Below, piece after piece: positions 1-64,000 of a stretch of DNA of 64,000 nt. Source of the stretch: an uncultured Chthonomonas sp. (GTDB lineage Bacteria; Armatimonadota; Chthonomonadetes; Chthonomonadales; CAJBBX01); contig CAJBBX010000086.1 of assembly GCA_903951425.1 (NCBI GenBank), forward strand, positions 1 to 64,000. The letters are read 5' to 3'. How positions within the stretch are numbered: position 1 is the stretch's first letter; each line of letters starts with the position of its first letter. Under the pieces are notes generated by a model. The model saw only the letters and a program-made list of their open reading frames with translations. It searched no databases and was not told the DNA's origin. The translations under genes were made by a program, and so were the position numbers.

Positions 1-46
1 CAACATCACCAAGGTCGTGCCGCCGCCTTTCGCCCCAGGCCCTTGA
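1..46 (+). CDS. 3' end of a gene cut by the window edge
   Basis: Only the last 14 or so codons are present, ending NITKVVPPPFAPGP and a TGA stop at 44-46. The same tail, with one residue changed (V to A), ends the reading frame at 843-1124. The two genes or gene fragments are therefore paralogous at least at the 3' end. Too little is visible to name a family. Confidence 0.6.
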   Translation, partial: NITKVVPPPFAPGP

Positions 47-159
47 CGTCATCCTGAGTGAAACGAAGGATCCCCCGTAGTCGAGGCACAGGGGTCGTGC
101 AGTGCGCCGGGCCGGTCGCTCGCGTACGGGGGATGCTTCGGCTTCGCCTCAGCATGACG
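47..159. repeat. Dispersed inverted-repeat element, copy 1
   Basis: The left arm (47-76, beginning CGTCATCCTGAGTGAAACGA) is a close reverse complement of the right arm (128-159, ending CTCAGCATGACG), with about 50 bases between. This gives a REP/MITE-like hairpin. It lies directly after the stop codon at 46 and just before the signal peptidase RBS. A near-identical copy sits at 1125-1237, after the paralogous gene tail. A related single arm occurs near 3838-3873. Confidence 0.75.
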
Positions 160-175
160 GTAAAGGAGGGGCGCG

Positions 176-778
176 ATGATCTGGGCGGTCGTTGCGGCTG
201 TGGCGCTGGGGTTCGCCGCACTCGTTGCAGTGTGGGTTCGCCGGTCATACAAGGTGGTGTACCTGCAGACGCCCAGCATGGAGCCCACCATCATCGGCCA
301 CGCCGCAGGGCAGATGGACACCCTGCACGATCGCGCCTTCGATGCCACCATGCGCGACCATGTGCTGGTGGACCTTCGCGCGTACCGACGCGGAGAGCCG
401 GAGATCGGCCATATTGTGGCATTCTGGTCGCCGCCTGAGCTCAGCGCCCAGTTCGGCGGCGCTCAGTTTGTCTGGCTTAAGCGGGTCGTCGGTCGCCCGG
501 GTGACAGCATCCAGTTTGTGGGCGGGATGCTGCTGCGGAACGGTGAGCGCATCACTGAGCCCTACATCGCGGAGCCGATGCAGCCCGACCGCGAGTTCCA
601 CAATAGGTACGGTGGGGAGGCTCCGGTACTGCTCGCGGCGTCGGAGTACTTCGTGGTGGGCGACCACCGCAACAACAGCAACGACAGCAGGTTCTGGGGC
701 CCGGTCCATCGCCGGTACATCATTGGGCGCGCGATCCGGATCACAGCCCCCCGCGCACGCCGAAGGCTCCTTGCCTGA
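176..778 (+). CDS. lepB: Signal peptidase I (S26 family)
   Basis: A 200-residue serine protease that removes signal peptides at the outer face of the cytoplasmic membrane. One N-terminal membrane segment covers about residues 2-20. The box B motif PSMEPT carries the catalytic Ser34. WLKRVVGRPGD carries the general-base Lys102. Box E reads GDHRNNSNDSR (162-172). The order and spacing are those of bacterial leader peptidases, with only one transmembrane segment as in Gram-positive-type enzymes. The ATG at 176 follows AAAGGAGG at 162-169, a strong ribosome binding site with about 6 bases of spacing. The gene sits alone between two copies of a duplicated gene tail plus hairpin element, so it may have arrived with the duplication or been trapped by it. 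Confidence 0.95.
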   Translation: MIWAVVAAVALGFAALVAVWVRRSYKVVYLQTPSMEPTIIGHAAGQMDTLHDRAFDATMRDHVLVDLRAYRRGEPEIGHIVAFWSPPELSAQFGGAQFVWLKRVVGRPGDSIQFVGGMLLRNGERITEPYIAEPMQPDREFHNRYGGEAPVLLAASEYFVVGDHRNNSNDSRFWGPVHRRYIIGRAIRITAPRARRRLLA

Positions 779-842
779 CGGACGAGGGGACGATGAGTGA
801 GGGCGCCAACGACTGAACGGCTACGGATGCACCGGCGCAGCC

Positions 843-1124
843 ATGCTCCTGGGCCAGTGGGCGCAGCTGCGTGATCCGCGCGCCGAGCAAATGGTTGCCG
901 GCGCAGGTAAGGGCTACATGAGCGACTACGGCTTCGTGCCCTACCTCACCTGGACCTGCGACGACCTGCTGCCCTACTACGTAGGTTACTCGCTACCGGC
1001 GGTGTTCGGCCCGAACGGCTACTGCGGCCCGCCCGAGCCGCTGGGCCTGCAGGACTTCGTGGCGTACGACGCGGCGGGCAACATCACCAAGGTCGCGCCG
1101 CCGCCTTTCGCCCCAGGCCCTTGA
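843..1124 (+). CDS. Hypothetical protein, probable C-terminal remnant of a duplicated gene
   Basis: The frame is open from a TGA at 798-800, but the first ATG (843) has no obvious ribosome binding site. Sense-looking residues (NGYGCTGAA) precede it, which suggests an internal fragment rather than a whole gene. The product is rich in Tyr, Pro and Trp, has no recognisable domain, and ends NITKVAPPPFAPGP, matching the gene cut at the window start. I read it as a 5'-truncated paralogue. It could instead be a short intact gene with an unusual start. Confidence 0.4.
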   Translation: MLLGQWAQLRDPRAEQMVAGAGKGYMSDYGFVPYLTWTCDDLLPYYVGYSLPAVFGPNGYCGPPEPLGLQDFVAYDAAGNITKVAPPPFAPGP

Positions 1125-1237
1125 CGTCATCCTGAGTGAAACGAAGGATCCCCCGTAGTCGAGGCACAGGGGTCGTGCAGTGCGCCGGGCCGGTCGCTCG
1201 CGGACGGGGGATGCTTCGGCTTCGCCTCAGCATGGCG
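1125..1237. repeat. Dispersed inverted-repeat element, copy 2
   Basis: Second copy of the element at 47-159, offset by 1078 bases. The similarity runs from 1079 (inside the preceding coding tail) to about 1253, so gene tail and hairpin were duplicated together. Only a few substitutions separate the copies. The rest of the interval to 1286 shows no gene. Confidence 0.75.
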
Positions 1238-1286
1238 GCAAAGGCGGGGCGCTGGGCGCGGGGCTCGGAGGCAGGCGCGCCGGCCC

Positions 1287-2858
1287 TTACTCCACCGTCC
1301 GCATCACGGCCCGGTCCATGCTGAGCCAGATGCGCAGGGCTGTGGCCATGGCGCCTACGAAGATGCCGAAGTTCACGGCGCGGACCACCGCGTTGTTGGA
1401 GACGAAGAGCACCCAGGCCATGATCGTGGGGATCTGCATACCGTGCGGCAGGTGCTGCGTGAGCCAGTTGCCCACCGGCACCTGCCCCAGCATGATCAGC
1501 ATCGCCGACGCCGCCATGAGGCCGCCCTCCAGGTTGCGGACCTTGAAGGCGCGGTAGGCCGCCGAGACCAGGTAGCAGGCGAGCAGCGAGAACATGGCCG
1601 CGCCCAGGGGCTGGAAGAGCCCGGTGAAGAGCAGTTCGTAGCCGCGCTTGCCCCACGTGCCCTGCAGGTCCGGGTGCATCCGGTCGTAGACCGTGAAGGC
1701 TGCCATGGCGCCCGCCGCCACGAAGAAGGCCAGGCTCTCGGGCCAGCCCCGCTTCAGCTTGGCCACGCGCTTGCCGTGGAGTTGCCCCAGGCCGATGAGC
1801 CCCAGCCCGATGGCGAAGGAGCCCACCACCACCAGCAGGTCGTCCACCTGCGTTCGCGCGTCGGAGAGATACGTGCTGCGCGGCGCCGGGCCGGGCGCGA
1901 CCAGTGGCTTCGGCCGCAGTTCCAGCCGCGCGGCGTCGAGGCCCTGGCGCAGGTCCATGGAGGCCTCGGCGATGTGCGGCTTGCCGCCGGGCGCCTGCAG
2001 CGTCAGGAAGAGGCGCGTGGCCTCGGTGGGCAGGCCCAGGTGCGCCCGCGCGTCGAGCAGCCGCAGCCCCGCCGGCCACGGCTCGGCCCACGCCACGTCG
2101 ACGGGCGTGCCCACCGGCGCGCCGGTGCCGGGGTCCATCATGGCGGTCATCAGCTTGCGCTCGCCTTCGCCGCGGGAGAGCGTCATCCAGCCCCGGAAGC
2201 CCTCGGGCCAACGGGCGACGGTGACGCTCTCGACGCTCCAGCCGGGCGGCGCGGTGTAGACCGGCCCGGGCGACTTGCGCCAGGCCTCGCCGGTCTTCGA
2301 TGTGGCGTAGCCGACGCGGCCGAGGTCGCCCTGCCGCCCCACGGTCCACATGCGCCAGAAGCGGTCCTTGACGTAGGGGTCCTGCACTTCCACTCGGTCG
2401 ATGCCGGAGCTGTCCCACTCGCCGGTCTTCCCGCGGTCCAGCACGGCGCGCGGCGCGGGGACCCAGCGGCCGTCCATGTCCCTCTCGGCCATGCAGACGC
2501 GCGGCGTCTTGTCGTCCCAGCCCAGCCCGATGTAGAAGAGGCGCGCGTCGCGGACCACGCAGGGCGCCGTGCATCCGCGGTAGTCGTCGCGGCGTAGGCG
2601 CGAGGGCGCGAGGAGGACGCGCGGGCCGGGCATCTCCGGCGTCGGGGCGAGGGGAGCCTCCATGAGGAGCGGCGGCTCGCCCTCGCGCAGGCCGGTGTAG
2701 CAGAGCGTGCGCGGCATCCAGGCGTTCAGGCGGCAGACGGCCGGCTGCGCGGCGCCGCTCCAGTCCGGCGAGCCGCCGATGCGCGGGGGCAGCAGGAACT
2801 CCAGCACGTAGTAGAGGCCCGCCAGGAAGGTGGCGGCGACGATGGCCTTGCGCTTCAC
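1287..2858 (-). CDS. Membrane protein with central GH43/32-like propeller-type region
   Basis: 523 residues. The chosen start is a GTG at 2858 that overlaps the TGA of the upstream gene (GTGA), which indicates translational coupling. An N-terminal hydrophobic segment (VAATFLAGLYYVLEFLL) is followed by about 280 residues with five-bladed-propeller flavour, such as ARLFYIGLGWDDK, DPYVKDRFWRMWTVG and GRVGYATSKTGEAWRK. The C-terminal 180 residues hold about five membrane helices. The family is not recognised by name. The pairing with a DUF6754-like gene suggests a membrane assembly of unknown function. Propeller homology is inferred from motif feel, not from a search. Confidence 0.6.
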   Translation of the reverse strand: MKRKAIVAATFLAGLYYVLEFLLPPRIGGSPDWSGAAQPAVCRLNAWMPRTLCYTGLREGEPPLLMEAPLAPTPEMPGPRVLLAPSRLRRDDYRGCTAPCVVRDARLFYIGLGWDDKTPRVCMAERDMDGRWVPAPRAVLDRGKTGEWDSSGIDRVEVQDPYVKDRFWRMWTVGRQGDLGRVGYATSKTGEAWRKSPGPVYTAPPGWSVESVTVARWPEGFRGWMTLSRGEGERKLMTAMMDPGTGAPVGTPVDVAWAEPWPAGLRLLDARAHLGLPTEATRLFLTLQAPGGKPHIAEASMDLRQGLDAARLELRPKPLVAPGPAPRSTYLSDARTQVDDLLVVVGSFAIGLGLIGLGQLHGKRVAKLKRGWPESLAFFVAAGAMAAFTVYDRMHPDLQGTWGKRGYELLFTGLFQPLGAAMFSLLACYLVSAAYRAFKVRNLEGGLMAASAMLIMLGQVPVGNWLTQHLPHGMQIPTIMAWVLFVSNNAVVRAVNFGIFVGAMATALRIWLSMDRAVMRTVE

Positions 2859-3652
2859 CCCTGGCCCCCGAGCAGGCCCACAAAGGGGGTGAAGCCGCCC
2901 CCGCCGCCGCCATGCAGCGAGGCCCAGAGCGCCACGCCCACGCCGACGAGCAGCAGGCCCACGATGGCCAGCTTCCCCAGGTCCTGCCCCGTCAGGCTGC
3001 CGAGCATGGTGGGCTCGCGGGAGAGGTAGGCGCCGGCGGCGTATAGCTCCTCGCCGATGATGGTGTAGTCGCAGGCCGTGAGGAAGAACGGGACCTGGAA
3101 GAAGCTGTCGGTGGCGGCCACCTGGATGGCGCCCACGCGCTGCCCGGTCTCGGCCAGCAGCAGCGACTCGAAGCCGTAGGAGCCGAAGTAGAAGGCCGCG
3201 CCCACGTTCTCGCGCTCCATGAGGCCCGTGACGGCGGCGGCGAAGGCGTTCTGGTCGCCGGAGAGGTAGAGCACGTCGTCGGCGTTGTATAGCTCCGGCC
3301 GGCCCTTGGCCTCGTAGGTGTCGCGGACGGTGTCCTGGGCCACGGTGAAGAGCGGCGCGGCCGAGGTGGGCACGATGACGCGGATGCCGAACGAGGCGCA
3401 CCGCTCCACGGCGTACTCCAGCACCGCCAGGCCCGCGTAGGTCGACATGGCGCCCAGATCGCCGAAACCGGGGCTGAAGAGGATGGGCCGGCCCATCTCC
3501 GTGGCGCGCCCAAGGGCGTCGTCCAGATGGTCCAACCCCGCGATGCGCCGCACATAGATAGGCCGCCCCCGCCGCGCCGCAGCGATGCGGGCCAGGATGG
3601 CCCCGCAAAGGAACAGAAGCAGCACGGCCGCAGGCAGGGTGGCATGTTCCAT
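2855..3652 (-). CDS. DUF6754-like membrane-associated protein
   Basis: 265 residues starting at the ATG at 3652. There is an N-terminal hydrophobic segment (residues 5-24). A soluble Rossmann-like middle follows, with phrases such as ILFSPGFGDLGAMSTYAGL and GSYGFESLLLAETGQ, and then a C-terminal membrane helix (LGKLAIVGLLLVGVGVALWA) and a Gly-rich end. This pattern matches what I know of DUF6754 proteins in Armatimonadota-type genomes; their function is unknown. It is the first gene of a two-gene operon with the overlapping propeller/membrane gene downstream. Confidence 0.65.
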   Translation of the reverse strand: MEHATLPAAVLLLFLCGAILARIAAARRGRPIYVRRIAGLDHLDDALGRATEMGRPILFSPGFGDLGAMSTYAGLAVLEYAVERCASFGIRVIVPTSAAPLFTVAQDTVRDTYEAKGRPELYNADDVLYLSGDQNAFAAAVTGLMERENVGAAFYFGSYGFESLLLAETGQRVGAIQVAATDSFFQVPFFLTACDYTIIGEELYAAGAYLSREPTMLGSLTGQDLGKLAIVGLLLVGVGVALWASLHGGGGGGFTPFVGLLGGQG

Positions 3653-3997
3653 GGTGGCGGCGATAGATTCGGCAGGGGCGGAGGGAAATCCTCTTCGGGC
3701 ACCCGGGTGGGCGGCTCGCCGCGGTTTCGATACGGTCCGCGCGAACGGCTGCGCGGACCTACTCAACCGACGGCTGGGTGCGCTCCGCACTCCGGGCAAC
3801 CGGCGGTCCGCGGCTGCGCTGCGGTGCGGCGGGACCCTCCGGGGGGTCCTTCCGCTTCGCGTCAGGATGACGTCAAGGGCTGCTCCCGCCGCCCCAGACC
3901 GTCGGTCGAGTGCCTGTCCGCCGCCCGGCGGACAGGCGTATCGAGACCACGGTCGCACGCGCCGCCGCACCATATCTCCCGAAAGGAGCCTCAAACC
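3653..3997. repeat. Intergenic region holding REP-like inverted repeats
   Basis: No gene is visible. TTTCGATACG at 3726-3735 is mirrored by CGTATCGAGA at about 3937-3946. Inside lies a hairpin with CCTGTCCGCC (3913-3922), the loop GCCC and GGCGGACAGG (3927-3936). A single arm of the 47-159 element lies near 3838-3873. This is a stack of extragenic palindromes between two divergently oriented genes. A GAAAGGAG ribosome binding site for the next gene ends the region. Confidence 0.7.
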
Positions 3998-4312
3998 ATG
4001 CGCCAGACCAGCCGTTCCCGCGCCATCGAACCCGATCCGGTGGCCGCCGATCGCCGCGATCCCGGTGTCCGGGAGATCGCTGTGCTGCTCCTCACCGATT
4101 GCGCGCGCCGCCTGCGCGACGAGGGCATTGAGGTGAAGGGCATCGCCGACCTGGAGCGGCTACTCAAGCTCCATGAGGCCATCGCGCCGGCCGCCGCGCC
4201 GGAGGAGGGCGACTTGATGGGCCTGACCGCGTTGCCGGATGCCGAGCTGGCCGACCTGCTGCAGGCCTGTGCCGCCGATGCCCGCCGCCGGGCCGAAGGG
4301 GGCGCCGAATGA
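3998..4312 (+). CDS. Small protein coupled to terminase-like gene
   Basis: 104 residues, with ribosome binding site GAAAGGAG at 3981-3988. The protein is charged and mostly helical, with a leucine-rich middle (VLLLTDCARRLRDEG, IADLERLLKLHEAI) and no recognisable domain. Its last four bases overlap the ATG of the terminase-like gene (ATGA). In phages a small, helical, DNA-binding terminase subunit often sits directly before the large subunit, so a TerS-like role is possible. That is inference from position and size only. Confidence 0.6.
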   Translation: MRQTSRSRAIEPDPVAADRRDPGVREIAVLLLTDCARRLRDEGIEVKGIADLERLLKLHEAIAPAAAPEEGDLMGLTALPDAELADLLQACAADARRRAEGGAE

Positions 4313-5763
4313 GCCGAGCCGCGCTCGCCGCCGCCGAGGCCATGCGGCGGAACCCCGGCCTCTACGCCGCCCACGTGCTGCGCGTCCGCTGGTGGGAGAA
4401 GCAGGCCCAGATCGCCGAGGCGCTGGTGCGCCACAAGCGCGTCTTCGTCAAGGCGGCCCACGCCGTGGGCAAGACCCACCTGGCCGCCGGGCTGGTGAAC
4501 TGGCATTTCGACCTATACGACCCCGGCATCGCTCTCACCACCGGGCCCACGCAGAGCCAGGTGGCCGACGTGCTGTGGCAGGAGGTGCGCGTGCAGCGGC
4601 GCGGCCGGCCGGGCCTGCTCCCGCGGGCGACGCGCATGGAGACCGGCCCGGCGCACTTCGCCGTGGGCTACACCAGCCGCGACGATGCCGCCTTCCAGGG
4701 CCGCCACGCCGAGCGGGTGCTCATCGTCTTTGATGAGTGCACGGGCATCGACGCGCCCATCTGGGAGGCCGCCGAGGGCATGGCCGTGGGGCCGGGATGC
4801 CTCTGGCTCGCTATCTGCAACCCTACCGACACCAGCTCGCACGCCTACGAGGAGGAGCAGTCGGGCAGGTTCCACACGCTGACCGTGAGCGCGCTGGAGC
4901 ATCCCAACATCGCCGCCGAGCTGGCCGGGCTGCCCGCGCCCTACCCCGGCGCCGTGAGCCTGCGGTGGGTGCGCGACCGGCTCCGCGACTGGTGCGACGA
5001 GGTGACGCCCGGCGACGCCGCGGCCACCGACGTGGAGTTCCCGCCCGGCAGCGGCAGGTTCTACCGCCCCGGCCCGCTCTTCGAGGGCCGCGTGCTGGGC
5101 CGCTGGCCGCACCAGGGCTCGCGGGCGGTCTGGAGCGAGGCCGCCTGGCAGGCCTGCTTCCGCGAGAAGCCGCTGGACCCCGGCGACGGCCCCACCTGCA
5201 TCGGCTGCGACGTGGCCCGGTTCGGCGAGGACAGCACGGTCATGGTGGTCCGGCGCGGCCCGGCGGTGCTGCACCACGAGAGCCACAACGGCTGGGACAC
5301 GGCCCGCACGGCCCAGCGGCTGAAGGAGCTGGCGGCCCGCTTCGCCCAGCCCGACGAGAACCCGCGCCGCGTGGCCGTCTTCGTGGATGACGACGGCGTG
5401 GGCGGCGGCGTGGTGGACCAGCGGGGCCGGTACGCCTTCGCCGGATGCAGCGCGGCGGCTCGGGCCAGGGCGCCGAGGGAGTACCCGAACCGGCGCAGCG
5501 AGCTATGGTTCAGCCTGGCGGCCCGCGCCGCATCCGGCGAGCTGGACCTGACGCGCCTCCCGAACCGAACCGCGGCAGAGCTACGCCGCCAGGCCATGGC
5601 CCCCCGCTGGCACGTCGACGACCGCGGCCGCCGATCCATGGAGGGCAAGGAGGAGCTGCGCCGCCGCCTGGGCCGCTCCCCGGACGACATGGACGCGCTA
5701 AACCTCGCGTACGCGGGCGAGACGGCGGCCGACGTGGAGAAGTCGGGCGATACGTGGCTGTAG
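4309..5763 (+). CDS. Phage terminase large subunit-like ATPase/nuclease
   Basis: 484 residues. The packaging-type ATPase part has a Walker A AAHAVGKT (about 49-56) and Walker B VLIVFDEC (137-144, with the Glu following the Asp). The C-terminal RNase H-like nuclease has the first metal Asp in GCDVARFGEDST (Asp301). A second acidic cluster FVDDDGVGGGVVD lies near 357-370, and a late Asp in DDMDALNLAY. All three are expected for a working TerL nuclease. No portal, capsid, protease or tail gene is in the window, so this is an orphan terminase pair and not a recognisable prophage. Codon use and GC resemble the chromosome. The last 67 bases of the gene plus the stop and flank recur at 6623-6705. 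Confidence 0.85.
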   Translation: MSRAALAAAEAMRRNPGLYAAHVLRVRWWEKQAQIAEALVRHKRVFVKAAHAVGKTHLAAGLVNWHFDLYDPGIALTTGPTQSQVADVLWQEVRVQRRGRPGLLPRATRMETGPAHFAVGYTSRDDAAFQGRHAERVLIVFDECTGIDAPIWEAAEGMAVGPGCLWLAICNPTDTSSHAYEEEQSGRFHTLTVSALEHPNIAAELAGLPAPYPGAVSLRWVRDRLRDWCDEVTPGDAAATDVEFPPGSGRFYRPGPLFEGRVLGRWPHQGSRAVWSEAAWQACFREKPLDPGDGPTCIGCDVARFGEDSTVMVVRRGPAVLHHESHNGWDTARTAQRLKELAARFAQPDENPRRVAVFVDDDGVGGGVVDQRGRYAFAGCSAAARARAPREYPNRRSELWFSLAARAASGELDLTRLPNRTAAELRRQAMAPRWHVDDRGRRSMEGKEELRRRLGRSPDDMDALNLAYAGETAADVEKSGDTWL

Positions 5764-5778
5764 CGCGTGAGGGGGTGA
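5696..5778 (+). repeat. Direct repeat A: 3' end of terminase gene
   Basis: 83 bases covering the last codons of the terminase-like gene, its TAG and the following GCGTGAGGGGGTGA. They recur at 6623-6705 with about four differences, offset by 927 bases. The repeats bracket a broken antitoxin/PIN cassette. Confidence 0.9.
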
Positions 5779-5790
5779 GGGGGCGTCGTC

Positions 5791-5886
5791 CGTGGCGGTC
5801 CGTGGGTGTCCGTGGTCGTCCGTGTGCTGTGGGGCCTGGAGCCTGCACGGACGGACACGGACGGGCACGGACCAACACGGACGGCG
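5791..5886. repeat. GTCCGTG/CACGGAC inverted tandem element, copy 1
   Basis: A run of imperfect GTCCGTGG units (5791-5829) is followed by a run of CACGGACGG-type units (5858-5886). The two halves can fold into one long hairpin. Related elements lie at 11978-12030 and 51107-51195. There is no coding potential. The rest of 5779-5953 holds a possible third, badly decayed trace of the terminase tail (GATGTGGAGAAATCGGGCG near 5908). Confidence 0.75.
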
Positions 5887-5953
5887 CGGAGGCGCGGCGG
5901 GCGGGCGATGTGGAGAAATCGGGCGGCGCGCGGGCGGGAGAGGCAGGTAGGGC

Positions 5954-6382
5954 CTACCCCTCCTGCAGGAAGCGGTCCAGCAGGATGACGGGGAGGCCCG
6001 GGACGCGCCGAAAGCCGGGGTCATTGGTGATGAAGCCTGCGCACCCGCAACCAATGGCTGTCGCCGCATGCAGGGCGTCCGGCGTGCGCAGGGCCGGAAT
6101 GGCGGCCCGTAGGCCGGCAGCCCGGCAGAGCACATCACGCGTGAGGGGGAGTAGTCGCAGGTCTGTATCGAGTAGCGCATGCTCGTAGGCCTGCTGAAGG
6201 GCTACGTCGCGGAGCCGCATCGGCACAACCAGCGTTTCGAGGAGGGTCAGTTCGCTGCTTACCAGGTCCAGCCGCTCACCGGCGCATGCCCATAGGTCCC
6301 TGAGTAGTGGCTCATAGAGCGTGTGTCGTTCCACGGAGTAGATAACTACGGCGGTGTCGACATAGACCGTACCGGACTTCGG
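5954..6382 (-). pseudogene. PIN-domain toxin gene lacking a usable start
   Basis: The C-terminal part is a VapC-type PIN domain, with the acidic residues SSELTLLE, TPDALHA and TNDPGF. The first catalytic Asp would lie in VYVDTAVVIYSVERH, encoded at about 6335-6373. The only standard start in frame is a GTG at 6334, after that Asp, and a TAA closes the frame at 6389-6391. A natural start would be expected at the codon before AAGTCCGGT (6380-6382), which is CCG here. The gene probably cannot make an intact toxin. Its partner antitoxin is also broken. If translated from 6334 it would be a PIN fragment. Confidence 0.65.
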
Positions 6383-6578
6383 GAGCGCTTACGAGCCCAT
6401 GCGTCGCGCTCCGCCCGTAGGCCCCGCTCAACGGCCTCCCAGGTGGGCGCCGAGCGCGGGCCTCGAGGCAGGCTGTCGATGAGGTCCAGCATTGACATCC
6501 GGGTCTTGCCTCCGGGTTCGGCAACCTCAGCCGATGGCCGGGGAGCACGGTGGCATCGAGTCGCAAGGCGGTAGGCAT
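6346..6578 (-). pseudogene. Frameshifted antitoxin of the PIN cassette
   Basis: The ATG at 6578 opens a typical antitoxin N-terminus (MPTALRLDATVLPGHRLRLP). This frame then turns to nonsense, while the next frame supplies the expected C-terminus (MSMLDLIDSLPRGPRSAPTW and then RAERDAWAR). The join is near 6495-6515, where a deletion that changes frame has probably occurred. The gene overlaps the toxin remnant and would have been co-transcribed with it. Together they form a decayed type II toxin-antitoxin cassette. Confidence 0.6.
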
Positions 6579-6622
6579 CGTGGGCACTCCGTAACCCATT
6601 GTGGCACACGCCCGCCGTGGCA

Positions 6623-6705
6623 CGCTGAACCTCGCGTACGCGGGCGAGACGGCGGCGGACGTGGAGAAGTCGGGCGATACGTGGGTGTAGCGCGTGAGGG
6701 GGTGA
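6623..6705 (+). repeat. Direct repeat B: duplicated terminase 3' end
   Basis: Copy of 5696-5778 that keeps the terminase frame (LNLAYAGETAADVEKSGDTW and stop). It lies beyond the antitoxin/PIN cassette. The purine-rich stretch 6707-6749 right after it is a short tandem array of GGGAGAA-like units without coding capacity. Confidence 0.9.
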
Positions 6706-6772
6706 TGGGGAGAACCGGAGAACGGGAGAAGGGGAGAAGGGGAGAAGGGACTGGGACGTGAGTGGTGGTTCT

Positions 6773-6797
6773 GGTGGCTCGGGCCTCCGTGCCCGAG
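6773..6797. repeat. GGTGGCTCGGGC...GCCCGAG hairpin repeat, copy 1
   Basis: CTCGGGC and GCCCGAG flank a short loop. The same 25-base sequence with one change occurs at 17115-17139. Both copies lie 45-90 bases upstream of a translation start and follow a G-rich GTGAGGGGGTG stretch. It is a small dispersed element rather than a terminator, since no T-run follows. Confidence 0.6.
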
Positions 6798-6859
6798 GCC
6801 GGGGAGGTCGGGCGATGGGGTCCGGCTCTCTGCGCTACAATGGTATGAGGGCCAGCGGC

Positions 6860-7024
6860 ATGGTATCAGAGCAGACGCCTCGCGATATGACCAACAGCAT
6901 CGTCAGGGAGTTCAGCCCCGAGCGGATCGTCCTGTTCGGGTCATACGCCTACGGCACTCCCACCGACGACTCTGACGTGGAGCTACTCATCGTGATGCCG
7001 CTGACAGAGGAATGGACACGGTGA
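6860..7024 (+). CDS. Truncated MNT-type nucleotidyltransferase
   Basis: About 54 residues from the ATG at 6860 (6845 is an alternative). The motif VLFGSYAYGTPTDDSDVEL is the start of a minimal nucleotidyltransferase domain, the antitoxin half of HEPN/MNT pairs. The frame stops after MPLTEEWTR, so most of the usual 100-residue domain is missing. The second catalytic Asp of the usual DSDID is Glu (DSDVE). No HEPN partner is visible downstream. It is probably a remnant. A TACAAT hexamer at about 6837-6842 may be its -10 box. Confidence 0.55.
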   Translation: MVSEQTPRDMTNSIVREFSPERIVLFGSYAYGTPTDDSDVELLIVMPLTEEWTR

Positions 7025-7085
7025 ATCCGGGTGACCTCTGGGCCGACCTCGTCTACTTGGAGGTGTATCATGTCGCTTCCTCGAA

Positions 7086-7283
7086 GTGCGGCCCCAGACG
7101 GATCGGGCTTGGCGCTGGATCGCCAGACACGGCATTACGAACGGCGCCAGAGAAGGCCTTGTCCGGATCGACGGTCTGGACGCACGCGGGTTGCACCGTG
7201 CCGGCCTGACCATGCAGAACACACGGGGCGAGGTGGTGCGCTGGCGATACTGGGCCATCTGGATGTACGGCCCGGTTCTCTAG
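7086..7283 (+). CDS. Possible small protein, unknown
   Basis: A GTG-started frame of 65 residues rich in Trp and Arg (RAWRWIARHGITNG, VVRWRYWAIWMYGPVL). It looks more like real protein than the overlapping frames. A good GGAGGT ribosome binding site near 7060 points to an ATG at 7070 in a different frame, so either the gene carries a frameshift or the true start is the GTG. It ends 4 bases before the HNH gene. No family is recognised. Confidence 0.3.
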   Translation: MRPQTDRAWRWIARHGITNGAREGLVRIDGLDARGLHRAGLTMQNTRGEVVRWRYWAIWMYGPVL

Positions 7284-7287
7284 CGGT

Positions 7288-8052
7288 ATGACCAGAAACG
7301 ACTGGACCCTTGCCGAGGTGCTGCCGGCATTCGCGTACTACTGCCGCACACCCTACGGCAAGCTGCATCAGCGCAACCCCGACATCATCGCTCTGGCCGA
7401 GCGGTTGGGCCGCACGCCGGGGGCCGTGGCGCGGAAGCTGACCAACATCGCCTCGTGCGACCCCGACCTCCGCGCCAGCGGACGGGCGGGTAGCGCCAAC
7501 GTGGCTCAGGTGGAGAAGGACCTGTTCCACCGGTTCCTGAGCGAGCACGATAGGGTGATCCTTGAGGCGAACGATGCCCTTGAACGGTTGATGACAGACG
7601 GGTCGGAGCCCGTGCCCGTTGAGCCGGCCTTCACGCCGCCCGTGGGACCGACCACCAACCTGACTGAGGTGGCCGTGCGCCGTGTCCAGGGCATCTTCCG
7701 GCGCGTGGTGCTGTCTAGCTACGTGAACGGATGCGCCATGTGCGACGTGGATGCGCCGCAGTACCTAACCGCCGCGCACATCATCCCGTGGTCGTCCTGC
7801 GAGTCGCGTCGGTGCGATCCGCGCAACGGCATGGCCCTCTGCGGCATCCACGACCGGGCCTTCGAGCACGGCTTCGTGGCAGTGGACGACGATCTGCGGA
7901 TCATGGTCGCCGCTCCAGCCATGTGGACCCACAGCAAGGTGCTGACCGAGATGGTGGCCAACCTGGGCGGAATCCCCCTGCGCCTTCCGGAGCGGTTCGC
8001 GCCGGACCCAGAGGCGTTGGAGTGGCACCGGGAGCACACATTTGTGGTGTAG
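7288..8052 (+). CDS. HNH endonuclease (HNH_2-type)
   Basis: 254 residues. The C-terminal HNH fold is clear: CAMCD (about 149), TAAHIIPWS with the general-base His, DPRNGMALCGIHDRAFEHGF with the Asn and the final His. This layout is that of the HNH_2 domain found in restriction-like endonucleases. The N-terminal 140 residues resemble a DNA-reading region, helical with LAERLGRTPGAVARKLTNIA, a helix-turn-helix-like stretch. The stop is 50 bases before the large PLD-helicase gene in the same direction, so the two probably form one nuclease/helicase module. Restriction or defence function is inference. Confidence 0.85.
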   Translation: MTRNDWTLAEVLPAFAYYCRTPYGKLHQRNPDIIALAERLGRTPGAVARKLTNIASCDPDLRASGRAGSANVAQVEKDLFHRFLSEHDRVILEANDALERLMTDGSEPVPVEPAFTPPVGPTTNLTEVAVRRVQGIFRRVVLSSYVNGCAMCDVDAPQYLTAAHIIPWSSCESRRCDPRNGMALCGIHDRAFEHGFVAVDDDLRIMVAAPAMWTHSKVLTEMVANLGGIPLRLPERFAPDPEALEWHREHTFVV

Positions 8053-8102
8053 GTGCGGGGCGTAGAGCGACGGTAAAGCTGGCTTTGGGAGGTTCGCAAC
8101 CC

Positions 8103-11100
8103 ATGCTGAAGCAGTTGGCATCAGGCCTGTACGAGTCGTTGGTGACCGATCGGCTGGGAGGCGAACTGGCGCGTCTGCCTGCGGAATTGGCCGCTGAACT
8201 CACTGATCTGGACCCCGGCGACGCCCATGAGTACCTGGCACGCCATGTCTACGAGCAGGTGCGGGAGGCGCTCCGGCATGTGGATGCGAGCGACGAGAAT
8301 CGGCTGGCGACGCAGATCACGGCCTGCAATCGGCTGATCAGGTCGACGCAGTCGCTGCTGACCAAGGCGTCAACTGCGGGTGAGACCGTGCGTGAACCCG
8401 GTGAGATGCTGCAGCAGGTACGGAGCACGCTGTTCGGCGCCATGCCGGTACTGACGCCCGTGGTGCCACTCTCAACGAGTGCGCTGATTACGAATGACGG
8501 CGAGCACGTCAGCATCGCCGAGGCCCTGAAGCGCGAGACTGCCTCTGCTGACAGCATTGATCTGATTTGCGCCTTCGTGAACTACACAGGCGTGCGGATC
8601 CTAGAGGAATCGATTCGGGAAGTCTGCCGTCGCGGGCCGATGCGCCTCGTTACCACCACGTATATGGGTGCCACGCAGCGACGGGCGTTGGATGCGTTAG
8701 TAGGGTGGGGAGTTCAGGTGAAGGTCGCCTACGAACGCCCACCAGCCAACACCAAGCTCCACGCCAAGGCGTGGCTCTTCCGGCGCAAGACCGGCTTCCA
8801 CACTGCATTGGTGGGCTCCTCGAACCTTTCGTACTCGGCCCTGATGGATGGCCTCGAGTGGAACGTGCGTCTCTCCAGCGTTGAGACGCCGCACGTCCTG
8901 AAGCACTTCGAGAGCACGTTCGAGCGCTATTGGACGGATGACCTGTTCGAGAGCTATGACCCGGATCGGGACAGTGATCGCCTTGACGCTGCGCTTCAGG
9001 CGCCCAACCGCTCGCCGGACCTAGCCTTCGTTGCAGTCGACATCCATCCGCGGCCGCATCAGGTGGACATTCTTGAGGCGCTGGACGCCGAGCGAGAGCT
9101 CCACGGCCGGAGCCAGAATCTCGTGGTTGCAGCGACCGGTACCGGGAAGACCGTGGTCGCTGCACTGGACTACCGTCGTCTGCGGAAGGCCATGGGCACG
9201 GCAAGCCTGCTCTTTGTTGCCCACCGGAAGGAGATTCTGCAGCAGTCGTTGCAGACCTTCCGGACCGTGCTTCGCGATGGGTCATTCGGCTCCTTGTGGG
9301 TCGACGGGCAACGGCCTGATGACGGACGGTATGTGTTTGCCTCGATCCAGTCGCTCTCCCAGTTCGATCTGGCCCTGATGCCCCGCGAGCAGTTCGACGT
9401 GGTCATCGTGGACGAGTTCCACCACGCCGAGGCGGTCACGTACCAGCGGCTCCTGAAGCATCTGACCCCGAAGCAGTTGCTGGGCCTGACCGCTACACCG
9501 GAACGTACCGACGGTACGAACGTGGCTGCCTTCTTCGACGGCCGCGTTGCCTATGAGATGCGTCTGTGGGACGCGCTAGACGAGGGCATCCTCTGTCCAT
9601 TCCAGTACTTCGGCGTGGCCGACAACACGGACCTTAGTGGCGTTGAATGGCGGTCAGGTAAGTACGACGCCGCGGCACTAGAGACACTCTATGTGGACCA
9701 AGGCGTCGCCCGGGCGGCCCTCATCGCCGAGAAGGTGGACAGCATCGTTGATGACCGTACGGCCATGCACGCGCTCGGCTACTGTGCCACCGTTCGGCAC
9801 GCCCAGTTTATGTCCGAGCAGTTCAACAAGATCGGCATTGCCAGCCAGTATGTCACAGGCGACACGGCAAGTCAGGAGCGCGCTGAAGCGCTGATGAAGC
9901 TGCGTCGTGGCGAACTCAACGTGATCTTCGCGGTAGATGTGTTCAATGAGGGCGTCGACCTTCCCGAGGTCGACACGGTCCTCTTTCTGAGACCCACGGA
10001 GAGCGCCACCGTCTACCTCCAGCAGCTTGGGCGTGGCCTTCGGCTCTGCGAGGGCAAGCGCTGCCTCACGGCCATCGACTTCGTGGGCCATCATCATCAC
10101 CGCTTCCGGTTCGACCTTCGTCTGCGAGCCATGACAGGCCTATCGCGGCGAGCGATTGAGGAGCAAGTGGCCGGCGGGTTCGTTTCGCTGCCTGCGGGCT
10201 GCCACATTGAGCTGGACCGAGTTGCCCGAGACCGGGTGCTGGAGAACCTCAAGGGCAGCCTGCCATCGCGGACGCCCTTCCTTCGGGCCGAGTTGCAGAG
10301 CTTGGCTTGTGGTCGGGCGGACTACCCGCTTAGCACGTACCTGGCGGAAACTCGCGTCGAGCCCGGCGAGTTCTACACCGGACAGCGCTACTACACCATG
10401 CTCAAGAGGCTTGCCGGGCTGATCACTCATGAGGGGACCGAGACTGAGAGCAGACTCGGCAAGGGGCTGGCGCGGTTACTCGAAGTCTCGGACCTTGAAC
10501 GGTGCCAGTTCTACTCTGATATGCTAACCGGGACGTGCCCACCGGCCTTGGACCGCCTGTCCATCCGGCAGCAGCGCCTGCTGTACATGTTCGGTTGTGC
10601 GCTCGTATCTGACACGAAGCAGGCGACCGTCGTCGAGTCGCTGCAGCAGATATGGTCGGAGCCCCATATCACCGATGAGGCCCGCCAACTGCTGGAGGAG
10701 ATGCTGACGCGGACCCGCACAAAGACGCTGACCATCGAGCGTGACGGTATGGTCGATGTGCCGATTCAGACGCATGGCGTCTACTCGCAGGATGCTGTTG
10801 TGGCCGCTCTTGGGATCGAGAATCCGGCGTCGATGCGGCAGGGCGTCTACTACTCGAAGGATCACCGATGCGACGCCTTCTTTGTGACCTTGCGGAAGAC
10901 GGAGAAGGACTACTCACCCACCACCCGCTACAACGACTATCTCATCAGCCCGACGGAGTTCCACTGGGAGTCGCAGAGCGGCACGCCGGAGGGCTCGGAA
11001 GTAGGGCAGCGGTACCAACGGAACAGCCCTGAGCAGACGGTGCTGCTCTTCGTGCGGGAGGCCCGGCAAAGCGATCGGCGCACCAGCCCCTACCTGTGCC

Positions 11101-11216
11101 TCGGCCCGGCTACGTACCTGTCGCACGAGGGCGAGAGACCCATGCGTATACGGTGGCGACTGGAGTCGCCGGTGCCGGCCAGCCGGTACATGGCGCTGAA
11201 GAACGCCGCCGGGTAG
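8103..11216 (+). CDS. PLD nuclease - SF2 helicase - DUF3427-like fusion
   Basis: 1037 residues from the ATG at 8103. A phospholipase-D-type nuclease region carries LHAKAWLF (His about 219) and GSSNLSYSAL. An SF2 helicase core follows, with Walker A AATGTGKTVVAA (about 340), the DEAH-type box VIVDEFHHA (about 433), motif III LTATPERTDG and motif VI QQLGRGLR (about 638). The C-terminal 350 residues match the layout of DUF3427, including QGVYYSKDHRCDAFFVTLRK and FHWESQSGTPEGSEVGQRY. Proteins of this plan are DNA translocase-nucleases often found next to HNH or methylase genes in defence islands. No methyltransferase is present here. The gene looks intact. Confidence 0.88.
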   Translation: MLKQLASGLYESLVTDRLGGELARLPAELAAELTDLDPGDAHEYLARHVYEQVREALRHVDASDENRLATQITACNRLIRSTQSLLTKASTAGETVREPGEMLQQVRSTLFGAMPVLTPVVPLSTSALITNDGEHVSIAEALKRETASADSIDLICAFVNYTGVRILEESIREVCRRGPMRLVTTTYMGATQRRALDALVGWGVQVKVAYERPPANTKLHAKAWLFRRKTGFHTALVGSSNLSYSALMDGLEWNVRLSSVETPHVLKHFESTFERYWTDDLFESYDPDRDSDRLDAALQAPNRSPDLAFVAVDIHPRPHQVDILEALDAERELHGRSQNLVVAATGTGKTVVAALDYRRLRKAMGTASLLFVAHRKEILQQSLQTFRTVLRDGSFGSLWVDGQRPDDGRYVFASIQSLSQFDLALMPREQFDVVIVDEFHHAEAVTYQRLLKHLTPKQLLGLTATPERTDGTNVAAFFDGRVAYEMRLWDALDEGILCPFQYFGVADNTDLSGVEWRSGKYDAAALETLYVDQGVARAALIAEKVDSIVDDRTAMHALGYCATVRHAQFMSEQFNKIGIASQYVTGDTASQERAEALMKLRRGELNVIFAVDVFNEGVDLPEVDTVLFLRPTESATVYLQQLGRGLRLCEGKRCLTAIDFVGHHHHRFRFDLRLRAMTGLSRRAIEEQVAGGFVSLPAGCHIELDRVARDRVLENLKGSLPSRTPFLRAELQSLACGRADYPLSTYLAETRVEPGEFYTGQRYYTMLKRLAGLITHEGTETESRLGKGLARLLEVSDLERCQFYSDMLTGTCPPALDRLSIRQQRLLYMFGCALVSDTKQATVVESLQQIWSEPHITDEARQLLEEMLTRTRTKTLTIERDGMVDVPIQTHGVYSQDAVVAALGIENPASMRQGVYYSKDHRCDAFFVTLRKTEKDYSPTTRYNDYLISPTEFHWESQSGTPEGSEVGQRYQRNSPEQTVLLFVREARQSDRRTSPYLCLGPATYLSHEGERPMRIRWRLESPVPASRYMALKNAAG

Positions 11217-11375
11217 CCTCGGGCCGGCCAACTGGTTGTGGTGCGGCCATCTTGGCTGCACGTGTCCGGTGCCCGCCGCCGCAGGCTGGAGCCCTGCACC
11301 ACTGGCAGGTAGGATGTGGTCGGCGCGGGGCCGGGCGATTGAGCCGGGCTGAGGCGGCGCCGGGAGCGCGGGACC
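11217..11375. repeat. Intergenic region with a GTGGTGC/GCACCAC hairpin
   Basis: GTGGTGC (11238-11244) pairs with GCACCAC (11296-11302) around a GC-rich loop. No T-tract follows, so it is more likely a dispersed extragenic palindrome than a terminator. No gene is seen here. Confidence 0.45.
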
Positions 11376-11924
11376 ATGCATTCCATGCTGCACACAGATG
11401 CCGGACACGGACTGCTTGAGATTGTGATCCGGACGTCGGCGGTCTACTTCTGCCTCCTGCTGGGGCTGCGCCTGTCGGGCAAGCGGGAGATCGGGCAGAT
11501 CACTCCGTTCGACCTGGCGGTGCTGCTGCTCATCAGCAACGCGGTCCAGAACGCCATGACGGGCGGCGACAACAGCCTGACGGGGGGGCTCCTTTCGGCC
11601 GGGGTGCTGCTGGCGCTCAATGCCCTGGTGGCCGGCATCCGAATGCGCTCGCCCCGGCTCCAGCGCTTCGTCGAAGGCGTGCCCACGGTGCTCATCTCGC
11701 GCGGCACGGTGCAGGAGGCAGCCCTGGCGCACGAGCGGATGACGAGGGATGAGCTGGACGCGGCCCTGCGGCAGCACGAGGTGGCGGACCTGGGGCAGGT
11801 GGAGATGGCGGTCCTCGAGATCGACGGCAGCATCAGCGTGGTCCGCCGAGACCCGGACGGGGCGGTCCCGGTCGTGCATACGCGCAAGAAGCTGGTACAC
11901 CACCACAAGGCGGACGACGGATAG
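11376..11924 (+). CDS. DUF421 (YetF-type) membrane protein
   Basis: 182 residues. Three N-terminal membrane helices are followed by the characteristic cytoplasmic domain. The motifs RLSGKREIGQITPFDLAVLL, VPTVLISRG, ERMTRDELDAALRQHEV and VEMAVLEIDGSISVV are typical of the family. The molecular role of DUF421 proteins is not settled. The start may be 11376 or the second ATG at 11385. The gene stands alone. Confidence 0.9.
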   Translation: MHSMLHTDAGHGLLEIVIRTSAVYFCLLLGLRLSGKREIGQITPFDLAVLLLISNAVQNAMTGGDNSLTGGLLSAGVLLALNALVAGIRMRSPRLQRFVEGVPTVLISRGTVQEAALAHERMTRDELDAALRQHEVADLGQVEMAVLEIDGSISVVRRDPDGAVPVVHTRKKLVHHHKADDG

Positions 11925-11977
11925 GTTGGACGGCGGGTACGGCGGGTACGGCGGCGAATGGCGATTGGCGAGTGGTG

Positions 11978-12030
11978 CGTCCGTGGAGGTCTGTGTGCCG
12001 GCGCCCGCTTGCACGGACTGACACGGACGA
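11978..12030. repeat. GTCCGTG/CACGGAC inverted tandem element, copy 2
   Basis: A shorter version of the element at 5791-5886: CGTCCGTGGAGGTCTGTG, then GCACGGACTGACACGGACG. It lies between the DUF421 gene and the end of a Uma2 pseudogene. Confidence 0.6.
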
Positions 12031-12045
12031 CGGCGGTCGGTCGGG

Positions 12046-12693
12046 TTACGGTGCCGGGCGGAGGCCGGCCAGGACCGCCGCCGGGTCACCGGCCAGCAGC
12101 GCGGCCACGTTGAGGGTGAGCCCGGGGAAAGCCGCGCTACGGAGGATCTCGGAGCCGGCCGGGGCCAGCGGCTGGTACTCGCCATCTTCGAGCTTCCACC
12201 AGTCCAGGGCCGCGTCGTCGATGCGCCAGACCAGGTACTCCTGAACGCCGGACCGCCGGTAGACGCGGCGCTTATCATGCAGGTCATACGAAGCCGAGGA
12301 GACGGCGACCTCGATCACGAGCTCGCCCTCCAGTTAGCCTCGTGCGTTCACACGGGATGCGCCGCCGACGGTTCGCCGAAGCACCAGGTCGGGCTGGACC
12401 TCGTTGTCGGCATCGAGGATGACGGTGGCGTTGTCGAGCGCCTCCACTCCGGGGGTGTCGGCGGCATAGGCGAGCGCCCAGCCGGCGACGATCGTGTGCG
12501 CCCGCACGTGCTTCGCACCGACCGGCGAAGCCAAGTACACAACCGCTTCCACGAGCTCCGCCTTCTTGATGTGCGGCATCGCCTCGTACCGGCGCTGGAA
12601 CTCAGCACGGCTCAGGCGGTCGCCGGTTTCGAGGGCTGGAACGCGCGGCATCGGCCGGTAGCCGGTTGCCTCGACGGTCTGCACATGGCCCAT
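12046..12693 (-). pseudogene. Uma2 family gene broken by an in-frame stop
   Basis: Reading from the ATG at 12693, the first part (SRAEFQRRYEAMPHIKKAEL, DNATVILDADNEVQPDLVL) is a typical Uma2/DUF820 protein, a PD-(D/E)XK restriction-like fold of unknown role. A TAA at 12334-12336 interrupts it after NARG. The same frame then continues without shift into LEGELVIEVAVSSASYDLHD and the rest of the domain down to 12046. In intact relatives a Tyr or similar residue stands where the stop is. A single base change therefore created the stop. It could also be a sequencing error. Confidence 0.8.
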
Positions 12694-12766
12694 CGTCACC
12701 CTCCCGTGGCCCGAGCGCGGTCCCACGTCCGATTGTTCCCAAACGGCCGGACCCCGCCCTTCCTGC

Positions 12767-13669
12767 TTACCTCTTCCCGGCGGGCGCCAGAAGGGGTTGG
12801 AGGCGCTGGGCGTATAGCTCGTAGCCGGCCGGGGAGAGGTGGATGGCGTCGGGGGCGAACAGGTCCGGCTTGAGCGTTCCGTCGGGACGGGTGAAGTCGG
12901 CCCAGAGGTCGAGGATGCGCACGCGGGGGTCGCGGTCGAGCTTCAGCTGGTCGAGCGCGGCGTTGGTCTTCTTCATGTCCTCGTAGAAGCGGACGCCGGG
13001 GGCGTGGGCCGGGAGGATTTTGGCGACCACCAGCGAGGCCTTCGGGAACCTGGCCAGGAGGTTGGCAGCGCAGACGGCGACGCCCCGGGCGGCGGCGTCG
13101 GTTCCGGTCTCCGGGGTGAAGAACATGTTGTTATTGCCGATCATGAGGACGACGATGCGGGGGGCGAGGCCCTCCACGCCGCCGTGGTCGAGGCGCCAGA
13201 GGACGTTCTGGGCCTTGTCGCCGCCGATGCCGATGTTGACGGCCTTGAGGCGGGGGAAGCGCGACTGCCAGGCCGCGTTGAGCTTGCCCGTGTCGAGCGG
13301 GCTTCCCCACTGCTGGGTGATGCTGTCGCCGACGAGCAGGACGTCGACGGGGCCGCGGTTGGCGCGGACGTGCTCGACGAGTTTGGCGTGGGTATCCAGC
13401 CAGCGGGTCCCGCCCCAGTAGCCGGCGGCGGGCGTCACGGGCCAGAGGGCGGGGTCGTGCTTGCCGGCCTCGGAGCCGGGGCGGCGGGCGAACTCGGGCT
13501 TCAGGACGTAGGCGCGCTCGGCGTCGCTCAGGGGCCAGCCGGTGCGCCGCGGGTCCATCTTGCCCTCGTTGTAGGGGGCATAGGGGTACGCAAAGGGCTC
13601 CTGCGCGGCGGCGGAGAGGGGAGCCAACAGCGCGACGGACAGGGCGAGCATGGTTCGGATGGGTGACAT
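12767..13669 (-). CDS. Secreted SGNH/GDSL hydrolase
   Basis: 300 residues with a signal peptide (MLALSVALLAPLSAAAQ). SGNH blocks are clear: VGDSITQQWG with the nucleophile Ser, NIGIGGDKAQN with the oxyanion Gly, IGNNNMFF with the Asn, and DAIHLSPAGYEL with the Asp-His pair. It resembles the platelet-activating-factor acetylhydrolase-like and acetylxylan-esterase-like lipases secreted by polysaccharide degraders. It is the last gene of a four-gene minus-strand group (16117-13669 and upstream), 36 bases after the GH99-like gene. Deacetylation of a glycan is the likely job, by inference. Confidence 0.88.
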   Translation of the reverse strand: MSPIRTMLALSVALLAPLSAAAQEPFAYPYAPYNEGKMDPRRTGWPLSDAERAYVLKPEFARRPGSEAGKHDPALWPVTPAAGYWGGTRWLDTHAKLVEHVRANRGPVDVLLVGDSITQQWGSPLDTGKLNAAWQSRFPRLKAVNIGIGGDKAQNVLWRLDHGGVEGLAPRIVVLMIGNNNMFFTPETGTDAAARGVAVCAANLLARFPKASLVVAKILPAHAPGVRFYEDMKKTNAALDQLKLDRDPRVRILDLWADFTRPDGTLKPDLFAPDAIHLSPAGYELYAQRLQPLLAPAGKR

Positions 13670-13705
13670 GGCGGCTTCCTCCGCGTCGGTCGAGGGACTG
13701 CCCGG

Positions 13706-14902
13706 CTACCGGTGCGCGCGGTAGAGGGCGTCGTAGGGGCCGAGGCCCAGATCGGCGGGCTGGATGTCCTGATGGGCTCCGGCGCGGGGTGCGAAGGCCC
13801 GGCGTACGGCGTCCAGCGGGCCGAATCCGGCGGAGCGGGTGGGGAGCAGGTAGTGGCCCTCGCCGAACTCGTTCCAGTTATCCAGAAGGACGAGCCTGCG
13901 GGCCAGGCCGGTTCCCTCCCCTGCGAAGGCGCGAGCCCGGAGGCAGAGCTGCTCCAGTGCGGTCGGCTGCAGGCTCCAGGCGGCCTTGCTGAAGGCGCCG
14001 CCCCAGGGGCGCGAGTCCCAGCCGGTTGAGGCGGTGACGATGTGCGGCAGCGGCCCGGCGGCGGCCTCGCGCCAGCAGGCCTCCTGAGCCTGGACGAGGG
14101 CCTCCTGGGTGCGGCCTTCGGGCGGGGGCATGTGCCGCGTGAAGGTGGGCCAGTGGTAGGAGTAGCTATAGTCCATGCCCATGCGAGCCATGGCCGCGGT
14201 GGCCTCGGCGCCCGAGCCGGTGTTCTCGCCATGGTGCTCGCCGGCGACGACGAGGCCCTTGAGGCCGGCCTTGCGGCAGGCGGCGCGCATGGCCGCGATG
14301 GCCGCGCGGGTGGGCTCGGCTCCGCCCAGGTCGGCGATGAGCTTCTCGGGCCGATAGATGAAGAGGACCGGCTTGCCCTGCTCGCGGAGGTAGTTGGGTC
14401 GGCGGAAGTAGTTCTGGATCCAGAAGGGCAGGAGGTTCTCCAGGAGGTCCTTTTCGGACTGGACGCCGCAGGCGACGCTGTTGGCGTTCTCCCAGAGGAT
14501 GGCGAACTGGATGCGGCTGCCTGTGCGGGACTTGAAGAGGCCGTCGTGGAGCCAGTGGCCGAAGATGGGGCGGGCGGGCTTGCCCAGCGTCTCCGGGGCG
14601 CGGTACCAGCAGGAGACGAAGAGGCCGATGCCGTGCTCCAGCGCCCACTTCACCTCCCAGTCCGTGACCTCGGGGTCGCCCTCGTCATAGTAGCCGAGGA
14701 GTGGCGTCCGCTCGGGATAGGCCTCCAGTGCGTTCCAAGCCTTGCGCTGGGGGCTCTGGCGCCAGATGGGGCACGCGATGACGCCGACGAGGAGGCGGCC
14801 GGTGGAGGCGGGCCTGGGTTCGGGCACGCGCGAGGCGGGGCCGGAACCCGCGGCGCAGGCGACAACGATGAGCGCCAGTGCGGCGGCGAGGGTCATGGTC
14901 AT
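13706..14902 (-). CDS. GH99/WbsX-like glycoside hydrolase, probable lipoprotein
   Basis: 398 residues. The N-terminus ends LIVVACAAG, a plausible lipobox with Cys16. The body is a TIM-barrel of the WbsX/GH99-like type: LVGVIACPIWRQS, GLFVSCWYRAPETLGKP, IQFAILWENANS, GKPVLFIYRPEKLI and the late signature LLDNWNEFGEGHYLLPT. Such proteins act on alpha-mannan-like or other polysaccharides or transfer glycosyl groups. The substrate cannot be read here. It lies 18 bases downstream of the epimerase gene and is probably co-transcribed. Confidence 0.75.
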   Translation of the reverse strand: MTMTLAAALALIVVACAAGSGPASRVPEPRPASTGRLLVGVIACPIWRQSPQRKAWNALEAYPERTPLLGYYDEGDPEVTDWEVKWALEHGIGLFVSCWYRAPETLGKPARPIFGHWLHDGLFKSRTGSRIQFAILWENANSVACGVQSEKDLLENLLPFWIQNYFRRPNYLREQGKPVLFIYRPEKLIADLGGAEPTRAAIAAMRAACRKAGLKGLVVAGEHHGENTGSGAEATAAMARMGMDYSYSYHWPTFTRHMPPPEGRTQEALVQAQEACWREAAAGPLPHIVTASTGWDSRPWGGAFSKAAWSLQPTALEQLCLRARAFAGEGTGLARRLVLLDNWNEFGEGHYLLPTRSAGFGPLDAVRRAFAPRAGAHQDIQPADLGLGPYDALYRAHR

Positions 14903-14920
14903 GGCTGGCTGCGTCCGGGC

Positions 14921-16117
14921 CTAATCCTCGTCAGCGGCGGCCGCGCGGAGCCAGTCGCAGGCTTCGCGGCAGAGGCCCACGACGTGGTAGTCGACCTTCC
15001 ACTCGCTCCCCTTGTCGGTGGTGGGAACGGAGCCGTCGGCCTCGACGCGGTCGTACCAGCCGCCGTGGTCGGGGTCCAGGAAGCGGCTGCGGAAGCTGTC
15101 GATGACGCGGCAGAAGCTGTCGAGCAGGTCGGCGCGGTGGTGGGCGAGACCCAGGCGGAGCATGGCGCGGGCGGTCTCGCACTGCTCCCACCGGCTCTTG
15201 TGGCGGCTGATGATGGAGCCGTCGGGCCGGGCGGGCGAGAAGAGGCCGGGCTGCTCTTCGTCCCAACCCATGCGGAGGCCCAGGTCGGCCAGGCGGTGGG
15301 CGTGGGGCAGCCAGGTGTCGTCGAGGCCCTGCTGGAAGCCGCGGCAGAAGAGCCAGGCCCACTCGAGGTGGTGGCCCAGGTCGTAGCGGCCTCCGGCGGC
15401 TTCGGGCAGCGGGACCCAGCGGGCGTCGTAGACCTCGGGCAGGGGGCCCCTGCCGGCGATGAGGAGGCCCGCGACGAACCGGGCGGTGCGGCCGGCCTCG
15501 CGGATGCCCTGGCGGCCCATGGTGGCCTCGGCCAGGGCGAGGTTGGCCTCGAACCAGTGCATGACAGGGTTCTGCGAGCGGGTATCGGCCAGGGGCTCCC
15601 AGTCGGCCGTGGCGGAGGGAATGAGGCCGCCCTGGGCGTCGGTGAGGTGGTCGGCCACGGCCTCGCGGACCTGCTGTGCGGCGGCGAGCATGCGGTCGTC
15701 GCGGAGGACGCGGGCGGCGTGGGCCAGGCCGAAGAGGGCGAAGGCGTGGCCGTAGGCGTCCTTGCGGTCATCCAGTACGGCGCCGTTCAGGCCGACGGCC
15801 CAGTGGCAGCCCCCCTGGGCGCGGTCCATGAAGTGGCGGATGAAGAAGAGCGAGGCGCGCTCCACGGCGTCGAGGTAGGCCTGGTCGTCGGTGATGTCCC
15901 ATCCGACGGCGAAGTTGTAGATGAGGCGCGCCTGGCTGACGAGGGTGGCTCGCGGCTCGCCGTAGGGGCGCCAGGTGCGGTCGAGGCGGCATCGGAGGAG
16001 GCCGTCGGGCCCGGCGGCGAGCAGCCAGCGCGGCAGGAGGTCCTCGCGCAGGTGCGCCCGGAGCCAGCGGAGGCGCTTGCGGACCTCGGGCGGGATGGTC
16101 AGTTCCTCGGGCATCAT
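14921..16117 (-). CDS. AGE-family (N-acylglucosamine 2-epimerase-like) isomerase
   Basis: 398 residues. The start is the ATG at 16117, overlapping the upstream stop by four bases (ATGATG). The family's alpha/alpha toroid is evident from TLVSQARLIYNFAVG, KDAYGHAFALFGLAHAARVL, NPVMHWFEANLALAEAT, HHLEWAWLFCRGFQ and GGWYDRVEADG. The conserved Arg and the His residues of the active centre (HLEWAWL) are present. Members epimerise or isomerise sugars such as mannose/glucose, cellobiose or N-acetylglucosamine. The exact substrate is unknown. The neighbouring oxidoreductase and hydrolases suggest work on an imported or released sugar. Confidence 0.85.
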   Translation of the reverse strand: MMPEELTIPPEVRKRLRWLRAHLREDLLPRWLLAAGPDGLLRCRLDRTWRPYGEPRATLVSQARLIYNFAVGWDITDDQAYLDAVERASLFFIRHFMDRAQGGCHWAVGLNGAVLDDRKDAYGHAFALFGLAHAARVLRDDRMLAAAQQVREAVADHLTDAQGGLIPSATADWEPLADTRSQNPVMHWFEANLALAEATMGRQGIREAGRTARFVAGLLIAGRGPLPEVYDARWVPLPEAAGGRYDLGHHLEWAWLFCRGFQQGLDDTWLPHAHRLADLGLRMGWDEEQPGLFSPARPDGSIISRHKSRWEQCETARAMLRLGLAHHRADLLDSFCRVIDSFRSRFLDPDHGGWYDRVEADGSVPTTDKGSEWKVDYHVVGLCREACDWLRAAAADED

Positions 16118-17013
16118 ACCGGCGGCGCCTCGCCCACTTCGACGTAGTGGGAGACCCAGTTGAACTCCAGGTTGTCCCACGACTTCGTGATCTCCAGGGC
16201 TTCGGGGAGGAGGGCCTCGACCTCGGCGGGGGCCAGCGGCGCGGGATTCGACTTGGCGACGCGGAGGGTCTCCTCGACCTGGGCGATGCTGTCGGCGCCG
16301 ACGATGGCGCAGTCGATATCCTGCTGCAGCGAGTAGCGGAGGTAGGGCTCCATGGCCGCGGCGTGCTGAACGCGGCCCGCGCCGAAGGCCTTCATGCCGA
16401 GGACGGCCATGCCGCGCTCGCGGGCGATGGGCAGGACCGAGTCGACGAACGAGTAGCGGTAGGCCAGGTTGAAGACGCCGGCGGGGAGCAGCACGGCGTC
16501 GAAGGCGACCTCGCGGACCAGGCGCGCGAGGACGTGGCGGACCCAGTGGCCGGAGACGCCCATGAAGCGGATATGCCCGGCGTCGCGCATCTCGCCGATG
16601 GCCTGCAGCACGCTGTCCGGCGCCATGATCCGCTGGTACTCCTCCTCGGTGTCGACCCCATGCACGTGGACCAGGTCCAGCGTATCGGTGCGGAGGCGGG
16701 CCAGCGAGGTCTCGATATCGCGCAGGGCGTTGTCGCGGTCGCGCTTCATGGTCTTCGTGCAGAGGAAGACGCGGTCGCGGTAGCCCTCCTGCAGGGCCAC
16801 GCCCATGCGCCGCTCGCTCTCGCCGCCGCCGTAGTTGAAGGCGGTATCGATGACATTGACGCCCAGGTCGATGGCGCGGCGGATGAGCGCGGTGGCGCCC
16901 TCCTCGCTGAGCTGAGAATCCCACTTAACGCCGCCAAGCCCCACTACCGAGGCCTGCCAGGGGATGCGCCCCAGCGGGCGAGTGGGCATGGGGCGCGAGA
17001 GGATATCGTCCAT
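16114..17013 (-). CDS. Aldo/keto reductase
   Basis: 299 residues, NADP-type TIM-barrel reductase. The catalytic tetrad is visible: Asp in VIDTAFNYGGGESE together with its Tyr, Lys in CTKTMKRD and His in DLVHVHGVD. The C-terminal CAIVGADSIAQVEETLR binds the cofactor phosphate in this family. It is the first gene of the operon that continues into the epimerase. The start is at 17013; the ATG at 16989 is possible. It probably oxidises or reduces a sugar aldehyde. Confidence 0.88.
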   Translation of the reverse strand: MDDILSRPMPTRPLGRIPWQASVVGLGGVKWDSQLSEEGATALIRRAIDLGVNVIDTAFNYGGGESERRMGVALQEGYRDRVFLCTKTMKRDRDNALRDIETSLARLRTDTLDLVHVHGVDTEEEYQRIMAPDSVLQAIGEMRDAGHIRFMGVSGHWVRHVLARLVREVAFDAVLLPAGVFNLAYRYSFVDSVLPIARERGMAVLGMKAFGAGRVQHAAAMEPYLRYSLQQDIDCAIVGADSIAQVEETLRVAKSNPAPLAPAEVEALLPEALEITKSWDNLEFNWVSHYVEVGEAPPV

Positions 17014-17114
17014 GTTGGCTCCTGTGGCGCGGCCGAACGCCGCGTGGGGTCATGATACCGGACGGTGGTGCTTGAGGAGGTGAGGGGGTGAACGGGGGGA
17101 AGGGGGGCGGCGTT

Positions 17115-17139
17115 GGTGGCTCGGGCCTCTGTGCCCGAG
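17115..17139. repeat. GGTGGCTCGGGC...GCCCGAG hairpin repeat, copy 2
   Basis: Second copy of the element at 6773-6797, with one change in the loop. It lies in the divergent intergenic region between the aldo/keto reductase and the DUF6785-like gene, 45 bases before the latter's ATG. Confidence 0.6.
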
Positions 17140-17183
17140 TCTGGTGGGCTCCGGCGTCTTGGGCTATCGGGTACGATCGTGCC

Positions 17184-19154
17184 ATGGCACCTCCACCCTT
17201 GGGTCGTCCGCTTGGCCGTGTGACCGTTCGCGGCGTCGTGCTGGGGACGGCGCTGGCGGCGGCCCATACCGCGTGGGTGGTGTATGACGAGACGGCCTGG
17301 GGGCATCTGGGCACGTCGATCACGGGCGCCTCGCTGCTGGCCAGCGCCGTGGCCCTCCTCTTCGTGCTGCTGGCCGCCAACGGCCTCCTCAGCGGGCGCA
17401 TGGAGCGGTTCAGGCTCAAGCCGCCTGAGATGATGGTCATCTTTACCATGGTGACCGTCTCGGCCATGGTGGCGGGGTTCGACCTGCTACAGAACCTGAT
17501 GCCCACGCTGCTCATGCCGTTCTGGTACGCGACCCCGGCCAACCGGTGGGAGCGGTTCCTGCCCAACATCGCGCCCTGGCTCGCGCCGCGCGATCCGGCG
17601 GTGGTGCGCGCCTTCTTCCTCGGCGGCGGTAGCTTCTTCGAGGCCCGCGTGTGGCATGCGTGGCTGGTACCGCTGCTGGCCTGGGGCGGGTTCCTCTTCG
17701 TGCTATGCGGGGTCATGTTCTGCCTCAACGTGCTCATGCGCCGGCAGTGGGTGGACCGGGAGCGCTTGCCCTTCCCGATCCTCGAGGTCCCGCTGACCAT
17801 GGTCTCGTCCGGCACCCTGGGCGGGCTCTTCTCGCGGCGGACGCTACTCCTCGGGTTCGCGATACCGGTGGCCGTGGAGTCGCTGAACGTGCTCAGCGGC
17901 ATGTTCCCGTCGCTTCCCGGCGTGCAGCTCAACCTCTGGAACCTGGGCCACTTCATCACCGAGCCGCCCTACAACGCCGCCAACCCGCTCTACATGATGT
18001 GGCAGCCCTTCGGCATCGGTCTGGCGTTCCTGATCCCGCTGGATGTCTCCTTCTCCTGCTGGTTCTTCTACCTGGCGCGCAAGGCCTTCGAGGTGCTCTG
18101 GGTGTCGCAGGGCTGGGGCGCGGCGGGCGGGGCGGGCGCGGCGTTCCCCTACACCCGGGAGCTGGCCTACGGAGCGTGGCTGGGCCTGTTCGTGACCCTC
18201 ATGTGGAGCGCCAGGAGCCACCTGCGGTCGCTGCTCGGGCTCCTCATGCCGCGGCGTGGGAGGGCTCCGGAGGACGCCGGCGAGGCGATCTCCTATCGGC
18301 TTGCGGCGGCGGGCGTGCTGGCGGGATACGCAGCGCTGGTCGGCTTCGCGGTGGCGGCGGGGATGTCGGCGCTCCTGGCGACCGTCTACTTCATGCTCTT
18401 TCTGCTGGCCACCGTGGCCATGACGCGGGTCTATGCCCAGGTGGGGATGCCCGTCCTGGAGCTCTACTTCTTCAACACCGAGGCGGCCATCGTGGCGGCT
18501 GCCGGAAGCCGGAGCCTCACCGCGGGCGACCAGGTGGTCATGACCAACTTCTTCTGGTTCAACCGCTGCTACCGCCAGCACCCGATGGCGCACCAGCTAG
18601 AGGCGATGCGCTTCTCCGACCTCACGGGCACGAGCCGCCGCTGGACCGCCGGGGTGTTGCCGCTGGCGGCGCTGATCGGGATCGTGGTGGGGTTCCTGGC
18701 CACGCTGGAGATCTACTACACCCGCGGGGCGGGGACGGCCAAGGTGCTGGGCTACCAGCTCGGCGTGGGCTGGGAGGCCTACGGCCGGCTGCAGGGCTGG
18801 GCCGACGCGCCGCAGGCGCCGCAAGCCAAGGCCTACATCGCCGCCGGAAGCTCCTTCGCCGTGGTGGGCGGCCTGGCGCTGCTGCGCGGCGCGATCCTGG
18901 GCTGCCCCCTGCACCCCATCGGCTACGCGCTGGCGGTCTCCTACGCCATGGAGTACTTCTGGGCCCCGTTCTTCGCCACGTGGCTCCTTAAGCTGCTGAT
19001 CGTCCGCTACGGCGGGCTCAAGGCCTACCGAAACGCCATGCCCTTCTTCCTCGGCTTCGTCATCGGCGACTACGTGACGGTCATCTTCTGGGGGCTCGTG
19101 GCCAGCGCCTTCGGCCTAAAGGGGATTTCACCGTACCTGTTCCACAAGTGGTAG
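17184..19154 (+). CDS. DUF6785/DUF6784-type multi-spanning membrane protein
   Basis: 656 residues with about 12-14 hydrophobic helices. Family-like stretches include LSGRMERFRLKPPEMMVIFT, the loop with ATPANRWERFLPNIAPWL, RRQWVDRERLPFPILEVPL, NLGHFITEPPYNAANPLYM, LELYFFNTEAAIVAAAGSR and a terminal MPFFLGFVIGDYVTVIFWG. The overall plan recalls oligopeptide-transporter-like permeases; the substrate is unknown. The start at 17184 follows TACGAT (17172-17177) closely, so the leader may be very short. The gene is a single unit diverging from the sugar operon. Confidence 0.75.
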   Translation: MAPPPLGRPLGRVTVRGVVLGTALAAAHTAWVVYDETAWGHLGTSITGASLLASAVALLFVLLAANGLLSGRMERFRLKPPEMMVIFTMVTVSAMVAGFDLLQNLMPTLLMPFWYATPANRWERFLPNIAPWLAPRDPAVVRAFFLGGGSFFEARVWHAWLVPLLAWGGFLFVLCGVMFCLNVLMRRQWVDRERLPFPILEVPLTMVSSGTLGGLFSRRTLLLGFAIPVAVESLNVLSGMFPSLPGVQLNLWNLGHFITEPPYNAANPLYMMWQPFGIGLAFLIPLDVSFSCWFFYLARKAFEVLWVSQGWGAAGGAGAAFPYTRELAYGAWLGLFVTLMWSARSHLRSLLGLLMPRRGRAPEDAGEAISYRLAAAGVLAGYAALVGFAVAAGMSALLATVYFMLFLLATVAMTRVYAQVGMPVLELYFFNTEAAIVAAAGSRSLTAGDQVVMTNFFWFNRCYRQHPMAHQLEAMRFSDLTGTSRRWTAGVLPLAALIGIVVGFLATLEIYYTRGAGTAKVLGYQLGVGWEAYGRLQGWADAPQAPQAKAYIAAGSSFAVVGGLALLRGAILGCPLHPIGYALAVSYAMEYFWAPFFATWLLKLLIVRYGGLKAYRNAMPFFLGFVIGDYVTVIFWGLVASAFGLKGISPYLFHKW

Positions 19155-19320
19155 GGTCGGCGGGGGTGTAGGGCGGCGGCAATGGGACGGATGTGCCGCT
19201 GGGATTGGATTGACGGTACCGAGGTCGCTTCTGGGTGGCGCCTGCTGGGATTCGCGTTATGATTGGGCGGTTGGATCGCTTTGCGCTCTCTTTGCGACGG
19301 AACCGGCGCGGAGTTTGCCC

Positions 19321-21978
19321 ATGCATGCGCCTGCTACGGCGCCCGTTACACTGGTCTACGCGGACCTTGCCGGCAGTACCGTCGGCTGGCGCGAACATGG
19401 CCCGACCTTCGGGGCCTCCATCGCAGCCATGCACGCGGTGGCCCGTGAACGCGCCGAGGCCCGGGGCGGCGACTATGTGAAGAGCACGGGCGACGGCTTC
19501 ATTCTGGCTTTCCCGTCGCCCCTCTTCGCGGTGATCTGTGCGGCGGAGATTCAGCGGGAGATCCTCTGCGGAGAGGCCTTCGCGGACCGGCCGCGCCTGG
19601 CCTTGCGCGTGGGCGTCCACACCGATACGCCGACGGTGGTCGACGGCGAGTATACGGGCTTCGCCATGTGGCAGGCCCAGCGCGTGATGGATGCCGCCCA
19701 GGGCGCGCAGATCCTCATGTCGGAGACCACCTACATCCTGGCGAAGCGCGACGTCTCCGCCGCGCACGACTGCTCCTGCGAGCCCCTGGGGAGCTTCCAG
19801 CTGCGGGATCTGCTGGAGCCGATCGCCCTCTACCGCGTCATTGTGCCGGGCGTGCCGCTGAGCGAGTTGCCGCCGCGCGTCATGCCGGCCGGATCGCACA
19901 ACCTGCCGGAGGAGGAGAGGCCTTTCATCGGGCGCGCCCGGGAGGTGGCCGAGGTGGCCGGGCTGTTGGCGCACGAGGGCACGCGGCTCGTGACCATCAC
20001 GGGGATCGGCGGGATCGGGAAGTCGCGGCTGGCCAAGCAGGCTGCCGCCCAGCGGATCGACGACTATCCCGACGGCGTCTGGCTAGCCGACATGGAGGAC
20101 GCCCGTTCGCGCGAGGACGCTGTGGCGGCAATTCGCGCGGCCCTGCCGGTGGAGACGGGGCCTGAGTTCCCCGGCTCCGGTCGCAGCGGCGCCCTCGGTT
20201 CCGCCCGCCTGCTGCTGATCCTGGACTGCTTCGAGCGGCTCGAGCCCCACGCAGCCCTGGTGGACGACCTGTTGCGCGCAGCGCCGAGCATCCGCTGCCT
20301 GGTCACGAGCCGGTGCGTCCTGGGGTTGCCCCGCGAGTTCGAGTATCCGCTCCTGCCCATGGACGCGGGCGGCGCCGACGATGCCGACAAGCTGCCCGAA
20401 CCGGTTGACGCCATGGCTCTCTTCTCCGAGGCCGCTTCCCATGTGGTCCATGACTTCGCGGTCACTCCGGCCAACAGGCCCATGGTTGCCGAGCTCTGCC
20501 GCGAGCTGGAGGGCATCCCGCTCTGCCTCGTCCTCGCCGCGGGCCGCCTGCGGCAGATGAGCTTGCCGGAACTGACTGCCGAGGTGCGCACGCACCGCCT
20601 GGCGGTGTTGAAGCGCCGCATGCCGGGCGTCGACCGCCACGGGGCCATGCGCGATGTGGTTGCCGCCTCCATCGATATGCTGCAGCCCGAGACCCGCCAC
20701 CTGCTGGAGCAGGTGAGCCTCTTCCAGGGCGGCTTCTTCCAGGACGACGCCGCGGCCGTCTGCACGTTCGACGACGGCATCGACCTGCTCGACGGGCTCG
20801 CGGCGCTGCGGGAGAACTCGCTGCTCCACGCTCAGATCGTGGATGAGCGGACTAGGTACCGCCTTCTGGACACCGTTCGCGAGTACGTTACGGGGACGGT
20901 GGCTCCGGGCGACGAGGCCATCGAGGCGAGCCGCCGGCGCCATGCCGAGCGCTACGCCGCGCTGGCCGCGTCCATCGGCACGTCGATGAACGGCGGGCGC
21001 TGGGCCGAGGCGATGGCCCATGTGCGCCGCGAGAGCGCGAACCTCCGTGCGGCCGTGGGCTATGCCGCCGGTGTGGGGTCATTGGAGCTGCTGATCGCCT
21101 TCGGCGGCACGCTGGCCCGGATCTACTTCGAGGCGGGCCTCTGGGATGATTTCGGCCGGCTCGTGGAGGCCGCCGCCCCTGCTGCCGAGGCGCTCGGCCG
21201 CGAGGATGTGGCCAACCTGCTCCTGGGTCTGCGTGGGGCGCGTGCGGCGCGGCAGGGCGATATCCCGGCCGCCCGCGCCCTCTGGGAGCAGCGCGTGGAG
21301 CGTGCCCTGGTCGCCGGCGACGTGCCGGCCGCGGCCGACAACCTCTTCGACCTGGCCAACCTGGCGCGGGAGGCGGGCGACTACACCGGCGCCAGGAAGC
21401 TCCTCCGGCGGGCCATGGGGATCGCACGTGACTACGGCGACAGCGGCCTCCTCGGGACCGCGTACGCCGTCCTGGCCGCCATGAAGCTGGCCGAGGGGGC
21501 CCCGCAGGAGGCCCGACGGGCGGCCGACCGCGCCGTGCGGGCCGCACAGGTGAGCGGCGACGTGGAGGCGCGGCTGTTCATCCAGACCAGCGTCGGCCGG
21601 GTCTATCTCGAGACCGGCGACGAGCGCCGGGCCGAGGCTGCACTGCACGAGGCCATCGGGCTCGCCATGGACGGCGACCGCGACCTGGCCCTTATTGGCG
21701 CGCTGATCGACGTGGGCCGCCTCCACGAGCGCGGGGGGCGCCCCGAGCGGGCTGCCATGGCGTATGCCGCCGCGGCGAGCATCCGGCCGGGCCTGCCTTG
21801 CGCACGCACTGCGCTGGCGCACAGCGCACTGGACCGCTTCAGGCGGTCCCTGACGGACCCGCGGATCCTCTCAGTCCTCGATGAGGCGCGGGAGGCGCCG
21901 TGGCAGCAGTCTGTGGCATCTCTGCTAGCCGACCCTGGCGGGGACCTCCGGCCGGGACCAATCAGAGGGAGAGTGTAA
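19321..21978 (+). CDS. Class III nucleotidyl cyclase domain - STAND ATPase - TPR signalling protein
   Basis: 885 residues. Residues 8-185 are a class III cyclase domain. The two metal-binding Asp are in VYADLAGST (Asp15) and KSTGDGF (Asp58, with Lys54). The usual VNRAAR block reads AMWQAQR, so the transition-state Asn is replaced by Trp and catalysis may be weak or lost. About residues 200-520 form an AfsR/NB-ARC-like NTPase with P-loop ITGIGGIGKSRLAKQ and LLLILDCFERLEPH. The last 350 residues are TPR-like helical repeats. Such proteins are cytosolic sensors or regulators. The stop TAA overlaps the ATG of the next gene, which points to a dedicated partner. Confidence 0.82.
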   Translation: MHAPATAPVTLVYADLAGSTVGWREHGPTFGASIAAMHAVARERAEARGGDYVKSTGDGFILAFPSPLFAVICAAEIQREILCGEAFADRPRLALRVGVHTDTPTVVDGEYTGFAMWQAQRVMDAAQGAQILMSETTYILAKRDVSAAHDCSCEPLGSFQLRDLLEPIALYRVIVPGVPLSELPPRVMPAGSHNLPEEERPFIGRAREVAEVAGLLAHEGTRLVTITGIGGIGKSRLAKQAAAQRIDDYPDGVWLADMEDARSREDAVAAIRAALPVETGPEFPGSGRSGALGSARLLLILDCFERLEPHAALVDDLLRAAPSIRCLVTSRCVLGLPREFEYPLLPMDAGGADDADKLPEPVDAMALFSEAASHVVHDFAVTPANRPMVAELCRELEGIPLCLVLAAGRLRQMSLPELTAEVRTHRLAVLKRRMPGVDRHGAMRDVVAASIDMLQPETRHLLEQVSLFQGGFFQDDAAAVCTFDDGIDLLDGLAALRENSLLHAQIVDERTRYRLLDTVREYVTGTVAPGDEAIEASRRRHAERYAALAASIGTSMNGGRWAEAMAHVRRESANLRAAVGYAAGVGSLELLIAFGGTLARIYFEAGLWDDFGRLVEAAAPAAEALGREDVANLLLGLRGARAARQGDIPAARALWEQRVERALVAGDVPAAADNLFDLANLAREAGDYTGARKLLRRAMGIARDYGDSGLLGTAYAVLAAMKLAEGAPQEARRAADRAVRAAQVSGDVEARLFIQTSVGRVYLETGDERRAEAALHEAIGLAMDGDRDLALIGALIDVGRLHERGGRPERAAMAYAAAASIRPGLPCARTALAHSALDRFRRSLTDPRILSVLDEAREAPWQQSVASLLADPGGDLRPGPIRGRV

Positions 21979-22721
21979 TGAGATCCACGTACATCGGGTG
22001 GGACCCGCGCGACCAGGCCTGGTCGCCCGGGGATCTGATCTGGACGCACAATGGCGGTTGGGACGACGTGGACGGCCTGCTGACGGACCCCGTCGCGTGG
22101 CTCGCGAACATCAAGTTCGAGGTTGGGCCGCGGGCCATGCTGGCGCCGAAGCCGCCCACGATCATCGCGCGGTACCGCGTCCCGACGGAGGCGCCGGGTC
22201 CCGAGGAGGGACCGGTGACGATCGCCGGGGCCAACATGTCGGACATCATCATGCTGCGCGTGACGCCTGAGCCGCCGAGCACCGAGGGTCCGGTAGCCAT
22301 TCCGGGGAGCGAGGAAGCGGATTGGCGCATGAGCGCCACCTACTGCGCGTCGGACGGTGGAGCGTACGTCCACTTCCCGGTGCGGCGCACCGACCCCACC
22401 GCCATCGCGCCGTTCCTGCGGGAGATGCTGAGGAGCCCGCAGGGGCTGATCGACCAGGTCAACGGCTGCCGGAACCTGTACGAGTACGATGGAGATGCCG
22501 GCGAGCCGGTGCCGATCTCAAGCGATGGAGTGCAGCGGGAGCAGTACTGCATCGAGTACTCGGACCTGGCAGTCGTGATCCAGGCGGTGTGCGTTCCTGC
22601 GGGCGGCTACCCGGCCTGCTGCAAGGTGTCGGCATCGCCCTGCACCGATGGCGTCTGCTATCCGGGATGCACCAAGGTGGTGAACGGCATCCTCTACCTC
22701 TGTTACAACTACCTGCCGTAG
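21978..22721 (+). CDS. Unknown Cys-rich protein coupled to the cyclase/STAND gene
   Basis: 247 residues with no recognised family. Its ATG overlaps the cyclase gene stop (TAATG), with GAGGGAGAG as ribosome binding site. There is no signal peptide. The N-terminal half is Pro/Gly-rich (ARYRVPTEAPGPEEGPV). The middle is globular (YVHFPVRRTDPTAIAPFLRE). The last 60 residues hold eight Cys (KVSASPCTDGVCYPGCTKV and neighbours), possibly a metal site or a disulfide knot. Function unknown; strict coupling suggests the cyclase/STAND protein senses or controls it. Confidence 0.8.
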   Translation: MRSTYIGWDPRDQAWSPGDLIWTHNGGWDDVDGLLTDPVAWLANIKFEVGPRAMLAPKPPTIIARYRVPTEAPGPEEGPVTIAGANMSDIIMLRVTPEPPSTEGPVAIPGSEEADWRMSATYCASDGGAYVHFPVRRTDPTAIAPFLREMLRSPQGLIDQVNGCRNLYEYDGDAGEPVPISSDGVQREQYCIEYSDLAVVIQAVCVPAGGYPACCKVSASPCTDGVCYPGCTKVVNGILYLCYNYLP

Positions 22722-22736
22722 ACGGGCAGTAGGCTC

Positions 22737-22768
22737 GCGATGGGTGGCGAGATGCCGCCACCCATCGC
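22737..22768 (+). terminator. Strong hairpin after the cyclase operon
   Basis: GCGATGGGTGGCG and CGCCACCCATCGC form a perfect 13-bp stem with a 6-base loop, 16 bases after the stop at 22721. There is no T-run, which is common for terminators in high-GC bacteria. Confidence 0.6.
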
Positions 22769-22851
22769 CGCCTTGCGCCTGCTTGCGACGAGGGCCCGGA
22801 GCCGGTACCATAGCAGCACGCCCGCGCACGGGCTGGATCCGGGAGGCCGCT

Positions 22852-24144
22852 ATGGTTCCGCTCATTGTCATCGCCGTTCCGTTGGCCGCGCTGCTTGCGG
22901 TGCAGGCCGCGCCCACGCGGGAGCAGGTGATCGATACCGTCCTGAAGCCCTACACGGGCCCGACCACGCGAGGCGTGGATCGTTCGACGCTCACCGGCAA
23001 GGTGATGTGCGGCTACCAGGGCTGGTTCACCGCGCCGGGCGACGGCGCGGGCCGGGGCTGGTTCCACTGGGGACGCGGCGACATGCGGCCCGGCTCGGTC
23101 ACCGTGGACCTCTGGCCCGACGTGAGGGAACTGGACGCCGACGAGCGCGTCGATACCGCCTTCCGCCATGCCGACGGGAGCGTGGCGCAGGTCTTCAGCT
23201 CCTTCAACCGCAAGACCGTGCTGCGGCATATGCGCTGGATGCGCGACTACGGCATCGACGGTTCCTTCGTGCAGCGTTTCGCCGGAGAGACCATGCACCC
23301 GGCGGGGCTGCGGCAATCGACCACCGTGCTGGGCTATTGCCGTGAGGGGTCGAACCTCTACGGCCGCACCTACGCGGTGATGTACGATCTCTCGGGCCTG
23401 GGCGCGGGGCAGATGGAGCGCGTGAAGGAGGACTGGCGGCTCCTCTTCGAGCGGATGAAGATCACCAAGGACCCGGCCTACCTGCACCACAAGGGGAAGC
23501 CGGTGGTGGCCGTCTGGGGCGTCGGGTTCAGCGACAACCGCAAGTACACGGTGGCCGAGTGCCGCTCGCTGGTGGAGTTCCTGAAAAACGACCCGCAGGT
23601 GGGCGGCTGCACGGTGATGCTGGGTGTGCCGACCTACTGGCGGACGCTGAACCGCGACAGCCTGGCGGACCCGGCGCTGCACGAGGTGATCGCGCTGGCG
23701 GACATCGTCAGCCCCTGGATGGTGGGGCGGTACGGGACGGTGGAGGACGCGGCCCGCATCGGCCGCGAGGTCTTCGCGCCGGACCTGCAGTGGTGCCGAG
23801 GCAAGGGGCTGGACTACCTGCCGGTGGTCTTCCCCGGCTTCAGCTGGCACAACATGATCCCGAGCAGCAAGCAGGATCAGATCCCCCGGCGCGGCGGCAA
23901 GTTCCTCTGGGCGCAGTACGTGGCGGCGAAGAAGGCCGGGGCAACGATGGTCTACCAGGCGATGTTCGACGAGGTGGACGAGGGGACGGCCATCTTCAAG
24001 TGCACCAACGACCCGCCGGTGGGCGAGTCGACCTTCGTGACCTATGAGGGCCTGCCGTCGGACCACTACCTCTGGCTGGTGGGGCAGGCTGCGAAGATGG
24101 TGCGCGGCACGGCTCCGTTGAAGGATGAGATGCCGAAGCGGTAA
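22852..24144 (+). CDS. Secreted GH71/99-like glycoside hydrolase
   Basis: 430 residues. The start at 22852 follows GGGAGG and gives a signal peptide (VPLIVIAVPLAALLAVQAA). The barrel of the xylosidase/GH99-like group shows in KVMCGYQGWFTAPGD, GWFHWGRG, YGIDGSFVQRFAGET, YAVMYDLSGLG, KPVVAVWGVGF and YLPVVFPGFSWHN. A late acidic motif AMFDEVDEGTAIFK is typical of the catalytic end. The substrate is unknown. The gene is a single unit with a possible TACCAT -10 box near 22806. Confidence 0.8.
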   Translation: MVPLIVIAVPLAALLAVQAAPTREQVIDTVLKPYTGPTTRGVDRSTLTGKVMCGYQGWFTAPGDGAGRGWFHWGRGDMRPGSVTVDLWPDVRELDADERVDTAFRHADGSVAQVFSSFNRKTVLRHMRWMRDYGIDGSFVQRFAGETMHPAGLRQSTTVLGYCREGSNLYGRTYAVMYDLSGLGAGQMERVKEDWRLLFERMKITKDPAYLHHKGKPVVAVWGVGFSDNRKYTVAECRSLVEFLKNDPQVGGCTVMLGVPTYWRTLNRDSLADPALHEVIALADIVSPWMVGRYGTVEDAARIGREVFAPDLQWCRGKGLDYLPVVFPGFSWHNMIPSSKQDQIPRRGGKFLWAQYVAAKKAGATMVYQAMFDEVDEGTAIFKCTNDPPVGESTFVTYEGLPSDHYLWLVGQAAKMVRGTAPLKDEMPKR

Positions 24145-24176
24145 TGGGGTTCGGGTCCGACGCTTGGTGCAGGGGC

Positions 24177-24206
24177 TTGCGGCGAGCGTTGGTTGAGGTG
24201 TACAAT
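24177..24206 (+). promoter_or_regulatory. Candidate promoter of the PIN/Phd pair
   Basis: TTGCGG (24177-24182), an 18-base spacer and TACAAT (24201-24206), about 20 bases before the ATG at 24227. Confidence 0.45.
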
Positions 24207-24226
24207 TGTCATCGAGGTGTGGCCCC

Positions 24227-24619
24227 ATGCAGATTGTCACCGACACGTCCGTCTTGCTTGCTGTCATTCTAGGTGAGCCCGAGCGCGACAGGCTGGTAGT
24301 AGCGACCGCCGGGCACGAGCTCGTTGGCCCCGCGTCCATCCCATGGGAGATGGGCAACGCGTTCAGTGCCATGCTGAAGCGCCGTCGGATCAGCCTGGCT
24401 ACAGCGCTTGCCGGGGCCGACACCATGGGCCGCATACCAGTGCGGTTGCTCCATGTCAATGTACGAGCAGCGCTGATCGTCGCTGCAGACCACGGGCTCT
24501 ATGCCTACGATGCCTACTTCGTGGAGTGTGCACTTATGCTCGGAGCGCCGCTCATTACGCTCGATCGCCGCCTGCAAGAGGCCGCCCAGCGTGCCGGCGC
24601 CCAGATCGTCGAGGTCTAG
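24227..24619 (+). CDS. VapC-like PIN-domain toxin
   Basis: 130 residues. The acidic set of a PIN ribonuclease is complete: VTDTSVLLAV (Asp6 region), PWEMGNAF (Glu), YAYDAYFVECA (Asp and Glu) and ITLDRRLQ (Asp). The fold usually cleaves tRNA or other RNA when released from its antitoxin. One base separates its stop from the Phd-like antitoxin gene, so the toxin is first in this operon, the reverse of the common order. The ATG at 24227 is preferred because the PIN motif begins six residues later. Confidence 0.85.
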   Translation: MQIVTDTSVLLAVILGEPERDRLVVATAGHELVGPASIPWEMGNAFSAMLKRRRISLATALAGADTMGRIPVRLLHVNVRAALIVAADHGLYAYDAYFVECALMLGAPLITLDRRLQEAAQRAGAQIVEV

Positions 24620-24620
24620 T

Positions 24621-24863
24621 ATGGAGGTCTACACCTACTCAGACGCGCGTCAACATCTGGCCGCCCTGCTTGATTCGGCCACGGTGACGGGCAAGGTGAT
24701 CATCAGGCGGCGGGATGGGACAACCTACGCGGTAGTGCCGGAGAGCGCTCCGGCGAGCCCGTTGGACGTGCCGCCCATCATGGCCCCGGTCGGCGTCGCG
24801 GAGATCATCAGTGTCGTGCGCGAGTGCCGCGAACGGGATGGAGCGCCACAGCCGCAGGGCTAG
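24621..24863 (+). CDS. Phd/YefM-like antitoxin
   Basis: 80 residues. The N-terminus VYTYSDARQHLAALLDSA and GKVIIRRRDGTTYAVVPES follow the prevent-host-death fold, a dimer that binds operator DNA. The C-terminal tail (VGVAEIISVVRECRER) would clamp the toxin. It is coupled to the VapC-like gene just upstream. Mixed pairing of a Phd-type antitoxin with a PIN toxin is known. Confidence 0.8.
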   Translation: MEVYTYSDARQHLAALLDSATVTGKVIIRRRDGTTYAVVPESAPASPLDVPPIMAPVGVAEIISVVRECRERDGAPQPQG

Positions 24864-24900
24864 GCGCCGGCTACCGGGCGGGGCCGCTTGGGCTCGCGGC

Positions 24901-25962
24901 TCATTCATTCAGCCGGAACGTGAAGCCACCCGCGTCCACGCCGACCTCGGCGCAGAGCCACCGAAGGCGGGTGAGGAGGCCGGCTGCCGACCCATGTGTC
25001 TCCAGGTAGAACGCGGTCTCTCCGACTGCAACGCTGTGCGGGGAGTGCATGGGCTTGCCGGGCGCCGCCTCCGGCGTCCGATTGGTGTAGCGATGGCCCG
25101 ATCGCCCAACCAATGGGACGGGTACCGCGCACGGGGCGTGGGCGACCATCCACTCGACGCCGACTAGGAGCGCCTGCCGCCATGCCTTCACAGGGGACAC
25201 GCTCCCGTCAGGACAGCGGACCTCAACAATCGAGGCATTAGTGGGGTTCAGGGTCTCATCACTGAGGGTTACCCAGCCGGTCGGTTGCAGCGGGGGCTCC
25301 GCCTTGACCGTGACGGCCACAGGCGCCGCCGATGGCTGTCCGCTGCGGGTCATCGGCGAGATGATGGCGCCGAAGACCTCCGCCTGCGTCACCGCCGTGA
25401 GGCCGGGCTGCTTCCGGGCAAGGCTCCAGATCTGCTTCACCAACGCCGAACCAGGGCTTGCCAGTTGCTCCCGCACGAAGCGTGAGAGGGTCGCTCGGCG
25501 CGCCGCCTCCGCGAGCCCGCCGCCCGTCACGCTTTCGCGCGTCAGGGCCGCGAGAAGCGCCTCCATCTCTTCCGGCTGGTCGCGGTGTGCGCGCATTGCC
25601 AGCTTGTTCGGAGGCTCCCCCGGCAGATCGAGGTCATACAGCCGCCACTCGATGCCGTTGGTGAGCGCGACCCAGCGTTGCCCGCTCTGGTGGGCGTACG
25701 GCGTCGCCTGCCGGACATGCTGCTCGGTGAGAGCGATGCTGTAGCTCTTGGCCTCCAGGAACCATGTATGCCCGGTGTTCGGCAGGATGGTGTAGTCCGG
25801 CTTCGTTCCAGCCTTGTCGGTCTCCTCCGGCACCCATTCCGTGCGCCCATAGCCGAGCACCTCAGTAAGGACGGGATCAATGATCCACCGACACGTAGCA
25901 GCTTCATTTGGTGGCGTGCCGGCCATCTCGAGGATCGCGAGGTACTGCGTGTACAGGCTCAT
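24901..25962 (-). CDS. HsdR N-terminal-like (type IV restriction-like) nuclease
   Basis: 353 residues from the ATG at 25962, preceded by AGGGGGA. The N-terminal 130 residues carry a PD-(D/E)XK nuclease like the HsdR N-terminal domain: LTEVLGYG, the metal Asp in TKPDYTILP and the ExK pair in FLEAKSYSIAL, followed by AVRPQA-like and LTNGIEWRLYDLD strands. The C-terminal part (WRQALLVGVEWMVAHA and on) is not recognised. No helicase or methylase accompanies it, so it is a stand-alone restriction-like enzyme. It converges on the PIN/Phd pair. Defence role is inferred. Confidence 0.75.
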   Translation of the reverse strand: MSLYTQYLAILEMAGTPPNEAATCRWIIDPVLTEVLGYGRTEWVPEETDKAGTKPDYTILPNTGHTWFLEAKSYSIALTEQHVRQATPYAHQSGQRWVALTNGIEWRLYDLDLPGEPPNKLAMRAHRDQPEEMEALLAALTRESVTGGGLAEAARRATLSRFVREQLASPGSALVKQIWSLARKQPGLTAVTQAEVFGAIISPMTRSGQPSAAPVAVTVKAEPPLQPTGWVTLSDETLNPTNASIVEVRCPDGSVSPVKAWRQALLVGVEWMVAHAPCAVPVPLVGRSGHRYTNRTPEAAPGKPMHSPHSVAVGETAFYLETHGSAAGLLTRLRWLCAEVGVDAGGFTFRLNE

Positions 25963-26135
25963 CAACAGGTCCCCCTTCACAGTTGGCAGCATATTCGGTC
26001 TGCTCTATCCTGTATCCTCCTTGGGCGCGGTGGCGCAGGCTGGCGCTGACGCCAACGGACGGCACAGGGTCACCCGTTGACGACTAGCCGGCACGGCATT
26101 GACGCTCCATGGGGCCCGTACAATGCCGGTGTTTC

Positions 26136-26423
26136 GTGTATCATACGTCCATTGCTACTAAGACAGTGACCCTCACCCTCGATGCCTATGAATGCCTCCG
26201 CCGGGCTAAGCGCACGCCCGGCGAGTCCTTCTCGTCTGTTGTGAGACGAGCGCAGTTTCCTGAGGACTCGATCACCGGCGCGGAGGTGCTGGAGCGGCTG
26301 ACCCGCAAGACGGCGACGCGCGAGAACATCGTAGACGACGAGACGCTGGACAGGCTGGAGGAGGCCCAGCGCAACCCACGGATGTCTTGCCCGCCCCCGG
26401 GACTGAGTCGTTCCCGTCACTAG
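26136..26423 (+). CDS. VapB-like antitoxin without visible toxin
   Basis: The conserved part begins ATKTVTLTLDAYECLRRAKR and continues GESFSSVVRRA, a ribbon-helix-helix-like DNA-binding antitoxin as in DUF217 VapB proteins. The natural start would be the codon before GCTACTAAG, which is ATT (26151-26153). An in-frame GTG at 26136 is the nearest standard start and is used here. TACAAT at 26119-26124 and TATCAT at 26139-26144 are possible -10 boxes. The C-terminus runs into an atypical Pro/Ser/Arg tail and no PIN gene follows, so this is an orphan and may be decaying. Confidence 0.55.
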   Translation: MYHTSIATKTVTLTLDAYECLRRAKRTPGESFSSVVRRAQFPEDSITGAEVLERLTRKTATRENIVDDETLDRLEEAQRNPRMSCPPPGLSRSRH

Positions 26424-26563
26424 TCCAGCAATCCACCTCCTCCGGGCGCCCGGCCTCAGTTGGCCCCCCTGCCGCAAAATCGTCCCTCGCCGCCCTTCCG
26501 GTTCTTGGCTTCCCGGCACAGTAACAGAGTGTCGGAGATCACCGGGAATGGAGGCAAGAGACA

Positions 26564-28261
26564 ATGAGCGCATCTGTACAGACGAACCACAGCAGCCAGA
26601 GCCGATCCGCCACCGATCCAGTGAGCGGGGTGCAGGCTGCGGCCGTTGAGGCGTGCCGGGCGCTGGAGCGGGCCAGGGAGGCCCGCAAGGCTCGGAACGA
26701 GCTCGACATACTCGTGGAGGAGCTCCTAGCCGAGCGCGAGATGGCCGCGGCCGATGACGACCGCACCAACGTGCGCGTACTGGATGACGCGATCCGCAAG
26801 GCGCGGCAAGCACGGGCTGCGCTGCTGGGTTCTGCAGGCAAGCCCGAGCCCGGCGTCGGCCCTGAGGCGGCCGCGGTCGAGCCGTCCGCTACCCCGAGCC
26901 GCGAGGAGCGCAAGGCCGTCTCCACCAGGGCGCTGGCCAGCATCGCCGACCTGCGCGAGGCGTGGAACGCGCTGGCCGCCGCCGGGTTCTGCAACCCTGA
27001 GACAGGCATCGAGCGGCCCAGACTGCTGCGCGCCCGGGGGCTCCTGTGCGGTGTGGCGGCTGTGGTCGCCCGAGCCGTGGACGATGGCGCCGACGGGGCA
27101 GCGCGCGACGCGGCCGAGCCGCTGATGGCTGAGATCACGGAGTGCATGGGCCAGGCGGGAGCGCCCTGGCAGGCGCCGGACGCTTGTGTGCTGGCAACGC
27201 TGGGCGGGTCGCTGACCCCGGTCGTTCGCCTTGAGCGGCTGGCGCAGGCCTACGAGACGGGCGCGCAGGCGCAGGAGGCATGGAACCGGTACCTGCTGAT
27301 CCGAGGCGACCTGAACGGTGGACGGAAGGTCCTGTTGGAGCACGTGGCAGCGGCGCAGTCCCTGCTCTTCAAGGCTCTCCGGGGCTGCTCCGTTTCGGAC
27401 GTCCTCCAGAACACGCTCTACACCGACCTTGAGGGCGAGGCGCGCCGCGAGCAGTTCTACCTGGTCCACCTCTCGTCAAGCTCCGACGAGGCGCAGGCCC
27501 GTGAGCTGGCGGACGGGTTGCCGCAGGCCCTGGTGGACGCGGAGGCCGCGGCGGTTGAAGGGCGTGCCGCCGACGTCAGGAAGCAGCGGCGAGCGCGGGC
27601 GGTGGAAGCCGTGCTGCGGTTGCTCTCCGCCAAGCCTGACCTGGGGAGCCACGAGCACCGGATGGCGGCTGACCGGGCCGAGATCCTGCCGCTGCTGCAG
27701 GAGTTGCTGGACTCCGGCGAGCCCGCCTCCAGCCGCCTGGTCCGGGATGCGCTGGTCGGGCACGACCGGGCCCTGCTGGAGGGCGACCCGGCGGTGGCGT
27801 CGGTACTGGCCGAGGTGCAGAAGGAGCGCGAGCGGCGCGGCATCGGCGTCGAGCCGCAGCCCGAGGAGGAGGAGGATCCCGAACTCACCGACGAGGAGAT
27901 GCTCCGGATGACGGCCGAGGTGATGCCGCGAGTGGAGGGCCGTTCGCTGCTGCTGCTTGGAGGCACGCCGCGCAAGCGCCTCTGCGACCAGATCAAACGC
28001 GCGCTGAACTGCGACGACGTGGTCTGGCCGCCCAGCAAGAAGAGCGACTCGCCCAGCCGGCACGAGCCCGACGTGCGGCGCGCCGACGTGGTGGTGCTGA
28101 TCAAGAACTTCGCCCGCCACGGCACCGGCGACATGGCCCGCGATGTGACCCGCGAGACCGGCGCGGACTTCCTGATGCTCCCCAGCGGCTACGGCCTGAA
28201 CCAGGTGATCTACCAGCTCCACCGCTACTTCTCGGGCTGCCGGCGGGAGGCCGAAGCGTAG
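26564..28261 (+). CDS. Helical protein with DUF2325-like C-terminal domain
   Basis: 565 residues. About 450 residues are charged and helical, with long coiled-coil stretches (ARKARNELDILVEELLAERE, ADVRKQRRARAVEAVLRLL). An acidic linker EEEEDPELTDEEM follows. The last 95 residues have a Rossmann-like DUF2325 pattern: SLLLLGGTPRKRLCDQ, PSRHEPDVRRADVVVLI, NFARHGTGDMARDV and MLPSGYGLNQVIYQL. DUF2325 is of unknown function and is sometimes seen in phage, plasmid or defence contexts. The gene ends in a strong hairpin and stands alone, next to the restriction-like and toxin-antitoxin genes. Confidence 0.65.
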   Translation: MSASVQTNHSSQSRSATDPVSGVQAAAVEACRALERAREARKARNELDILVEELLAEREMAAADDDRTNVRVLDDAIRKARQARAALLGSAGKPEPGVGPEAAAVEPSATPSREERKAVSTRALASIADLREAWNALAAAGFCNPETGIERPRLLRARGLLCGVAAVVARAVDDGADGAARDAAEPLMAEITECMGQAGAPWQAPDACVLATLGGSLTPVVRLERLAQAYETGAQAQEAWNRYLLIRGDLNGGRKVLLEHVAAAQSLLFKALRGCSVSDVLQNTLYTDLEGEARREQFYLVHLSSSSDEAQARELADGLPQALVDAEAAAVEGRAADVRKQRRARAVEAVLRLLSAKPDLGSHEHRMAADRAEILPLLQELLDSGEPASSRLVRDALVGHDRALLEGDPAVASVLAEVQKERERRGIGVEPQPEEEEDPELTDEEMLRMTAEVMPRVEGRSLLLLGGTPRKRLCDQIKRALNCDDVVWPPSKKSDSPSRHEPDVRRADVVVLIKNFARHGTGDMARDVTRETGADFLMLPSGYGLNQVIYQLHRYFSGCRREAEA

Positions 28262-28278
28262 CGTCGGTCCATCGGGTG

Positions 28279-28311
28279 GGCGGCGTCACGAGGAGGGCTT
28301 GTGACGCCGCC
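28279..28311 (+). terminator. Hairpin after the DUF2325-like gene
   Basis: GGCGGCGTCAC (28279-28289) and GTGACGCCGCC (28301-28311) form an 11-bp stem around an 11-base loop, 18 bases after the stop. No T-run. Confidence 0.6.
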
Positions 28312-28327
28312 TCCCATGCGGCGTGGC

Positions 28328-28356
28328 TTGACACCGGCCGGCCGGCGGGGTACCCT
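28328..28356 (+). promoter_or_regulatory. Sigma-70-type promoter of the GntR/LacI gene
   Basis: TTGACA (28328-28333), exactly 17 bases, TACCCT (28351-28356). The ATG follows 57 bases later with GAAGGAGAG as ribosome binding site. Confidence 0.7.
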
Positions 28357-28412
28357 CTCGTCACATTTCGGTATGACCAGAACCGGACAGCGGATCACCG
28401 AAGGAGAGAGAG

Positions 28413-29549
28413 ATGCCCGCCGCCGACCGTGCCGCAGCGTGGCTCCGCGACGCGATCGCGAGAGGTGATTTCCCGTCCGGGGCGTGGCTCCCCGCAGAGC
28501 GGGACCTGGCGGAGCGGATCGGGGTTGGGCGTCCGGCAGTCCGGGAGGCGATCGCCGCGCTTCTGCGGGAGGGCGTCTTGGAGCGACGCCCGGGCGGGCG
28601 TCCCCGCATCGCGTCGTGGGCGGCTGGCTCCTACGGGCGGGCATCGACGTCCGCCGCCGGTCGTTTCATCGTAGCTGCGGTGATCCCGCAGCCGCCGACC
28701 TACACGACGGCCCATGCCATCCAGGCGGGCCTCAGCAGGGCGCTCGGCGGCTCAACCCCCCGCCCTGGCTTGCTGGTCTATGATTCGTACCTCGCGGGCC
28801 CACTCGGCCCTGGGCTGGGCGTCCATCCGGAGATTGAGGCGTTCCACAGGGCGGAGGCCGAGGGCGCCGCCGGTGTCGTGGTATGGGGCTGCGGCGCCGA
28901 CGGGGCCGAGGAGATGCTCCTCAGGATGCAGAGATCGGGCATGGCCGTTGTGTTCGTCGACCATCGGCCGAAGAGCCTGGCGTTCGATTTCGTGGGCGTG
29001 GAGAACCGCTCGGGCATCCGGGCTGCGGTGGAGCACCTCCACGCGCTCGGGCATCGGCGCATCGCCTACCTTTCGCATCCCGATCGCGGCTCCGCAGTCG
29101 TCGAGCGCGAAGAGGGATACACGGAGGCGCTCCACGACCTCGGGCACCGGGCCGACCCGGCGATGCTCTATCGGGGTGGACGTTCGCTTTCGGTCCGCGC
29201 CCGCGAGGCGTTGGAGCAGTTCATGGCCCACCCGACACCCCCGACCGCGGTGGTCGCCGTCAACGACCTGCACGCCTTTGAGCTCATCCAGGCCGCACAG
29301 GAGCGCGGGCTTAAGGTGCCCGGGAACCTGAGCGTCGTCGGCTTCGACGATGCCGAGCAGTTCTCGCCCCATCAGTCCATGCTGACCACGGTGCGGCAAC
29401 CGTTCCGCGAGATCGGGTACTGCGCAGGGGAGCTGCTGCTCAGGCGCATCGCCGAGGGGTCGGCTCCTGTCGGCATCCGTATACACACGCTACTGGCGCC
29501 AACCTTGACGGTGCGAACCACGACGGCTCGACCGTCCAGGAGGAGCTGA
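28413..29549 (+). CDS. GntR-type HTH - LacI-type ligand-binding regulator
   Basis: 378 residues. The N-terminal winged helix is of GntR type (WLRDAIARGDFPSGAWLPAE, RIGVGRPAVREAIAALLREG). Residues from about 85 form a periplasmic-binding-like sugar-sensing domain (VAVVAVNDLHAFELIQAAQE, VPGNLSVVGFDDAEQFSPHQ), as in AraR-like repressors. A sugar or sugar derivative is the likely effector. The C-terminal 20 residues (TVRTTTARPSRRS) overlap a remnant of a pseudopilin gene in another frame, so the original end may have been altered by a recombination. Confidence 0.88.
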   Translation: MPAADRAAAWLRDAIARGDFPSGAWLPAERDLAERIGVGRPAVREAIAALLREGVLERRPGGRPRIASWAAGSYGRASTSAAGRFIVAAVIPQPPTYTTAHAIQAGLSRALGGSTPRPGLLVYDSYLAGPLGPGLGVHPEIEAFHRAEAEGAAGVVVWGCGADGAEEMLLRMQRSGMAVVFVDHRPKSLAFDFVGVENRSGIRAAVEHLHALGHRRIAYLSHPDRGSAVVEREEGYTEALHDLGHRADPAMLYRGGRSLSVRAREALEQFMAHPTPPTAVVAVNDLHAFELIQAAQERGLKVPGNLSVVGFDDAEQFSPHQSMLTTVRQPFREIGYCAGELLLRRIAEGSAPVGIRIHTLLAPTLTVRTTTARPSRRS

Positions 29550-29752
29550 CCGCCGGCTGCAAACCGGCACAGCCCATCGGCGCGGCCGGCGCGCGGCACG
29601 ACCCGCATCCCGGCATCCCGGCGGGCATGTCGATGTACCTGCTGGCCGATGGCCATGTGAAGTTCCTTCACGCGGAGTCGGTGGCGGCCAATTGGGCTCC
29701 CGTCAGCAACACGGTACTGGGCAACCTGGCAGCGACCTTCGCCCTGTGGTAG
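29498..29752 (+). pseudogene. C-terminal remnant of a pseudopilin-like gene
   Basis: In the frame ending at the TAG at 29750-29752 there are about 84 sense codons without a start. They include NLDGANHDGSTVQEE, MSMYLLADGHVKFLHAESV and VSNTVLGNLAATFALW. The ADGHVKFL block is the C-terminal signature of the DUF1559/H-X9-DG pseudopilin group abundant in Planctomycetes and Armatimonadota. The 5' part is absent and the fragment overlaps the regulator gene end, so it is a truncated leftover. Confidence 0.7.
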
Positions 29753-29777
29753 GCTAACGCCCGGCCGGAGGGAATGG

Positions 29778-30812
29778 ATGAGAGCCATATCAGCGCATGC
29801 CTTGGCGGTACTGAACGACCCGCGGCTCATCGCCGCCCGGGACCGGGGCTACGCGCGGCTGGAACGAGTGGGCGGCCCTGATGCCGTGGCGCAGCCGTTC
29901 GTGCTCTGGGGCGCCTATGGCTCGTCGCCTGCCGATCCCATGGCCGAGCCGGAGAGGTGGCTCACCGAGGCGCTGGAGGACCTGGCAGCGCAGGCGGAGC
30001 GCCTGCTGGACGAGGAGGTGTTCAGGCCGCCCTGCGTGGAGTTCGGACCCTACGGCGTCCACTTCATCGACCGCCTGTTTGGTGCGCACGTGCACTTCCA
30101 CGAGGGCCAGTGGTGGTCGGAGTGCCTCGGAGCCCCCGTTGGCTCGTTGCAGACCCCTGACCTGCGGGATGACCCGACATGGGATCCGGCCAGGCTCGTC
30201 GCCGAGGCCTTCGTGAGCGCCGGCGTGAGCGTGCCCGTACTGGGCCTGCCCACCCTCAGCAGCGCCCTGAACGTGGCCGTGAACCTCTACGGCGAGGCGT
30301 TCCTCATGGCGATGCAGGCCGAGCCCGAGGCCGCCCGGCGCGACCTGACGACGATCAACGACCTCCTCCGCTCGATCCACGGCTGGTACCGGCGCACAGT
30401 TCCGGCCGCCCAACTCCAGCAGGTGGTGGTCGCCCAACGCCTGCAACCGCCGGGGTGCGGGCAGCTCTGCGGCTGCACCACGGCGCTCCTTTCGGCGCAC
30501 GCCTACGCCGATCTCGTCGCCCCGCACGATGCCGCGCTGCTCGGAGACTATCCGCATGGCGGGATGATCCACCTGTGCGGCGCGCATACGCAGCACCTCG
30601 GCACCTGGAGCGCGATGCCTGAGCTCCGGGCCGTCCAGCTCAACGATCGGGCCGCAGCCGATCTGGAGGCCTACTTCCATCGCCTGCGGCCGGACCAGGT
30701 GATCTACCTGAACCCATGCGACGAGATGCCCCTGGAGCAGGCCCTGGCCATCACGGGCGGCAAGCGCCTCGTGGTGGTGGCCAACGGACTCGGCGGAGCG
30801 GCGCGGCATTGA
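29778..30812 (+). CDS. Uroporphyrinogen-decarboxylase-like (URO-D fold) protein
   Basis: 344 residues, cytosolic TIM barrel. Stretches such as EFGPYGVHFIDRLFGAHVHF, PVLGLPTLSSALNVAVNLYG, GGMIHLCGAHTQHLG and LRAVQLNDRA fit the URO-D/corrinoid methyltransferase superfamily used widely outside haem synthesis. The HLCGAH Cys/His pair may bind Zn, as in methyltransferase members. No corrinoid protein gene is nearby, so the substrate is unknown. Confidence 0.72.
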   Translation: MRAISAHALAVLNDPRLIAARDRGYARLERVGGPDAVAQPFVLWGAYGSSPADPMAEPERWLTEALEDLAAQAERLLDEEVFRPPCVEFGPYGVHFIDRLFGAHVHFHEGQWWSECLGAPVGSLQTPDLRDDPTWDPARLVAEAFVSAGVSVPVLGLPTLSSALNVAVNLYGEAFLMAMQAEPEAARRDLTTINDLLRSIHGWYRRTVPAAQLQQVVVAQRLQPPGCGQLCGCTTALLSAHAYADLVAPHDAALLGDYPHGGMIHLCGAHTQHLGTWSAMPELRAVQLNDRAAADLEAYFHRLRPDQVIYLNPCDEMPLEQALAITGGKRLVVVANGLGGAARH

Positions 30813-31066
30813 ACAGGCGGGCGGCCATCAAGGCGCCCGGAGGCTGCATCGCAACCGACCGAAGCCAGGGAGCGCGGTAGCTCAAACCGACCGCCTTCGA
30901 CCGAACCCACGGGCAGCAGCGGCGCCACGTAGCTGTGTGGAGGCCTGCCCATCATCCGCTGGGCGTGCGCAGGTTGTGTGCCTCCACGCGGCGCTCACAT
31001 CTGTCGCGGATATGGACGCGCGCCGGTGTGTGAAAGCGCTCGCGAGTGAGCCACGCGCACGCTCGG

Positions 31067-31462
31067 TCAGGTCCACCTCTTCGCCGCGACACCCATCAGG
31101 AGGGCCGTAATCCCGGCTGACGCCGCCAGAGAAAGGGCCTCCAGAGCCGCAGTCAGCAGCATCGCGGGCGGTGTGCTGGGTCGGCGTAGAACCAAGACGA
31201 GGGGAACCACGTACACCGCCAGGGCGGTGGCCGCAGCGTACCAGCCGCACCTTCGGGTTTCCCACTTGGCTGCGGCACAACAGGCCGCTGCCAGGACGGC
31301 GACGGCTGAACCGATGCCGAGCGTAAGCCCGGCATACCGCGTCAGGCTGAAGCTGCTGGTGATCCCGATGCCGAACCTGATGATTGCAGCTGCATACGAT
31401 GCTGTTGGCCCGATGATGAGCAGTCCAAGAAACACACTTGCCCAGATGCCGCGCCGGGTCAT
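31067..31462 (-). CDS. Small four-helix membrane protein
   Basis: 131 residues with four predicted membrane helices ([66 protein letters not shown]). Its ATG overlaps the pseudopilin stop (ATGA at 31459-31462), so it is translated with it. No family is recognised. It is the last gene of the redox/pseudopilin cluster and may anchor or export its products. Confidence 0.7.
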
Positions 31463-32127
31463 GGCCGTACGCCTGCCTGGGGGCTTGCCGCCGGACTAGT
31501 CGCAGGCTCGGGGCCATCACAGAACAGCTTCCAGGGATGGGCGGTAATGGCGAAGGGCTCGTGGATCCAGTGGACCTGGCGAACGACAACGGCTCCGTCC
31601 TTCTGGAGGCGGAGCACGACGCCCTCGAAGCTGAGCAACGACTCACTCGCTGCCGGAGGCCGCATCTGGCGCTCGCCGTGCAGTTGGCACGCGACGGCGC
31701 CGGAGCTGCCCTCATAGGCTTCGAGCGCGCTCCATGAAGCATCCTTCCACTGCCAGGCCGTCAAGTACGAGTACTTCAACGTTTCCGGCGCCGATCCACC
31801 ACACGCCTCGTAGTAGAGGCCACCCCAGTTGCCGGTAGGATCGAGCGCACAGTGTACGATTGTGTCCTGGCCCGTGCCGCCGGACTCCATCAGCGACTGC
31901 ATTGATGGCGGCCGGGACCCATAGTCCTCGTGATACATGCGCTCAGCCAGGCCGATCTGGCGCAAGTTTGACGTACACGTGGCACGATGGGCCTGCCTGC
32001 GAGCTGAGCCTACGGCCGGCAAAACCAGGCCCGCAAGGACGCCCACGATACCTATGACCACCAGGAGTTCCACGAGAGTGATGCCTCTTGCATCCGCCGA
32101 GGCGGTTACCGCGCCAAGTGTACGCAT
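31459..32127 (-). CDS. Type II/IV pseudopilin-like protein
   Basis: 222 residues from the ATG at 32127, preceded by GGAGGCTGAG. The prepilin N-terminus reads [20 protein letters not shown]: cleavage after Gly, methylation site, Glu5 in place, with Ile instead of the usual Phe at +1. The next block [20 protein letters not shown] is typical of the pseudopilins of Planctomycetes and Armatimonadota. The C-terminal region has [20 protein letters not shown] and an HPWKLFCDG end. It lies downstream of the Cys-rich secreted protein and before the membrane protein. Confidence 0.85.
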
Positions 32128-32273
32128 CTCAGCCTCCACGGTCCATTGGGCGCGCCGCAGATCGACCAGGCCGACCAGCGGTGCTGCCTTGAGAGAGCGA
32201 TTGTGCGTTGTGCGCACCGCGAGCAGAGGGTGCGCCGAGGGCCCGAGGGCGACTCGGCGCACCGATCAGCGCC

Positions 32274-32603
32274 CTACTGCTCCGGTGGCAAGCAGGTATT
32301 GCCAGGACAGGTGGACGAGCCCCCGATCGTGTTGCAGCATCCGTCTGCTTCGTTCTGCTTCACGCACTGAACGGAGTAACCAGTGTTGCATTCCGTTCTG
32401 TACCATTCCGCATAATACTCGAAGTTGGCAAGACATAGACTCGTGAAACAGATCGATGGTGATTCGCTCTGACACTTGAGCGAACTGCGCAGAGTTGGTT
32501 CACCACAGCCAGTGCAGACTGAGACCCCTAGGGACAGTGTCGGAACAAACAGGACACCGGCCAGCAGGGCAGACGCGAGTACCCGTAAAGATCGCCTCGC
32601 AAC
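32274..32603 (-). CDS. Secreted Cys-rich small protein without a standard start codon
   Basis: 109 sense codons in the same frame as, and immediately after, the TGA TGA that ends the thioredoxin-like gene. The deduced protein starts (V/M)ARRSLRVLASALLAGVLF, a good signal peptide. The mature part has 11 Cys: VSVCTGCGE, SLKC, SICFTSLCL, TECNTG, VQCVK, DGCCNT, STCPGNTC. A near-perfect anti-SD match AAGGAGGTGAT ends the upstream gene. At six bases spacing from GGAGG the codon is GTT (32601-32603), not ATG, GTG or TTG. Either GTT is used, or the start was lost recently. A mutated structural protein, toxin or modified peptide are all possible. Confidence 0.6.
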   Translation of the reverse strand, partial: VARRSLRVLASALLAGVLFVPTLSLGVSVCTGCGEPTLRSSLKCQSESPSICFTSLCLANFEYYAEWYRTECNTGYSVQCVKQNEADGCCNTIGGSSTCPGNTCLPPEQ

Positions 32604-32606
32604 TCA

Positions 32607-33656
32607 TCACCTCCTTCCTCCCGGTACGCTACCGGTTGATGTACTGCCAGATCGTCGGTCGTGTGTTCGCGAGGTCAGCAGAACGGCAGATCCTAGCTCA
32701 GCCTCCAGCAACCCGTTGACTGCTGCTTCAATCGGCATTGTCACGAAAACCCTGCCACGCTGCGCGAGCACAACGCTGCTGCCAAACTGACGAAACGCCT
32801 CCTCCGTGCCTAAGGAGTGCACATCCAGGTTAGCGGTGCTCACGAGGTCCCGCGGCTTTGTGCGCGGATTGCATGTTAGTGCCATGAACCGTGCATTTCT
32901 GGCACAGCGAAAGCGAGATGCCTGACCTAGTATAAAGGTGTCCTCCTGATCATTGCCGCTCAGGAGCATTATGACCACAATGCCCGTTCGGGACCCTGCA
33001 AGAAGGTTCGTGCGTTTGCCGAGTCTATCACGTATCCAGAGTTGTGTCGAGGTGAAGCGATGCACCTGTGTTATGGCAACGGAATCTGGTCGCGCACCAC
33101 TGAAGTGTGCGAGGAGCACGTCCGACAAGTAGCTAGAGCCTCCGGCGGTGGGACTGTGGCCGGAGCCAACTAGCCGTACGCGGGCACAGGGATCGGTAAG
33201 CACGTATGCCGGAGCGTACCGCCCCAGCCCCATGCTACTGGCAACCGTGCCCATCGGATCGACGCCGATGGCACATGCTGTGCCCAACTGGCGTGCATAG
33301 TTGCGGGCTGCGGCAGCGGGATCACCGATGAGGGGACGGCCGGCCAGCACAACTACGATTCGAACGTGGGGCCGCAGCACCTTGCTAGCACGGTCTAGGC
33401 ACCGAAGTTCGCGCTGACATGGGGTGCACCACGTGTTTGCCATCACAAGCAACGTCCACTTGCCACGCAAGCCGGCATCGGTCAGGTTTCCACCGTGAGC
33501 CAAAGCGATGCCGAATCCTGGCATCGGAGCCAGATACGCCAGCGGTGCTTGCCTGGCGAGCGCCTGGCTGTCGGCGATGCGGTGGCGCTCACGCCGACTG
33601 CCAACCAGCAAGCAGATGGCAAGGAACGCCAGGATTGCTAGCGCTGCCGGTACCAT
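32607..33656 (-). CDS. TlpA/redoxin-type thioredoxin-fold protein, membrane-anchored
   Basis: 349 residues. One N-terminal membrane anchor (MVPAALAILAFLAICLLVG). A thioredoxin-like domain has ANTWCTPCQRELRCLD (CxxC redox centre) and a cis-Pro-type loop near YAPAYVLTDPCARVR. About 150 further residues with several Cys follow, without a recognised family (ASRFRCARNARFMALTC). The active site would face the periplasm. Its last codons hold the ribosome binding site of the Cys-rich secreted gene, so the two are tightly linked. A role in disulfide handling of that protein is inference. Confidence 0.75.
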   Translation of the reverse strand: MVPAALAILAFLAICLLVGSRRERHRIADSQALARQAPLAYLAPMPGFGIALAHGGNLTDAGLRGKWTLLVMANTWCTPCQRELRCLDRASKVLRPHVRIVVVLAGRPLIGDPAAAARNYARQLGTACAIGVDPMGTVASSMGLGRYAPAYVLTDPCARVRLVGSGHSPTAGGSSYLSDVLLAHFSGARPDSVAITQVHRFTSTQLWIRDRLGKRTNLLAGSRTGIVVIMLLSGNDQEDTFILGQASRFRCARNARFMALTCNPRTKPRDLVSTANLDVHSLGTEEAFRQFGSSVVLAQRGRVFVTMPIEAAVNGLLEAELGSAVLLTSRTHDRRSGSTSTGSVPGGRR

Positions 33657-33681
33657 GCGTGCTGCACCGCCATTCCCTCGG

Positions 33682-34340
33682 CTATGATCGTCTACTGGTT
33701 CCCCTGCCGGGCGCGGCGGGATGTGTGCGCCTCGATGCGATCTCACGGATAGTCTTGAGTGCCGTCACCATGCTCTCGGTTCGCCGTTGCACGTAGCGAA
33801 GACGGCGATCTCGGTCGAGCATGTATGCGCGCGGTGCAAACGACGGGCGGAGTTCGCTTGCCACAACTCGACTGGTCTCGATAGCGACCTGGTCTACCAC
33901 GGTACCGGGCATGCCTAACGCAGCTCGTGGGTCTAGCTCCTCGGTCATTGGCACGATCCATGCATCGGTAGCTGGCAAATGACGCGCGGAGGCTGCCCAG
34001 TGCTCGATGTCACCGATGTTGCATGAAGTACACGTACCGACGACGAGGATAGCCAAGTGTCGCCCTGGTCGGGGGAGGGTCATCCGATGTCCAGCGTTGG
34101 TGGTTACGTGCAAGGGCGGCATTACAGTGCCCAGTGAGGGGTCGGGTCCTTCTGGCGTTGGTGCTGGATCGCTCTTGGCGGCATCTTGGCGCCGAAGACC
34201 GCCTGCAGGTCGGTGCAACCCCCATTGGCTGTCAGCCACACTCCGGCCACAAGCTCAATGCCCAGTACTGCAAGCATCGCGCCCCGCAGGATAGCACTGC
34301 GTCCCTTCGTGCCTTGGCTCTGATTAACCAGCATTTCCAT
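33682..34340 (-). CDS. Second thioredoxin-fold protein, probably frameshifted
   Basis: From the ATG at 34340 (MEMLVNQSQGTK) a membrane anchor follows (AMLAVLGIELVAGVWLTANG), then GCTDLQAVFGAK. This frame closes at 34124. The sensible continuation (DPSLGTVMPPLHVTTNAG and then HLAILVVGTCTSCNIGDIEH with a CTSC redox centre, and SFAPRAYMLDRDRRLRYVQR) is in another frame, open from 34239. A one-base shift near 34170-34200 would join them into one TlpA/MauD-like protein. Either the gene is broken, the sequence has an error, or these are two overlapping genes. It ends 25 bases before the next thioredoxin-like gene. Confidence 0.55.
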
Positions 34341-34518
34341 TGCCAATCTGCATGGTCTGTACCGTGCTGAGCACACACTCTGACTGCACTGTCAAGCAGA
34401 AGCCATCGTACAGCCAAATGTCCGCGGTGTCAAGCCCAATCCTCAAACTCAGCAGTGGACGTTCGGCGTGGGCTGCACAAGGGAGCGATGCGGCACTCAG
34501 TCCAGGTTGCGCTGACAA
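34324..34518 (-). CDS. Possible small Cys-containing protein, unknown
   Basis: A TTG-started frame of 64 residues (SAASLPCAAHAERPLLSLRI, DGFCLTVQSECVLSTVQ), bounded upstream by a TAA near 34558. It overlaps the start of the frameshifted thioredoxin-like gene by 17 bases, as operon genes do. The N-terminal stretch could be the end of a signal peptide. Nothing else is visible in 34519-34678, where no gene or clear promoter was found. Confidence 0.3.
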   Translation of the reverse strand: MSAQPGLSAASLPCAAHAERPLLSLRIGLDTADIWLYDGFCLTVQSECVLSTVQTMQIGNGNAG

Positions 34519-34678
34519 CAGTGACGAGGTGGGTGCTCTGGCGGTTAGGGCGTCTTACCAGTTGGGGTTCGGTGCGTTGATCTCACGGATCCGCGCCTTC
34601 CAACCGTGGGTAGCGCAGGTCGGTCACCGCTGGGAGGGTATCCTCACGGACAGCGATGCGGGCGAGTGAGGCACGAGC

Positions 34679-35944
34679 ATGGTGAATCGGCGGTCAGCCA
34701 TCAAGGCCATGGTGGCGGCGGCCCTGCCCGCGATGGCGGGCTTCGGCGCTCGTCGCGACGGCAGGATCGTGCTCCGGTTCTGGAACGGGTTCACCGGACC
34801 CGACGGAACCACGACACTGGCCCTCGTGCGGCAGTTCAACCGGGAGAACCCGGACCTCGAACTCCGGATGCAGCGCATCGAGTGGCCCGTCTACTACCGG
34901 AAGCTCTACGTTGCCGGCCTCGGCGGTAGGGCGCCGGAGGTCTTTGTGCTCCACACCGACTCGCTTCGCCGGTTCGCCGAGGCAGGAATGGTGCGGCCCA
35001 TTGACGATCTCGTCGCGTCCGGTTTCCCGGTCTCTGATATCGACCGCAACGTGTGGCAGGCCGCAGGCCTGGGCGGCAAGCAGTACGGGCTGCCCATCGA
35101 CGTCCATCCGCTCTGCCTCTACTACAACCGCCGCCTGCTGCTCGAGGCCGGCGTCGATCGACCTCCCACCGACTTGGCCGGGTTCATGGCCGTCGCGCGT
35201 CGCGTCACGCGGCCCTCGCGGGATCCCGAGCAGCTGCGATGGGGCTTCAGCATCTCCAACCCGTCGCCCACGGCCTACTCCATCATGCGGCAGTTCGGGG
35301 GTCGGGTCTTCACCCCGGACGCCTCACACTGTACGCTCGCTTCGCCGGCCAATGTGGCGGCCCTGCAGCTTCTGGCGGACCTGGTCCACAGGGAGCGCGT
35401 CGCCGCTCCGTTCATGGACTTCGACCCCTGGGTGGGGTTCAGGCAGGGCAGGGTCGGCATGACCTGGAACGGCATCTACATGCTCCCTGACCTGCAGAAG
35501 CAGCGGGACCTCGACTTCGCCGCCGCGCCGGTGCCGCGCCTGGGCAAGCAGCCCGCCGTCTGGGGGAACACGCACAACTTCTGCCTGAAGGCGGGCCTGG
35601 AGCCGCGTGTGGCCGACGCCGCCTGGCGGTTTCCCCGGTTCTACTCCGACCACGCCCTGGACTGGGCCCAGGCCGGCCAGGTGCCCGCCCGCAGAAGCCT
35701 GCGGGCCTCGCGGCGGTTCGCCGGCATGGCAGCGCAACGCCACTGCGCAGCCGAGATCCCCTATATCGCCTACATGCCCCAGATACCGTTCCTCTTCGAG
35801 TTCCAAACGGAGTTCGACCTGGCGGTGGAGCGCGCCCTACGAGGCACCGCGAGCGCCGCCGAGGCCCTCAGGGCAGCGGAGGACAACGTCAACAAGATAA
35901 TCGCGCGCCGCATCGCTGAGGGCGCGGACGGGCCGGGCCGATGA
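34679..35944 (+). CDS. ABC transporter sugar-binding protein
   Basis: 421 residues of the extracellular solute-binding family 1 type. The N-terminus NRRSAIKAMVAAALPAMAG is a twin-arginine-like signal. Family features: IVLRFWNGFTGPDG, LVRQFNRENPDLEL, APEVFVLHTDSLRRFAEAG, GLPIDVHPLCLYYNRRLLLE and MTWNGIYMLPDL. It captures an oligosaccharide or sugar outside the membrane and delivers it to the two permeases encoded next. The stop overlaps the next ATG (ATGA). No ATPase gene follows, so a shared MsmK-like ATPase elsewhere is expected. Confidence 0.92.
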   Translation: MVNRRSAIKAMVAAALPAMAGFGARRDGRIVLRFWNGFTGPDGTTTLALVRQFNRENPDLELRMQRIEWPVYYRKLYVAGLGGRAPEVFVLHTDSLRRFAEAGMVRPIDDLVASGFPVSDIDRNVWQAAGLGGKQYGLPIDVHPLCLYYNRRLLLEAGVDRPPTDLAGFMAVARRVTRPSRDPEQLRWGFSISNPSPTAYSIMRQFGGRVFTPDASHCTLASPANVAALQLLADLVHRERVAAPFMDFDPWVGFRQGRVGMTWNGIYMLPDLQKQRDLDFAAAPVPRLGKQPAVWGNTHNFCLKAGLEPRVADAAWRFPRFYSDHALDWAQAGQVPARRSLRASRRFAGMAAQRHCAAEIPYIAYMPQIPFLFEFQTEFDLAVERALRGTASAAEALRAAEDNVNKIIARRIAEGADGPGR

Positions 35945-36813
35945 CCGGGCGGCGCCGACGCGACTGGCTGGGCTACCTGTTCGTAGCGCCTTACCTGCTT
36001 CTGTTCGGGGCGTTCCTGGTGGGGCCCCTGCTCTATGGCCTGCGCCTCAGCCTGTTCCGCTGGGAGATGCTCAGCCCGGCGCCACCGGCGTACATCGGCC
36101 TGGGCAACTACCGCGAGGCGCTGGCCGACCCCTACTTCCGGCAGGCGTTCTGGGCCACTCTCCGCATGGTGGTCTGGGTCACGCCTTGTACGGTGGGGCT
36201 CGCGCTGGCCGTAGCTCTGGGGCTGCACGCGCTTGCAGGGCGTCGGCAGGGGCTCTATCGGGCCGCCTACTTCCTGCCGACCATGCTCACAATCAGCGTG
36301 GTGGGCATTCTCTGGCGCTGGTTCTACCACCCCGACATGGGGCTCTTCAACGCCGGTCTGCAGGCCGCGTTCGGCCTGAAGGCGCCGTGGTTCTCCGACG
36401 CCGGCTGGGCCACGGCCGCCGTCGTCATCATGACGGTCTGGTGGACCATGGGCGGTCCGATGGTTATCCTGCTGGCCGGTCTCCAGGGCGTCCCTGTGCA
36501 GTACGACGAAGCCGCCAGGCTGGACGGCGCGGGGCCGTGGCAGCGCCTCTGGCACGTGACTCTCCCCATACTGCGGCCCGTGTTGCTGTTCGCTGTTACG
36601 CTCAATACGATCGGCGCCTTCCAGATCTTCGGCCAGACCTACCTGGTCACGCGAGGTGGTCCGGAGGGCGCCACCCGGACGCTCGTGCATCTCATCTACG
36701 ACACGGCCTTCCAGCACTACCGCCTTGGCTACGCCGCGGCGATCAGTTGGCTCATGTTCCTGCTGATTGGCGCCTTCGCCCTCCTGCAGTTCAGGCTGCT
36801 GCGCGACCGATGA
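35941..36813 (+). CDS. Sugar ABC transporter permease (MalF/UgpA type)
   Basis: 290 residues, six membrane helices. The EAA loop that docks the ATPase is YDEAARLDGAGPWQRLWHVT. The start WLGYLFVAPYLLLFGAFLVG and SVVGILWRWFYHPDMGLFN are characteristic of MalF-like permeases. It overlaps genes on both sides by four bases. Confidence 0.92.
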   Translation: MTGRRRRDWLGYLFVAPYLLLFGAFLVGPLLYGLRLSLFRWEMLSPAPPAYIGLGNYREALADPYFRQAFWATLRMVVWVTPCTVGLALAVALGLHALAGRRQGLYRAAYFLPTMLTISVVGILWRWFYHPDMGLFNAGLQAAFGLKAPWFSDAGWATAAVVIMTVWWTMGGPMVILLAGLQGVPVQYDEAARLDGAGPWQRLWHVTLPILRPVLLFAVTLNTIGAFQIFGQTYLVTRGGPEGATRTLVHLIYDTAFQHYRLGYAAAISWLMFLLIGAFALLQFRLLRDR

Positions 36814-37637
36814 ACGCACCGCGCCGTACCGGCCTGCTGGAGGCGACGATGCTGCTGGGTGGGCTGCTCTTCCTTGCGCCGATCGTAGTGATCCTCCTCA
36901 CCGCCCTGAAGCCGGACAGCGAGGTCGTCCACTTCGGCTCCCTCCTGCCGCGTCACGCGACGCTCGCCAACTTCGCCAGGGTGCTGGGCACGCCCGAGGA
37001 GTTCCCCATCCTGCGGTGGTTCGGCAACAGCCTGCTGGTCTCGGGTGCAACGGCCCTGCTGGTCGTGACCGTCGATGCGCTCGCCGCCTACGGGCTGGCC
37101 CGCCTCAATCTGCCGGGCAAGCGCTGGGTCTTCGCGCTTATCGTGGCGACCCTCATGGTGCCGGGGCAGGTCCTGCTCACGCCGGTCTACCTGATGCTCT
37201 CCAGGTTAGGCTGGCTCGACACCTACCAGGCCCTGATCGTGCCTGCGGGCGCAGGCGCGTTCGGTGTCTTCATGCTTCACCAGTTCTTCCAGGCCATCCC
37301 TCGGGATATTGAGGAAGCGGCCATGATCGACGGCTGTTCACGCCTCAGGATCTTCCTCCAGATTGTCCTCCCCCTGTCGCGCCCCGCGCTGGCGACGCTG
37401 GGCATCTTCACGTTCGTGGGCTCGTGGAACGACTTCCTGGGTCCGCTTATCTTCCTCGACTCGGCAGAGAAGTACACGCTGCCTGTCGGCGTCGCCATCT
37501 TCCAGAGCTCGTACTACACCGAGTACGGGCTGACGCTGGCGGCGGGCGTAATCTGCACACTACCGATCCTGCTGGTGTTCCTGGCCTTCCAGCGCCACAT
37601 CATTGAGGGCATTGCCATGTCCGGGCTCAAGGACTGA
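36810..37637 (+). CDS. Sugar ABC transporter permease (MalG/UgpE type)
   Basis: 275 residues, six helices. The EAA loop reads IEEAAMIDGCSRLRIFLQIV. ALKPDSEVVHFG, RWFGNSLLVSGATALLVV and GSWNDFLGPLIFL are the usual MalG landmarks. It completes the membrane pore with the preceding permease. Confidence 0.92.
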   Translation: MNAPRRTGLLEATMLLGGLLFLAPIVVILLTALKPDSEVVHFGSLLPRHATLANFARVLGTPEEFPILRWFGNSLLVSGATALLVVTVDALAAYGLARLNLPGKRWVFALIVATLMVPGQVLLTPVYLMLSRLGWLDTYQALIVPAGAGAFGVFMLHQFFQAIPRDIEEAAMIDGCSRLRIFLQIVLPLSRPALATLGIFTFVGSWNDFLGPLIFLDSAEKYTLPVGVAIFQSSYYTEYGLTLAAGVICTLPILLVFLAFQRHIIEGIAMSGLKD

Positions 37638-37674
37638 CAACGCCCGCGGCCACCGCGAGAGGAGACGCGAAGCG

Positions 37675-38841
37675 ATGAAACCGAAGGGTTCGGATGGCGG
37701 GCGCGCCGCGAGCCCGCCAACGCGCCGGGACCTGCTGCAGGCCTCCGCGGGAGTGCTCCTGATCGGCGGATTGCCGGCCGAGAACCAGCCGAAGGCCATC
37801 ACGTGGTCAGGCGAGGTTCGGCCTGGGCCGGGGCCCAAGGGCGCCGCGATCCTGCCGGACGGGTCGATTCTCTGTGCGCGCAGCGTGGCGGCGGCGGACT
37901 CCGTCTTTGTCGAGTGCATGCGTAGCGCGGATAGGGCCCGCACCTGGAGCAAGGTCGGTGTCATCGTGACGAGGCCGCCGGGAGCCGACCTGGGCGACGG
38001 ATGCCTGCTCCGCGCGCGCGACGGTCGGGTCCTGTACACCTATCGGGACAATCGGGGCAGCGGCGAGGCCGCCGAGTACGCTATCCGCGTCGCCGTCAGC
38101 GCCGACGGCGGGGCGACATGGGCGCCGCACTCCACCGTCGCCTCCGGCTCCGGCGCGACCGGCGGCCTCTGGTCGTCGTTTCTTCTGGAGACGCGGACCG
38201 GCCTGCAGTGCATCTACGACGACGAGCGGACGCCGTGGCAGGCCGGCCTGGCCAGACACCAGTGGCTCACGATGCGCACCTGGGACGCCGCGGCCAAGTC
38301 GTGGGTGCAGCCCGTGACGGTGAGCCGGGCGCACGACCCCGCGCACCTGAGCCGCGACGGCATGCCCGCCATCGTCGAGTGGTCCGACGGGCGCCTCCTC
38401 TGCGTTCTCGAGACCGTTGATGTGCGGCCGCCACACTGCGGCGTGGTGATGGCGGTCACCTCCGACGACGGCGGCAAGACGTGGAGCTGGCGGGACAAGG
38501 AGCGGAGCCTGGTGTACCAGCCCGCAGATACCCGCTTCGGCGCCTTTTCCCCGTGGCTGGTGCGCGTCGGACCCAGCCGTTTGGTCTGCGTGATCGGTCT
38601 CAACGAGGGGCGCGACAAGCCGATCGCCCCCGGCACGCCGCCGGGCGACCTCGGGCTGGACATGGCCTGCGTGGAGAGCGACGACCGCGGCCGGACGTGG
38701 AGCAAGCCGAAGGTGGTGTACGCCGGAACTCACCGGAACGCGCTGCCGGGCGTGTTTGCGCTTCCCGGCGGCGAGGGCGTCGTGGTCTGCCACTGGGTCG
38801 ACGTGGACCGGGGCTACCTGACCTGCGAGGGGCGCTTGTAG
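37675..38841 (+). CDS. Sialidase-like BNR-repeat protein, Tat-exported
   Basis: 388 residues from the ATG at 37675, with AGAGGAG as ribosome binding site. The twin-arginine signal is TRRDLLQASAGVLLIGG. The six-bladed propeller of exo-sialidases shows its Asp boxes: SADGGATWAP, SDDGGKTWSW, SDDRGRTWSK. Sialidase catalytic Arg and Tyr residues cannot be assigned with certainty, so the substrate need not be sialic acid. It follows the ABC importer by 37 bases, suggesting that it frees the sugar that the importer takes up. Degenerate copies of its 3' end are found at 39957-40070 and 41731-41868. Confidence 0.82.
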   Translation: MKPKGSDGGRAASPPTRRDLLQASAGVLLIGGLPAENQPKAITWSGEVRPGPGPKGAAILPDGSILCARSVAAADSVFVECMRSADRARTWSKVGVIVTRPPGADLGDGCLLRARDGRVLYTYRDNRGSGEAAEYAIRVAVSADGGATWAPHSTVASGSGATGGLWSSFLLETRTGLQCIYDDERTPWQAGLARHQWLTMRTWDAAAKSWVQPVTVSRAHDPAHLSRDGMPAIVEWSDGRLLCVLETVDVRPPHCGVVMAVTSDDGGKTWSWRDKERSLVYQPADTRFGAFSPWLVRVGPSRLVCVIGLNEGRDKPIAPGTPPGDLGLDMACVESDDRGRTWSKPKVVYAGTHRNALPGVFALPGGEGVVVCHWVDVDRGYLTCEGRL

Positions 38842-38892
38842 GTGGTCGGTGCAGGGCCTGCGCAGCAAGCCGGCCGGCGGCGGCGAGATCGC

Positions 38893-38921
38893 TTGACGGC
38901 GCCGATCGGGCGCGGTATGAT
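38893..38921 (+). promoter_or_regulatory. Near-consensus promoter of module 1
   Basis: TTGACG, 17 bases, TATGAT. It is embedded in GGCGGCGGCGAGATCGCTTGAC, a sequence repeated before the promoter at 40224. The ATG at 38997 follows after 75 bases. Confidence 0.75.
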
Positions 38922-38996
38922 GTTCGACACAGCCGAACAAGGCTGGGAGGGTACTGCTAGGCGGCCGGAAGAGAAGGGGCAGCGCCAGGAGAACGA

Positions 38997-39269
38997 ATGC
39001 CATTACCAGAGGACTATCAGACCAAACTGCTTGCGGCTCTCCAGCAGAAAGGTGTGAACCCGATCTGCGAGGTGTGCACGCACAACGACTGGGCGGTGGT
39101 TGAGCAAGCAATCTCCGTCCAAATCACAGACCTGTCAGGCTCTTTCAGGCTTCCCCCTCCCCAGATTCCCTCGGCAGGCCTCGTCTGCAACAACTGCGGC
39201 AACATCCGTCTGTTCGCGCTCGGCGCTCTCGGGCTGTTGCCGGAAGCCGACGAGGAGAAGAGGGGATGA
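38997..39269 (+). CDS. Small zinc-ribbon-like protein
   Basis: 90 residues, ribosome binding site AGGAG at 38987-38991. Two Cys pairs, NPICEVCTHNDW and GLVCNNCGNIRLFALGALGL, frame a beta-rich middle, as in a split zinc ribbon. I recall similar small proteins as cargo genes but no function. Its stop overlaps the ATG of the next gene (ATGA), so both products probably act together. Confidence 0.7.
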   Translation: MPLPEDYQTKLLAALQQKGVNPICEVCTHNDWAVVEQAISVQITDLSGSFRLPPPQIPSAGLVCNNCGNIRLFALGALGLLPEADEEKRG

Positions 39270-39721
39270 CGGCTGGATCGCCGACGGGTGGGCGGCAGTA
39301 CATCCACTACAATCCTGATCGCACGGATTACTCCGTGAGCACCGATGAGTTGACAAGGCTGGAATCCGCAGGGTCCAACCTGTGGAAGGACGTCTGTCTC
39401 GTATCAGGCCCCTTAGGATTATCCTGTCTTATCAACGCGCTCGCGGCGACTAAGGACCCGTTTAAACTCACAATCAGTCTTTTTCTCAACTACTTGTTTG
39501 GTGTGCTGGGCATCATACTCGCAGTTGTATTCGCCGTCGCGTGGCATAAAAGCCATAAAACGTTTTCCCAACTCATATCGGACATCAAACAGAAGCCAAA
39601 GATACAGATCGATTTTCCGGGAACCGTTGACGTTGGCCCCATGGTGGGAGCCACCATAATACGGGAGCCCGCAGGTTCGAGCGAATCCCAAGGCAGCAGC
39701 GGTTTGCTGGCTGGCGAATAG
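39266..39721 (+). CDS. Small two-helix membrane protein
   Basis: 151 residues. A polar N-terminus (RQYIHYNPDRTDYSVS) is followed by two membrane helices (LVSGPLGLSCLINALAA and LTISLFLNYLFGVLGIILAV), then a basic segment (KSHKTFSQLISDIKQKPK) and a beta-like end. The DNA is clearly more AT-rich than its surroundings, a sign of foreign origin. It is coupled to the zinc-ribbon gene. The function is unknown. Confidence 0.7.
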   Translation: MTAGSPTGGRQYIHYNPDRTDYSVSTDELTRLESAGSNLWKDVCLVSGPLGLSCLINALAATKDPFKLTISLFLNYLFGVLGIILAVVFAVAWHKSHKTFSQLISDIKQKPKIQIDFPGTVDVGPMVGATIIREPAGSSESQGSSGLLAGE

Positions 39722-39726
39722 CAGCG

Positions 39727-39811
39727 TGAACCTGACGAGCCAACCTGTCACGGCCCGTGCGTGTGCACTGGGCGCGCCAAACCGGCTCGCCGGTTGCGCT
39801 CAGCGTTAGGC
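39727..39811. other. attC-like recombination site, degenerate
   Basis: It begins 6 bases after the stop of the membrane protein gene and ends CTCAGCGTTAGGC, with the integron core triplet in GTTAGGC (39805-39811). The left part AACCTGACGAGCCAACC is an imperfect complement of GGTTGCGCTCAGCGTT. An inner hairpin AACCGG/CCGGTT lies at about 39780-39795. Length (85) and position fit an attC, but the left core is poor. No integrase gene is in the window. Confidence 0.45.
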
Positions 39812-39818
39812 GGCACGG

Positions 39819-40070
39819 GGCGCCTCGACCAGAGGCTCCGGCTATCCTATGACCACGAGCCGCGAGGCCGAGCCTTGGTCGCCCGGATCTCATCGTCCGC
39901 AATCCCTCGCCCATAGAGCCAGACGCCGCGCAAACCACCAAGGCACGCCTCCCCGAGACCTCGGGCCTGATGTGGCCTGCATCTTCGCCCTCCCCGGCGG
40001 CGACGGCGTCGCGGTCTGCCACTGGGTCGACGTGGACCGGGGCTACTTGGCCTGTGATGGGCGGTTGTAA
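39819..40070. pseudogene. Composite gene-end remnant (LamG tail minus strand, sialidase tail plus strand)
   Basis: On the minus strand 39847-39935 encodes GLRGVWLYGRGIADDEIRA, the end of a concanavalin/LamG domain. On the plus strand 39957-40070 is a copy of the last codons of the sialidase-like gene (HWVDVDRGYLACDGRL and stop), with an internal deletion. The same composite recurs at 41626-41868. The rest of 40071-40223 shows no gene; it contains a GCCTAAC at 40176-40182 and repeats the GGCGGCGGCGAGATCGCTTGAC motif ahead of the next promoter. Confidence 0.65.
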
Positions 40071-40223
40071 CTGGGGTCGGGGCGGGGCCTGCGCCTGTAA
40101 CCTTGCGGGCCGGGCCATGATGCCACCCGCCTTGAGGCCAAGCAGCGAGGCGACGTGCTTCGCGATGCTGCTGTTGCCTAACAGTCTGTCGCGCTCGCGC
40201 ACGGTCGGCGGCGGCGAGATCGC

Positions 40224-40252
40224 TTGACCGCGCCACCTGATCGTGCTACGAT
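40224..40252 (+). promoter_or_regulatory. Near-consensus promoter of module 2
   Basis: TTGACC, 17 bases, TACGAT. It shares its upstream 20 or so bases with the promoter at 38893. The ATG at 40315 follows after 62 bases. Confidence 0.75.
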
Positions 40253-40314
40253 GTGGGTCAAAGTGGCAGACGGTTGCCAAGGTGCTGCTAGGCCGCCAAC
40301 AGGGAAAGAACGCA

Positions 40315-41466
40315 ATGGACAACCCTTTCGACCTCTCCGAGTTCGAGAACGCGCGACATGGGCCTCACTGGCACTCCGAGGTGGCCGATGGCAAGGCCCA
40401 TGCATGGTCACTGATCGCCGCCTATGCTGAGGGTTTCTGCTACAACTACGAGTACCTCGTTCGGTTCTTTGCCGAGCGGAATTCGACATGCGGCTGGGGT
40501 AGCGACCCGAACTATTTCTCGCCCTGTCCTATACCGACCGCGCTTGAGTTTCTCGAACTCCTTGAATTCCGAGAGCGCGAGTTCGAACGCGCGTTGGACC
40601 ATCCCGGCGTCGAATGGAACTGGCCGACAGATTGGGGTCAAGTGTCCTGGGGGCGGCCTGTGGTTGCTGGGGGACCGGTGGTCGCTGGGGTGCCGTCTGT
40701 CGATCGGGCAGCTCTGTGCGGTCTCCGGCTGCAGGAGACGCAAAGAGCCATCGCCGTCCATAAGGCCCTCCTCGGGCACAGATCCCCCATACGGTGGGGT
40801 CACGGCCTAGCCGATCAGTACGTGGCCGTACTCTTCAAGATATTCTTCAGCCACAGGCCGCTGTTCAGTGACGGCAACCAGGGCTACGAGTATTCGGTTC
40901 GAGCCGCAGTTCGTTGTTCTCCTATCCTTGCCTCTTACGATCCTCCGGATGTCAGCCGTGGCGACGATCATCACTGGGATACCTGTCGGCTTCTTGGCTT
41001 ATACCGCGGCTACGTTCCAAGCTACGACCCTTGGCAGTTTCCTAGGCCTGAAGTGCCGGAAATCGTGATTCTAGAGCGCGGTCTCAACCGGTGCTCGGTC
41101 GCTACGAGGATCCCTCGGCAGGTGCTGGAGAGGATCGTTCTAGCTCATGAGCTCTCTCACTGGATGGTCCATCTATGCCCAGACAGAGCCGGCAACACAT
41201 GGGAGCGCACGGCATTCGATGCGACCGCGTCTGATGTACACGAGGGCTGGGCTCAGTTGCTTACAAGTTGGGTGCTTACCGACGTGCGCGATGCTGAGGC
41301 GCTCGCCGCCTTCAACCACCTCGCAAGGCGCCAATCGCCGGTGTACGACCCATTTGCGAAGTTGCCAGCCGCTGGTGCTGACCGTGCATCCATGCTGGGG
41401 GCACTGCCGTCAATCCGTAGTCAATCCAGAGGTGCTACGATGGCCGACTGGCTGGCAGCGTTGTGA
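40315..41466 (+). CDS. Zincin-like protein with HELSH motif
   Basis: 383 residues from the ATG at 40315. The motif IVLAHELSHWMVHL is an HExxH zinc site with an unusual Trp, and DVHEGWAQLLTSW about 30 residues later offers the third ligand Glu. The N-terminal half is Trp/Tyr-rich and not recognised. There is no signal peptide, so it would act in the cytosol. The stop is only three bases before an attC-like left end. It looks like gene-cassette cargo carrying its own promoter. A protease role is inferred from the motif alone. Confidence 0.65.
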   Translation: MDNPFDLSEFENARHGPHWHSEVADGKAHAWSLIAAYAEGFCYNYEYLVRFFAERNSTCGWGSDPNYFSPCPIPTALEFLELLEFREREFERALDHPGVEWNWPTDWGQVSWGRPVVAGGPVVAGVPSVDRAALCGLRLQETQRAIAVHKALLGHRSPIRWGHGLADQYVAVLFKIFFSHRPLFSDGNQGYEYSVRAAVRCSPILASYDPPDVSRGDDHHWDTCRLLGLYRGYVPSYDPWQFPRPEVPEIVILERGLNRCSVATRIPRQVLERIVLAHELSHWMVHLCPDRAGNTWERTAFDATASDVHEGWAQLLTSWVLTDVRDAEALAAFNHLARRQSPVYDPFAKLPAAGADRASMLGALPSIRSQSRGATMADWLAAL

Positions 41467-41469
41467 GCG

Positions 41470-41520
41470 GCCTAACAAGGCGATGCACTTGACGGCGCTG
41501 TGCGCCGCCGGTGAGCCCTG
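41470..41520. other. attC-like left half-site
   Basis: GCCTAACAAGGCGATGCACT follows the stop codon by three bases, then comes an inner hairpin CGGCGC TGT GCGCCG. This is the arrangement of the 5' half of an integron attC. A matching GTTRRRY right end was not found in the next 300 bases. Together with GTTAGGC at 39805-39811 it brackets the zincin module as inverted core sequences. Confidence 0.45.
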
Positions 41521-41625
41521 CCGCCTGTCGCCCCACACGACCAGCTATCCACCCCCGCGCCCCAGGGTCATCGTGGCCCAGCTTGCCCGGCGCCCACCCG
41601 CCCACCCGCCGACCGGCCACTTCCT

Positions 41626-41868
41626 TCACCACGTCCGCCTGCCGCTTGAGCCTCGCGCCGTAAAGCGCTCCGTGATCGCCCGGACCTCATCCTCCGCCAT
41701 CACTCGCCAATAGAGCCGAACATCGTGCATATCGCCCCGGGCACGCCGCCGGCCTACCTCGGTCTTGTGGTGGCCTGCATCTTCGCTCTCCCCGGCGACG
41801 CGCGCGTCGTGGTCTGCCACTGGGCCGCCGTGGACCGGGGCTACCTGAGCTGCGAGGGGCGGTTGTAG
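41626..41868. pseudogene. Composite gene-end remnant, second copy
   Basis: Minus strand 41626-41735 encodes GDMHDVRLYWRVMAEDEVRA, a LamG-domain end. Plus strand 41731-41868 is the degenerate sialidase 3' end (HWAAVDRGYLSCEGRL and stop) with the same internal deletion as 39957-40070. The following GGTGCAGGGCCTGCGC also matches the flank of the intact gene after 38841. The part 41521-41625 shows no gene. Confidence 0.65.
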
Positions 41869-41880
41869 GGGGGCGGTGCA

Positions 41881-41913
41881 GGGCCTGCGCGGCGCATCGG
41901 CGGGCGCAGGCCC
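41881..41913. terminator. Hairpin between sialidase remnant and phoA
   Basis: GGGCCTGCGC (41881-41890) and GCGCAGGCCC (41904-41913) form a 10-bp stem with a 13-base loop. It can serve the minus-strand phosphatase gene that ends at 41923. Confidence 0.5.
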
Positions 41914-41922
41914 GGCAACAGA

Positions 41923-43059
41923 CTACTTGGCCGCGGCGGGGATCAGTTGCCCCACCTTCAGGCCCAAGAGCGCGGCGATGCGCTTGGGGATGTCGGTGTT
42001 GTCCAGCACGCCGCTGAAGCGATCGGCGCACGGCCCGTCGGCCAGCAGCGGCACCACGGTGGCCGAGTGGCCCTTGGTGCCGAAGGCGACCGAGTACTCG
42101 CCTGTCGTGCCCGCGGCCGGGCCGACGATGGCCATGCCGCCGGTCTCGTGGTCGGCCGTGACGATGACAAGCGTGTCGCGGTTCTTGTGCGCGAACTCCA
42201 GGGCCTTGCCCACGGCGGTGTCGAAGTCCAGGGTCTGCTTCAGGGCGCCCGGCGCGTTGTTCGCGTGGCAGTAGCTGTCGATCTGGCCGCCTTCGACCAT
42301 GAGGAAGAAGCCCTTCTTCCGGGCTGAGAGCGCCTCCAGCGCCTTGACGGTCATGTCCGACAGGGAGGGCTCAGGGGCTTCGGTGGTCATGTAGGACATG
42401 CTGAAGAGGCCCAGCAGGCGGCCCGAGCGGGCGGCGGATAGCTCGGCCGCGCTCTTCACCACCGTGTAGCCCTTGGATCGCGCCTCGGCCAGCAGGTCGC
42501 GCTCGTCCTTGCGCTTGCTCCCTTTGGCCGACTTGGGCAGGAAGAAGGCCTCGCCCCCGCCCATCAGCACGTCTATCTTGCGGTCGAGGTACTGCGGAGC
42601 GATGGCATCCTCGTCGCCGCGGGCGCTCTCGTGGGCGCCGAAGCCGGCGGGCGTGGCGTGGGTGATGGTCACGGTCGTTACGAGGCCCACGGCCTTGCCG
42701 GCGCCCATGGCGGCCTCGGCGATGCTGGTCACGGCCGCGCCGGTGGGCAGGACGCCGAGCATGCCGTTCTTGGTCTTGTTGGCGGTGGCGAGCGCGGTGG
42801 CTGCGGCGGCCGAATCGGTGATGACGCCGTAGAGGGCGCCGGGACCGGCGCTCTGCGTCTTCACCATGGCGGCGTAGCGCATGGTGTCCATGTTCAGGGC
42901 CGCATCCGGCTTGCCGAACGAGAGCCTGGCCAGGCTGGTCTGCGCGAAGCCCATGCCGTCACCGATGAGCAGGATGACGTTGCGGGGTCTGGGCGCGGCG
43001 GTACAAGGGGCAAGGCTCAGCGCCAGCAGCGCGGGCGTGAGCCATCGAAGATGCTTCAT
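41923..43059 (-). CDS. phoA: Alkaline phosphatase
   Basis: 378 residues with a signal peptide (LTPALLALSLAPCTAA). The metal and catalytic motifs are complete: VILLIGDGMGFAQ with the Asp, GVITDSAAAATALA with the nucleophile Ser, TTVTITHATPAGFGAH, MVEGGQIDSYCH, TADHETGGMAI and TKGHSATVVPL. It is a periplasmic phosphomonoesterase with two zinc ions and one magnesium ion. No Pho box was identified upstream. Confidence 0.93.
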   Translation of the reverse strand: MKHLRWLTPALLALSLAPCTAAPRPRNVILLIGDGMGFAQTSLARLSFGKPDAALNMDTMRYAAMVKTQSAGPGALYGVITDSAAAATALATANKTKNGMLGVLPTGAAVTSIAEAAMGAGKAVGLVTTVTITHATPAGFGAHESARGDEDAIAPQYLDRKIDVLMGGGEAFFLPKSAKGSKRKDERDLLAEARSKGYTVVKSAAELSAARSGRLLGLFSMSYMTTEAPEPSLSDMTVKALEALSARKKGFFLMVEGGQIDSYCHANNAPGALKQTLDFDTAVGKALEFAHKNRDTLVIVTADHETGGMAIVGPAAGTTGEYSVAFGTKGHSATVVPLLADGPCADRFSGVLDNTDIPKRIAALLGLKVGQLIPAAAK

Positions 43060-43176
43060 GGGTTCGGGACTCCTCCAGCGTTATGATGACACACGGAGCG
43101 GGGCTACGGCGGCGGTGGGACGGCCGGACCGCCGTGGCCGTCCCCTTTCGACTTTGAACCCTCCCCTTTCAGCTTC

Positions 43177-45171
43177 CTATCTGGCGGGCGCCTTGCGGTA
43201 CGTGACCAGGGCTGACCCTGGGGCTTCCCTGGCGCTTACTCGCAGGTTGGCCAGGGCGGCGCCGGTGAGGGTGCGGCGCTCGCCGGTATCCTCGAAGGTC
43301 ACCTCGTAGCGGCCAATGGGGCGGAGGCCGCGCAGGCGTAGCTCCTGCTCCTCGGCGCAGGCGGCGCGACGGTAGGCTATGACGTAGCCCGCGTCCAGAT
43401 CGGCGCGGTGGAACTGGTAGGCGAACCAGCGGCTGGCTTCGGCGGTGTGGGGCAACGTGTCGTAGAAGTCGCCCAGCACGTAGGGGCGGAGCTTCTTCTG
43501 CACTTCGACGCTACGGCGCACGCCGGCCTCGTTCTCGGGCGCGTGGGCGGCGAGGCAGAGAACGTTGCCGGTGGTGGCGGCGCTGCGGAAGGCGTAGCTC
43601 GGCTCCAGGCCGAAGAGGCCGCAGGCGTGGAGCGGTAGCCAGCGGTAGAGGCCCGCGTTCTGCAGCTGGTCGGCCTCGGGGTGGGCGCCTTCGCACTGGA
43701 GGTCGCTATGCCAGAGGGGCAGGCCGCGCCGGAGGGCCTCGATGTCCAGCCGCCGGCCGCCGCTGGCGCAGAGGTCGATGAGCTGGCCGGGGTGCCGCTT
43801 TGCGAGTTCGTCCCACATGGCGTAGAGGCCCTCGATGTGGCGGATCTCGGTCATGCCCTGACGGTCCGGTGCGTCGCACCCGCGCCAGTAGCCCAGGGGC
43901 TGGATATTGAAGTCCCAGCGGATCCAGTCGAGGCCGGCCAGGGCGATCTGCGTGTCGATCTTGTCCGTGATCCAGCGGCGCGCCTCGGGGAGGTCGAGCC
44001 GGAAGAGGCCGCCTCCCGCGCCTCCGGCCACCCACTCGGGGTGTTCACGGGCGATCTGGGTGCCGGCGGCCACGCGCTCGGGCTCGAACCAGAGCAGGTA
44101 GCCGAGGCCCGCCGCGCGAGCCGCGTCGCCCACGGGCTTGAGACCGCGCGGGTACTTGGCCAGGTCGGGCTCCCAGGTGCCGGTGCCCGCGGGGAAGCCG
44201 CCGGGGTACCACTGCTGCGGGTCCATGTCGGACCAGAAGACCTCGACGCCGCGCTGGGCCAGGGGCTTCATGACGCGGATGTGCGGGCCCTCGTAGGAGC
44301 CGTCGGGGTCCACCTCGCCCACGGAGCCGCAGATGGGCGCGAAGACCACCTCGCCGTTGCGCCGGGGCGTGTTGAAGTCAAAGAGCGTCCGGCGCAGCAT
44401 CTGGGCGCCGCGGAGTGGATCGGCGCCGCGCCAGAAGACGAGGAGGATGCGCGGGGTGCGGATCTCCTCGCCGGCGTGGAGGCGCAGGTGGGTCAGCTCC
44501 ATGCCCGCCGTAGCGTGGGCCACGCCTGCCTGGTTGCGGATGCGCGCGGCCCACTGCCCGCTCCAGCCGATGGCCAGCGCCGCCCCGCCGCTCCCCGCCT
44601 GCACGTTGAAGAAGGGCATGTGGCCGTCAGACGAGCGGCCGCCCACCGGCGCGAAGCCGAGGCCGTCGCCGGTCGGGATGGGTTCGGCGACGGGCCGGAA
44701 GCTGTCGGCCGAGTTGCTGTCGCCCAGGGATCGGTGGAGGGTGAGGGCGCCGCCGCGCGCGCCGGTGAGGGCGGCATCCAGCGCCTGGAGGCCCTCGATG
44801 ATGGGCGTGTCGGCGGCTCCGGTGTTTGTCAGGTGGAGGGTCCACTCCAGCGCGGCGGAGGCGGGGTAGGCCACGGCCTCCATGCGGACGCGGAGGCCGG
44901 TGGGCTGCTCCTGCCAGGTCAGCGTGAGGGCAGTGCGCCGGGCGTCGATGCGGCGGACCGTGCGGGTGGCCTTCCAGCCCGCCATGGCCCGGCGCGAGGG
45001 GTTGCCGCCGTACGTGAACGAAAACGGCGCGGCGGCGGCGGGACCGGCGAGGTGGGCGCGGGTCCAGGCGGCGGCGTCCTGCCTCTCGGCGGGCGTGGGT
45101 GCGGCCGAGGCCGCGGCGGCGAGCAGGGCGACGAACGCGGCGCACAGGGCGCAGGCGGCGGCGGAAGGCAT
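43177..45171 (-). CDS. Secreted GH36-type alpha-galactosidase-like hydrolase
   Basis: 664 residues from the ATG at 45171, after AGGAGGT. Signal peptide (CALCAAFVALLAAAASAA). An N-terminal beta-supersandwich is followed by the GH36 barrel: YLLWFEPERVAAGT, WIRWDFNIQP with the nucleophile Asp, and LCASGGRRLDIEAL with the acid/base Asp. SYAFRSAATTGNVLC and a C-terminal beta domain complete the fold. Retaining alpha-galactosidase or alpha-N-acetylgalactosaminidase activity is expected. A CoA-binding-like gene lies 20 bases upstream in the same direction and may be co-transcribed. Confidence 0.85.
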   Translation of the reverse strand: MPSAAACALCAAFVALLAAAASAAPTPAERQDAAAWTRAHLAGPAAAAPFSFTYGGNPSRRAMAGWKATRTVRRIDARRTALTLTWQEQPTGLRVRMEAVAYPASAALEWTLHLTNTGAADTPIIEGLQALDAALTGARGGALTLHRSLGDSNSADSFRPVAEPIPTGDGLGFAPVGGRSSDGHMPFFNVQAGSGGAALAIGWSGQWAARIRNQAGVAHATAGMELTHLRLHAGEEIRTPRILLVFWRGADPLRGAQMLRRTLFDFNTPRRNGEVVFAPICGSVGEVDPDGSYEGPHIRVMKPLAQRGVEVFWSDMDPQQWYPGGFPAGTGTWEPDLAKYPRGLKPVGDAARAAGLGYLLWFEPERVAAGTQIAREHPEWVAGGAGGGLFRLDLPEARRWITDKIDTQIALAGLDWIRWDFNIQPLGYWRGCDAPDRQGMTEIRHIEGLYAMWDELAKRHPGQLIDLCASGGRRLDIEALRRGLPLWHSDLQCEGAHPEADQLQNAGLYRWLPLHACGLFGLEPSYAFRSAATTGNVLCLAAHAPENEAGVRRSVEVQKKLRPYVLGDFYDTLPHTAEASRWFAYQFHRADLDAGYVIAYRRAACAEEQELRLRGLRPIGRYEVTFEDTGERRTLTGAALANLRVSAREAPGSALVTYRKAPAR

Positions 45172-45191
45172 GGCGACCTCCTGGGGCGGTG

Positions 45192-45647
45192 TCAGAGCTG
45201 TTTGGCGATCTGCAGCATCCAGCGGTGGAGCCCGTGCGGGAAGCCAGCGCCGGGGATATGGAGGCAGGGGCAGCGCCCGGCGACGGGGTCGAGGCCCTGC
45301 TCGCGGGCGATGGTGATGGCGGCGGCCGGGTTGCCGTCGGTGTAAATCCAGAGGCGCGAGATGCCGGCGGCGGCGCACTGGCGGGCGGCATCGGCGGCGA
45401 AGGCTGCGGCGGAGGCGTTCCAGGGCGAAGGCGGCAGAAGAACGCAGCCATCCACGGGCCCGGCCTGGGCCAGCGTCGGGGCGCTCGAGGCGCCCCTCAC
45501 GGCGGCGCCGTCGGGCTCGACGGCCACGGCGCGCTTGCCTGCCTTGTTGAGCGCGGCGATGAGCACGGGGCCCTGCATGCGGCCGGAGGCCCGTGCGCCG
45601 AAGATGGCGTAGGTGGAACCGGCGAAGAACGCGTCTGACGGTTGCAT
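45192..45647 (-). CDS. CoA-binding-domain-like protein
   Basis: 151 residues, Rossmann-like. The start YAIFGARASGRMQGPVL, the middle PVDGCVLLPPSPWNASAAAF and CAAAGISRLWIYTDG follow the CoA_binding_2 pattern (short YccU-like proteins). No catalytic residues are known for this group. It is upstream of, and probably co-transcribed with, the GH36 gene. Moderate certainty. Confidence 0.5.
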   Translation of the reverse strand: MQPSDAFFAGSTYAIFGARASGRMQGPVLIAALNKAGKRAVAVEPDGAAVRGASSAPTLAQAGPVDGCVLLPPSPWNASAAAFAADAARQCAAAGISRLWIYTDGNPAAAITIAREQGLDPVAGRCPCLHIPGAGFPHGLHRWMLQIAKQL

Positions 45648-45860
45648 GGCCTCTCCTTCGCCCGCGGAACGGCGGACGCATAGGAGAGTCTAGCAGGCTG
45701 GGAGGCGCTTCGGTTGGCGCCGCCCGAAGGAAGCTCCGCGGCCTGAGGCTCGGCACACGCCGACCCCAGGCTGCGGACCAGGGGGCTTGCGCCCCCGACC
45801 GGCCGGGTCACGGACCGCGATGCACTCGCGGCGCACCCGGGCGGCCGCGCCGTGGGCGCT

Positions 45861-46157
45861 CTACCAGCGCCGACCGCCGCCGCCGCCACCGCCGCCGCTA
45901 CGGTTGGGCTGGCGCTCTTTGGCCTCGTTCACCACGATGGTCCGGCCACCGAGCTGCGTGCCGTCAAGCTGCTTGATGGCGGCCTCGGCCTCGTTGTCGT
46001 TAACCATCTCGACAAAGGCGAAGCCCTTGGCCTGGCCGGTGTCGCGGTCCATGATCACCTGTACGCTGCTTACCTGCCCGTGCTGCGCGAACATCTGCTC
46101 CAACTGGGCGTCGTCGATGCTGTAGGGAAGGCTCCCCACGTAAATCCTCTTGGCCAA
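45861..46157 (-). CDS. RNA-binding protein with one RRM and Gly-rich tail
   Basis: 98 residues. RNP2 is RIYVGSLPYS and RNP1 is KGFAFVEM. A Gly-rich end GGGGGGGGRRW completes the typical bacterial RRM protein, often cold-induced in other groups. The start is a TTG at 46157: GGGAG lies six bases upstream, and the domain begins at once. An ATG further up would add an unrelated sequence. The minus-strand hairpin GGGGGC TTGC GCCCCC at 45781-45796 may end the transcript. Confidence 0.9.
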   Translation of the reverse strand: MAKRIYVGSLPYSIDDAQLEQMFAQHGQVSSVQVIMDRDTGQAKGFAFVEMVNDNEAEAAIKQLDGTQLGGRTIVVNEAKERQPNRSGGGGGGGGRRW

Positions 46158-46346
46158 TGCAATCTCCCATGGTACGTCGTTGCGCCTGCAGGCCGGATGC
46201 CTGCGGGCGTCCTCCGCGGCTGGACTGTCGTCCACTGGGCGCCACAGGATGGGCCCAGAACCGCTTGTGGCATTGTGACGGTTACTACCGCCCCTGTCGC
46301 TGGACCTGAGCCCAGTCCTGAGCCGGCGATTAGGCCGGGTCTGGTC

Positions 46347-46904
46347 CTACGGCATGGCCCGGCCGACGGCGTCCAGCAGGGCGTCGCCCGGCATGGCGCC
46401 CAGGGCGAACGGGTCGCCGTTGATGAAGAGCGCGGGCGCGGAGCCCACGCCGCTGCGGATGCCGGAGCGCAGATCCTCGCGAACGCGTTCGGCGTGGATG
46501 TGCCCGCTGAGCTCGCGCAGGAACCGGTTGGTGTCGAGTCCCAGCTCGCAGGCGTGCTCCACCAGCCGCCCGGCGTCCAGCACCCCTCCGTCGGAGAGCA
46601 GGCGCTCATGCATCTGCCAGAAGAGGCCCTGCGAGGCGGCCGCTTCGGCGGCCTCGGCGGCCTGCTGCGAGTGCGGGTGTAGCTCGGTGACGGCGAAGTG
46701 GCGGTAGACGAAGCGTAGCCTATCGCCGAATGCGATGCGAGCCCGATCGACCTGCTGGTGGGTCGGCCCGCACGCGGCCGACTCGTAGTCGCCATACATG
46801 ACGAGTGTGACCGGGGCGGTATCCGCGCCCAGCGCGTGCTCGTCGTGGCGCATGGGCTGGGCCGTCAGGACGGCTGCGGACCGCAGCCCCGGCGCTACGG
46901 ACAT
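46347..46904 (-). CDS. DsbA/Thioredoxin_4-type protein with altered redox site
   Basis: 185 residues. It fits the DsbA-like group that is often fused to NhaA: PVTLVMYGDYESAACGP, DRLRFVYRHFAVTELHPHSQ, AAEAAEAAASQGLFWQMHE, REDLRSGIRSGVGSAPALFI. In relatives the first motif is DYECPYCG; here the first Cys is Ser and CPYC has become SAAC, leaving a single thiol. No signal peptide is apparent. It may act as a cytosolic monothiol protein or have lost redox function. The ATG at 46904 lies inside the end of the Zn-ribbon gene. Confidence 0.75.
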   Translation of the reverse strand: MSVAPGLRSAAVLTAQPMRHDEHALGADTAPVTLVMYGDYESAACGPTHQQVDRARIAFGDRLRFVYRHFAVTELHPHSQQAAEAAEAAASQGLFWQMHERLLSDGGVLDAGRLVEHACELGLDTNRFLRELSGHIHAERVREDLRSGIRSGVGSAPALFINGDPFALGAMPGDALLDAVGRAMP

Positions 46905-47200
46905 GCCTTGATGGGCGTCAGCTTCACCCAGCAGAATCCGCACGTGGTGGCTGCGGCCATTACCTGCCTTTGGCACCTGGGGCAGGCTCGACGAGGGGCG
47001 TTGCGGTAGTGCTGCATCTCGGCGCTGTCCCATCGGCTGCTGCCGTCGTCGATCACACGGGTCTCCACGCCCACGTCGCCGGGCTTCATGGGGCGCAACT
47101 CCGACCAGCACTTACCGCAGCGAACCGCGGCGGCGCGGCACGATGCGCCGCAGATGGGACAGGCTCGGAAATCGGCGGTCTCCGCCGGGGTATCGGTCAC
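46895..47200 (-). CDS. Double zinc-ribbon protein
   Basis: 101 residues. Two ribbons of similar design: RACPICGASCRAAAVRCGKC and RACPRCQRQVMAAATTCGFC. A linker with DDGSSRWDSAEMQHY joins them. Such zinc-ribbon proteins often bind nucleic acid or protein; no function can be given. It overlaps the DsbA-like gene by 10 bases. Confidence 0.75.
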   Translation of the reverse strand: MTDTPAETADFRACPICGASCRAAAVRCGKCWSELRPMKPGDVGVETRVIDDGSSRWDSAEMQHYRNAPRRACPRCQRQVMAAATTCGFCWVKLTPIKACP

Positions 47201-47378
47201 TTCACCCTCCCACGGCGTTCGCGGGCTACGGACAGGAGCCGCTCCTCGCTCGAACGCACGATGCCATGGTAGCCCCGGCGGCGCGACCTGTCGCCGGTCG
47301 GAGGGTGCGTCCTCCGCCGGAGTATGGGACGGGCGGGAGCCGACCCAGGGGCCGGGTCGGGGGTGGGCTCTACTGGGG

Positions 47379-48011
47379 TCAGTCGAGGGTCGCGAGGCCC
47401 CTCCGCAGGGCGACGATAACGGCGTGGGTGCGGTCGGCCACGTCGAGCTTGGCCAGGATGTGGTTGACGTGGAACTTTACGGTGCCCTCGGCGATGAAGA
47501 GCTCGGCGCTGATCTCGGCGTTGGTCTTGCCCTTGACCAGGGCGCGGAGTACGTCCAGTTCGCGCTCGGTGAGCTCGGGGTACTCGGCCCGCTCGGCCAG
47601 CTTGACGCCTACGGTGGCAGTGATGCGCCGCTCGCCTGCGTGGACGGCGCGGACGGTGTCGAGGATCTCTTCGCAGGGGGCGTCCTTCACCAAGTAGGCA
47701 CGGGCGCCGGCGCGTAGGGCTCGGAAGATGCCCTCGTCGGTCTCGTAGGTGGTGAGGAGGATGATGCGCGCCTGCGGGTGCCGGCTGCGGATGGCCTCGA
47801 TGGCCTCGACGCCGTCCATCTCAGGCATGCGGAGGTCCATAAGCACCACGTCGGGACGAAGCTCTGCGTACATCTCGGCGGCCTCGCGCCCGTTGGCGGC
47901 CTGGGCGATAGGCTCCATGTCGACCTCGTACTTGAGCATCAGCGCGAGGCCGGCGCGCACCACCGGGTGGTCGTCGGCGATGAGCACGCGGATGGGTTTG
48001 GCGTCACTCAT
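47379..48011 (-). CDS. NarL/FixJ-type response regulator
   Basis: 210 residues. Receiver domain with IADDHPVVRAG (acidic pocket), DVVLMDLRMPEMDG (phospho-accepting Asp about 54) and YLVKDA (Lys). The LuxR-type HTH reads LTERELDVLRALVKGKTNAE and GTVKFHVNHIL. Its ATG overlaps the stop of the kinase gene (ATGA). Targets are unknown. Confidence 0.93.
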   Translation of the reverse strand: MSDAKPIRVLIADDHPVVRAGLALMLKYEVDMEPIAQAANGREAAEMYAELRPDVVLMDLRMPEMDGVEAIEAIRSRHPQARIILLTTYETDEGIFRALRAGARAYLVKDAPCEEILDTVRAVHAGERRITATVGVKLAERAEYPELTERELDVLRALVKGKTNAEISAELFIAEGTVKFHVNHILAKLDVADRTHAVIVALRRGLATLD

Positions 48012-48718
48012 GGCGTCGTCCTCCGTTCGGTTGTGGGCAGGATTGCGGAGATTTCGGTGCCGCGCTCGGCCCGGCTGGTGATGGTGAGGCTACCGCCCAC
48101 GCGGCGGGCGCGCTGGCCCATGCCGAGGAGGCCGAAGCCGCCCTGGTCGCCCTGGCGCTCAACGTCGAACCCGCAGCCGTCGTCCTGGACGCGGAGGCGC
48201 ACGTCGACGGCTCCGAAAGAGATATCGACCCAGACGAGGTGCGGGGAGGCGTGGCGGAGGGCATTGGTGACGGCCTCCTCGGCCACGCGCACGAGGCTGA
48301 GGCCCACGTCTGCGGGCACGCGGCGGGGCGTTCCGGCGATATGGAGGGCGATCTCCACCGGCGTATCGCGGCGGGCGCGCTCCACGGCCGCGGCCAGGGC
48401 GAGGTCGGGGCGCTCGTACTCGGCGGCGTCGGGCTGCAGGGCCCAGACGGCGCGGCGGGCCTCGGAGAGGCCCTGCTTGGCCAGCTCGGCGGCTCGGTCG
48501 ATGAGGCGCCAGGCGTCGTCGGGCCGTTGGGCGGAGATGCGCTGCGCCACCCTGAGTTGGAGGAGGATGCCCGTGAAGGCCTGCGCCAGGGTGTCGTGGA
48601 TCTCCTGCGCCAGGCGCTCGCGCTCCTCGCGGACGGCGGCCTCGATATGGCTCTCGGCAAGCTGGTCGGTCTCTACCAGCCGGGCGAGGTCGGCGTCCGG
48701 CAACGCGTGGGGCTCCAT
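48008..48718 (-). CDS. Sensor histidine kinase, HisKA_3 type, no membrane segment
   Basis: 236 residues from the ATG at 48718. A short helical N-terminus is followed by ERLAQEIHDTLAQAFTGI with the phosphorylated His, EEAVTNALRHA (N box), VQDDGCGFDVE (G1) and GFGLLGMGQRA (G2). It is cytosolic and lacks a recognisable sensor domain, so the input is probably intracellular or through a partner. It forms a two-component system with the response regulator downstream. Confidence 0.92.
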   Translation of the reverse strand: MEPHALPDADLARLVETDQLAESHIEAAVREERERLAQEIHDTLAQAFTGILLQLRVAQRISAQRPDDAWRLIDRAAELAKQGLSEARRAVWALQPDAAEYERPDLALAAAVERARRDTPVEIALHIAGTPRRVPADVGLSLVRVAEEAVTNALRHASPHLVWVDISFGAVDVRLRVQDDGCGFDVERQGDQGGFGLLGMGQRARRVGGSLTITSRAERGTEISAILPTTERRTTP

Positions 48719-48871
48719 GGCGGCTGCCCTCCTGATAGATGATACGCACGAATCGGCTCGACCGGCATGGGTGCGCGAGCCTATGCCATGCGGGTGCTGT
48801 ACCCTATAGGGGGCGTCGAGCGCCAATCGGGCGCCTGTGCAACGCGCTGAGGGGAGGGCCGCCGGCCTGCA

Positions 48872-49270
48872 ATGAAGGACCTGATCAAGTATCTGGCCGT
48901 GGGGCTGGGCGGTTTCCTGGGGGCCAATGCCCGATATATCGTGGGTGGGTGGGTGCAGCAGCGGCTGGGGCCGGGCTTCCCGTACGGCACGTTGCTCGTG
49001 AACGTGAGCGGCTGCTTCATCCTGGGGCTCTTCGCCACGCTGGCAGTGCGGACGACGTGGGGCGAGCAGTGGCGGCTGCTCGTGGCCATCGGCTTCGTCG
49101 GGGCGTACACGACCTTCTCCACGTTCAGCTACGAGACCCTGCAGCTCATCGCCGAGGGGAGCCGCTGGCGGGCTGCCGCCGCGAACGTGGCGGGGAGCGT
49201 GGCGGCGGGTTTCGGGGCGGCCGCCCTGGGCGTGGCGGCCGCGCGGGCGCTGTTGCGGCTGCGGCTGTAG
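48872..49270 (+). CDS. crcB: Fluoride channel Fluc
   Basis: 132 residues, four membrane helices. Family motifs: GLGGFLGANARYIVG, YGTLLVNVSGCFILG with the polar Asn, and GFVGAYTTFSTFSYE with the Phe track residues and Thr/Ser. It is a dimeric fluoride-export channel. The start at 48872 follows GGGGAGGG. The leader of about 100 bases was checked for a fluoride riboswitch and is not convincing. Confidence 0.93.
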   Translation: MKDLIKYLAVGLGGFLGANARYIVGGWVQQRLGPGFPYGTLLVNVSGCFILGLFATLAVRTTWGEQWRLLVAIGFVGAYTTFSTFSYETLQLIAEGSRWRAAAANVAGSVAAGFGAAALGVAAARALLRLRL

Positions 49271-49285
49271 GGCCCGCCGACTGCG

Positions 49286-51082
49286 TCAGCGCGGGATGTA
49301 GCCGTGGTAGACGCCGAGCCAGTAGGCGATGAGCCAGGTGCTTCCGTCGTGCTCGACCGCGCCGTCCGAGCCTCCCGCCGCCTTCCAGGGGTTGCCGTTC
49401 CAGCGTTTGAGGAACCTCTCGCCGGGCGAGACGACGCGGTCCAACTGCACGGGGTCGTCGAGGCCCTCCTCGCGGCGCACCTGCACGTCGTGGCGGCGGC
49501 TGTTGTCCACGGCCCAGTCCACCAGGTCCCAGGGCCACTCCCGCAGGTCGGCCAGGGCGTCCTCCACGGCGCAGGGGTTGCCCGTCATGGCGCCGTAAGC
49601 GAAGTTGTAGAAGCTGCTGCGCTGCAGGCGGATGGGCTGCTCGGCCCGCTCCTCGCCCTCCCACGTCCGGGCGACCGCCTGGGTGAGGATGCGCCGGCGG
49701 GCGGGGTCCTTCTCCAGCATGAGCAGCGGGTAGGCGGCGATGCATGCGAGCTGGTCGTCGGAGTGGTTGATGGTGCGCCACTCGCCCAGCTTGCCGCGGC
49801 GCAGGAGCAGCGTGTTCTGCAGGTAGTGGTGCTTCTCGATGAGCTCGTCGTAGGCGAGGTCGTACTTCGCGTCGCCGGTGATGTGCCGGGCGACCTTGAG
49901 GTGCGAGAGGATCTCCAGCGAGTTGAGGCCGCGCTGCTCGGCCCACTCGGGGTCGCCGTTGAGGTACTTCGGGGCCCAGACGCCCCAGCGCGTCTTGCGG
50001 CCGGTGTGTCCGATGAGGACATAGCCGTAGTCGATGATGTGGTCGGTTGCCCGGCGCACCAGGGCGGCGAGGCGCGCCTTCTCGGCCGCATCGGCGACGT
50101 GGGCATAGTACATGTACCAGGCGAAGTAGTGGCCGTCCATGGTGTCGGATGAGGTGTCGGAGCGGCACCAGACGCCGGGCTCCACGGGCGAGCGGACCCA
50201 GTCCTTGTCCTTCTCGCCCGGCACGGCCACGGTGGAGTTGGGGTTGTAGCCTTTGATGCCTGCGCGGATTTCGTCCTCGGTTACCACGGCGCGGGCCGGG
50301 TAGCCGGGGATGCCGGTGAGGCGCTCCAGGTCAAACATGGCGTCCATCGACTGCCGGGCGTGGCGGCGGGCCTCGGCGTCGTGCGTGGCAGCGTACCGTA
50401 GCGACATGGCGGCGACGTAGTAGCCGGTCCAGAGGCCGTCGCTGGGGGCCGCCTCGTGGTTCCAGCCGCCTGCGGGGTCACCGGGCCGCTTCAGATAGAT
50501 ATTGCCGATGTAGCCGCGGCGGTTGTGGCGCTCCTGGGTGATGCGGTCGAAGTGCGCGGCCTTCTCGGCCAGGGTGGTGGGGCGCTCCTCGATGCAGGCG
50601 TAGCCGCCGTCGGTCTCCAGCCATGTGCAGTTCGCGCTCTCGCTCCAGATGGATGCGACGCGGTTGCCGGGCATCCAGCGCTTGCCCCAGAAGGTGCTGT
50701 ATCGCCCCGCCCGGAGCCGCCAGGCGCCCTCGGGAGTGCCGGCCCAGAGGTCGCCATTGGGCGCCAGGTGGAGGCAGGAGATGTCGTCGCAGGGCATGCC
50801 GTCAGTGCGGTCCATCCGCTGCCAGCCATCGGAGCTGTTATAGATGAAGATGCCGTTGCCTGCGGCGGCCCAGAGAAGGCCATGCGCGTCGGCGACGACC
50901 TGGCGGAGGCGCGTACCTTGGGGCAGGTGGCGCACGGCGTCGGCGGGGAGGTCGATGGGGTGGGGCCGCGGCTTGCGGATGCCGTTGGGCAGGCGCGTGC
51001 CCGTGGGGTAGCTGGTGGAGCGGAGCTGCAGGTAGGTGTGGGCGGGCGTGGGCGGGGCGGCGGGCGGCGGCAGGGCGAGCAT
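49286..51082 (-). CDS. Protein with short propeller-like N-terminus and alpha/alpha-toroid domain
   Basis: 598 residues from the ATG at 51082. The first 150 residues contain Reg_prop-like blades (VVADAHGLLWAAAGNGIFIY, LHLAPNGDLWAGTPEGAWRL). From about 190 on it has the helical hairpins of an (alpha/alpha) toroid, such as GGWNHEAAPSDGLWTGYYVA, SDTMDGHYFAWYMYYAHVAD and WRTINHSDDQLACIAAYPL. This suggests a glycosidase- or lyase-like fold. No signal peptide is seen. The function is unknown. It converges on crcB with 15 bases between the stops. Confidence 0.6.
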   Translation of the reverse strand: MLALPPPAAPPTPAHTYLQLRSTSYPTGTRLPNGIRKPRPHPIDLPADAVRHLPQGTRLRQVVADAHGLLWAAAGNGIFIYNSSDGWQRMDRTDGMPCDDISCLHLAPNGDLWAGTPEGAWRLRAGRYSTFWGKRWMPGNRVASIWSESANCTWLETDGGYACIEERPTTLAEKAAHFDRITQERHNRRGYIGNIYLKRPGDPAGGWNHEAAPSDGLWTGYYVAAMSLRYAATHDAEARRHARQSMDAMFDLERLTGIPGYPARAVVTEDEIRAGIKGYNPNSTVAVPGEKDKDWVRSPVEPGVWCRSDTSSDTMDGHYFAWYMYYAHVADAAEKARLAALVRRATDHIIDYGYVLIGHTGRKTRWGVWAPKYLNGDPEWAEQRGLNSLEILSHLKVARHITGDAKYDLAYDELIEKHHYLQNTLLLRRGKLGEWRTINHSDDQLACIAAYPLLMLEKDPARRRILTQAVARTWEGEERAEQPIRLQRSSFYNFAYGAMTGNPCAVEDALADLREWPWDLVDWAVDNSRRHDVQVRREEGLDDPVQLDRVVSPGERFLKRWNGNPWKAAGGSDGAVEHDGSTWLIAYWLGVYHGYIPR

Positions 51083-51106
51083 CGGGCGGCACCTCCGGAT
51101 GGCGGC

Positions 51107-51195
51107 GACACGGAACACGGACGAACACGGACTGACACGGACCGATACGGACGGCGGTGATGCAGAGGCGCCGTCCGTGTCGGTCCGTGGGCGCT
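51107..51195. repeat. GTCCGTG/CACGGAC inverted tandem element, copy 3
   Basis: A run of ACACGGACGA-type units (51107-51154) is followed by GCCGTCCGTGTCGGTCCGTGG (51170-51190). It is the same design as 5791-5886 but with the two halves in the opposite order. It separates the toroid gene from the Gfo/Idh/MocA gene. Confidence 0.7.
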
Positions 51196-51199
51196 GGGT

Positions 51200-52405
51200 C
51201 TAGAGCGGGTACTGCGGGATCTTCATCAGTTCGCCGCCCTTGAGCGCGGACTTGTGCGCGACGATGCCGCCCGCGGTCATGGTCAGCGCCTGCGAGATAT
51301 CGACCAGCGGCTTGCGGTTCGCCAGGATGGCCTCAACGAACTCGGCCATCAGGTAGCCGTGGGAGCCGCCATGGCCGCCGGCCTCGACGCCCGGGGGCAG
51401 GGGCGGCCTGGTCATGTCGGGCACCTTGATGTTGCGCCCCTCGGTGGCGAAGCTACCGTAGTAGGTGCCCTGCTGGGTGCGGATACGGCCCTTCTCGCCG
51501 CTATCGCCGGGGGTATCCCAGCTCACGGCCATGCGGGCCATGCCGCCGTCGGCGGTGCGGAAGAGGGCGACCTCGGTGGCGAAGGGGTTCTTGTAGCGGT
51601 TGTTGGCGGGCTTGAACTTCTCCACGATGCTGGGCATGGCCATGCAGGAGACTTCGGTGAAGGGGAGGCCGGTGACGCCGGTGTAGTAGGCGTTGGAGTG
51701 GGTGGGATACCACTGCGGCGGCAGGCCGATGCGCCAGCCCTTGTACGAGTCGATCTGCTCCACGGAGAAGTGGAAGTACTCGCCCTCGGCGTAGACCACC
51801 TTGCCCAACAGGCCCGCCTTGTACATCTCGCGCATGGCGTAGAGGTCGTCGTGGAAGTAGGAGGTCTCGAACATCATGTACTTGCGGCCGGTGGCCTTGA
51901 CGGTCTTGTAGAGCTCCTCGGCCTCTTCCAGCGAGCCGAAGACGGCGGGCACGGCCGAGGCCACGTGCTTGCCGGACTTCAGCGCGGCGATGGCGAGGCG
52001 GGCGTGGCTCACCGCGTCCGTGGCGATGAAGAGGGCCTCGAGCGAGTCATCCTTGATCATCTCCTCGCAGGAGGGGTAGGTCTTCTGGCAGTTGCAGAGC
52101 TGTGCCAGCGTGGCGCAGCGCTCCGGGAAGAGGTCCGTGACGGCGGCCACGGTGACGTTGGGGTGGTTCTGGAACCCGAACGCCGCGCCGAACTGGCAAA
52201 CGCCGTAGCCCGCGATGCCGACGCGGATCTTGCGGTCGGAGATCGGCTTCCACCGCTTCTGGGCCTCCGTGTCCGTGACGGCCTTCTCGAAACCCGGTAT
52301 CTGAACCTGCTGCGCCATAGCCCCCTCCTTCAGCGCAAGCGCCGCGGCGCCCGCGCTCAGCCCGATCCCTGTGATGAACGCTCTTCGCGTACTCTCCGTG
52401 CTCAT
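51200..52405 (-). CDS. Gfo/Idh/MocA-type oxidoreductase, Tat-exported
   Basis: 401 residues. The twin-arginine signal STRRAFITGIGLSAGAAALAL means export in folded form with its NAD(P) bound. The cofactor site reads VGIAGYGVCQFGAAFGFQNH, and CSEKP-type loop is replaced by GKHVASAVPAVFG. The substrate region includes YMMFETSYFHDDLYAM and KGWRIGLPPQWYPTHSNAYY with a His. The substrate is probably a sugar or inositol derivative. Start at 52405. Confidence 0.85.
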   Translation of the reverse strand: MSTESTRRAFITGIGLSAGAAALALKEGAMAQQVQIPGFEKAVTDTEAQKRWKPISDRKIRVGIAGYGVCQFGAAFGFQNHPNVTVAAVTDLFPERCATLAQLCNCQKTYPSCEEMIKDDSLEALFIATDAVSHARLAIAALKSGKHVASAVPAVFGSLEEAEELYKTVKATGRKYMMFETSYFHDDLYAMREMYKAGLLGKVVYAEGEYFHFSVEQIDSYKGWRIGLPPQWYPTHSNAYYTGVTGLPFTEVSCMAMPSIVEKFKPANNRYKNPFATEVALFRTADGGMARMAVSWDTPGDSGEKGRIRTQQGTYYGSFATEGRNIKVPDMTRPPLPPGVEAGGHGGSHGYLMAEFVEAILANRKPLVDISQALTMTAGGIVAHKSALKGGELMKIPQYPL

Positions 52406-52558
52406 AGTGCCTCCTGACAGGCCGGGGCCGCGTGCGCCCCGCTCCATCAGAAAATTCGGCGCGGCGGGCGGAATACCCTTCCCATGCGGCCAGGCAGGTA
52501 ACCTGTGGGCAGGTCTGGCGCGGCCAAGTACTCAAGCCAGAGACGGGGAGGTCATGAC

Positions 52559-54508
52559 ATGCGTTCGGTACGACGGCTCATCGCCTGCTTCTGCATCGTG
52601 GCTGCCGGAGTGCCGGGTCAGTCGCAGGGCGCTCCTGTGACGCACTACGTGAGCCGCTCGGTCGGTCGAGACGCGTACGACGGCCTGGCCCCGAAGCCCG
52701 CGGGTGGCCACGGGCCGTGGCAGACACTGGCCAAGGCGTCGTCGTTCACCTACCGGCCCGGCGACGCGCTGCTGCTGAAGTGCGGCGATACGTGGGACGA
52801 AACCCTGACCCTCCGGGGCGGCGGCACGGGCGCTGTGCCAGTCACCGTGTCCGCCTACGGGACCGGCAACCGCCCGCAGATCCGGAGCTCCGAGCCGGGC
52901 GTGGCGCCCTGTGTGCGGCTGGACAAGTGCGCGGGCGTCCGCATCGCCGGCCTTGAGATGGCCGACGGCCGCAACGCCGTTCGCCTTGATGCCGACTCCC
53001 GCGTGAGCCGGGTCTACCAGGGCATCACCATCGAGGATTGCTTCTTCCGGCATATCGCCAACCCGCTCTTCCCCAACGTGGCCCAGCGCGAGGCCTCGCA
53101 GCACAACCACCTGCGGAAGATGGGGTGGGCCGTCTACGTGGACGCCTTCGATACCCCTGAGGCCGTGGTTGTGAAGGACCTGACCGTGCGCAATTGCGTC
53201 TCGCTTTGGGCGCAGGGGCTATACATCCATATGGGCGCCGTCAGCGGCGACAACATCGTGTTCGACTCGGACAGCCTCGTCCACAACAGCTACAACTCCA
53301 TCTACCAGGTGAGCTCGCGCCGCTTCAGCATCAAGAACACCGTGCTGGTCTACGGCTACCCGTGGGATTTCCACCCGAACGGCGCCACGCAGGTGCTGGC
53401 GGGCGGTCTGGAGGGCGATGCAGCCAACCCGAACGAGGTGATCCACAACGAGTTCGGATGGGGCGGCGACTTCCCGGGCTGCCCGGACGGGTGCGCGTAC
53501 GACTTCGAAGGCGCCACCAGCGGCGTGGTCTTCCGCGACAACTTCATGCACAACGCCTCCGGCGAGCCGGTGCTCTTCATGGGCGGCTTCGTACACAAGG
53601 ACCTTGTGTTCGACCGCAACACGTTCCGGAACAATGTTCGGTTCAGCCCGAGGTGGGACTCCTACGTCACGGTGACGGCGTCGAACACGGGCAACGGCTC
53701 GTTCACGAACAACCGCTTCTTCATCCAGCCCGGCAAGCATGCGTTCATCGCCAAGCCGCCATCGTTCACCTTCAGCGGCAATGACGAGAACGCCACCGGC
53801 GCCTTCGCGGAGATGCCGCTGGTCACCCGGATCGCGTCCGGACGGGGCTCCCGCGCCTATACGCTGGGCAGCCGAACCAGGGAAGCGACGATCCGGTACA
53901 CCACCAACGGCGCGCTACCTGACGAGAGGAGCCCGGTCTACGCACGGCCGATCAAGGTGACGCGATCATGCGCGATCAATGCCAAGGCCTTTGCGCCGGG
54001 GATGAACCCCAGCTATGTGAACTGTGTGGCCGTGGACCTGCGCGACGCCGAGGGGCGTGCGCCCATCACTGCGGCGGCTGCGTCGGGTGTGACAGACACG
54101 TTCACGGTGGCCTTCTGGGTCAACCCCACGGGTGAGCGCGCCCCGGTGCGCGACGCCTCGGTTCCCGCCGACATGGCGGGGCAGCGGTTTGCCCTGAGCG
54201 GCGAGGCGGGCCTGGGCGTCTCCCTGGCGGGCAACGGGATCAGCGTCTTCGAGAGCTCGGCCAAGCCCTCCACCTGCCTCGTGACCGACGATATCGCGCT
54301 CGCCGGCCGGCACCACATCGCCGTCGTCTATCGCAACCGCCAGCCGTCGCTCTACATCGATGGCGTCTTCGAGAAGGCGGGATGCCGCAGCGCCGTCCCG
54401 GTTCGACCGCTCTTCACCGCTGGGCCGGAGGCGTCGGGTGTGACGGTCTACGATCGAGTGCTGACGGACGCGGAGATACAGGCGCTGGCGGCGGGGGCGG
54501 GCCGGTAG
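52559..54508 (+). CDS. Secreted beta-helix protein with chitobiase-like and LamG-like modules
   Basis: 649 residues from the ATG at 52559 after GGGGAGG. A signal peptide (LIACFCIVAAGVPGQSQGA) is followed by a right-handed parallel beta-helix (ITIEDCFFRHIANP, VVKDLTVRNCVSLWAQGLYI, VVFRDNFMHNASGEPVLFMG). Near residue 440 is a chitobiase C-terminal-like module (ATIRYTTNGALPDERSPVY). The end is a LamG-like sandwich (FTVAFWVNPTGER, HHIAVVYRNRQPSLYIDGVF, VYDRVLTDAEIQAL). The layout fits polysaccharide binding or degradation. It is divergent from the Gfo/Idh/MocA gene. Confidence 0.8.
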   Translation: MRSVRRLIACFCIVAAGVPGQSQGAPVTHYVSRSVGRDAYDGLAPKPAGGHGPWQTLAKASSFTYRPGDALLLKCGDTWDETLTLRGGGTGAVPVTVSAYGTGNRPQIRSSEPGVAPCVRLDKCAGVRIAGLEMADGRNAVRLDADSRVSRVYQGITIEDCFFRHIANPLFPNVAQREASQHNHLRKMGWAVYVDAFDTPEAVVVKDLTVRNCVSLWAQGLYIHMGAVSGDNIVFDSDSLVHNSYNSIYQVSSRRFSIKNTVLVYGYPWDFHPNGATQVLAGGLEGDAANPNEVIHNEFGWGGDFPGCPDGCAYDFEGATSGVVFRDNFMHNASGEPVLFMGGFVHKDLVFDRNTFRNNVRFSPRWDSYVTVTASNTGNGSFTNNRFFIQPGKHAFIAKPPSFTFSGNDENATGAFAEMPLVTRIASGRGSRAYTLGSRTREATIRYTTNGALPDERSPVYARPIKVTRSCAINAKAFAPGMNPSYVNCVAVDLRDAEGRAPITAAAASGVTDTFTVAFWVNPTGERAPVRDASVPADMAGQRFALSGEAGLGVSLAGNGISVFESSAKPSTCLVTDDIALAGRHHIAVVYRNRQPSLYIDGVFEKAGCRSAVPVRPLFTAGPEASGVTVYDRVLTDAEIQALAAGAGR

Positions 54509-54551
54509 CTGCCTGGCGCGCAACCGCCCTGTCGCTTGGTACACTGGAAGC

Positions 54552-54935
54552 ATGGCTGCAACGCGAACGCTTACGCCGGAAGAACTCGCCGTGACGGAGC
54601 GGGCGCTGGAGCGCGCACGGACGATGGCGGTGGCCGCCGCGGCCGGAACCGGGGCCGATGTCTACCTGTTCGGCTCCAGGGCGCGCGGCACGGAACGGCC
54701 CACGTCAGACATCGATATCGCGGTGGACGGGCATGGCGCGCCTGCGGGAGGAGTACGAGGAGAGCAACATCCCCTTCACCGTGGACGTGGTCGACCTGGC
54801 CCACGCATCCACCGCGCTGCGAGTGCGGGCGCTGGCCGAGGGCGGCTAAGCCTGCGGCTGGCCGACGCCTTCTTGCGGCACGTTATGGACGAGGGCACTG
54901 CGCTGTATGTGGCAGCGCCCACGCGTGTCGTCTGA
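54552..54935 (+). pseudogene. Frameshifted MNT-type nucleotidyltransferase
   Basis: The N-terminus is a good minimal nucleotidyltransferase (GADVYLFGSRARGTERPTSD followed by IDIAVDG, Asp pair intact). The frame then becomes Arg/Gly-rich nonsense. The frame at 54658-54849 supplies the expected continuation (MARLREEYEESNIPFTVDVV, DLAHASTALRVRALAEGG). The first frame regains sense at LRLADAFLRHVMDEGTALYV. At least one shift near 54735 is needed. It is a broken gene or carries a sequencing error. No HEPN partner is seen. Confidence 0.65.
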
Positions 54936-55031
54936 CGGGCTGGACTAACGGACTAGTCAGACGAGCAGGACCTGCCCCCGCTTGTTCCTCCAATGCAGGG
55001 ATGCGGCCGTTGCGCGCCGAACTGCTTGGGC

Positions 55032-57779
55032 ATGGAACCACTTATTGCCTCCTTGGCCGCTCTGGCCTGTGCGCTGGCGCTTGGGTCGGCGGCTACGGCC
55101 GATGTCGGGTTCGGCGGGGCTCCGACGCTGGGCCCCAAGGACACGCTGCGACAGGCCCTGAAGCCCTATGACCTCGTCAAGCTCAACGTGCTGGGCGCGG
55201 CCTACTGCGAAAACCTGCTGGACAGCCGCAACAACATCACCAGCTACAGCCAGCTGAACTACGACGCGCCCTGGGGCGACGGCTACAACCTCCAGTTCCC
55301 CGACGACGCCGCGCGGTTCATGGAGTGCCTAGCGTGGGAGGACCAGTTCTCGCCGGTGGTCCGTCTGGAGCTGATGCGACGCCTCACCAAGGGGATGATC
55401 GCCGCCCGCGTGCCCGGCTCCTTCGCGGAATCCTACTTCCGGCACCGGAGCGGCGGCAAGACCTTCCTGGCGTTCGGCGACAAGCAGGGCAAGGAGGGGC
55501 GCTTCCTCCTCTCCATGTGGGGCGATGAGCTCTCCGGTTCGCTGAAGGTGGGCTTCCGGCTTCGCGAGGGCGGCGCCTGGCGACCCATGGGCGACTTCGC
55601 GCACAAGGCCGAAGACGACGTGCTGACCGACGCCGCCACGGCCCGGTCGGACCGCTACTGGCACGCCTCGCCCATCACCGTGAAGCGCGCCTACAGCGCC
55701 GGGGCGGCACGTGTGCAGGGGTCGGCGCGCTACTGGCTGAGCGACGAGGACAAGCCGGTGGAGTACGCCTTCCAGTCCGATACCGGCGACGGCGTGGAGC
55801 TGACCGTGGGCGAGCCCGGCTGCCCGCTGCCGCTGCTGGGCGACTACCGCATGCCCACCACCATCCACCTGCCGGACCGCGCGATCTCGTACCGCAGCGA
55901 CCGCGATGGCGACAGGGCCTTCGTGCGTCCTGCGTTCCGGTACCTCATCCTTCGCAAGTTCGGCGGCTCCTGGGGAACCACGGGCTACTCGTCGGCCCTG
56001 CTGGTGATGTGGGAGGGCTCGCCCGAGCGCGTGGAGGTGATCGCAGACAAGGGCTACGGCGAGGTGCGCGTGCAGTACGCCGGCCGCAAGGGGCGCATCT
56101 GGCTGAACCCCTACTACTGGCTCGACGACAACGACCTCGAGATGATCCACCGCAACGCCGAGAGCTTCCTGAAGCGGGGCGTGCTGCTGCAGAACGGCTT
56201 CCCCACACAGCAGATGCTCAACGCGTTGCCGTCCGGGATGGCCTCCGGCGCCTATCTGCTGACCAAGTACCGCGATCCCATGGCGATCACCGCCCGGGCT
56301 AGCGCCGCCCGCGCCGTGGACCGGCTCTTCGCGGCCGAGGATGAGGGTAAGACGCTGGTGCGCAGCTTCTTCCCGGTGAAGGCGGCGGCGTGGATGGCCA
56401 AGACCGCCGCGCTGATGAACGACCAGCCCCTCCGGAGGCACTACGCGGAGCTGGTTGACCGCGCCGTGAAGCGGATGTGCTCGCCGGCCATGGGGTATGA
56501 CGGCTCGGCGTGGCCGGGAGGATGGGATCACTTCTGTTCGTCCAAGGCGCTCTGGCTCGCCTACGATGCCACGGGCAACTCCGAGTACCTGGCCGCCTAT
56601 GAGCGCGCCGTGGCGGTCTACACCATCGACGAGAAGGGCATCTACCGGCGCGGGGTGAAGATGGACGCGCCGGGCGGGTTCGATACGTACTCCGGCAGCC
56701 TGGCGCTGGCCGTCTGGGGCCACTCGGGCAAGCTTGACTACGTGCAGAAGCTTATCGACCTGGCCGTGCCCAACGGGTGGCACCAGCCCGAGCGCCTGGT
56801 GCGGGACACCTGGAACGACGCAGGCGCCGGGCCCTGGGCGCAGGACGACGCCAACCCCGAGTATGTGGGCCTCTCGCTGAAGGGCGCCGCGCTGCCGACG
56901 ACGCCGAAGGTCGTGACGCCCGTGGGCGCCTTCCCGAGCTACAACGCCCGGGGCAACGTGACACCGCGCAACGCTCCCCTGCTCCACAACCCCTACTTCC
57001 TGCCGGGCGAGGCCCCGCGCCGTGCCGCGAAGCCCACGTCGGCAACGCTCCTGCGGTCGCCGGTGACGCGAACCGCCGGCCGTCCGCTACTGGTACGGCT
57101 GCCGCTGGGCGACGCCTCGGGCGCCGGCGTGGACCTCCGCATACGGGGCGACGGGTACCGCGTCTCGGTCTCGGCGGACAGCAAGCAGTGGCTTCAGAGG
57201 CTGGACACCTACGACCCAAAGACCTCGCCGCAGTCGCTGGACCTCTCGTTCCTTTGCGGCTCTCGCGAGGAGCTGGTGCGCTTGCAGAGTGTGACGGCGC
57301 CGAACGACGCACGGCTGTTGGCCTCGCCCGGTGGCTCCGTACCGACGGCTGAGCGGCGGCGGTTCGCGGCGCGCGGTGGAAGCCTGGTCTACCGGATCCC
57401 CGCTGCCGGTGCGACGACCTGCCGGCTGGAGCTGATCATCGGCAACGGCTATCGAGTTGATGTCTCGTCTGACGGCAAGCGGTGGCGCGCGGCGGCCTCG
57501 GCGCAGGATGCCGACGGCGGCAGCGGCAAGCTCGTGGCCGACGCGGGCATGATCAGGATGGTGGACGCCACGCCGGAGGCGGCTCGGGGCGGTGTGGTCT
57601 ACCTACGCCTCCGCGACGCCGGCGTCGCCGGGGCCTTCGGCGGGCGGACGGCCTTCCTGCAGCGCCTGACGGTCTACGGGGCGCTACGCTGCCGGCAGGC
57701 GTGGCTCAAGGTGGAGAACACGTCCAGCCGCGCAGGGGCCTCCTTCACGGTGGAGGGCATGACGCTGCGCCGCTGGTGA
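55032..57779 (+). CDS. Large secreted protein with toroid-like core, unknown
   Basis: 915 residues from the ATG at 55032. Signal peptide (LIASLAALACALALGSAATA). Residues 30-330 are beta-rich (GKTFLAFGDKQGKEGRFLLS, YFRHRSGG). Residues 370-620 are helical, like an alpha/alpha toroid (RVQYAGRKGRIWLNPYYWLD, GWDHFCSSKALWLAYDATGN, GFDTYSGSLALAVWGHSG). The C-terminal 250 residues hold two similar beta-sandwich repeats (GDGYRVSVSADSKQWLQRLD and GNGYRVDVSSDGKRWRAAAS), like F5/8-type carbohydrate-binding modules. It is probably a glycan-acting enzyme. The family is not recognised. Confidence 0.6.
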   Translation: MEPLIASLAALACALALGSAATADVGFGGAPTLGPKDTLRQALKPYDLVKLNVLGAAYCENLLDSRNNITSYSQLNYDAPWGDGYNLQFPDDAARFMECLAWEDQFSPVVRLELMRRLTKGMIAARVPGSFAESYFRHRSGGKTFLAFGDKQGKEGRFLLSMWGDELSGSLKVGFRLREGGAWRPMGDFAHKAEDDVLTDAATARSDRYWHASPITVKRAYSAGAARVQGSARYWLSDEDKPVEYAFQSDTGDGVELTVGEPGCPLPLLGDYRMPTTIHLPDRAISYRSDRDGDRAFVRPAFRYLILRKFGGSWGTTGYSSALLVMWEGSPERVEVIADKGYGEVRVQYAGRKGRIWLNPYYWLDDNDLEMIHRNAESFLKRGVLLQNGFPTQQMLNALPSGMASGAYLLTKYRDPMAITARASAARAVDRLFAAEDEGKTLVRSFFPVKAAAWMAKTAALMNDQPLRRHYAELVDRAVKRMCSPAMGYDGSAWPGGWDHFCSSKALWLAYDATGNSEYLAAYERAVAVYTIDEKGIYRRGVKMDAPGGFDTYSGSLALAVWGHSGKLDYVQKLIDLAVPNGWHQPERLVRDTWNDAGAGPWAQDDANPEYVGLSLKGAALPTTPKVVTPVGAFPSYNARGNVTPRNAPLLHNPYFLPGEAPRRAAKPTSATLLRSPVTRTAGRPLLVRLPLGDASGAGVDLRIRGDGYRVSVSADSKQWLQRLDTYDPKTSPQSLDLSFLCGSREELVRLQSVTAPNDARLLASPGGSVPTAERRRFAARGGSLVYRIPAAGATTCRLELIIGNGYRVDVSSDGKRWRAAASAQDADGGSGKLVADAGMIRMVDATPEAARGGVVYLRLRDAGVAGAFGGRTAFLQRLTVYGALRCRQAWLKVENTSSRAGASFTVEGMTLRRW

Positions 57780-57898
57780 GGGCGCCTGCGACGGCGCAGG
57801 AAACAAGCCGGGGCAAGGTATAACCCGGTTGTGAACCGGCGGCCGCTAGGGGCTATCTAGGCCCTGCCGCGGCCGCCCATTGAAACGGAGCCGAGGCC

Positions 57899-59185
57899 AT
57901 GGCGCACGTCCCTGCCGAGCGGCAGCTCACGCGGAGCCCCTTCCCGATCAACCTGGACAACAACATCAACTTCTCGCCGGACGGCCGGCTGGTGGTGGCC
58001 GATACCCGCGGCGACGGCGGTATCAACACCAACAAGCGGCTGGTCACGGTGGACGTGCAGACCGGCGCCGTCGATGTCTTCTACACGCTGGAGACGGGCC
58101 TGCTGGGTGTCGGGGCGGCCAGCTACCTGAACGACCAGGAGGTGGTGGCCATCCACGCGCTGGAGACCGGCCAGAAGTACGACTTCACCATGCGCGGCGG
58201 GATGATCATCGCCACCGACGGATCGCGGAAGCGCCGATGGCTGGACAGCCGCAGCGTCCTGCCGCCCTTCACGCCCGGGGCGCTGCGCGGCGGTACCCAC
58301 AAGCATGAACCGGACGCCTCGGGGCAGTGGGTGGGCTTTACCTACAACGATGCGGTGATGAAGGCCCGCGGGTCCGACCTGCGCAACGTGGGTGTGAGCC
58401 GCCGGAGCATGCGCGTGGAGGTCCCGGCCGACAGCGGCGGCGGCGCCTTCGTGGGCGAGAGTTTCACCGTGCTGCTGACGGCCTGCATCGATGCGCCGAA
58501 GCCGGGGTCCGACCAGTATGGCCGCGCCGAGGGTGACTGCTGGGTGGGCCGTGACGGCTACACATTAGCCGACGGCAAGCGGCAGCGGGCGCGGGCGTTC
58601 CGGGGCGCCGTGACGGTGCTCGAGGACAGCGCCAAGAAGGTGTACAGCGAGGTCTACGTGGTGGACGTGCCGGACGACCTGACGCAGTCGGGCCCCGGCG
58701 GTCCGTTGCAGGGGACCGAGACGACCTATCCGGCGCCGCCCGCCGGCGCGAGAGCCCGACGCCTGACGCATACGGCCAGGGCCGCCGATCACGCCATGCG
58801 CGGCGTGAAGGGGCACCTGCGGGCTTCGGGCGACGGCCGATGGATCGCCTGCACCGCACCGGCGCACCGCGGCGGCGGCGTGGTGGACGAGGTGTACCTG
58901 ATCGATCCGGCCTCGGGCGCCATGCGGCAGCTCTCGCGGATGCCCGGCGGCGTGGCGGGTGACGCGCGGTTCGACGGGCTGTCCCGGTTCGTGGCCGTGG
59001 GCTGCCCCGACGGTTCGGTGGCCGTGGTCGACGCCGGGAAGGAGCGCTGGGGCGTTGCCACTCAGATCGCTCCGGTGGGTCCGACGCCGGGCAACATCGT
59101 CCTCTCGCCGGACGGGCGGCTGGCCGTCTACAACCGCACTGTGGCCGGTGTGCAGCAGGTCTTCTGCGCCGAAACCGGGTACTGA
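57899..59185 (+). CDS. DUF3748 (YidR-like) beta-propeller protein
   Basis: 428 residues, no signal peptide. The pattern of E. coli YidR-type proteins is clear: RQLTRSPFPINLDNNINFSP, GGTHKHEPDASGQWVGFTYN, DAVMKARGSDLRNVGV, KPGSDQYGRAEGDCWVG, YVVDVPDDLTQSGPGGPLQG and several SPDGR-type blades. A cytosolic seven-bladed propeller of unknown function. It is followed by an M28 peptidase 26 bases downstream. Confidence 0.82.
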   Translation: MAHVPAERQLTRSPFPINLDNNINFSPDGRLVVADTRGDGGINTNKRLVTVDVQTGAVDVFYTLETGLLGVGAASYLNDQEVVAIHALETGQKYDFTMRGGMIIATDGSRKRRWLDSRSVLPPFTPGALRGGTHKHEPDASGQWVGFTYNDAVMKARGSDLRNVGVSRRSMRVEVPADSGGGAFVGESFTVLLTACIDAPKPGSDQYGRAEGDCWVGRDGYTLADGKRQRARAFRGAVTVLEDSAKKVYSEVYVVDVPDDLTQSGPGGPLQGTETTYPAPPAGARARRLTHTARAADHAMRGVKGHLRASGDGRWIACTAPAHRGGGVVDEVYLIDPASGAMRQLSRMPGGVAGDARFDGLSRFVAVGCPDGSVAVVDAGKERWGVATQIAPVGPTPGNIVLSPDGRLAVYNRTVAGVQQVFCAETGY

Positions 59186-59211
59186 GCCCCGAGAGCCAAG
59201 GGAGAGATGCC

Positions 59212-60582
59212 GTGATCGTTCCGACCCACATCGCCGACCGCCTGCTGGCCGAGTGCTTCGGCCGTCCGCGCGCCTACCAGGAGTTGGGCCGCCTCTGCGA
59301 CACCGTGGGCGGCCGCGTGGCGGGGACCGAGGCGGCCGCGCGGGGCGAGGAGTGGGGGGCTGGACTGATGCGGGCGTGGGGCGTGCCCTCGGTGGCGTTT
59401 GAGGAGTTTCCCATCCGCGCCTGGAGCCGCATCTCGCTGGATGCGCGGGTGACCGGCCCCAGCGGCTGGGCGCTCACGGCCGTGAGCCACGGACTGACGC
59501 CCGAAGCCGCCGACGCCGAGGGGCCGGTCGTCGACATCGGCCATGGCGACCCGGAGGAGTTCGCCGCCCACGCCGCGTCGCTGCCGGGCGCCATGGTCTT
59601 CTGCGACGAAGGCGCCGGAGCGGGCCGCCGGAAGCTCCACCGCATGGAGAAGCTCGCCTTGGCGCAGGAGTACGGCGCGTCCGGCATGGTGATGATCTCA
59701 TCGGCCTCCGGCATGCTGCCGCGCACGGGCGTCTGCCACCGGCAGGGAGCCGACATCCCGGCCATCGGGATCGCCCGGGAGGATGGTCTGCGCATCCAGC
59801 GGCTACTGGCGGCGGGCGACACGGTGCGGCTGGCGGTGAGCATGCGCAACCGGCTCTGGGACGGCTCGGCGCGGAACGTGATCGGCGAGATTCCAGGTAG
59901 CGACCTGCCGCAGGAGGTGGTGATCGCCGGGGCGCACCTCGACTCGTGGGATGTGGCGCAGGGGGCCACGGACAACGGGCTGGGATGCGCCATCGTGCTG
60001 GAGATGGCCCGGGCCCTGGCCGCGCTGGGCGAGCGTCCCCGGCGCACGTTGCGGTTCGCGCTCTGGGGCGCCGAGGAGACGGGCATCCACGGCTCGCGGA
60101 CGCATGTCGAGCGGCGCGCTGATGAGCTGGACCGCATCGCGGGAGTGATGAACTTCGATATGACCGGCGACCCCTACGGCTACTGGACGCCGGGACGCAC
60201 GGAGCCGGGGCCGATGCTCCGCGGGCTGGCCGAGCAGCTGGCGCCGCTGGGCATGCAGCCCGACTTCAGCAACGGCGCGGGCCTCCACAGCGACCACCAG
60301 TACTTCATGCTGGAGGGCGTGCCGGTGGTCTGCCTGGCGGCAAGGCTCGAGGGCGAGGGCGGCCGGTACTACCATGCCGCCGGTGATACGTTCGACAAGG
60401 TGAGCCAATCTGCGCTCTGCCGCGCGGCTGCCGTGGGCGCGCACACGCTCTGGGCCCTGGCCGACGCACCCGAGCGCCCCTTCGGACGTCTCGACACGGT
60501 GCAGGTCCGCGCCATGCTGGAGGAGGCGAAGCTGATCGAGGCGCTCCGTGCGGAGGGCTACGCGGGGCCGGCGGTGGCCTGA
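59212..60582 (+). CDS. M28-family metallopeptidase with PA-type insert
   Basis: 456 residues from the GTG at 59212 after GGGAGAG. The co-catalytic zinc ligands are visible: GAHLDSWDVAQGATDNGLG (His, Asp, Asp), LWGAEETGIHGSR (Glu pair), MNFDMTGDP (Asp) and LHSDHQYFML (His). Residues 100-200 form a protease-associated domain (GAMVFCDEGAGAG, YGASGMVMISSASG). No signal peptide, so a cytosolic aminopeptidase or dipeptidase. It is downstream of the YidR-like gene and likely in one operon. Confidence 0.9.
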   Translation: MIVPTHIADRLLAECFGRPRAYQELGRLCDTVGGRVAGTEAAARGEEWGAGLMRAWGVPSVAFEEFPIRAWSRISLDARVTGPSGWALTAVSHGLTPEAADAEGPVVDIGHGDPEEFAAHAASLPGAMVFCDEGAGAGRRKLHRMEKLALAQEYGASGMVMISSASGMLPRTGVCHRQGADIPAIGIAREDGLRIQRLLAAGDTVRLAVSMRNRLWDGSARNVIGEIPGSDLPQEVVIAGAHLDSWDVAQGATDNGLGCAIVLEMARALAALGERPRRTLRFALWGAEETGIHGSRTHVERRADELDRIAGVMNFDMTGDPYGYWTPGRTEPGPMLRGLAEQLAPLGMQPDFSNGAGLHSDHQYFMLEGVPVVCLAARLEGEGGRYYHAAGDTFDKVSQSALCRAAAVGAHTLWALADAPERPFGRLDTVQVRAMLEEAKLIEALRAEGYAGPAVA

Positions 60583-60595
60583 GGGCGATCGGGCT

Positions 60596-61720
60596 TCAGC
60601 GGTTGTGGCGGTCCGGGTCCAGTGTGGCCGGGGGCGCAGCAGGTATGCCGGCTGCACCGTCGGTCTGGTAGATGGGCCACTGGAATGTGGACGAGACGGC
60701 CATGCGTCGGCCTGAGTCCGACGATTCGCGGGCGGCCAGCATGACCTCGAGCACGTGGTACGCATGCTCCAGCGTCATCGCCGGCTCGACACCGGCCGCC
60801 CGGCACGCCGCCAGATGCGAGACGCCCTGCCGCCAGCTGTACCCCTCGGTTCCCTGGGTCAACAGCTCCCGCGGACCATCCGACGGGCGTAGCGCCACCC
60901 CTCGGGGCAGCCAGTCCCAGCCCAGGAGGCTCACGCTGCCGCCGACGCCCACGATCTCGACGGACAGCTCCTGCGCGTAGGGCCCGTAGACGAAACCCGA
61001 CTGGACGCATGAGAAGACGCAGCCGCCGTGGTCCATGAGTAGCGCCACGTTGTCATCCGCCTCGACCTGGACGGTGACGCCCTCGACCTCGCGCGTCGGG
61101 ATGGCCGAACCCATCAGCGCTGTCACTGCCCGCGCGGGTCCGAGCAGTCCGGTGAGGGTGGTAATGTTGTAGACCGCCAGATCGAACATGGCGCCGCCGC
61201 CTTTTTGGTAGAACCAGGGCCCCCAACCGGGCCCTCCGTGGCCATACCAGGCGCGGGCCGCGTAGACGGGGCCGATGCGGCCGGAGTGCAGCGTCTCGGC
61301 CATGCACCGGAAGGCCGGACTCGTCACGGTGGTAGGCGCGGCATAGAGGCGGGCGCCCCGCTCGTCGGCCAGGCGCATCAGGTCGCGGGCCTCCTCCAGG
61401 GTGGCCGCGAAGGGCTTCTCGCTCCAGACATCCTTGCCCGCCTGTAGGCCGGCCCGGTTCACGGCGCCGTGCGCGGGCATGGAGGTGGTGTTGACCAGCA
61501 GGCTGAAGTCGGCGCCGACCAGCATCTCGTCGACGCTGCCGAAGTGCGCCGGGATGCCGAATTCGGCCGCCCTGGTCCTGGCCCTCTCCGGCAGGATGTC
61601 GCATAGGGCCACCACCTGCACGTCGGGGTTGTCGCGCAGATCAGCGAGGTACTCCGAGCTGACACTGCCGCATCCGGCGATAGCCGCGCGGAAGATGGGC
61701 CCTGGGGCCTTCTCGGTCAT
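60596..61720 (-). CDS. Gfo/Idh/MocA-type oxidoreductase, cytosolic
   Basis: 374 residues from the ATG at 61720, overlapping the upstream stop (ATGA). NAD(P)-binding: FRAAIAGCGSVSSEYLADLR. The EKP motif VWSEKPFAATLEEARD carries the catalytic Lys. The domain ends with GGGAMFDLAVYNITTLTGLL, where His is usual at the position after Asp in relatives. It acts on a sugar or cyclitol, together with the secreted propeller hydrolase encoded upstream. Confidence 0.88.
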   Translation of the reverse strand: MTEKAPGPIFRAAIAGCGSVSSEYLADLRDNPDVQVVALCDILPERARTRAAEFGIPAHFGSVDEMLVGADFSLLVNTTSMPAHGAVNRAGLQAGKDVWSEKPFAATLEEARDLMRLADERGARLYAAPTTVTSPAFRCMAETLHSGRIGPVYAARAWYGHGGPGWGPWFYQKGGGAMFDLAVYNITTLTGLLGPARAVTALMGSAIPTREVEGVTVQVEADDNVALLMDHGGCVFSCVQSGFVYGPYAQELSVEIVGVGGSVSLLGWDWLPRGVALRPSDGPRELLTQGTEGYSWRQGVSHLAACRAAGVEPAMTLEHAYHVLEVMLAARESSDSGRRMAVSSTFQWPIYQTDGAAGIPAAPPATLDPDRHNR

Positions 61721-63777
61721 CGCTCGGCGGGCCGCCGTACGGTCCATGCCCGCAGGTGGCTGAACGCCGCGGAGCCCAGCACGCCAAGGCGGCCGTCAGC
61801 AGCGGCGGGCAGGCTGTAGCACTGCATGAGCAGGTCGTTGACGTATAGCTCGGTTAGGGAGCCTTTGAGGAGTAGCCGGAGCCGCACCATGCTCCCGAAG
61901 GCCCGGTCGCGGGCCACACGGTTGTCGGCCGCGAAGCCGCTGCCGTCCAGCGCCATGGGCCCATAGGCGACCGAGCCGTCGTGCGCCAGCGTGATGGCCG
62001 TGCCTCCGTCGCCGTGGCCAAGCCAGAGCGCCACGGGCGGCGCGTCGGGGCCGGGGAGCGCAACGCTACCTTCGACGATGATGCCTGCGGCGGCATCGAC
62101 CCGCGGCTCCAGCAGTGCCACGCCCGGCCCGGCGGCGGGGCGCTTCAGGCGGATCGGAGCGCCCTTCATCTTCTCGTTGACCCGCCACCAGCCCAGCCAG
62201 AGCGTGCCCGCCGTGTCGGTATAGGCGCGTTTGAGGGCGCCCATGGAGACTGCTCCGTCGCGGGCGATAGAGTGGTGGTTTGCCAACAGGTCGGCGCCGC
62301 AACGGAAGAAGCGGGCGAAGTAGGTGTGGCCGCTGAGCACCTCCGGGTTGCGTGCGGCCAGGCGGAAGGGGCCCTGGGGCTTGTCGGCCACCAGCGTCAC
62401 CATGCGGCCGCCGGTGCCGTAGAGCATGACGTACCGGCCATCGACCTGCTCCACGGCGCCCACTTCGCCCTCGCCGGCGCCCTCGACCACGGGCGGCGGC
62501 AGGGCTGTCCAGGTCACGCCGTCCAGCGACTCGCCGAAGCCGAAGCGGCCGCCGGTCTCGGGCTTGGGCGTGGCGGTCCAGTAGCCGTAGAGGCCGCCGC
62601 CGGGGCGCGCGATGGTCCAGATGCAGTCCCACCGGCCGTCGCGCTGATACCAGCGTTCGTCCTGCCGGAACTCGGTCTTGTCCTCGAGGCGATCCCAATG
62701 GACCAGGTCACGCGATTCAGCGAAGAAGATGGTTTGCCGCGGGCCGCGCCACTCGGAGTAGTTCATGATGAACTTGCGGTTCTTGCCGGCGCCGGGCGCT
62801 TGCCAGACCGAGCCTGTGCCCATCCAGACAACGCCGCGCCGCTTGGTCAGAACGGGGCCCGACTCCTTCCAGCGCACACCGTCGGTGGAGGTGGCCATGG
62901 AGATGTTGTCCCACCCGCGCCGGGCGTTGGCCAGGTAGTAGAGGTAGTTGACGCCGCGGTGGCGGAAGAGCCAGGTGTCCCACATATTGCCCGTTCGGCG
63001 GCTGCGGGCCTTGTAGAAGAGCGACTGCTCCGTGCGGTCGAAGACATCATCGCGCGGGTCGTCGCTCGCGATGGCTCCGGCGTCGCGGGCCGCCCAGAGG
63101 AACCCATCGCCGTCGAGGATCAGCCTGCCACGCTCGATCCGGGCGCTGCCCATCAGGCGGTTGACCGAGAACCTGCCCATCACATCATCGGCGGAGCCGC
63201 CTTCGAAGCGCCACCACGCGACGGGCCTGGGGTCGGACTGGCGGCCCGGCTGCAGGGATGCGAGTTGTGCGGGGCTGAGGGCGCGATCATAGACGCGGGC
63301 ATCGGCGACCTCGCCGACGAAGGGCCCCACCTCGCCCATCTTGCCCACGTACCGGAGGCCCACGAGGGCCATGGCGTCGTCGCCGAAGGGCTGCTGTGCG
63401 TCGACCGGGTAGGTGGCCAGCGTCACACCGTCGCGGACGACACTCACTTTGCCGGCCGAATAGACGACGGCTACCTGGAGTAGCTGGTCCGGCGCGGCGG
63501 TTTCGGCGGGCCACGCGGCCTGGTCGCGGTGCGTGCGGCGGAAGAAGTCGCTACCGGGCATCCACTTGGCGGCGGCGATCTCGCCGAGGACGATGGAGTC
63601 GAAGCGCTCCTCAGGGTCGATGAGGGTCAGCACGCCGGCGCCCTGCTGCTTCAGGTCCGCCACGGCCACCCAGGCCACGAGTGTCTTGTGTGCGATGCCC
63701 TGCCCGACGCTCATCGTAGGCGCCTCAACGCAGGGCATGGGGGCTGACGCAACACAGGCCAACGCAAGCTCAGCCAT
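61717..63777 (-). CDS. LamG-like plus GH32/GH43-type propeller protein
   Basis: 686 residues from the ATG at 63777. A short N-terminal hydrophobic leader (MAELALACVASAPMP) is followed by a LamG-like sandwich (GKVSVVRDGVTLATYPVD, VGEVADARVYDRALSPAQL). Then comes a five-bladed propeller of GH32/GH43 style (WDTWLFRHRGVNYLYYLANA, ISMATSTDGVRWKESGPV, RRGVVWMGTGSVWQAP, GRFGFGESLDGVTWTALPPP). A C-terminal sandwich (MVRLRLLLKGSLTELYVNDL) resembles GH32 C-domains. It is probably a fructan- or arabinan-type glycosidase. Export is likely but the signal is weak. It is coupled to the Gfo/Idh/MocA gene. Confidence 0.75.
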   Translation of the reverse strand: MAELALACVASAPMPCVEAPTMSVGQGIAHKTLVAWVAVADLKQQGAGVLTLIDPEERFDSIVLGEIAAAKWMPGSDFFRRTHRDQAAWPAETAAPDQLLQVAVVYSAGKVSVVRDGVTLATYPVDAQQPFGDDAMALVGLRYVGKMGEVGPFVGEVADARVYDRALSPAQLASLQPGRQSDPRPVAWWRFEGGSADDVMGRFSVNRLMGSARIERGRLILDGDGFLWAARDAGAIASDDPRDDVFDRTEQSLFYKARSRRTGNMWDTWLFRHRGVNYLYYLANARRGWDNISMATSTDGVRWKESGPVLTKRRGVVWMGTGSVWQAPGAGKNRKFIMNYSEWRGPRQTIFFAESRDLVHWDRLEDKTEFRQDERWYQRDGRWDCIWTIARPGGGLYGYWTATPKPETGGRFGFGESLDGVTWTALPPPVVEGAGEGEVGAVEQVDGRYVMLYGTGGRMVTLVADKPQGPFRLAARNPEVLSGHTYFARFFRCGADLLANHHSIARDGAVSMGALKRAYTDTAGTLWLGWWRVNEKMKGAPIRLKRPAAGPGVALLEPRVDAAAGIIVEGSVALPGPDAPPVALWLGHGDGGTAITLAHDGSVAYGPMALDGSGFAADNRVARDRAFGSMVRLRLLLKGSLTELYVNDLLMQCYSLPAAADGRLGVLGSAAFSHLRAWTVRRPAER

Positions 63778-63923
63778 GAACAAGTAGCCATCCTCCCGGT
63801 TCGCCGCGCCCAACGGTCTGAGTATGTCTCTAGAACGTGGACGTGCGGAAGGCCGATCCAGTAACGCGGAACCAGTTCCGCAGGGGCACCTGGGTGCGCA
63901 CCGGGCGGGGTAGAGTCTGCGGG

Positions 63924-64000
63924 CTAGAGCTTGATCACACCCATGTAGCGCGGCTCCTGGCTGGGCTTGGCGGCCACAAGCGCAGCCGCTCCGTTAGCAG
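63924..64000 (-). CDS. 3' end of a gene cut by the window edge
   Basis: About 25 codons ending SQEPRYMGVIKL and a TAG (63924-63926). Too short to name. The space 63778-63923 shows no gene. Confidence 0.55.
   Translation of the reverse strand, partial: ANGAAALVAAKPSQEPRYMGVIKL

Follow-up and report, generated by a model that had tools for sequence, protein, structure and literature searches.

What does a small protein of no known family do directly behind a STAND switch? In most STAND proteins, a single chain contains the switch, the sensor, and the output. In the window, by which we mean the whole 64,000-nucleotide stretch of an uncultured Chthonomonas sp. contig that was analyzed, a STAND gene instead runs into a second, small gene (Table 1). 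The large protein belongs to a well-known kind of molecular switch, the small partner has no recognized relatives outside its genus, and the pair is real. A lineage-specific second protein made in step with a switch offers a tractable pair for the recruitment of new partners. Literature searches returned no paper on this pair, which is not proof that none exists.

Table 1. Features of the STAND/partner locus in window coordinates
Feature	Coordinates	Strand	Basis or remark
23-bp block upstream of STAND gene	19245..19267	+	within best-conserved stretch of three-leader alignment
Cyclase-homology/STAND (NB-ARC)/TPR protein, 885 aa	19321..21978	+	ORF from ATG at 19321, Pfam, alignment, fold model
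Predicted class III nucleotide-cyclase fold, about residues 1-177	19321..19851	+	alignment; fold match 4wp9_A
Predicted nucleotide-binding oligomerization region, about residues 191-530	19891..20910	+	Pfam, conservation, fold matches
Walker A, GIGGIGKS	20002..20025	+	G231, G233, K234 invariant in 37 aligned family members
Predicted arm and TPR helices, about residues 532-869	20914..21927	+	Pfam, fold model
Shine-Dalgarno-like AGGGAGAG	21966..21973	+	identical in three species (junction comparison)
TAATG junction	21976..21980	+	one base common to STAND stop codon and partner start codon
Partner, 247 aa, no known family	21978..22721	+	ORF, family searches, genome searches, dN/dS
Partner codons 1-45	21978..22112	+	protein identical between window and L007; site patterns follow species grouping of STAND gene
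Partner codons 46-247, mosaic part	22113..22718	+	species grouping of STAND gene lost
Cys-rich tail, Cys191 to Cys242	22548..22703	+	5 of 8 Cys invariant in three species
13-bp hairpin after partner, no T-run	22737..22768	+	perfect inverted repeat 22737-22749/22756-22768, 6-nt loop

Coupling of the two genes is retained in three species

The ORFs confirmed the TAATG overlap by which the preliminary description had joined a signaling ATPase to the small protein. The element upstream of the partner start is Shine-Dalgarno-like by our reading. Bacterial operons often contain one-base and four-base gene overlaps, which makes this one unremarkable by itself; what is notable is its retention. The genes are coupled in all three species, by TAATG in two and by four overlapping bases, ATGA, in the third, and the sequence flanking the junction is nearly identical across them.

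What aligns in all three species is the block 19184-22774, which comprises the 5′ leader, both genes, and the hairpin; the upstream DUF6785 gene had no match in 52.9 kb of the third species. The 23-bp leader block is a candidate promoter or operator, found a single time in its own genome when up to 3 mismatches are allowed, and a sigma-70 scan gave no site for it. The claim that the unit closes in a 13-bp hairpin also stood, the repeat being perfect and lying inside the alignable block. A terminator scan of 19140-22900 returned 0 sites and no T-run follows the hairpin, so a terminator role is only plausible. Its being a repeated element was rejected, since its core pattern has 28 matches in the window versus 30.4 expected, no excess over chance. 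We infer that both genes are carried on one mRNA.

The large protein is predicted to be a STAND switch with a cyclase-fold N-terminus

In Pfam, TPR_12 scored 41.3 bits against a cutoff of 30.1, whereas AAA_16, NB-ARC, and Guanylate_cyc fell below their cutoffs, the last only slightly (20.0 versus 21.9 bits). The P-loop and GxP residues G231, G233, K234, G398, and P400 are invariant across 37 aligned family members. An AlphaFold model built from 37 sequences (pLDDT 82) contains helices 561-869 and supports all three regions by its matches to class III cyclases, Apaf-1, MalT, and PH0952. The best Foldseek match was 6mfv (PH0952; E = 5.0e-12), and structural comparison gave Z 26.6 over 425 for Apaf-1 (3shf), Z 24.2 with rmsd 1.8 over 162 for Ma1120 (4wp9_A), and Z 22.5 with rmsd 4.5 over 355 for MalT (8bob_C, from a MalT-MalY study). 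With a P-loop, an NB-ARC-type core, a GxP motif, and TPR repeats all present, the large protein is predicted to be a STAND ATPase with a TPR sensor, in line with the first description, a signaling ATPase whose N-terminus is of cyclase type and which contains TPRs.

The Pfam listing up to E = 1, with 17 families, contained no DNA-binding domain, and the AfsR model reached 26.5 bits against a cutoff of 1430. Mycobacterial cyclase/NB-ARC/LuxR proteins such as Rv0386 combine cyclase and NB-ARC in one chain, as the window protein does, but Pfam found no LuxR-type domain in the latter. In PMC6468293, MalT and PH0952 are (predicted) transcription factors whose effector domains bind DNA. The window protein resembles them in that an arm and TPR helices come after its nucleotide-binding switch and differs in its N-terminus, a predicted cyclase fold in place of any DNA-binding domain found by Pfam.

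The label cyclase needs care. Alignment and model predict a cyclase fold with two metal-binding Asp residues, and the domain keeps Asp15, Lys54, Asp58, and Arg121, as do Ma1120 and other class III cyclases. The Arg121 column is Arg in all 37 domains. In class III cyclases, Asn and Arg form the transition-state pair. However, Trp117 stands at the usual Asn column in 3/3 orthologs, unlike most relatives (Asn in 27 of 34 non-orthologous domains; H in 3, Q in 2, S in 1, A in 1), which makes a cAMP output doubtful. Ma1120 itself has Ala in this column, so loss of cyclase activity does not follow from Trp117. The pair also bears on whether cyclase-fold domains in STAND proteins still signal.

The partner is a real gene confined to one genus

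Three kinds of evidence identify the partner ORF as a real gene and led us to reject a spurious one: GC at the three codon positions (0.63/0.51/0.88), a concentration of substitutions in third positions (26:23:86 and 35:22:80), and a dN/dS of 0.19-0.22. Both genes are under purifying selection. The preliminary description had given the partner a C-terminal cluster of eight Cys; all eight are present in the window protein, within residues 191-242 and hence in the last 57 residues, but conservation across the three species leaves five. The locus L006 contains a decayed second partner tail.

Single-sequence and three-row profile searches covered 31 genomes of the order, 291 of the phylum, GTDB contigs, IMG/VR, plasmids, PDB sequences, Pfam, NCBIfam, PADLOC, and PHROGs. 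The claim that the partner has no known family was borne out in Pfam, NCBIfam, PADLOC, PHROGs, and the PDB sequences, and the genome, contig, IMG/VR, plasmid, PDB, and family searches returned only the three genus members. Full-length copies occurred in 3 species of one Armatimonadota genus (3/31 order and 3/291 phylum genomes). Four weak matches in other phylum genomes (E of 0.0057 to 0.029 per genome, 39-89 residues) are expected by chance with 291 genomes searched, and five PDB chains at E of 0.49-1.3 were likewise taken as chance.

The partner and the STAND ortholog have the same distribution, both being in 3 genomes of the genus. The partner is coupled to the ortholog in 3/3 species, as the proposal that it always follows a STAND/cyclase gene predicts, a weak test with only three species of one genus; no solitary intact copy was found among the 291 phylum genomes. 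The STAND orthologs are 91-94% identical within the genus, and the branch leading to them is very long, at 2.53 changes per column, with relatives outside the genus at about 30-34% identity at best among the matches listed. The pair is known from one genus, itself from metagenome assemblies.

Related cyclase-STAND genes have diverse neighbors

We surveyed 43 loci (33 family members and 10 from the window's own genus), recording near each stop the two longest ORFs that had 60 or more codons, counted from the longest possible start; L056 had only 96 downstream bases. The downstream neighbors were diverse, and a rule that a coupled small gene follows a cyclase-STAND gene was not borne out. ATG overlaps from the longest start occurred at L055 (4 bases), L073 (38), and L068 (70), the ORFs of the latter two having further Met codons downstream, and L051, L052, L063, L079, L081, and L039 overlapped from a TTG start only. 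Among the ORFs surveyed in the relatives, the only other tight ATG overlap was that of L055, which encodes a complete cyclase/NB-ARC/TPR protein of the same order with the same three regions and likewise overlaps its downstream gene, but that gene encodes an MscS channel (PF00924, 2.4e-17), not a partner of the window type. At the own-genome paralog L046, a 112-codon ATG ORF has a one-base overlap, and a second ORF, of 154 codons, begins 15 bases on. As the survey showed the longest ORFs only, this ORF with a one-base overlap indicates that small coupled genes are possible elsewhere.

The partner may set the STAND switch

We favor, at a probability of about 0.4, the reading that the STAND switch is set by the genus-specific partner, acting as its protein ligand or keeper by analogy with MalY on MalT. 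The locus would then encode a two-gene signaling module in which the nucleotide-binding switch would be held closed with ADP, the C-terminal TPR superhelix would read an inducer, and the N-terminal cyclase-fold output domains would be brought together on oligomerization. Translated by coupling from the same message, the partner would most likely bind the STAND protein directly and set its trigger, either as a keeper holding it off until a signal arrives, as with MalY and MalT, or as a protein part of the signal.

Several observations are consistent with this reading. Coupling is kept in 3/3 species though the stop codon has shifted, the leader, both genes, and the hairpin form the sole block alignable across them at this locus, and the two genes share distribution and purifying selection. 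The fold model matches MalT and PH0952, and block of a STAND protein by a partner that binds it and prevents oligomerization is established for MalT-MalY, as PMC10427625 describes. The proposal resembles MalY-MalT in that a second protein would bind and hold off the STAND protein, and differs in that no sequence relation of the window partner to any family was found. Against a ligand or keeper, MalY and other MalT inhibitors are not known to be encoded by genes coupled in this way, the relatives in the STAND family manage without a comparable partner, the pair is in three genomes only, and an effector or plain co-expressed protein would look alike by sequence. The AlphaFold model of the partner from 3 rows (pLDDT 31.5) is worthless, so no STAND/partner interface can be proposed; a structure of this protein of no known fold would be informative in itself.

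The main rival, already the idea of the preliminary description and one that we regard as possible but on the unlikely side, is that the partner is an effector that a triggered STAND protein would activate or release to act on the cell. Trp in the Asn column may weaken the cyclase output and leave room for another, cyclase domains described as catalytically inactive are found in conflict systems according to PMC7159879, and L055 couples its gene to an effector-like MscS channel. However, L055 is one case only, no catalytic or toxin family was recognized in the partner, and its five conserved tail Cys are insufficient by themselves to make an effector. The STAND gene is also vertically kept, unlike typical defense turnover. 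The suggestion of defense or a programmed response found no support: PADLOC (2023 library) gave 0 families for either protein, an absence that is compatible with defense, the STAND gene diverges like its neighbors, and the only other tight ATG overlap in the survey leads to MscS.

We consider it unlikely that the partner is merely co-expressed, as a genus-specific accessory or housekeeping protein on the same message with a separate mechanism. Poorly sampled phyla are rich in orphan genes whose role is unknown, coupled operon neighbors need not interact, and the other cyclase-STAND gene of the same genome precedes, by 38 bp and without overlap, an AMP-binding enzyme gene. Retention of the overlap despite rearranged flanks in three species argues against this explanation, as does the match between partner and STAND ortholog distributions.

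The partner diverges as a mosaic

Between the window and L007, dS was 0.56 for the partner, 0.20 for the STAND gene, 0.16 for a GH99-like gene, and 0.14 for the DUF6785 gene. In each of three species pairs, none of the 247-codon blocks of the STAND and GH99-like genes and none of 5000 codon shuffles reached the partner's divergence. As a control, 22 window genes were tried, of which 13 were matched in genome G002 and 10 in G003. The partner ranked fourth of 13 in G002, behind a solute-binding protein (0.67), the next gene (0.58), and an HsdR_N-like gene (0.57), and first of 10 in G003 (0.61; next, 0.585), showing mosaic divergence to be frequent in this neighborhood. Recombination in the partner was not accepted as proof of diversifying selection, nearby genes being equally divergent.

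It is quite improbable, in our estimate, that the partner serves a STAND-gated conflict system as its exchangeable part for recognition or killing, in which codons 1-45 and the coupled switch would be conserved, the rest swapped between species by recombination, and old 3′ ends left as orphan pieces such as the decayed tail at L006. If true, such a two-gene NLR-like module would be of a new kind, in a phylum that has received little study.

We give very little credence to a RiPP-like precursor whose variable Cys-rich tail would be the modified peptide and whose cluster regulator would be the STAND protein: the tail (201-247) is the fastest part of the partner (dN/dS 0.29-0.41) and NCBIfam gave the STAND protein a weak match (3.8e-16) to HaaT, which is a TPR protein from gene clusters for cyclophane peptides, but there was no modifying enzyme among the scanned proteins of 17-28 kb, and 247 residues is long for a precursor. 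A HaaT-type regulator was rejected, as the match lies in the TPR part only and, at 58.4 bits, far under the equivalog cutoff of 1125.

An overlapping gene pair shared by three species

The preliminary description had presented the STAND gene and the gene of its Cys-rich partner as a two-gene unit. This proved correct, and the pair is real. The two genes overlap in all three species compared, namely in the window and in loci L007 and L006, which carry the same pair in two other species of the genus. The STAND stop and the partner start share one base in a TAATG junction in the window and L007; in L006 the STAND stop is shifted and the junction reads ATGA. The AGGGAGAG stretch, whose 3' end lies five bases upstream of the shared ATG, was unchanged across the three species. 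No T-run was found after the inverted repeat that follows the partner gene. The core sequence of this hairpin is kept in both related loci, with a perfect stem of only 9 bp in L006 and a different pairing given by the tool in L007 (13 bp, 85%).

Positions of the gene pair and its hairpin in the window
Feature	Position	Strand or placement	Basis
STAND protein ORF, 885 aa	19321-21978	+	ORF reading of window
Partner ORF, 247 aa	21978-22721	+	ORF reading of window
Perfect 13-bp inverted repeat	22737-22768	3' of partner stop	Inverted-repeat search

The block alignable with L006 (window 19184-22774) comprised the leader, both genes and the hairpin. The DUF6785 gene upstream of the pair had no match within the 52.9 kb of the L006 contig compared, and the pair in L006 is followed by an S41 peptidase/TPR gene and then a GH99-like gene common to both loci. 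The dN/dS ratio was 0.19 to 0.22 for the partner and 0.14 to 0.16 for the STAND gene. A block at 19245-19267, 5' of the STAND gene, is kept in the three species as a single genomic copy (allowing up to 3 mismatches) and is a candidate promoter or operator.

A genus-limited partner of a diverged STAND protein

The partner is a new protein, limited to one genus within the genomes and databases searched. It matched no family in Pfam, NCBIfam, PADLOC or PHROGs, nothing better than chance among PDB sequences, and no plasmid or viral contig. Tblastn detected it in three members of its own genus and in none of the other order genomes (3 of 31), a profile search found it full length in 3 of 291 phylum genomes, and a GTDB contig scan gave two loci, again from these genus members. 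Its identity to the window protein in the two other species was 80% and 78%; the corresponding STAND values were 91% and 94%. Six cysteines (Cys123, 191, 214, 215, 222, and 227) were invariant across the three species and four (Cys164, 205, 231, and 242) were variable. No signal peptide was seen by eye, and the AlphaFold model was unusable (pLDDT 31.5).

The STAND protein, with its cyclase and TPR parts, is of an already known kind. In Pfam, the score passed the cut-off for TPR_12 but not for AAA_16, NB-ARC, or Guanylate_cyc; the N-terminal part matched trypanosomal GRESAG cyclases and Ma1120 in a search of PDB sequences. An AlphaFold model built from a 37-row alignment of family members (pLDDT 82.1, pTM 0.66) had as its best Foldseek PDB match the TPR-sensor STAND protein PH0952 (6mfv, E 5.0e-12), with cyclases and Apaf-1 next. 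VIA-align gave Z 26.6 with Apaf-1 (3shf; rmsd 6.1 over 425), 24.2 with the cyclase 4wp9_A (1.8 over 162), 22.5 with MalT (8bob_C; 4.5 over 355), and 20.9 with PH0952 (11.6 over 505). The P-loop (GIGGIGKS) is intact, and the cyclase part retains Asp15, Lys54, Asp58, and Arg121. At the column occupied by Trp117, all three orthologues have Trp, whereas 27 of 34 non-orthologous family domains have Asn, a count in which L018 is the same place as locus L072. Ma1120 has Ala in this column in the PDB-sequence alignment, so we do not claim a loss of cyclase activity.

STAND relatives were found at E up to 1e-20 in 27 of 31 order genomes, and seven more were present in the window's own genome at E up to 1e-5. 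The cyclase part aligned as well in one of these seven, and an AMP-binding enzyme gene lies 38 bp further on from it. In a midpoint-rooted tree of 43 relatives, the three orthologues, whose composition the program flags, grouped together, and their stem measured 2.53 changes per column. An ordinary STAND family thus has one strongly diverged genus-specific member, with which the genus-specific partner goes.

A possible ligand or keeper

Class III cyclases function as dimers. STAND proteins are closed in their ADP form and switch to an ATP oligomer, activating a terminal effector domain (PMC6468293; PMC4381067). Where a cyclase fold occupies that position, as in this protein, oligomerization would bring cyclase domains together. 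A coupled partner is best explained as a subunit. MalY, which keeps MalT off (PMC10427625), is the clearest precedent for a TPR-sensor STAND protein being set by another protein. We tentatively favor, at roughly 40%, the partner as a ligand or keeper of the STAND protein. That it is itself the effector is rather unlikely, and that it is a bystander somewhat more so; a peptide precursor is highly improbable. No evidence was found for the suggested defense role, and neither protein had a PADLOC match.

Mosaic divergence

In 80-codon windows against L007, dS was about 0.1 at the STAND gene end and over the first 35 partner codons, 0.5 to 0.95 over the remaining partner, and 0.14 where the next gene begins; partner residues 1-45 did not differ between the window and L007. 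Site patterns, counted as window=L007 : window=L006 : L006=L007, were 21:2:2 for partner bases 1-135, 49:70:46 for bases 136-741, and 215:91:68 for the STAND gene, with the latter two differing at a chi-square p of 1.8e-8 if sites are treated as independent. This pattern suggests that a divergent allele took the place of the earlier one. As a control, dS was as high in a gene of restriction-like type and in two further genes starting at 34679, of which the first encodes a solute-binding protein, so mosaic divergence is not particular to the partner. Against G002, the genome of L007, dS was raised to 0.56-0.67 at 22113-22718, 24901-25992, and 34679-36813, against 0.14-0.32 in the remaining nine genes (13 in all), signs of between-species allele replacement. 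L006 also holds, at 9114-9249, a decayed second copy of the partner 3' end, covering codons 207-247 plus a few bases past them; over 138 bases it is 82% identical to the intact partner gene of L006, from which the S41 peptidase/TPR gene separates it.

Other gene neighbors

At window 24206-24863, a PIN-domain gene, which had no match in the G003 stretch compared (the genome of L006), overlaps an ORF whose Phd/YefM antitoxin match is weak (27.4 bits against a cut-off of 29.8); by sequence, they are likely a toxin-antitoxin pair. Among the 43 loci of STAND relatives inspected, the single clear ATGA-kind ATG overlap was at L055 (1651-5045, - strand; G004; same family), where the gene of a full cyclase/NB-ARC/TPR protein and that of an MscS mechanosensitive channel share four bases, possibly a STAND-gated channel pair. 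His or Gln replaces Asn at the Trp117 column in L059, L062, L064, L069, and L072, which form a supported group in the tree; by raw count, in four of these five an ORF whose product looks exported on inspection by eye lies within the next 260 bp on the same strand. The gene downstream of the relative at L070 has a PEP-CTERM motif above the Pfam cut-off.

Follow-up and report, generated by a model that had tools for sequence, protein, structure and literature searches.

Foreign modules probably inserted in series, with duplicated gene ends, at a sialidase/alkaline phosphatase junction of an uncultured Chthonomonas

The locus described here lies in a window of 64,000 nucleotides from an uncultured Chthonomonas sp. 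(GenBank assembly GCA_903951425.1, contig CAJBBX010000086.1, positions 1 to 64,000), whose genome, G000, was compared with two relatives of the same genus, G001 and G002. Along positions 37675-43059, an intact sialidase-like gene is followed by module 1, remnant 1, module 2, remnant 2 and an intact alkaline phosphatase gene (Table 1). A preliminary description of this DNA had proposed the succession of intact gene, module, remnant, module and remnant, with the 3' flank of the intact gene copied as well, and self-alignment recovers both. The sialidase-like gene is 91% and 87% identical at the amino acid level to its orthologues in G001 and G002, respectively, where it is present in a single copy.

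Table 1. Features of the sialidase/phosphatase junction and of two further insertions in the window
Feature	Position	Strand	Evidence or remark
Intact sialidase-like gene (BNR_2), insertion target	37675..38841	+	Pfam BNR_2 7.7e-16
Target copy 0: 3' end of sialidase and 3' flank, on intact gene	38755..38879	+	self-alignment
Leader 1 (module 1), promoter-like TTGACG-N17-TATGAT at 38893-38921	38871..38966	+	73% to leader 2
Cargo 1a, 90-aa zinc-ribbon-like protein (CxxC...CxxC)	38997..39269	+	homologues in an acidobacterium and a planctomycete
Cargo 1b, hydrophobic protein of 151 aa, probably a membrane protein	39266..39721	+	alignment A1: 50% and 44% identity
Minus-strand reading-frame fragment, copy 1	39850..39936	-	homologous to 41629-41736; Pfam silent
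Remnant 1: 3' end of sialidase with in-frame 84-bp deletion, and 3' flank	39942..40094	+	this stretch matches remnant 2 at 84%
Remnant 1 continued: degraded alkaline phosphatase 3'-end copy	40102..40184	-	scores 60 (protein) and 62 (DNA), each against at most 41 in shuffles (2000 for protein)
Leader 2 (module 2), promoter-like TTGACC-N17-TACGAT at 40224-40252	40202..40297	+	73% to leader 1
Cargo 2, 383-aa protein with HELSH (HExxH-like) motif	40315..41466	+	sequence
Minus-strand reading-frame fragment, copy 2	41629..41736	-	homologous to 39850-39936
Remnant 2: sialidase 3' end with 84-bp deletion and 3' flank, abutting native phosphatase side	41731..41906	+	self-alignment
Intact alkaline phosphatase, native downstream neighbour	41923..43059	-	Pfam Alk_phosphatase 1.5e-83; directly after sialidase in G001, G002
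Second locus: terminase-like gene end and flank, intact copy	5696..5783	+	pairs with 6623-6710 (88 bp, 95%); G001 and G002 have one copy
Second locus: inserted cargo, PIN-domain gene 5954-6334 (minus strand)	5784..6622		PIN 2.4e-11; absent at site in G001, G002
Second locus: terminase-like gene-end remnant	6623..6710	+	self-alignment
Third insertion, G000 only, borderline target duplication	30835..34681		26-bp flank overlap at substrate-binding-protein gene start

The 3' end of the sialidase gene occurs three times, at 38755-38879, 39984-40094 and 41782-41906; self-alignment gives 86% identity for matches of 111-125 bp, with E values of 1e-29 to 1e-35, and the two remnants align with each other at 79% identity (39873-40094 with 41670-41890). 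A piece of the gene from further upstream, 38623-38670, is present again at 41731-41778. The internal deletion that had been noted in both remnants is the same 84 bp in each (38671-38754, 28 codons) and is in frame, and an open frame is kept in both through to the sialidase stop codon. Since remnant 1 ends in the 3' end of the alkaline phosphatase gene, the repeated unit is the sialidase/phosphatase junction. Neither this phosphatase end nor the leader common to the two modules had featured in the preliminary description. The copies have diverged from one another to much the same degree, with 10-14 differences in 87 bp, and are therefore either old or derived from different alleles, so that dating by divergence or codon position fails; they differ throughout, and the longest runs they have in common are conserved coding sequence that is present in the relatives too. 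A test on informative sites for import of the tail of the intact gene gave 13:11 against 40:132 (p = 0.003, for a region picked post hoc), which is no more than suggestive of an imported sialidase tail. The two minus-strand fragments listed in Table 1 have a reading frame of about 35 codons in common. Its earlier designation as a LamG tail had been made by eye; Pfam returned no match, and no LamG gene was found by tblastn in the sampled DNA.

The leaders of the two modules are 96 bp long and 73% identical, with a predicted sigma70-like promoter in each. A promoter scan of the region found three where 0.4 were expected, and in a leader search across the genome these two copies alone stand out. 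With a GC content of 0.56-0.60, the cargo lies below the genome sample, which has 0.68. Cargo 1a has the same downstream neighbour in the acidobacterium and the planctomycete as in module 1, and in the planctomycete this gene pair is enclosed by a repeat of the start of uvrC, 85 bp long and 88% identical. Cargo 1b is absent from 289 of the 290 other genomes of the phylum, the remaining one yielding a weak match, and for cargo 2 just weak matches were found, in two of these 290 genomes, with none in Pfam, NCBIfam, PHROGs, PADLOC or PDB. A search of 392 genomes of the planctomycete's phylum with the module-1 protein returned one weak match beyond the known one. No counterpart of the focal cargo was found in G001 or G002, and none in plasmids, phages or viral contigs; among the cargo proteins there was no match to a transposase, an integrase or restriction-modification proteins, and Rfam gave no match above its curated threshold.

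Both relatives have an empty site, in which the sialidase gene is followed by about 60 bp and then by the phosphatase gene. The flanking alignments overlap by 135 bp for G001 and 112 bp for G002, and 2.9 kb are absent there. The direct repeat around the whole focal insert measures 125 bp at 87%, the remnant differing by its 13% divergence and the 84-bp deletion. The empty site in both relatives therefore indicates insertion with a duplicated target, not the decay of full-length paralogues, and it bears out the earlier proposal of repeated insertion at one gene end.

For comparisons at the genome scale, 1.18 Mb of G000 and 1.13 Mb of G001 were sampled. An unguided comparison with the relatives found the focal signature at several other insertions, in keeping with the general mechanism that the preliminary description had suspected in this genome. 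Seven of the approximately 22 insertion polymorphisms compared are bounded by direct repeats, mostly of gene ends and 38-309 bp long, and repeat length varies from one insertion to the next (38, 65, 88, 125, 138 and 309 bp). The 88-bp repeat belongs to the PIN gene insertion of G000, which had been pointed out at 5696-6705 as a second example and is confirmed by the 95% identical pair in Table 1; the 65-bp repeat to a DUF2971 gene in G001, at a site that is empty in G000; the 309-bp repeat to another G001 insertion; and those of 138 bp and 38 bp to insertions in G002. At loci with an empty site the copies are 82-95% identical, none identical enough for a fresh event, and the inserts of different loci have no ends in common. 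Other cases are less clear. A further suspected example at 1-1253 does contain a 174-bp, 97% repeat (1-174 and 1079-1252), but much of it is an interspersed repeat family, and it is partly duplicated in G001 too. At the third insertion of Table 1 the overlap of the flanks is 26 bp in the alignment to G001 and 25 bp in that to G002, and the repeat taken alone is not clearly above shuffles. A restriction-modification-like pair in G000 (C149) is accompanied by a 42-bp repeat of the neighbouring gene's end, with the insert present in G001 too. Repeats in the G000 sample that stem from protein paralogy (C12, C17 and others) or from interspersed repeats (C15, C73) were left out of the supporting cases. 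These comparisons suggest that genes are often gained in this genus by insertion with a duplicated gene end, a known but poorly understood route.

We consider it probable, at roughly 0.6, that two foreign modules were inserted serially with long target duplication at the sialidase/phosphatase junction, most likely by single crossover. The modules would have entered the junction one after the other; each time the affected gene would have stayed intact in one copy, while a truncated duplicate of its end came to lie on the far side of the cargo. We infer a two-step history in which the first event would have duplicated the 3' end of the sialidase gene, and 84 bp would then have been lost in frame from the remnant; the second event would have split and duplicated the remnant/phosphatase junction, which would explain why remnant 1 ends in phosphatase sequence and the intact phosphatase has remained next to remnant 2. 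The most likely mechanism is single-crossover (Campbell-type) integration of a small circular or circularised DNA, in which the cargo would have been adjoined by a homologous gene end. Neither a circle nor a recombination intermediate or a donor turned up. The predominance of gene ends would follow from the fact that a duplication as short as a few hundred base pairs can rebuild an intact gene nowhere else, and the variable repeat length speaks against a transposase with a fixed stagger. When such integration was tested in E. coli, single crossover with an incomplete circle gave duplications of the lacZ end of 109-950 bp (PMC3240628).

Two rivals concern the mechanism, not the architecture. 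Homology-facilitated illegitimate recombination, in which one side of an incoming linear DNA recombines at the gene end while the opposite side is joined illegitimately to the old tail further upstream, would yield a product identical to that of a single crossover; a like logic has been proposed for serial 3'-end displacement in Vibrio and Rhs loci (PMC5361080), and there is a weak sign of differing affinity between the tail and the body of the intact gene. However, the duplication products in E. coli were mostly single crossovers and true events of this kind were rare (PMC3240628), and we regard this route as possible, if somewhat unlikely. A staggered break with fill-in, or template switching in repair, could also copy the target end as foreign DNA is captured, in agreement with the variable duplication length and with inserts that lack common ends. 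The copies would then initially be identical, whereas those at loci with an empty site are too diverged, at only 82-95%, to show a fresh event, and this possibility appears distinctly unlikely. It seems very doubtful that an active, undescribed process of the lineage brings small cargo modules to gene ends, duplicating the end each time and leaving a regenerated, reusable target, with the leader common to the focal modules as part of the transferred unit.

The architecture itself might instead have arisen by tandem duplication of one unit of leader, cargo and remnant, after which one cargo was exchanged for another through homologous recombination within the leader and remnant that the units have in common. 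The homologous leaders (73%, 96 bp), together with the 84-bp deletion and the minus-strand fragment common to both remnants, argue for a common ancestor of both units on either side of the cargo. Yet this history leaves the first insertion and the other loci in the genus unexplained and requires an extra replacement step, and no strain was found in which both cargos are identical, so that we hold it to be unlikely. Unequal exchange, raised earlier as an alternative to repeated insertion, may similarly have contributed the second module, but exchange does not explain the foreign cargo. Insertion of integron gene cassettes at secondary sites is highly improbable. The heptamer GTTAGGC/GCCTAAC does occur 84 bp past cargo 1b (39805) and 3 bp past cargo 2 (41470), with 25 occurrences in 1.18 Mb, and the cargo genes are cassette-like and low in GC. 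However, no integron integrase was found in G000 or its relatives (best TIGR02249 score 71.7 bits in G000, a draft genome, against a cut-off of 265), DNA folding of the two candidate attC sites is no better than that of shuffles, a third heptamer at 40176 falls within phosphatase-derived sequence, and the planctomycete pair of cargo-1 genes, judged by eye, has no such site. Integron cassette insertion is also not known to leave a long target duplication. To ordinary decay of tandem full-length sialidase paralogues we give hardly any credence: the frame that is open up to the stop codon would suit it, but remnant 1 contains part of the neighbouring phosphatase gene, and G001 and G002 each have a single sialidase and an empty site, with none of the full-length paralogues that the preliminary description had named as the sign of decay. 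Alternatively, the insert may have been precisely lost from both relatives through recombination between the repeats. A site-specific integrative element at the gene 3' end does not fit, as the modules have no integrase match and the copies, which differ throughout, contain no near-identical att core; nor does insertion of a transposon or IS, given the long, variable duplications and focal cargo proteins that include no transposase.

Long target duplications are known mainly from restriction-modification genes of Helicobacter, and to our knowledge insertion of this type has not been described in this phylum. In the insertions reported so far (Nobusato, Uchiyama, Ohashi and Kobayashi 2000 and Furuta et al. 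2010, as described in PMC1643837, PMC3874152 and PMC3031569), foreign genes lie between long, variable direct repeats of host sequence, of the order of 100 bp, with a single copy in a related genome and no transposase. At the focal site, likewise, the insert is absent from the relatives, direct target repeats lie on both sides, and their length varies between events; restriction-modification cargo, frequent but not required in such insertions, is found at C149 only, where the 42-bp repeat adds a further likeness. The focal site differs from those insertions in its cargo, in the two insertions at one junction and in its older, more diverged copies. The E. coli lacZ assay resembles it in its gene-end duplications of variable length around inserted DNA, but employed a laboratory plasmid, whereas the cargo here is natural and no circle is known (PMC3240628). 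Arrays of an intact gene, a module and a displaced gene end also occur in T6SS and Rhs loci, where they have been ascribed to homology on one side and illegitimate joining on the other; there, however, the tails are different domains and the cargo an effector-immunity pair, whereas here every tail is the same sialidase end (PMC5361080). Variable segments of E. coli, S. aureus and S. pyogenes are similarly small, strain-specific and bounded by direct repeats, but only 10-18% of them have repeats and 66-94% of these are shorter than 30 bp, compared with seven of about 22 insertions with repeats of at least 38 bp here, a small sample obtained with different methods (PMC2884548).

Among the ways in which bacteria gain single genes with the help of neither transposons nor integrases, one leaves a readable trace in long target duplications. 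In this genus they accompany about one third of the sampled interspecies insertion differences, with varied cargo and with two at one junction. As the gene end is regenerated, such insertions would pile up beside genes that they leave intact, and in this genus the rival mechanisms could be told apart.

Self-alignment placed two further copies of the sialidase 3' end downstream of the intact sialidase-like gene (86% identity), as the preliminary description had proposed. These remnants, which are 79% identical to one another across 222 bp, both lack positions 38671-38754, a clean in-frame deletion of 28 codons that had likewise been read correctly, and in both the frame is open up to the stop codon of the sialidase gene. 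A minus-strand fragment is also common to the two, but its proposed identity as a LamG tail was not confirmed: Pfam returned no match for it. Two features had been overlooked. Remnant 1 is followed by a degraded copy of the alkaline phosphatase 3' end, which scores 60 where shuffled sequences reach at most 41 and shares its C-terminal motif with the intact phosphatase; the repeated unit is therefore the junction of two convergent genes, more than the sialidase tail alone. The two modules moreover share a 96-bp leader (73% identity) carrying promoter-like hexamers at a 17-bp spacing.

In both same-genus relatives, G001 and G002, the phosphatase follows the sialidase directly after ~60 bp with nothing in between, and the full-length paralogues at both remnants that would have spoken for ordinary gene decay are not found. 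When each relative is aligned to the two sides of the insert, the left and right alignments share 135 bp of G001 and 112 bp of G002. Together with the empty site, this overlap indicates that G000, the genome whose contig C86 supplies the window as its first 64,000 bases, carries 2.9 kb of extra DNA with its target duplicated around it. Loss of the insert from both relatives through recombination between the repeats is possible in principle.

Module 1 has genes for two proteins, one zinc-ribbon-like (90 aa) and one hydrophobic (151 aa), and module 2 for a 383-aa protein with a HELSH motif; none of the three received a family assignment. The cargo has a GC content of 0.56-0.60 against 0.68, and across the phylum there are no more than weak matches to cargo 1b and cargo 2. 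The module-1 pair occurs with its order kept in an acidobacterium, adjoining an integrase-like gene (at L095:2624-3181 a GIY-YIG-like domain, recognized by eye, is fused to the N-terminus of the cargo-1a homologue, after which come the cargo-1b homologue and the integrase-like gene), and in a planctomycete. There, the pair lies between the copies of an 85-bp direct repeat (88%) of the beginning of a gene that by eye is uvrC. The same cargo and the same architecture come together here independently. An integron source of the cargo is not supported. Integron-core-like heptamers, rare in this genome, lie just downstream of both cargo genes (39805, 41470); they are only candidate attC remnants.

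Upstream, where a transporter operon begins, lies a G000-only 3.8-kb insertion (30835-34681) with a pseudopilin/DUF1559-like and an AhpC/TSA-like gene, a borderline case with a flank overlap of 26 bp. The G000 substrate-binding protein and permease genes at 34682-37280 are outliers, about 82-83% identical to both relatives, which share ~90% with each other; from 37280 to 38620 the sequence is G001-like. The outlier region reads as an allele replacement that would start exactly at this insertion.

The architecture had been thought general in the genome on the strength of two other examples. The first is upheld by the repeat at 5696-5783 and 6623-6710 (88 bp, 95%), of which each relative has one copy only. 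The second, at 1-1253, is a poor one: the greater part of its repeat comes from an interspersed GTCATCCTGAG-type family, to which G000, G001 and G002 all have partial matches, dozens of them, and in G001, too, the gene following the repeat is flanked by it on either side. Interspersed repeats of GTCATCCTGAGTGAAACGAAGGATC type often flank single genes as pairs in the three genomes. An ARAGORN tRNA-Gly call at 4910-5001, within a terminase-like reading frame, is probably a false positive.

In 1.18 Mb sampled from G000, nearby repeats (>= 60 bp, >= 85% identity) numbered 8 direct and 0 inverted. Outside the window, small cargo is enclosed by a 198 bp gene-end repeat on contig C8 (92%) and by a repeated gene start on C148 (78%), while 42 bp copies (98%) of a neighbouring gene's end flank a restriction-modification-like insert, a C5 cytosine methyltransferase with a convergent DUF4928 gene, at C149:45049-47204 (in stretch L164). 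The last is also present in G001 and sites corresponding to the other two did not turn up in the relatives' sampled DNA, so no empty site is demonstrated for these three. An unguided, direct comparison of species gave about 22 distinct insertions between 0.3 and 6 kb long. Flanking repeats well above shuffles accompany 7 of these; about two thirds have no such repeat. The cleanest second example is the DUF2971 insertion. In three other species, by methods that differ from ours, repeats flanked 10-18% of variable segments and were mostly under 30 bp (PMC2884548).

Coordinates of the focal features and of insertions with flanking repeats
Feature	Location	Basis or repeat	Remark
Intact sialidase-like gene	37675-38841	BNR/sialidase-like	
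Remnant 1	39984-40094	self-alignment	
Phosphatase 3' end copy	40102-40184		
Remnant 2	41782-41906	self-alignment	
Intact alkaline phosphatase	41923-43059		
Focal site		flanking repeat well above shuffles	insertion
PIN-gene site	5784-6622	flanking repeat well above shuffles	insertion
DUF2971 cargo	G001 C134:6072-7474 (in L174)	65-bp gene-end repeat	clean empty site, G000 C83:94352-94399
G001 insertion	G001 C91	309 bp repeat	clear collinearity on one flank only
G002, two insertions	G002 C65	repeats of 138 bp and 38 bp	
1-1253 region	1-1253		counted among the 7 insertions
Interspersed GTCATCCTGAGTGAAACGAAGGATC-type repeat	1-174, 1079-1252, 3837-3880; G000 C15, C73; G001; G002		

The data show foreign DNA, an empty site, a duplicated junction, one intact with one truncated copy, and a repeat length that varies. 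This is the architecture known as insertion with long target duplication, which emerged from comparing Helicobacter genomes and has been tied to restriction-modification genes (PMC1643837, PMC3874152, PMC3031569); its testable structural features are all present. The focal cargo differs, and here two insertions share one junction. Two successive events would account for the layout, the second having split the remnant/phosphatase junction, and we give this architecture and serial history, taken jointly, a probability of about 0.6.

Less certain is how each module would have entered. Small circles bearing a homologous gene end may have integrated by single crossover, a step that we hold only tentatively, at somewhat under even odds; gene-end duplications of 109-950 bp arose in E. 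coli when an incomplete circle integrated by single crossover (PMC3240628). Gene ends predominate because a short duplication there restores an intact gene. The main rivals are homology-facilitated illegitimate recombination, fill-in or template switching, and tandem duplication followed by cargo replacement; divergence does not separate them, because all sialidase-end copies and the two relatives are about equally diverged. A possible mosaic pattern in the intact sialidase tail is only suggestive. Insertion of the focal type is apparently frequent in this genus, which makes a genus-wide survey worthwhile.
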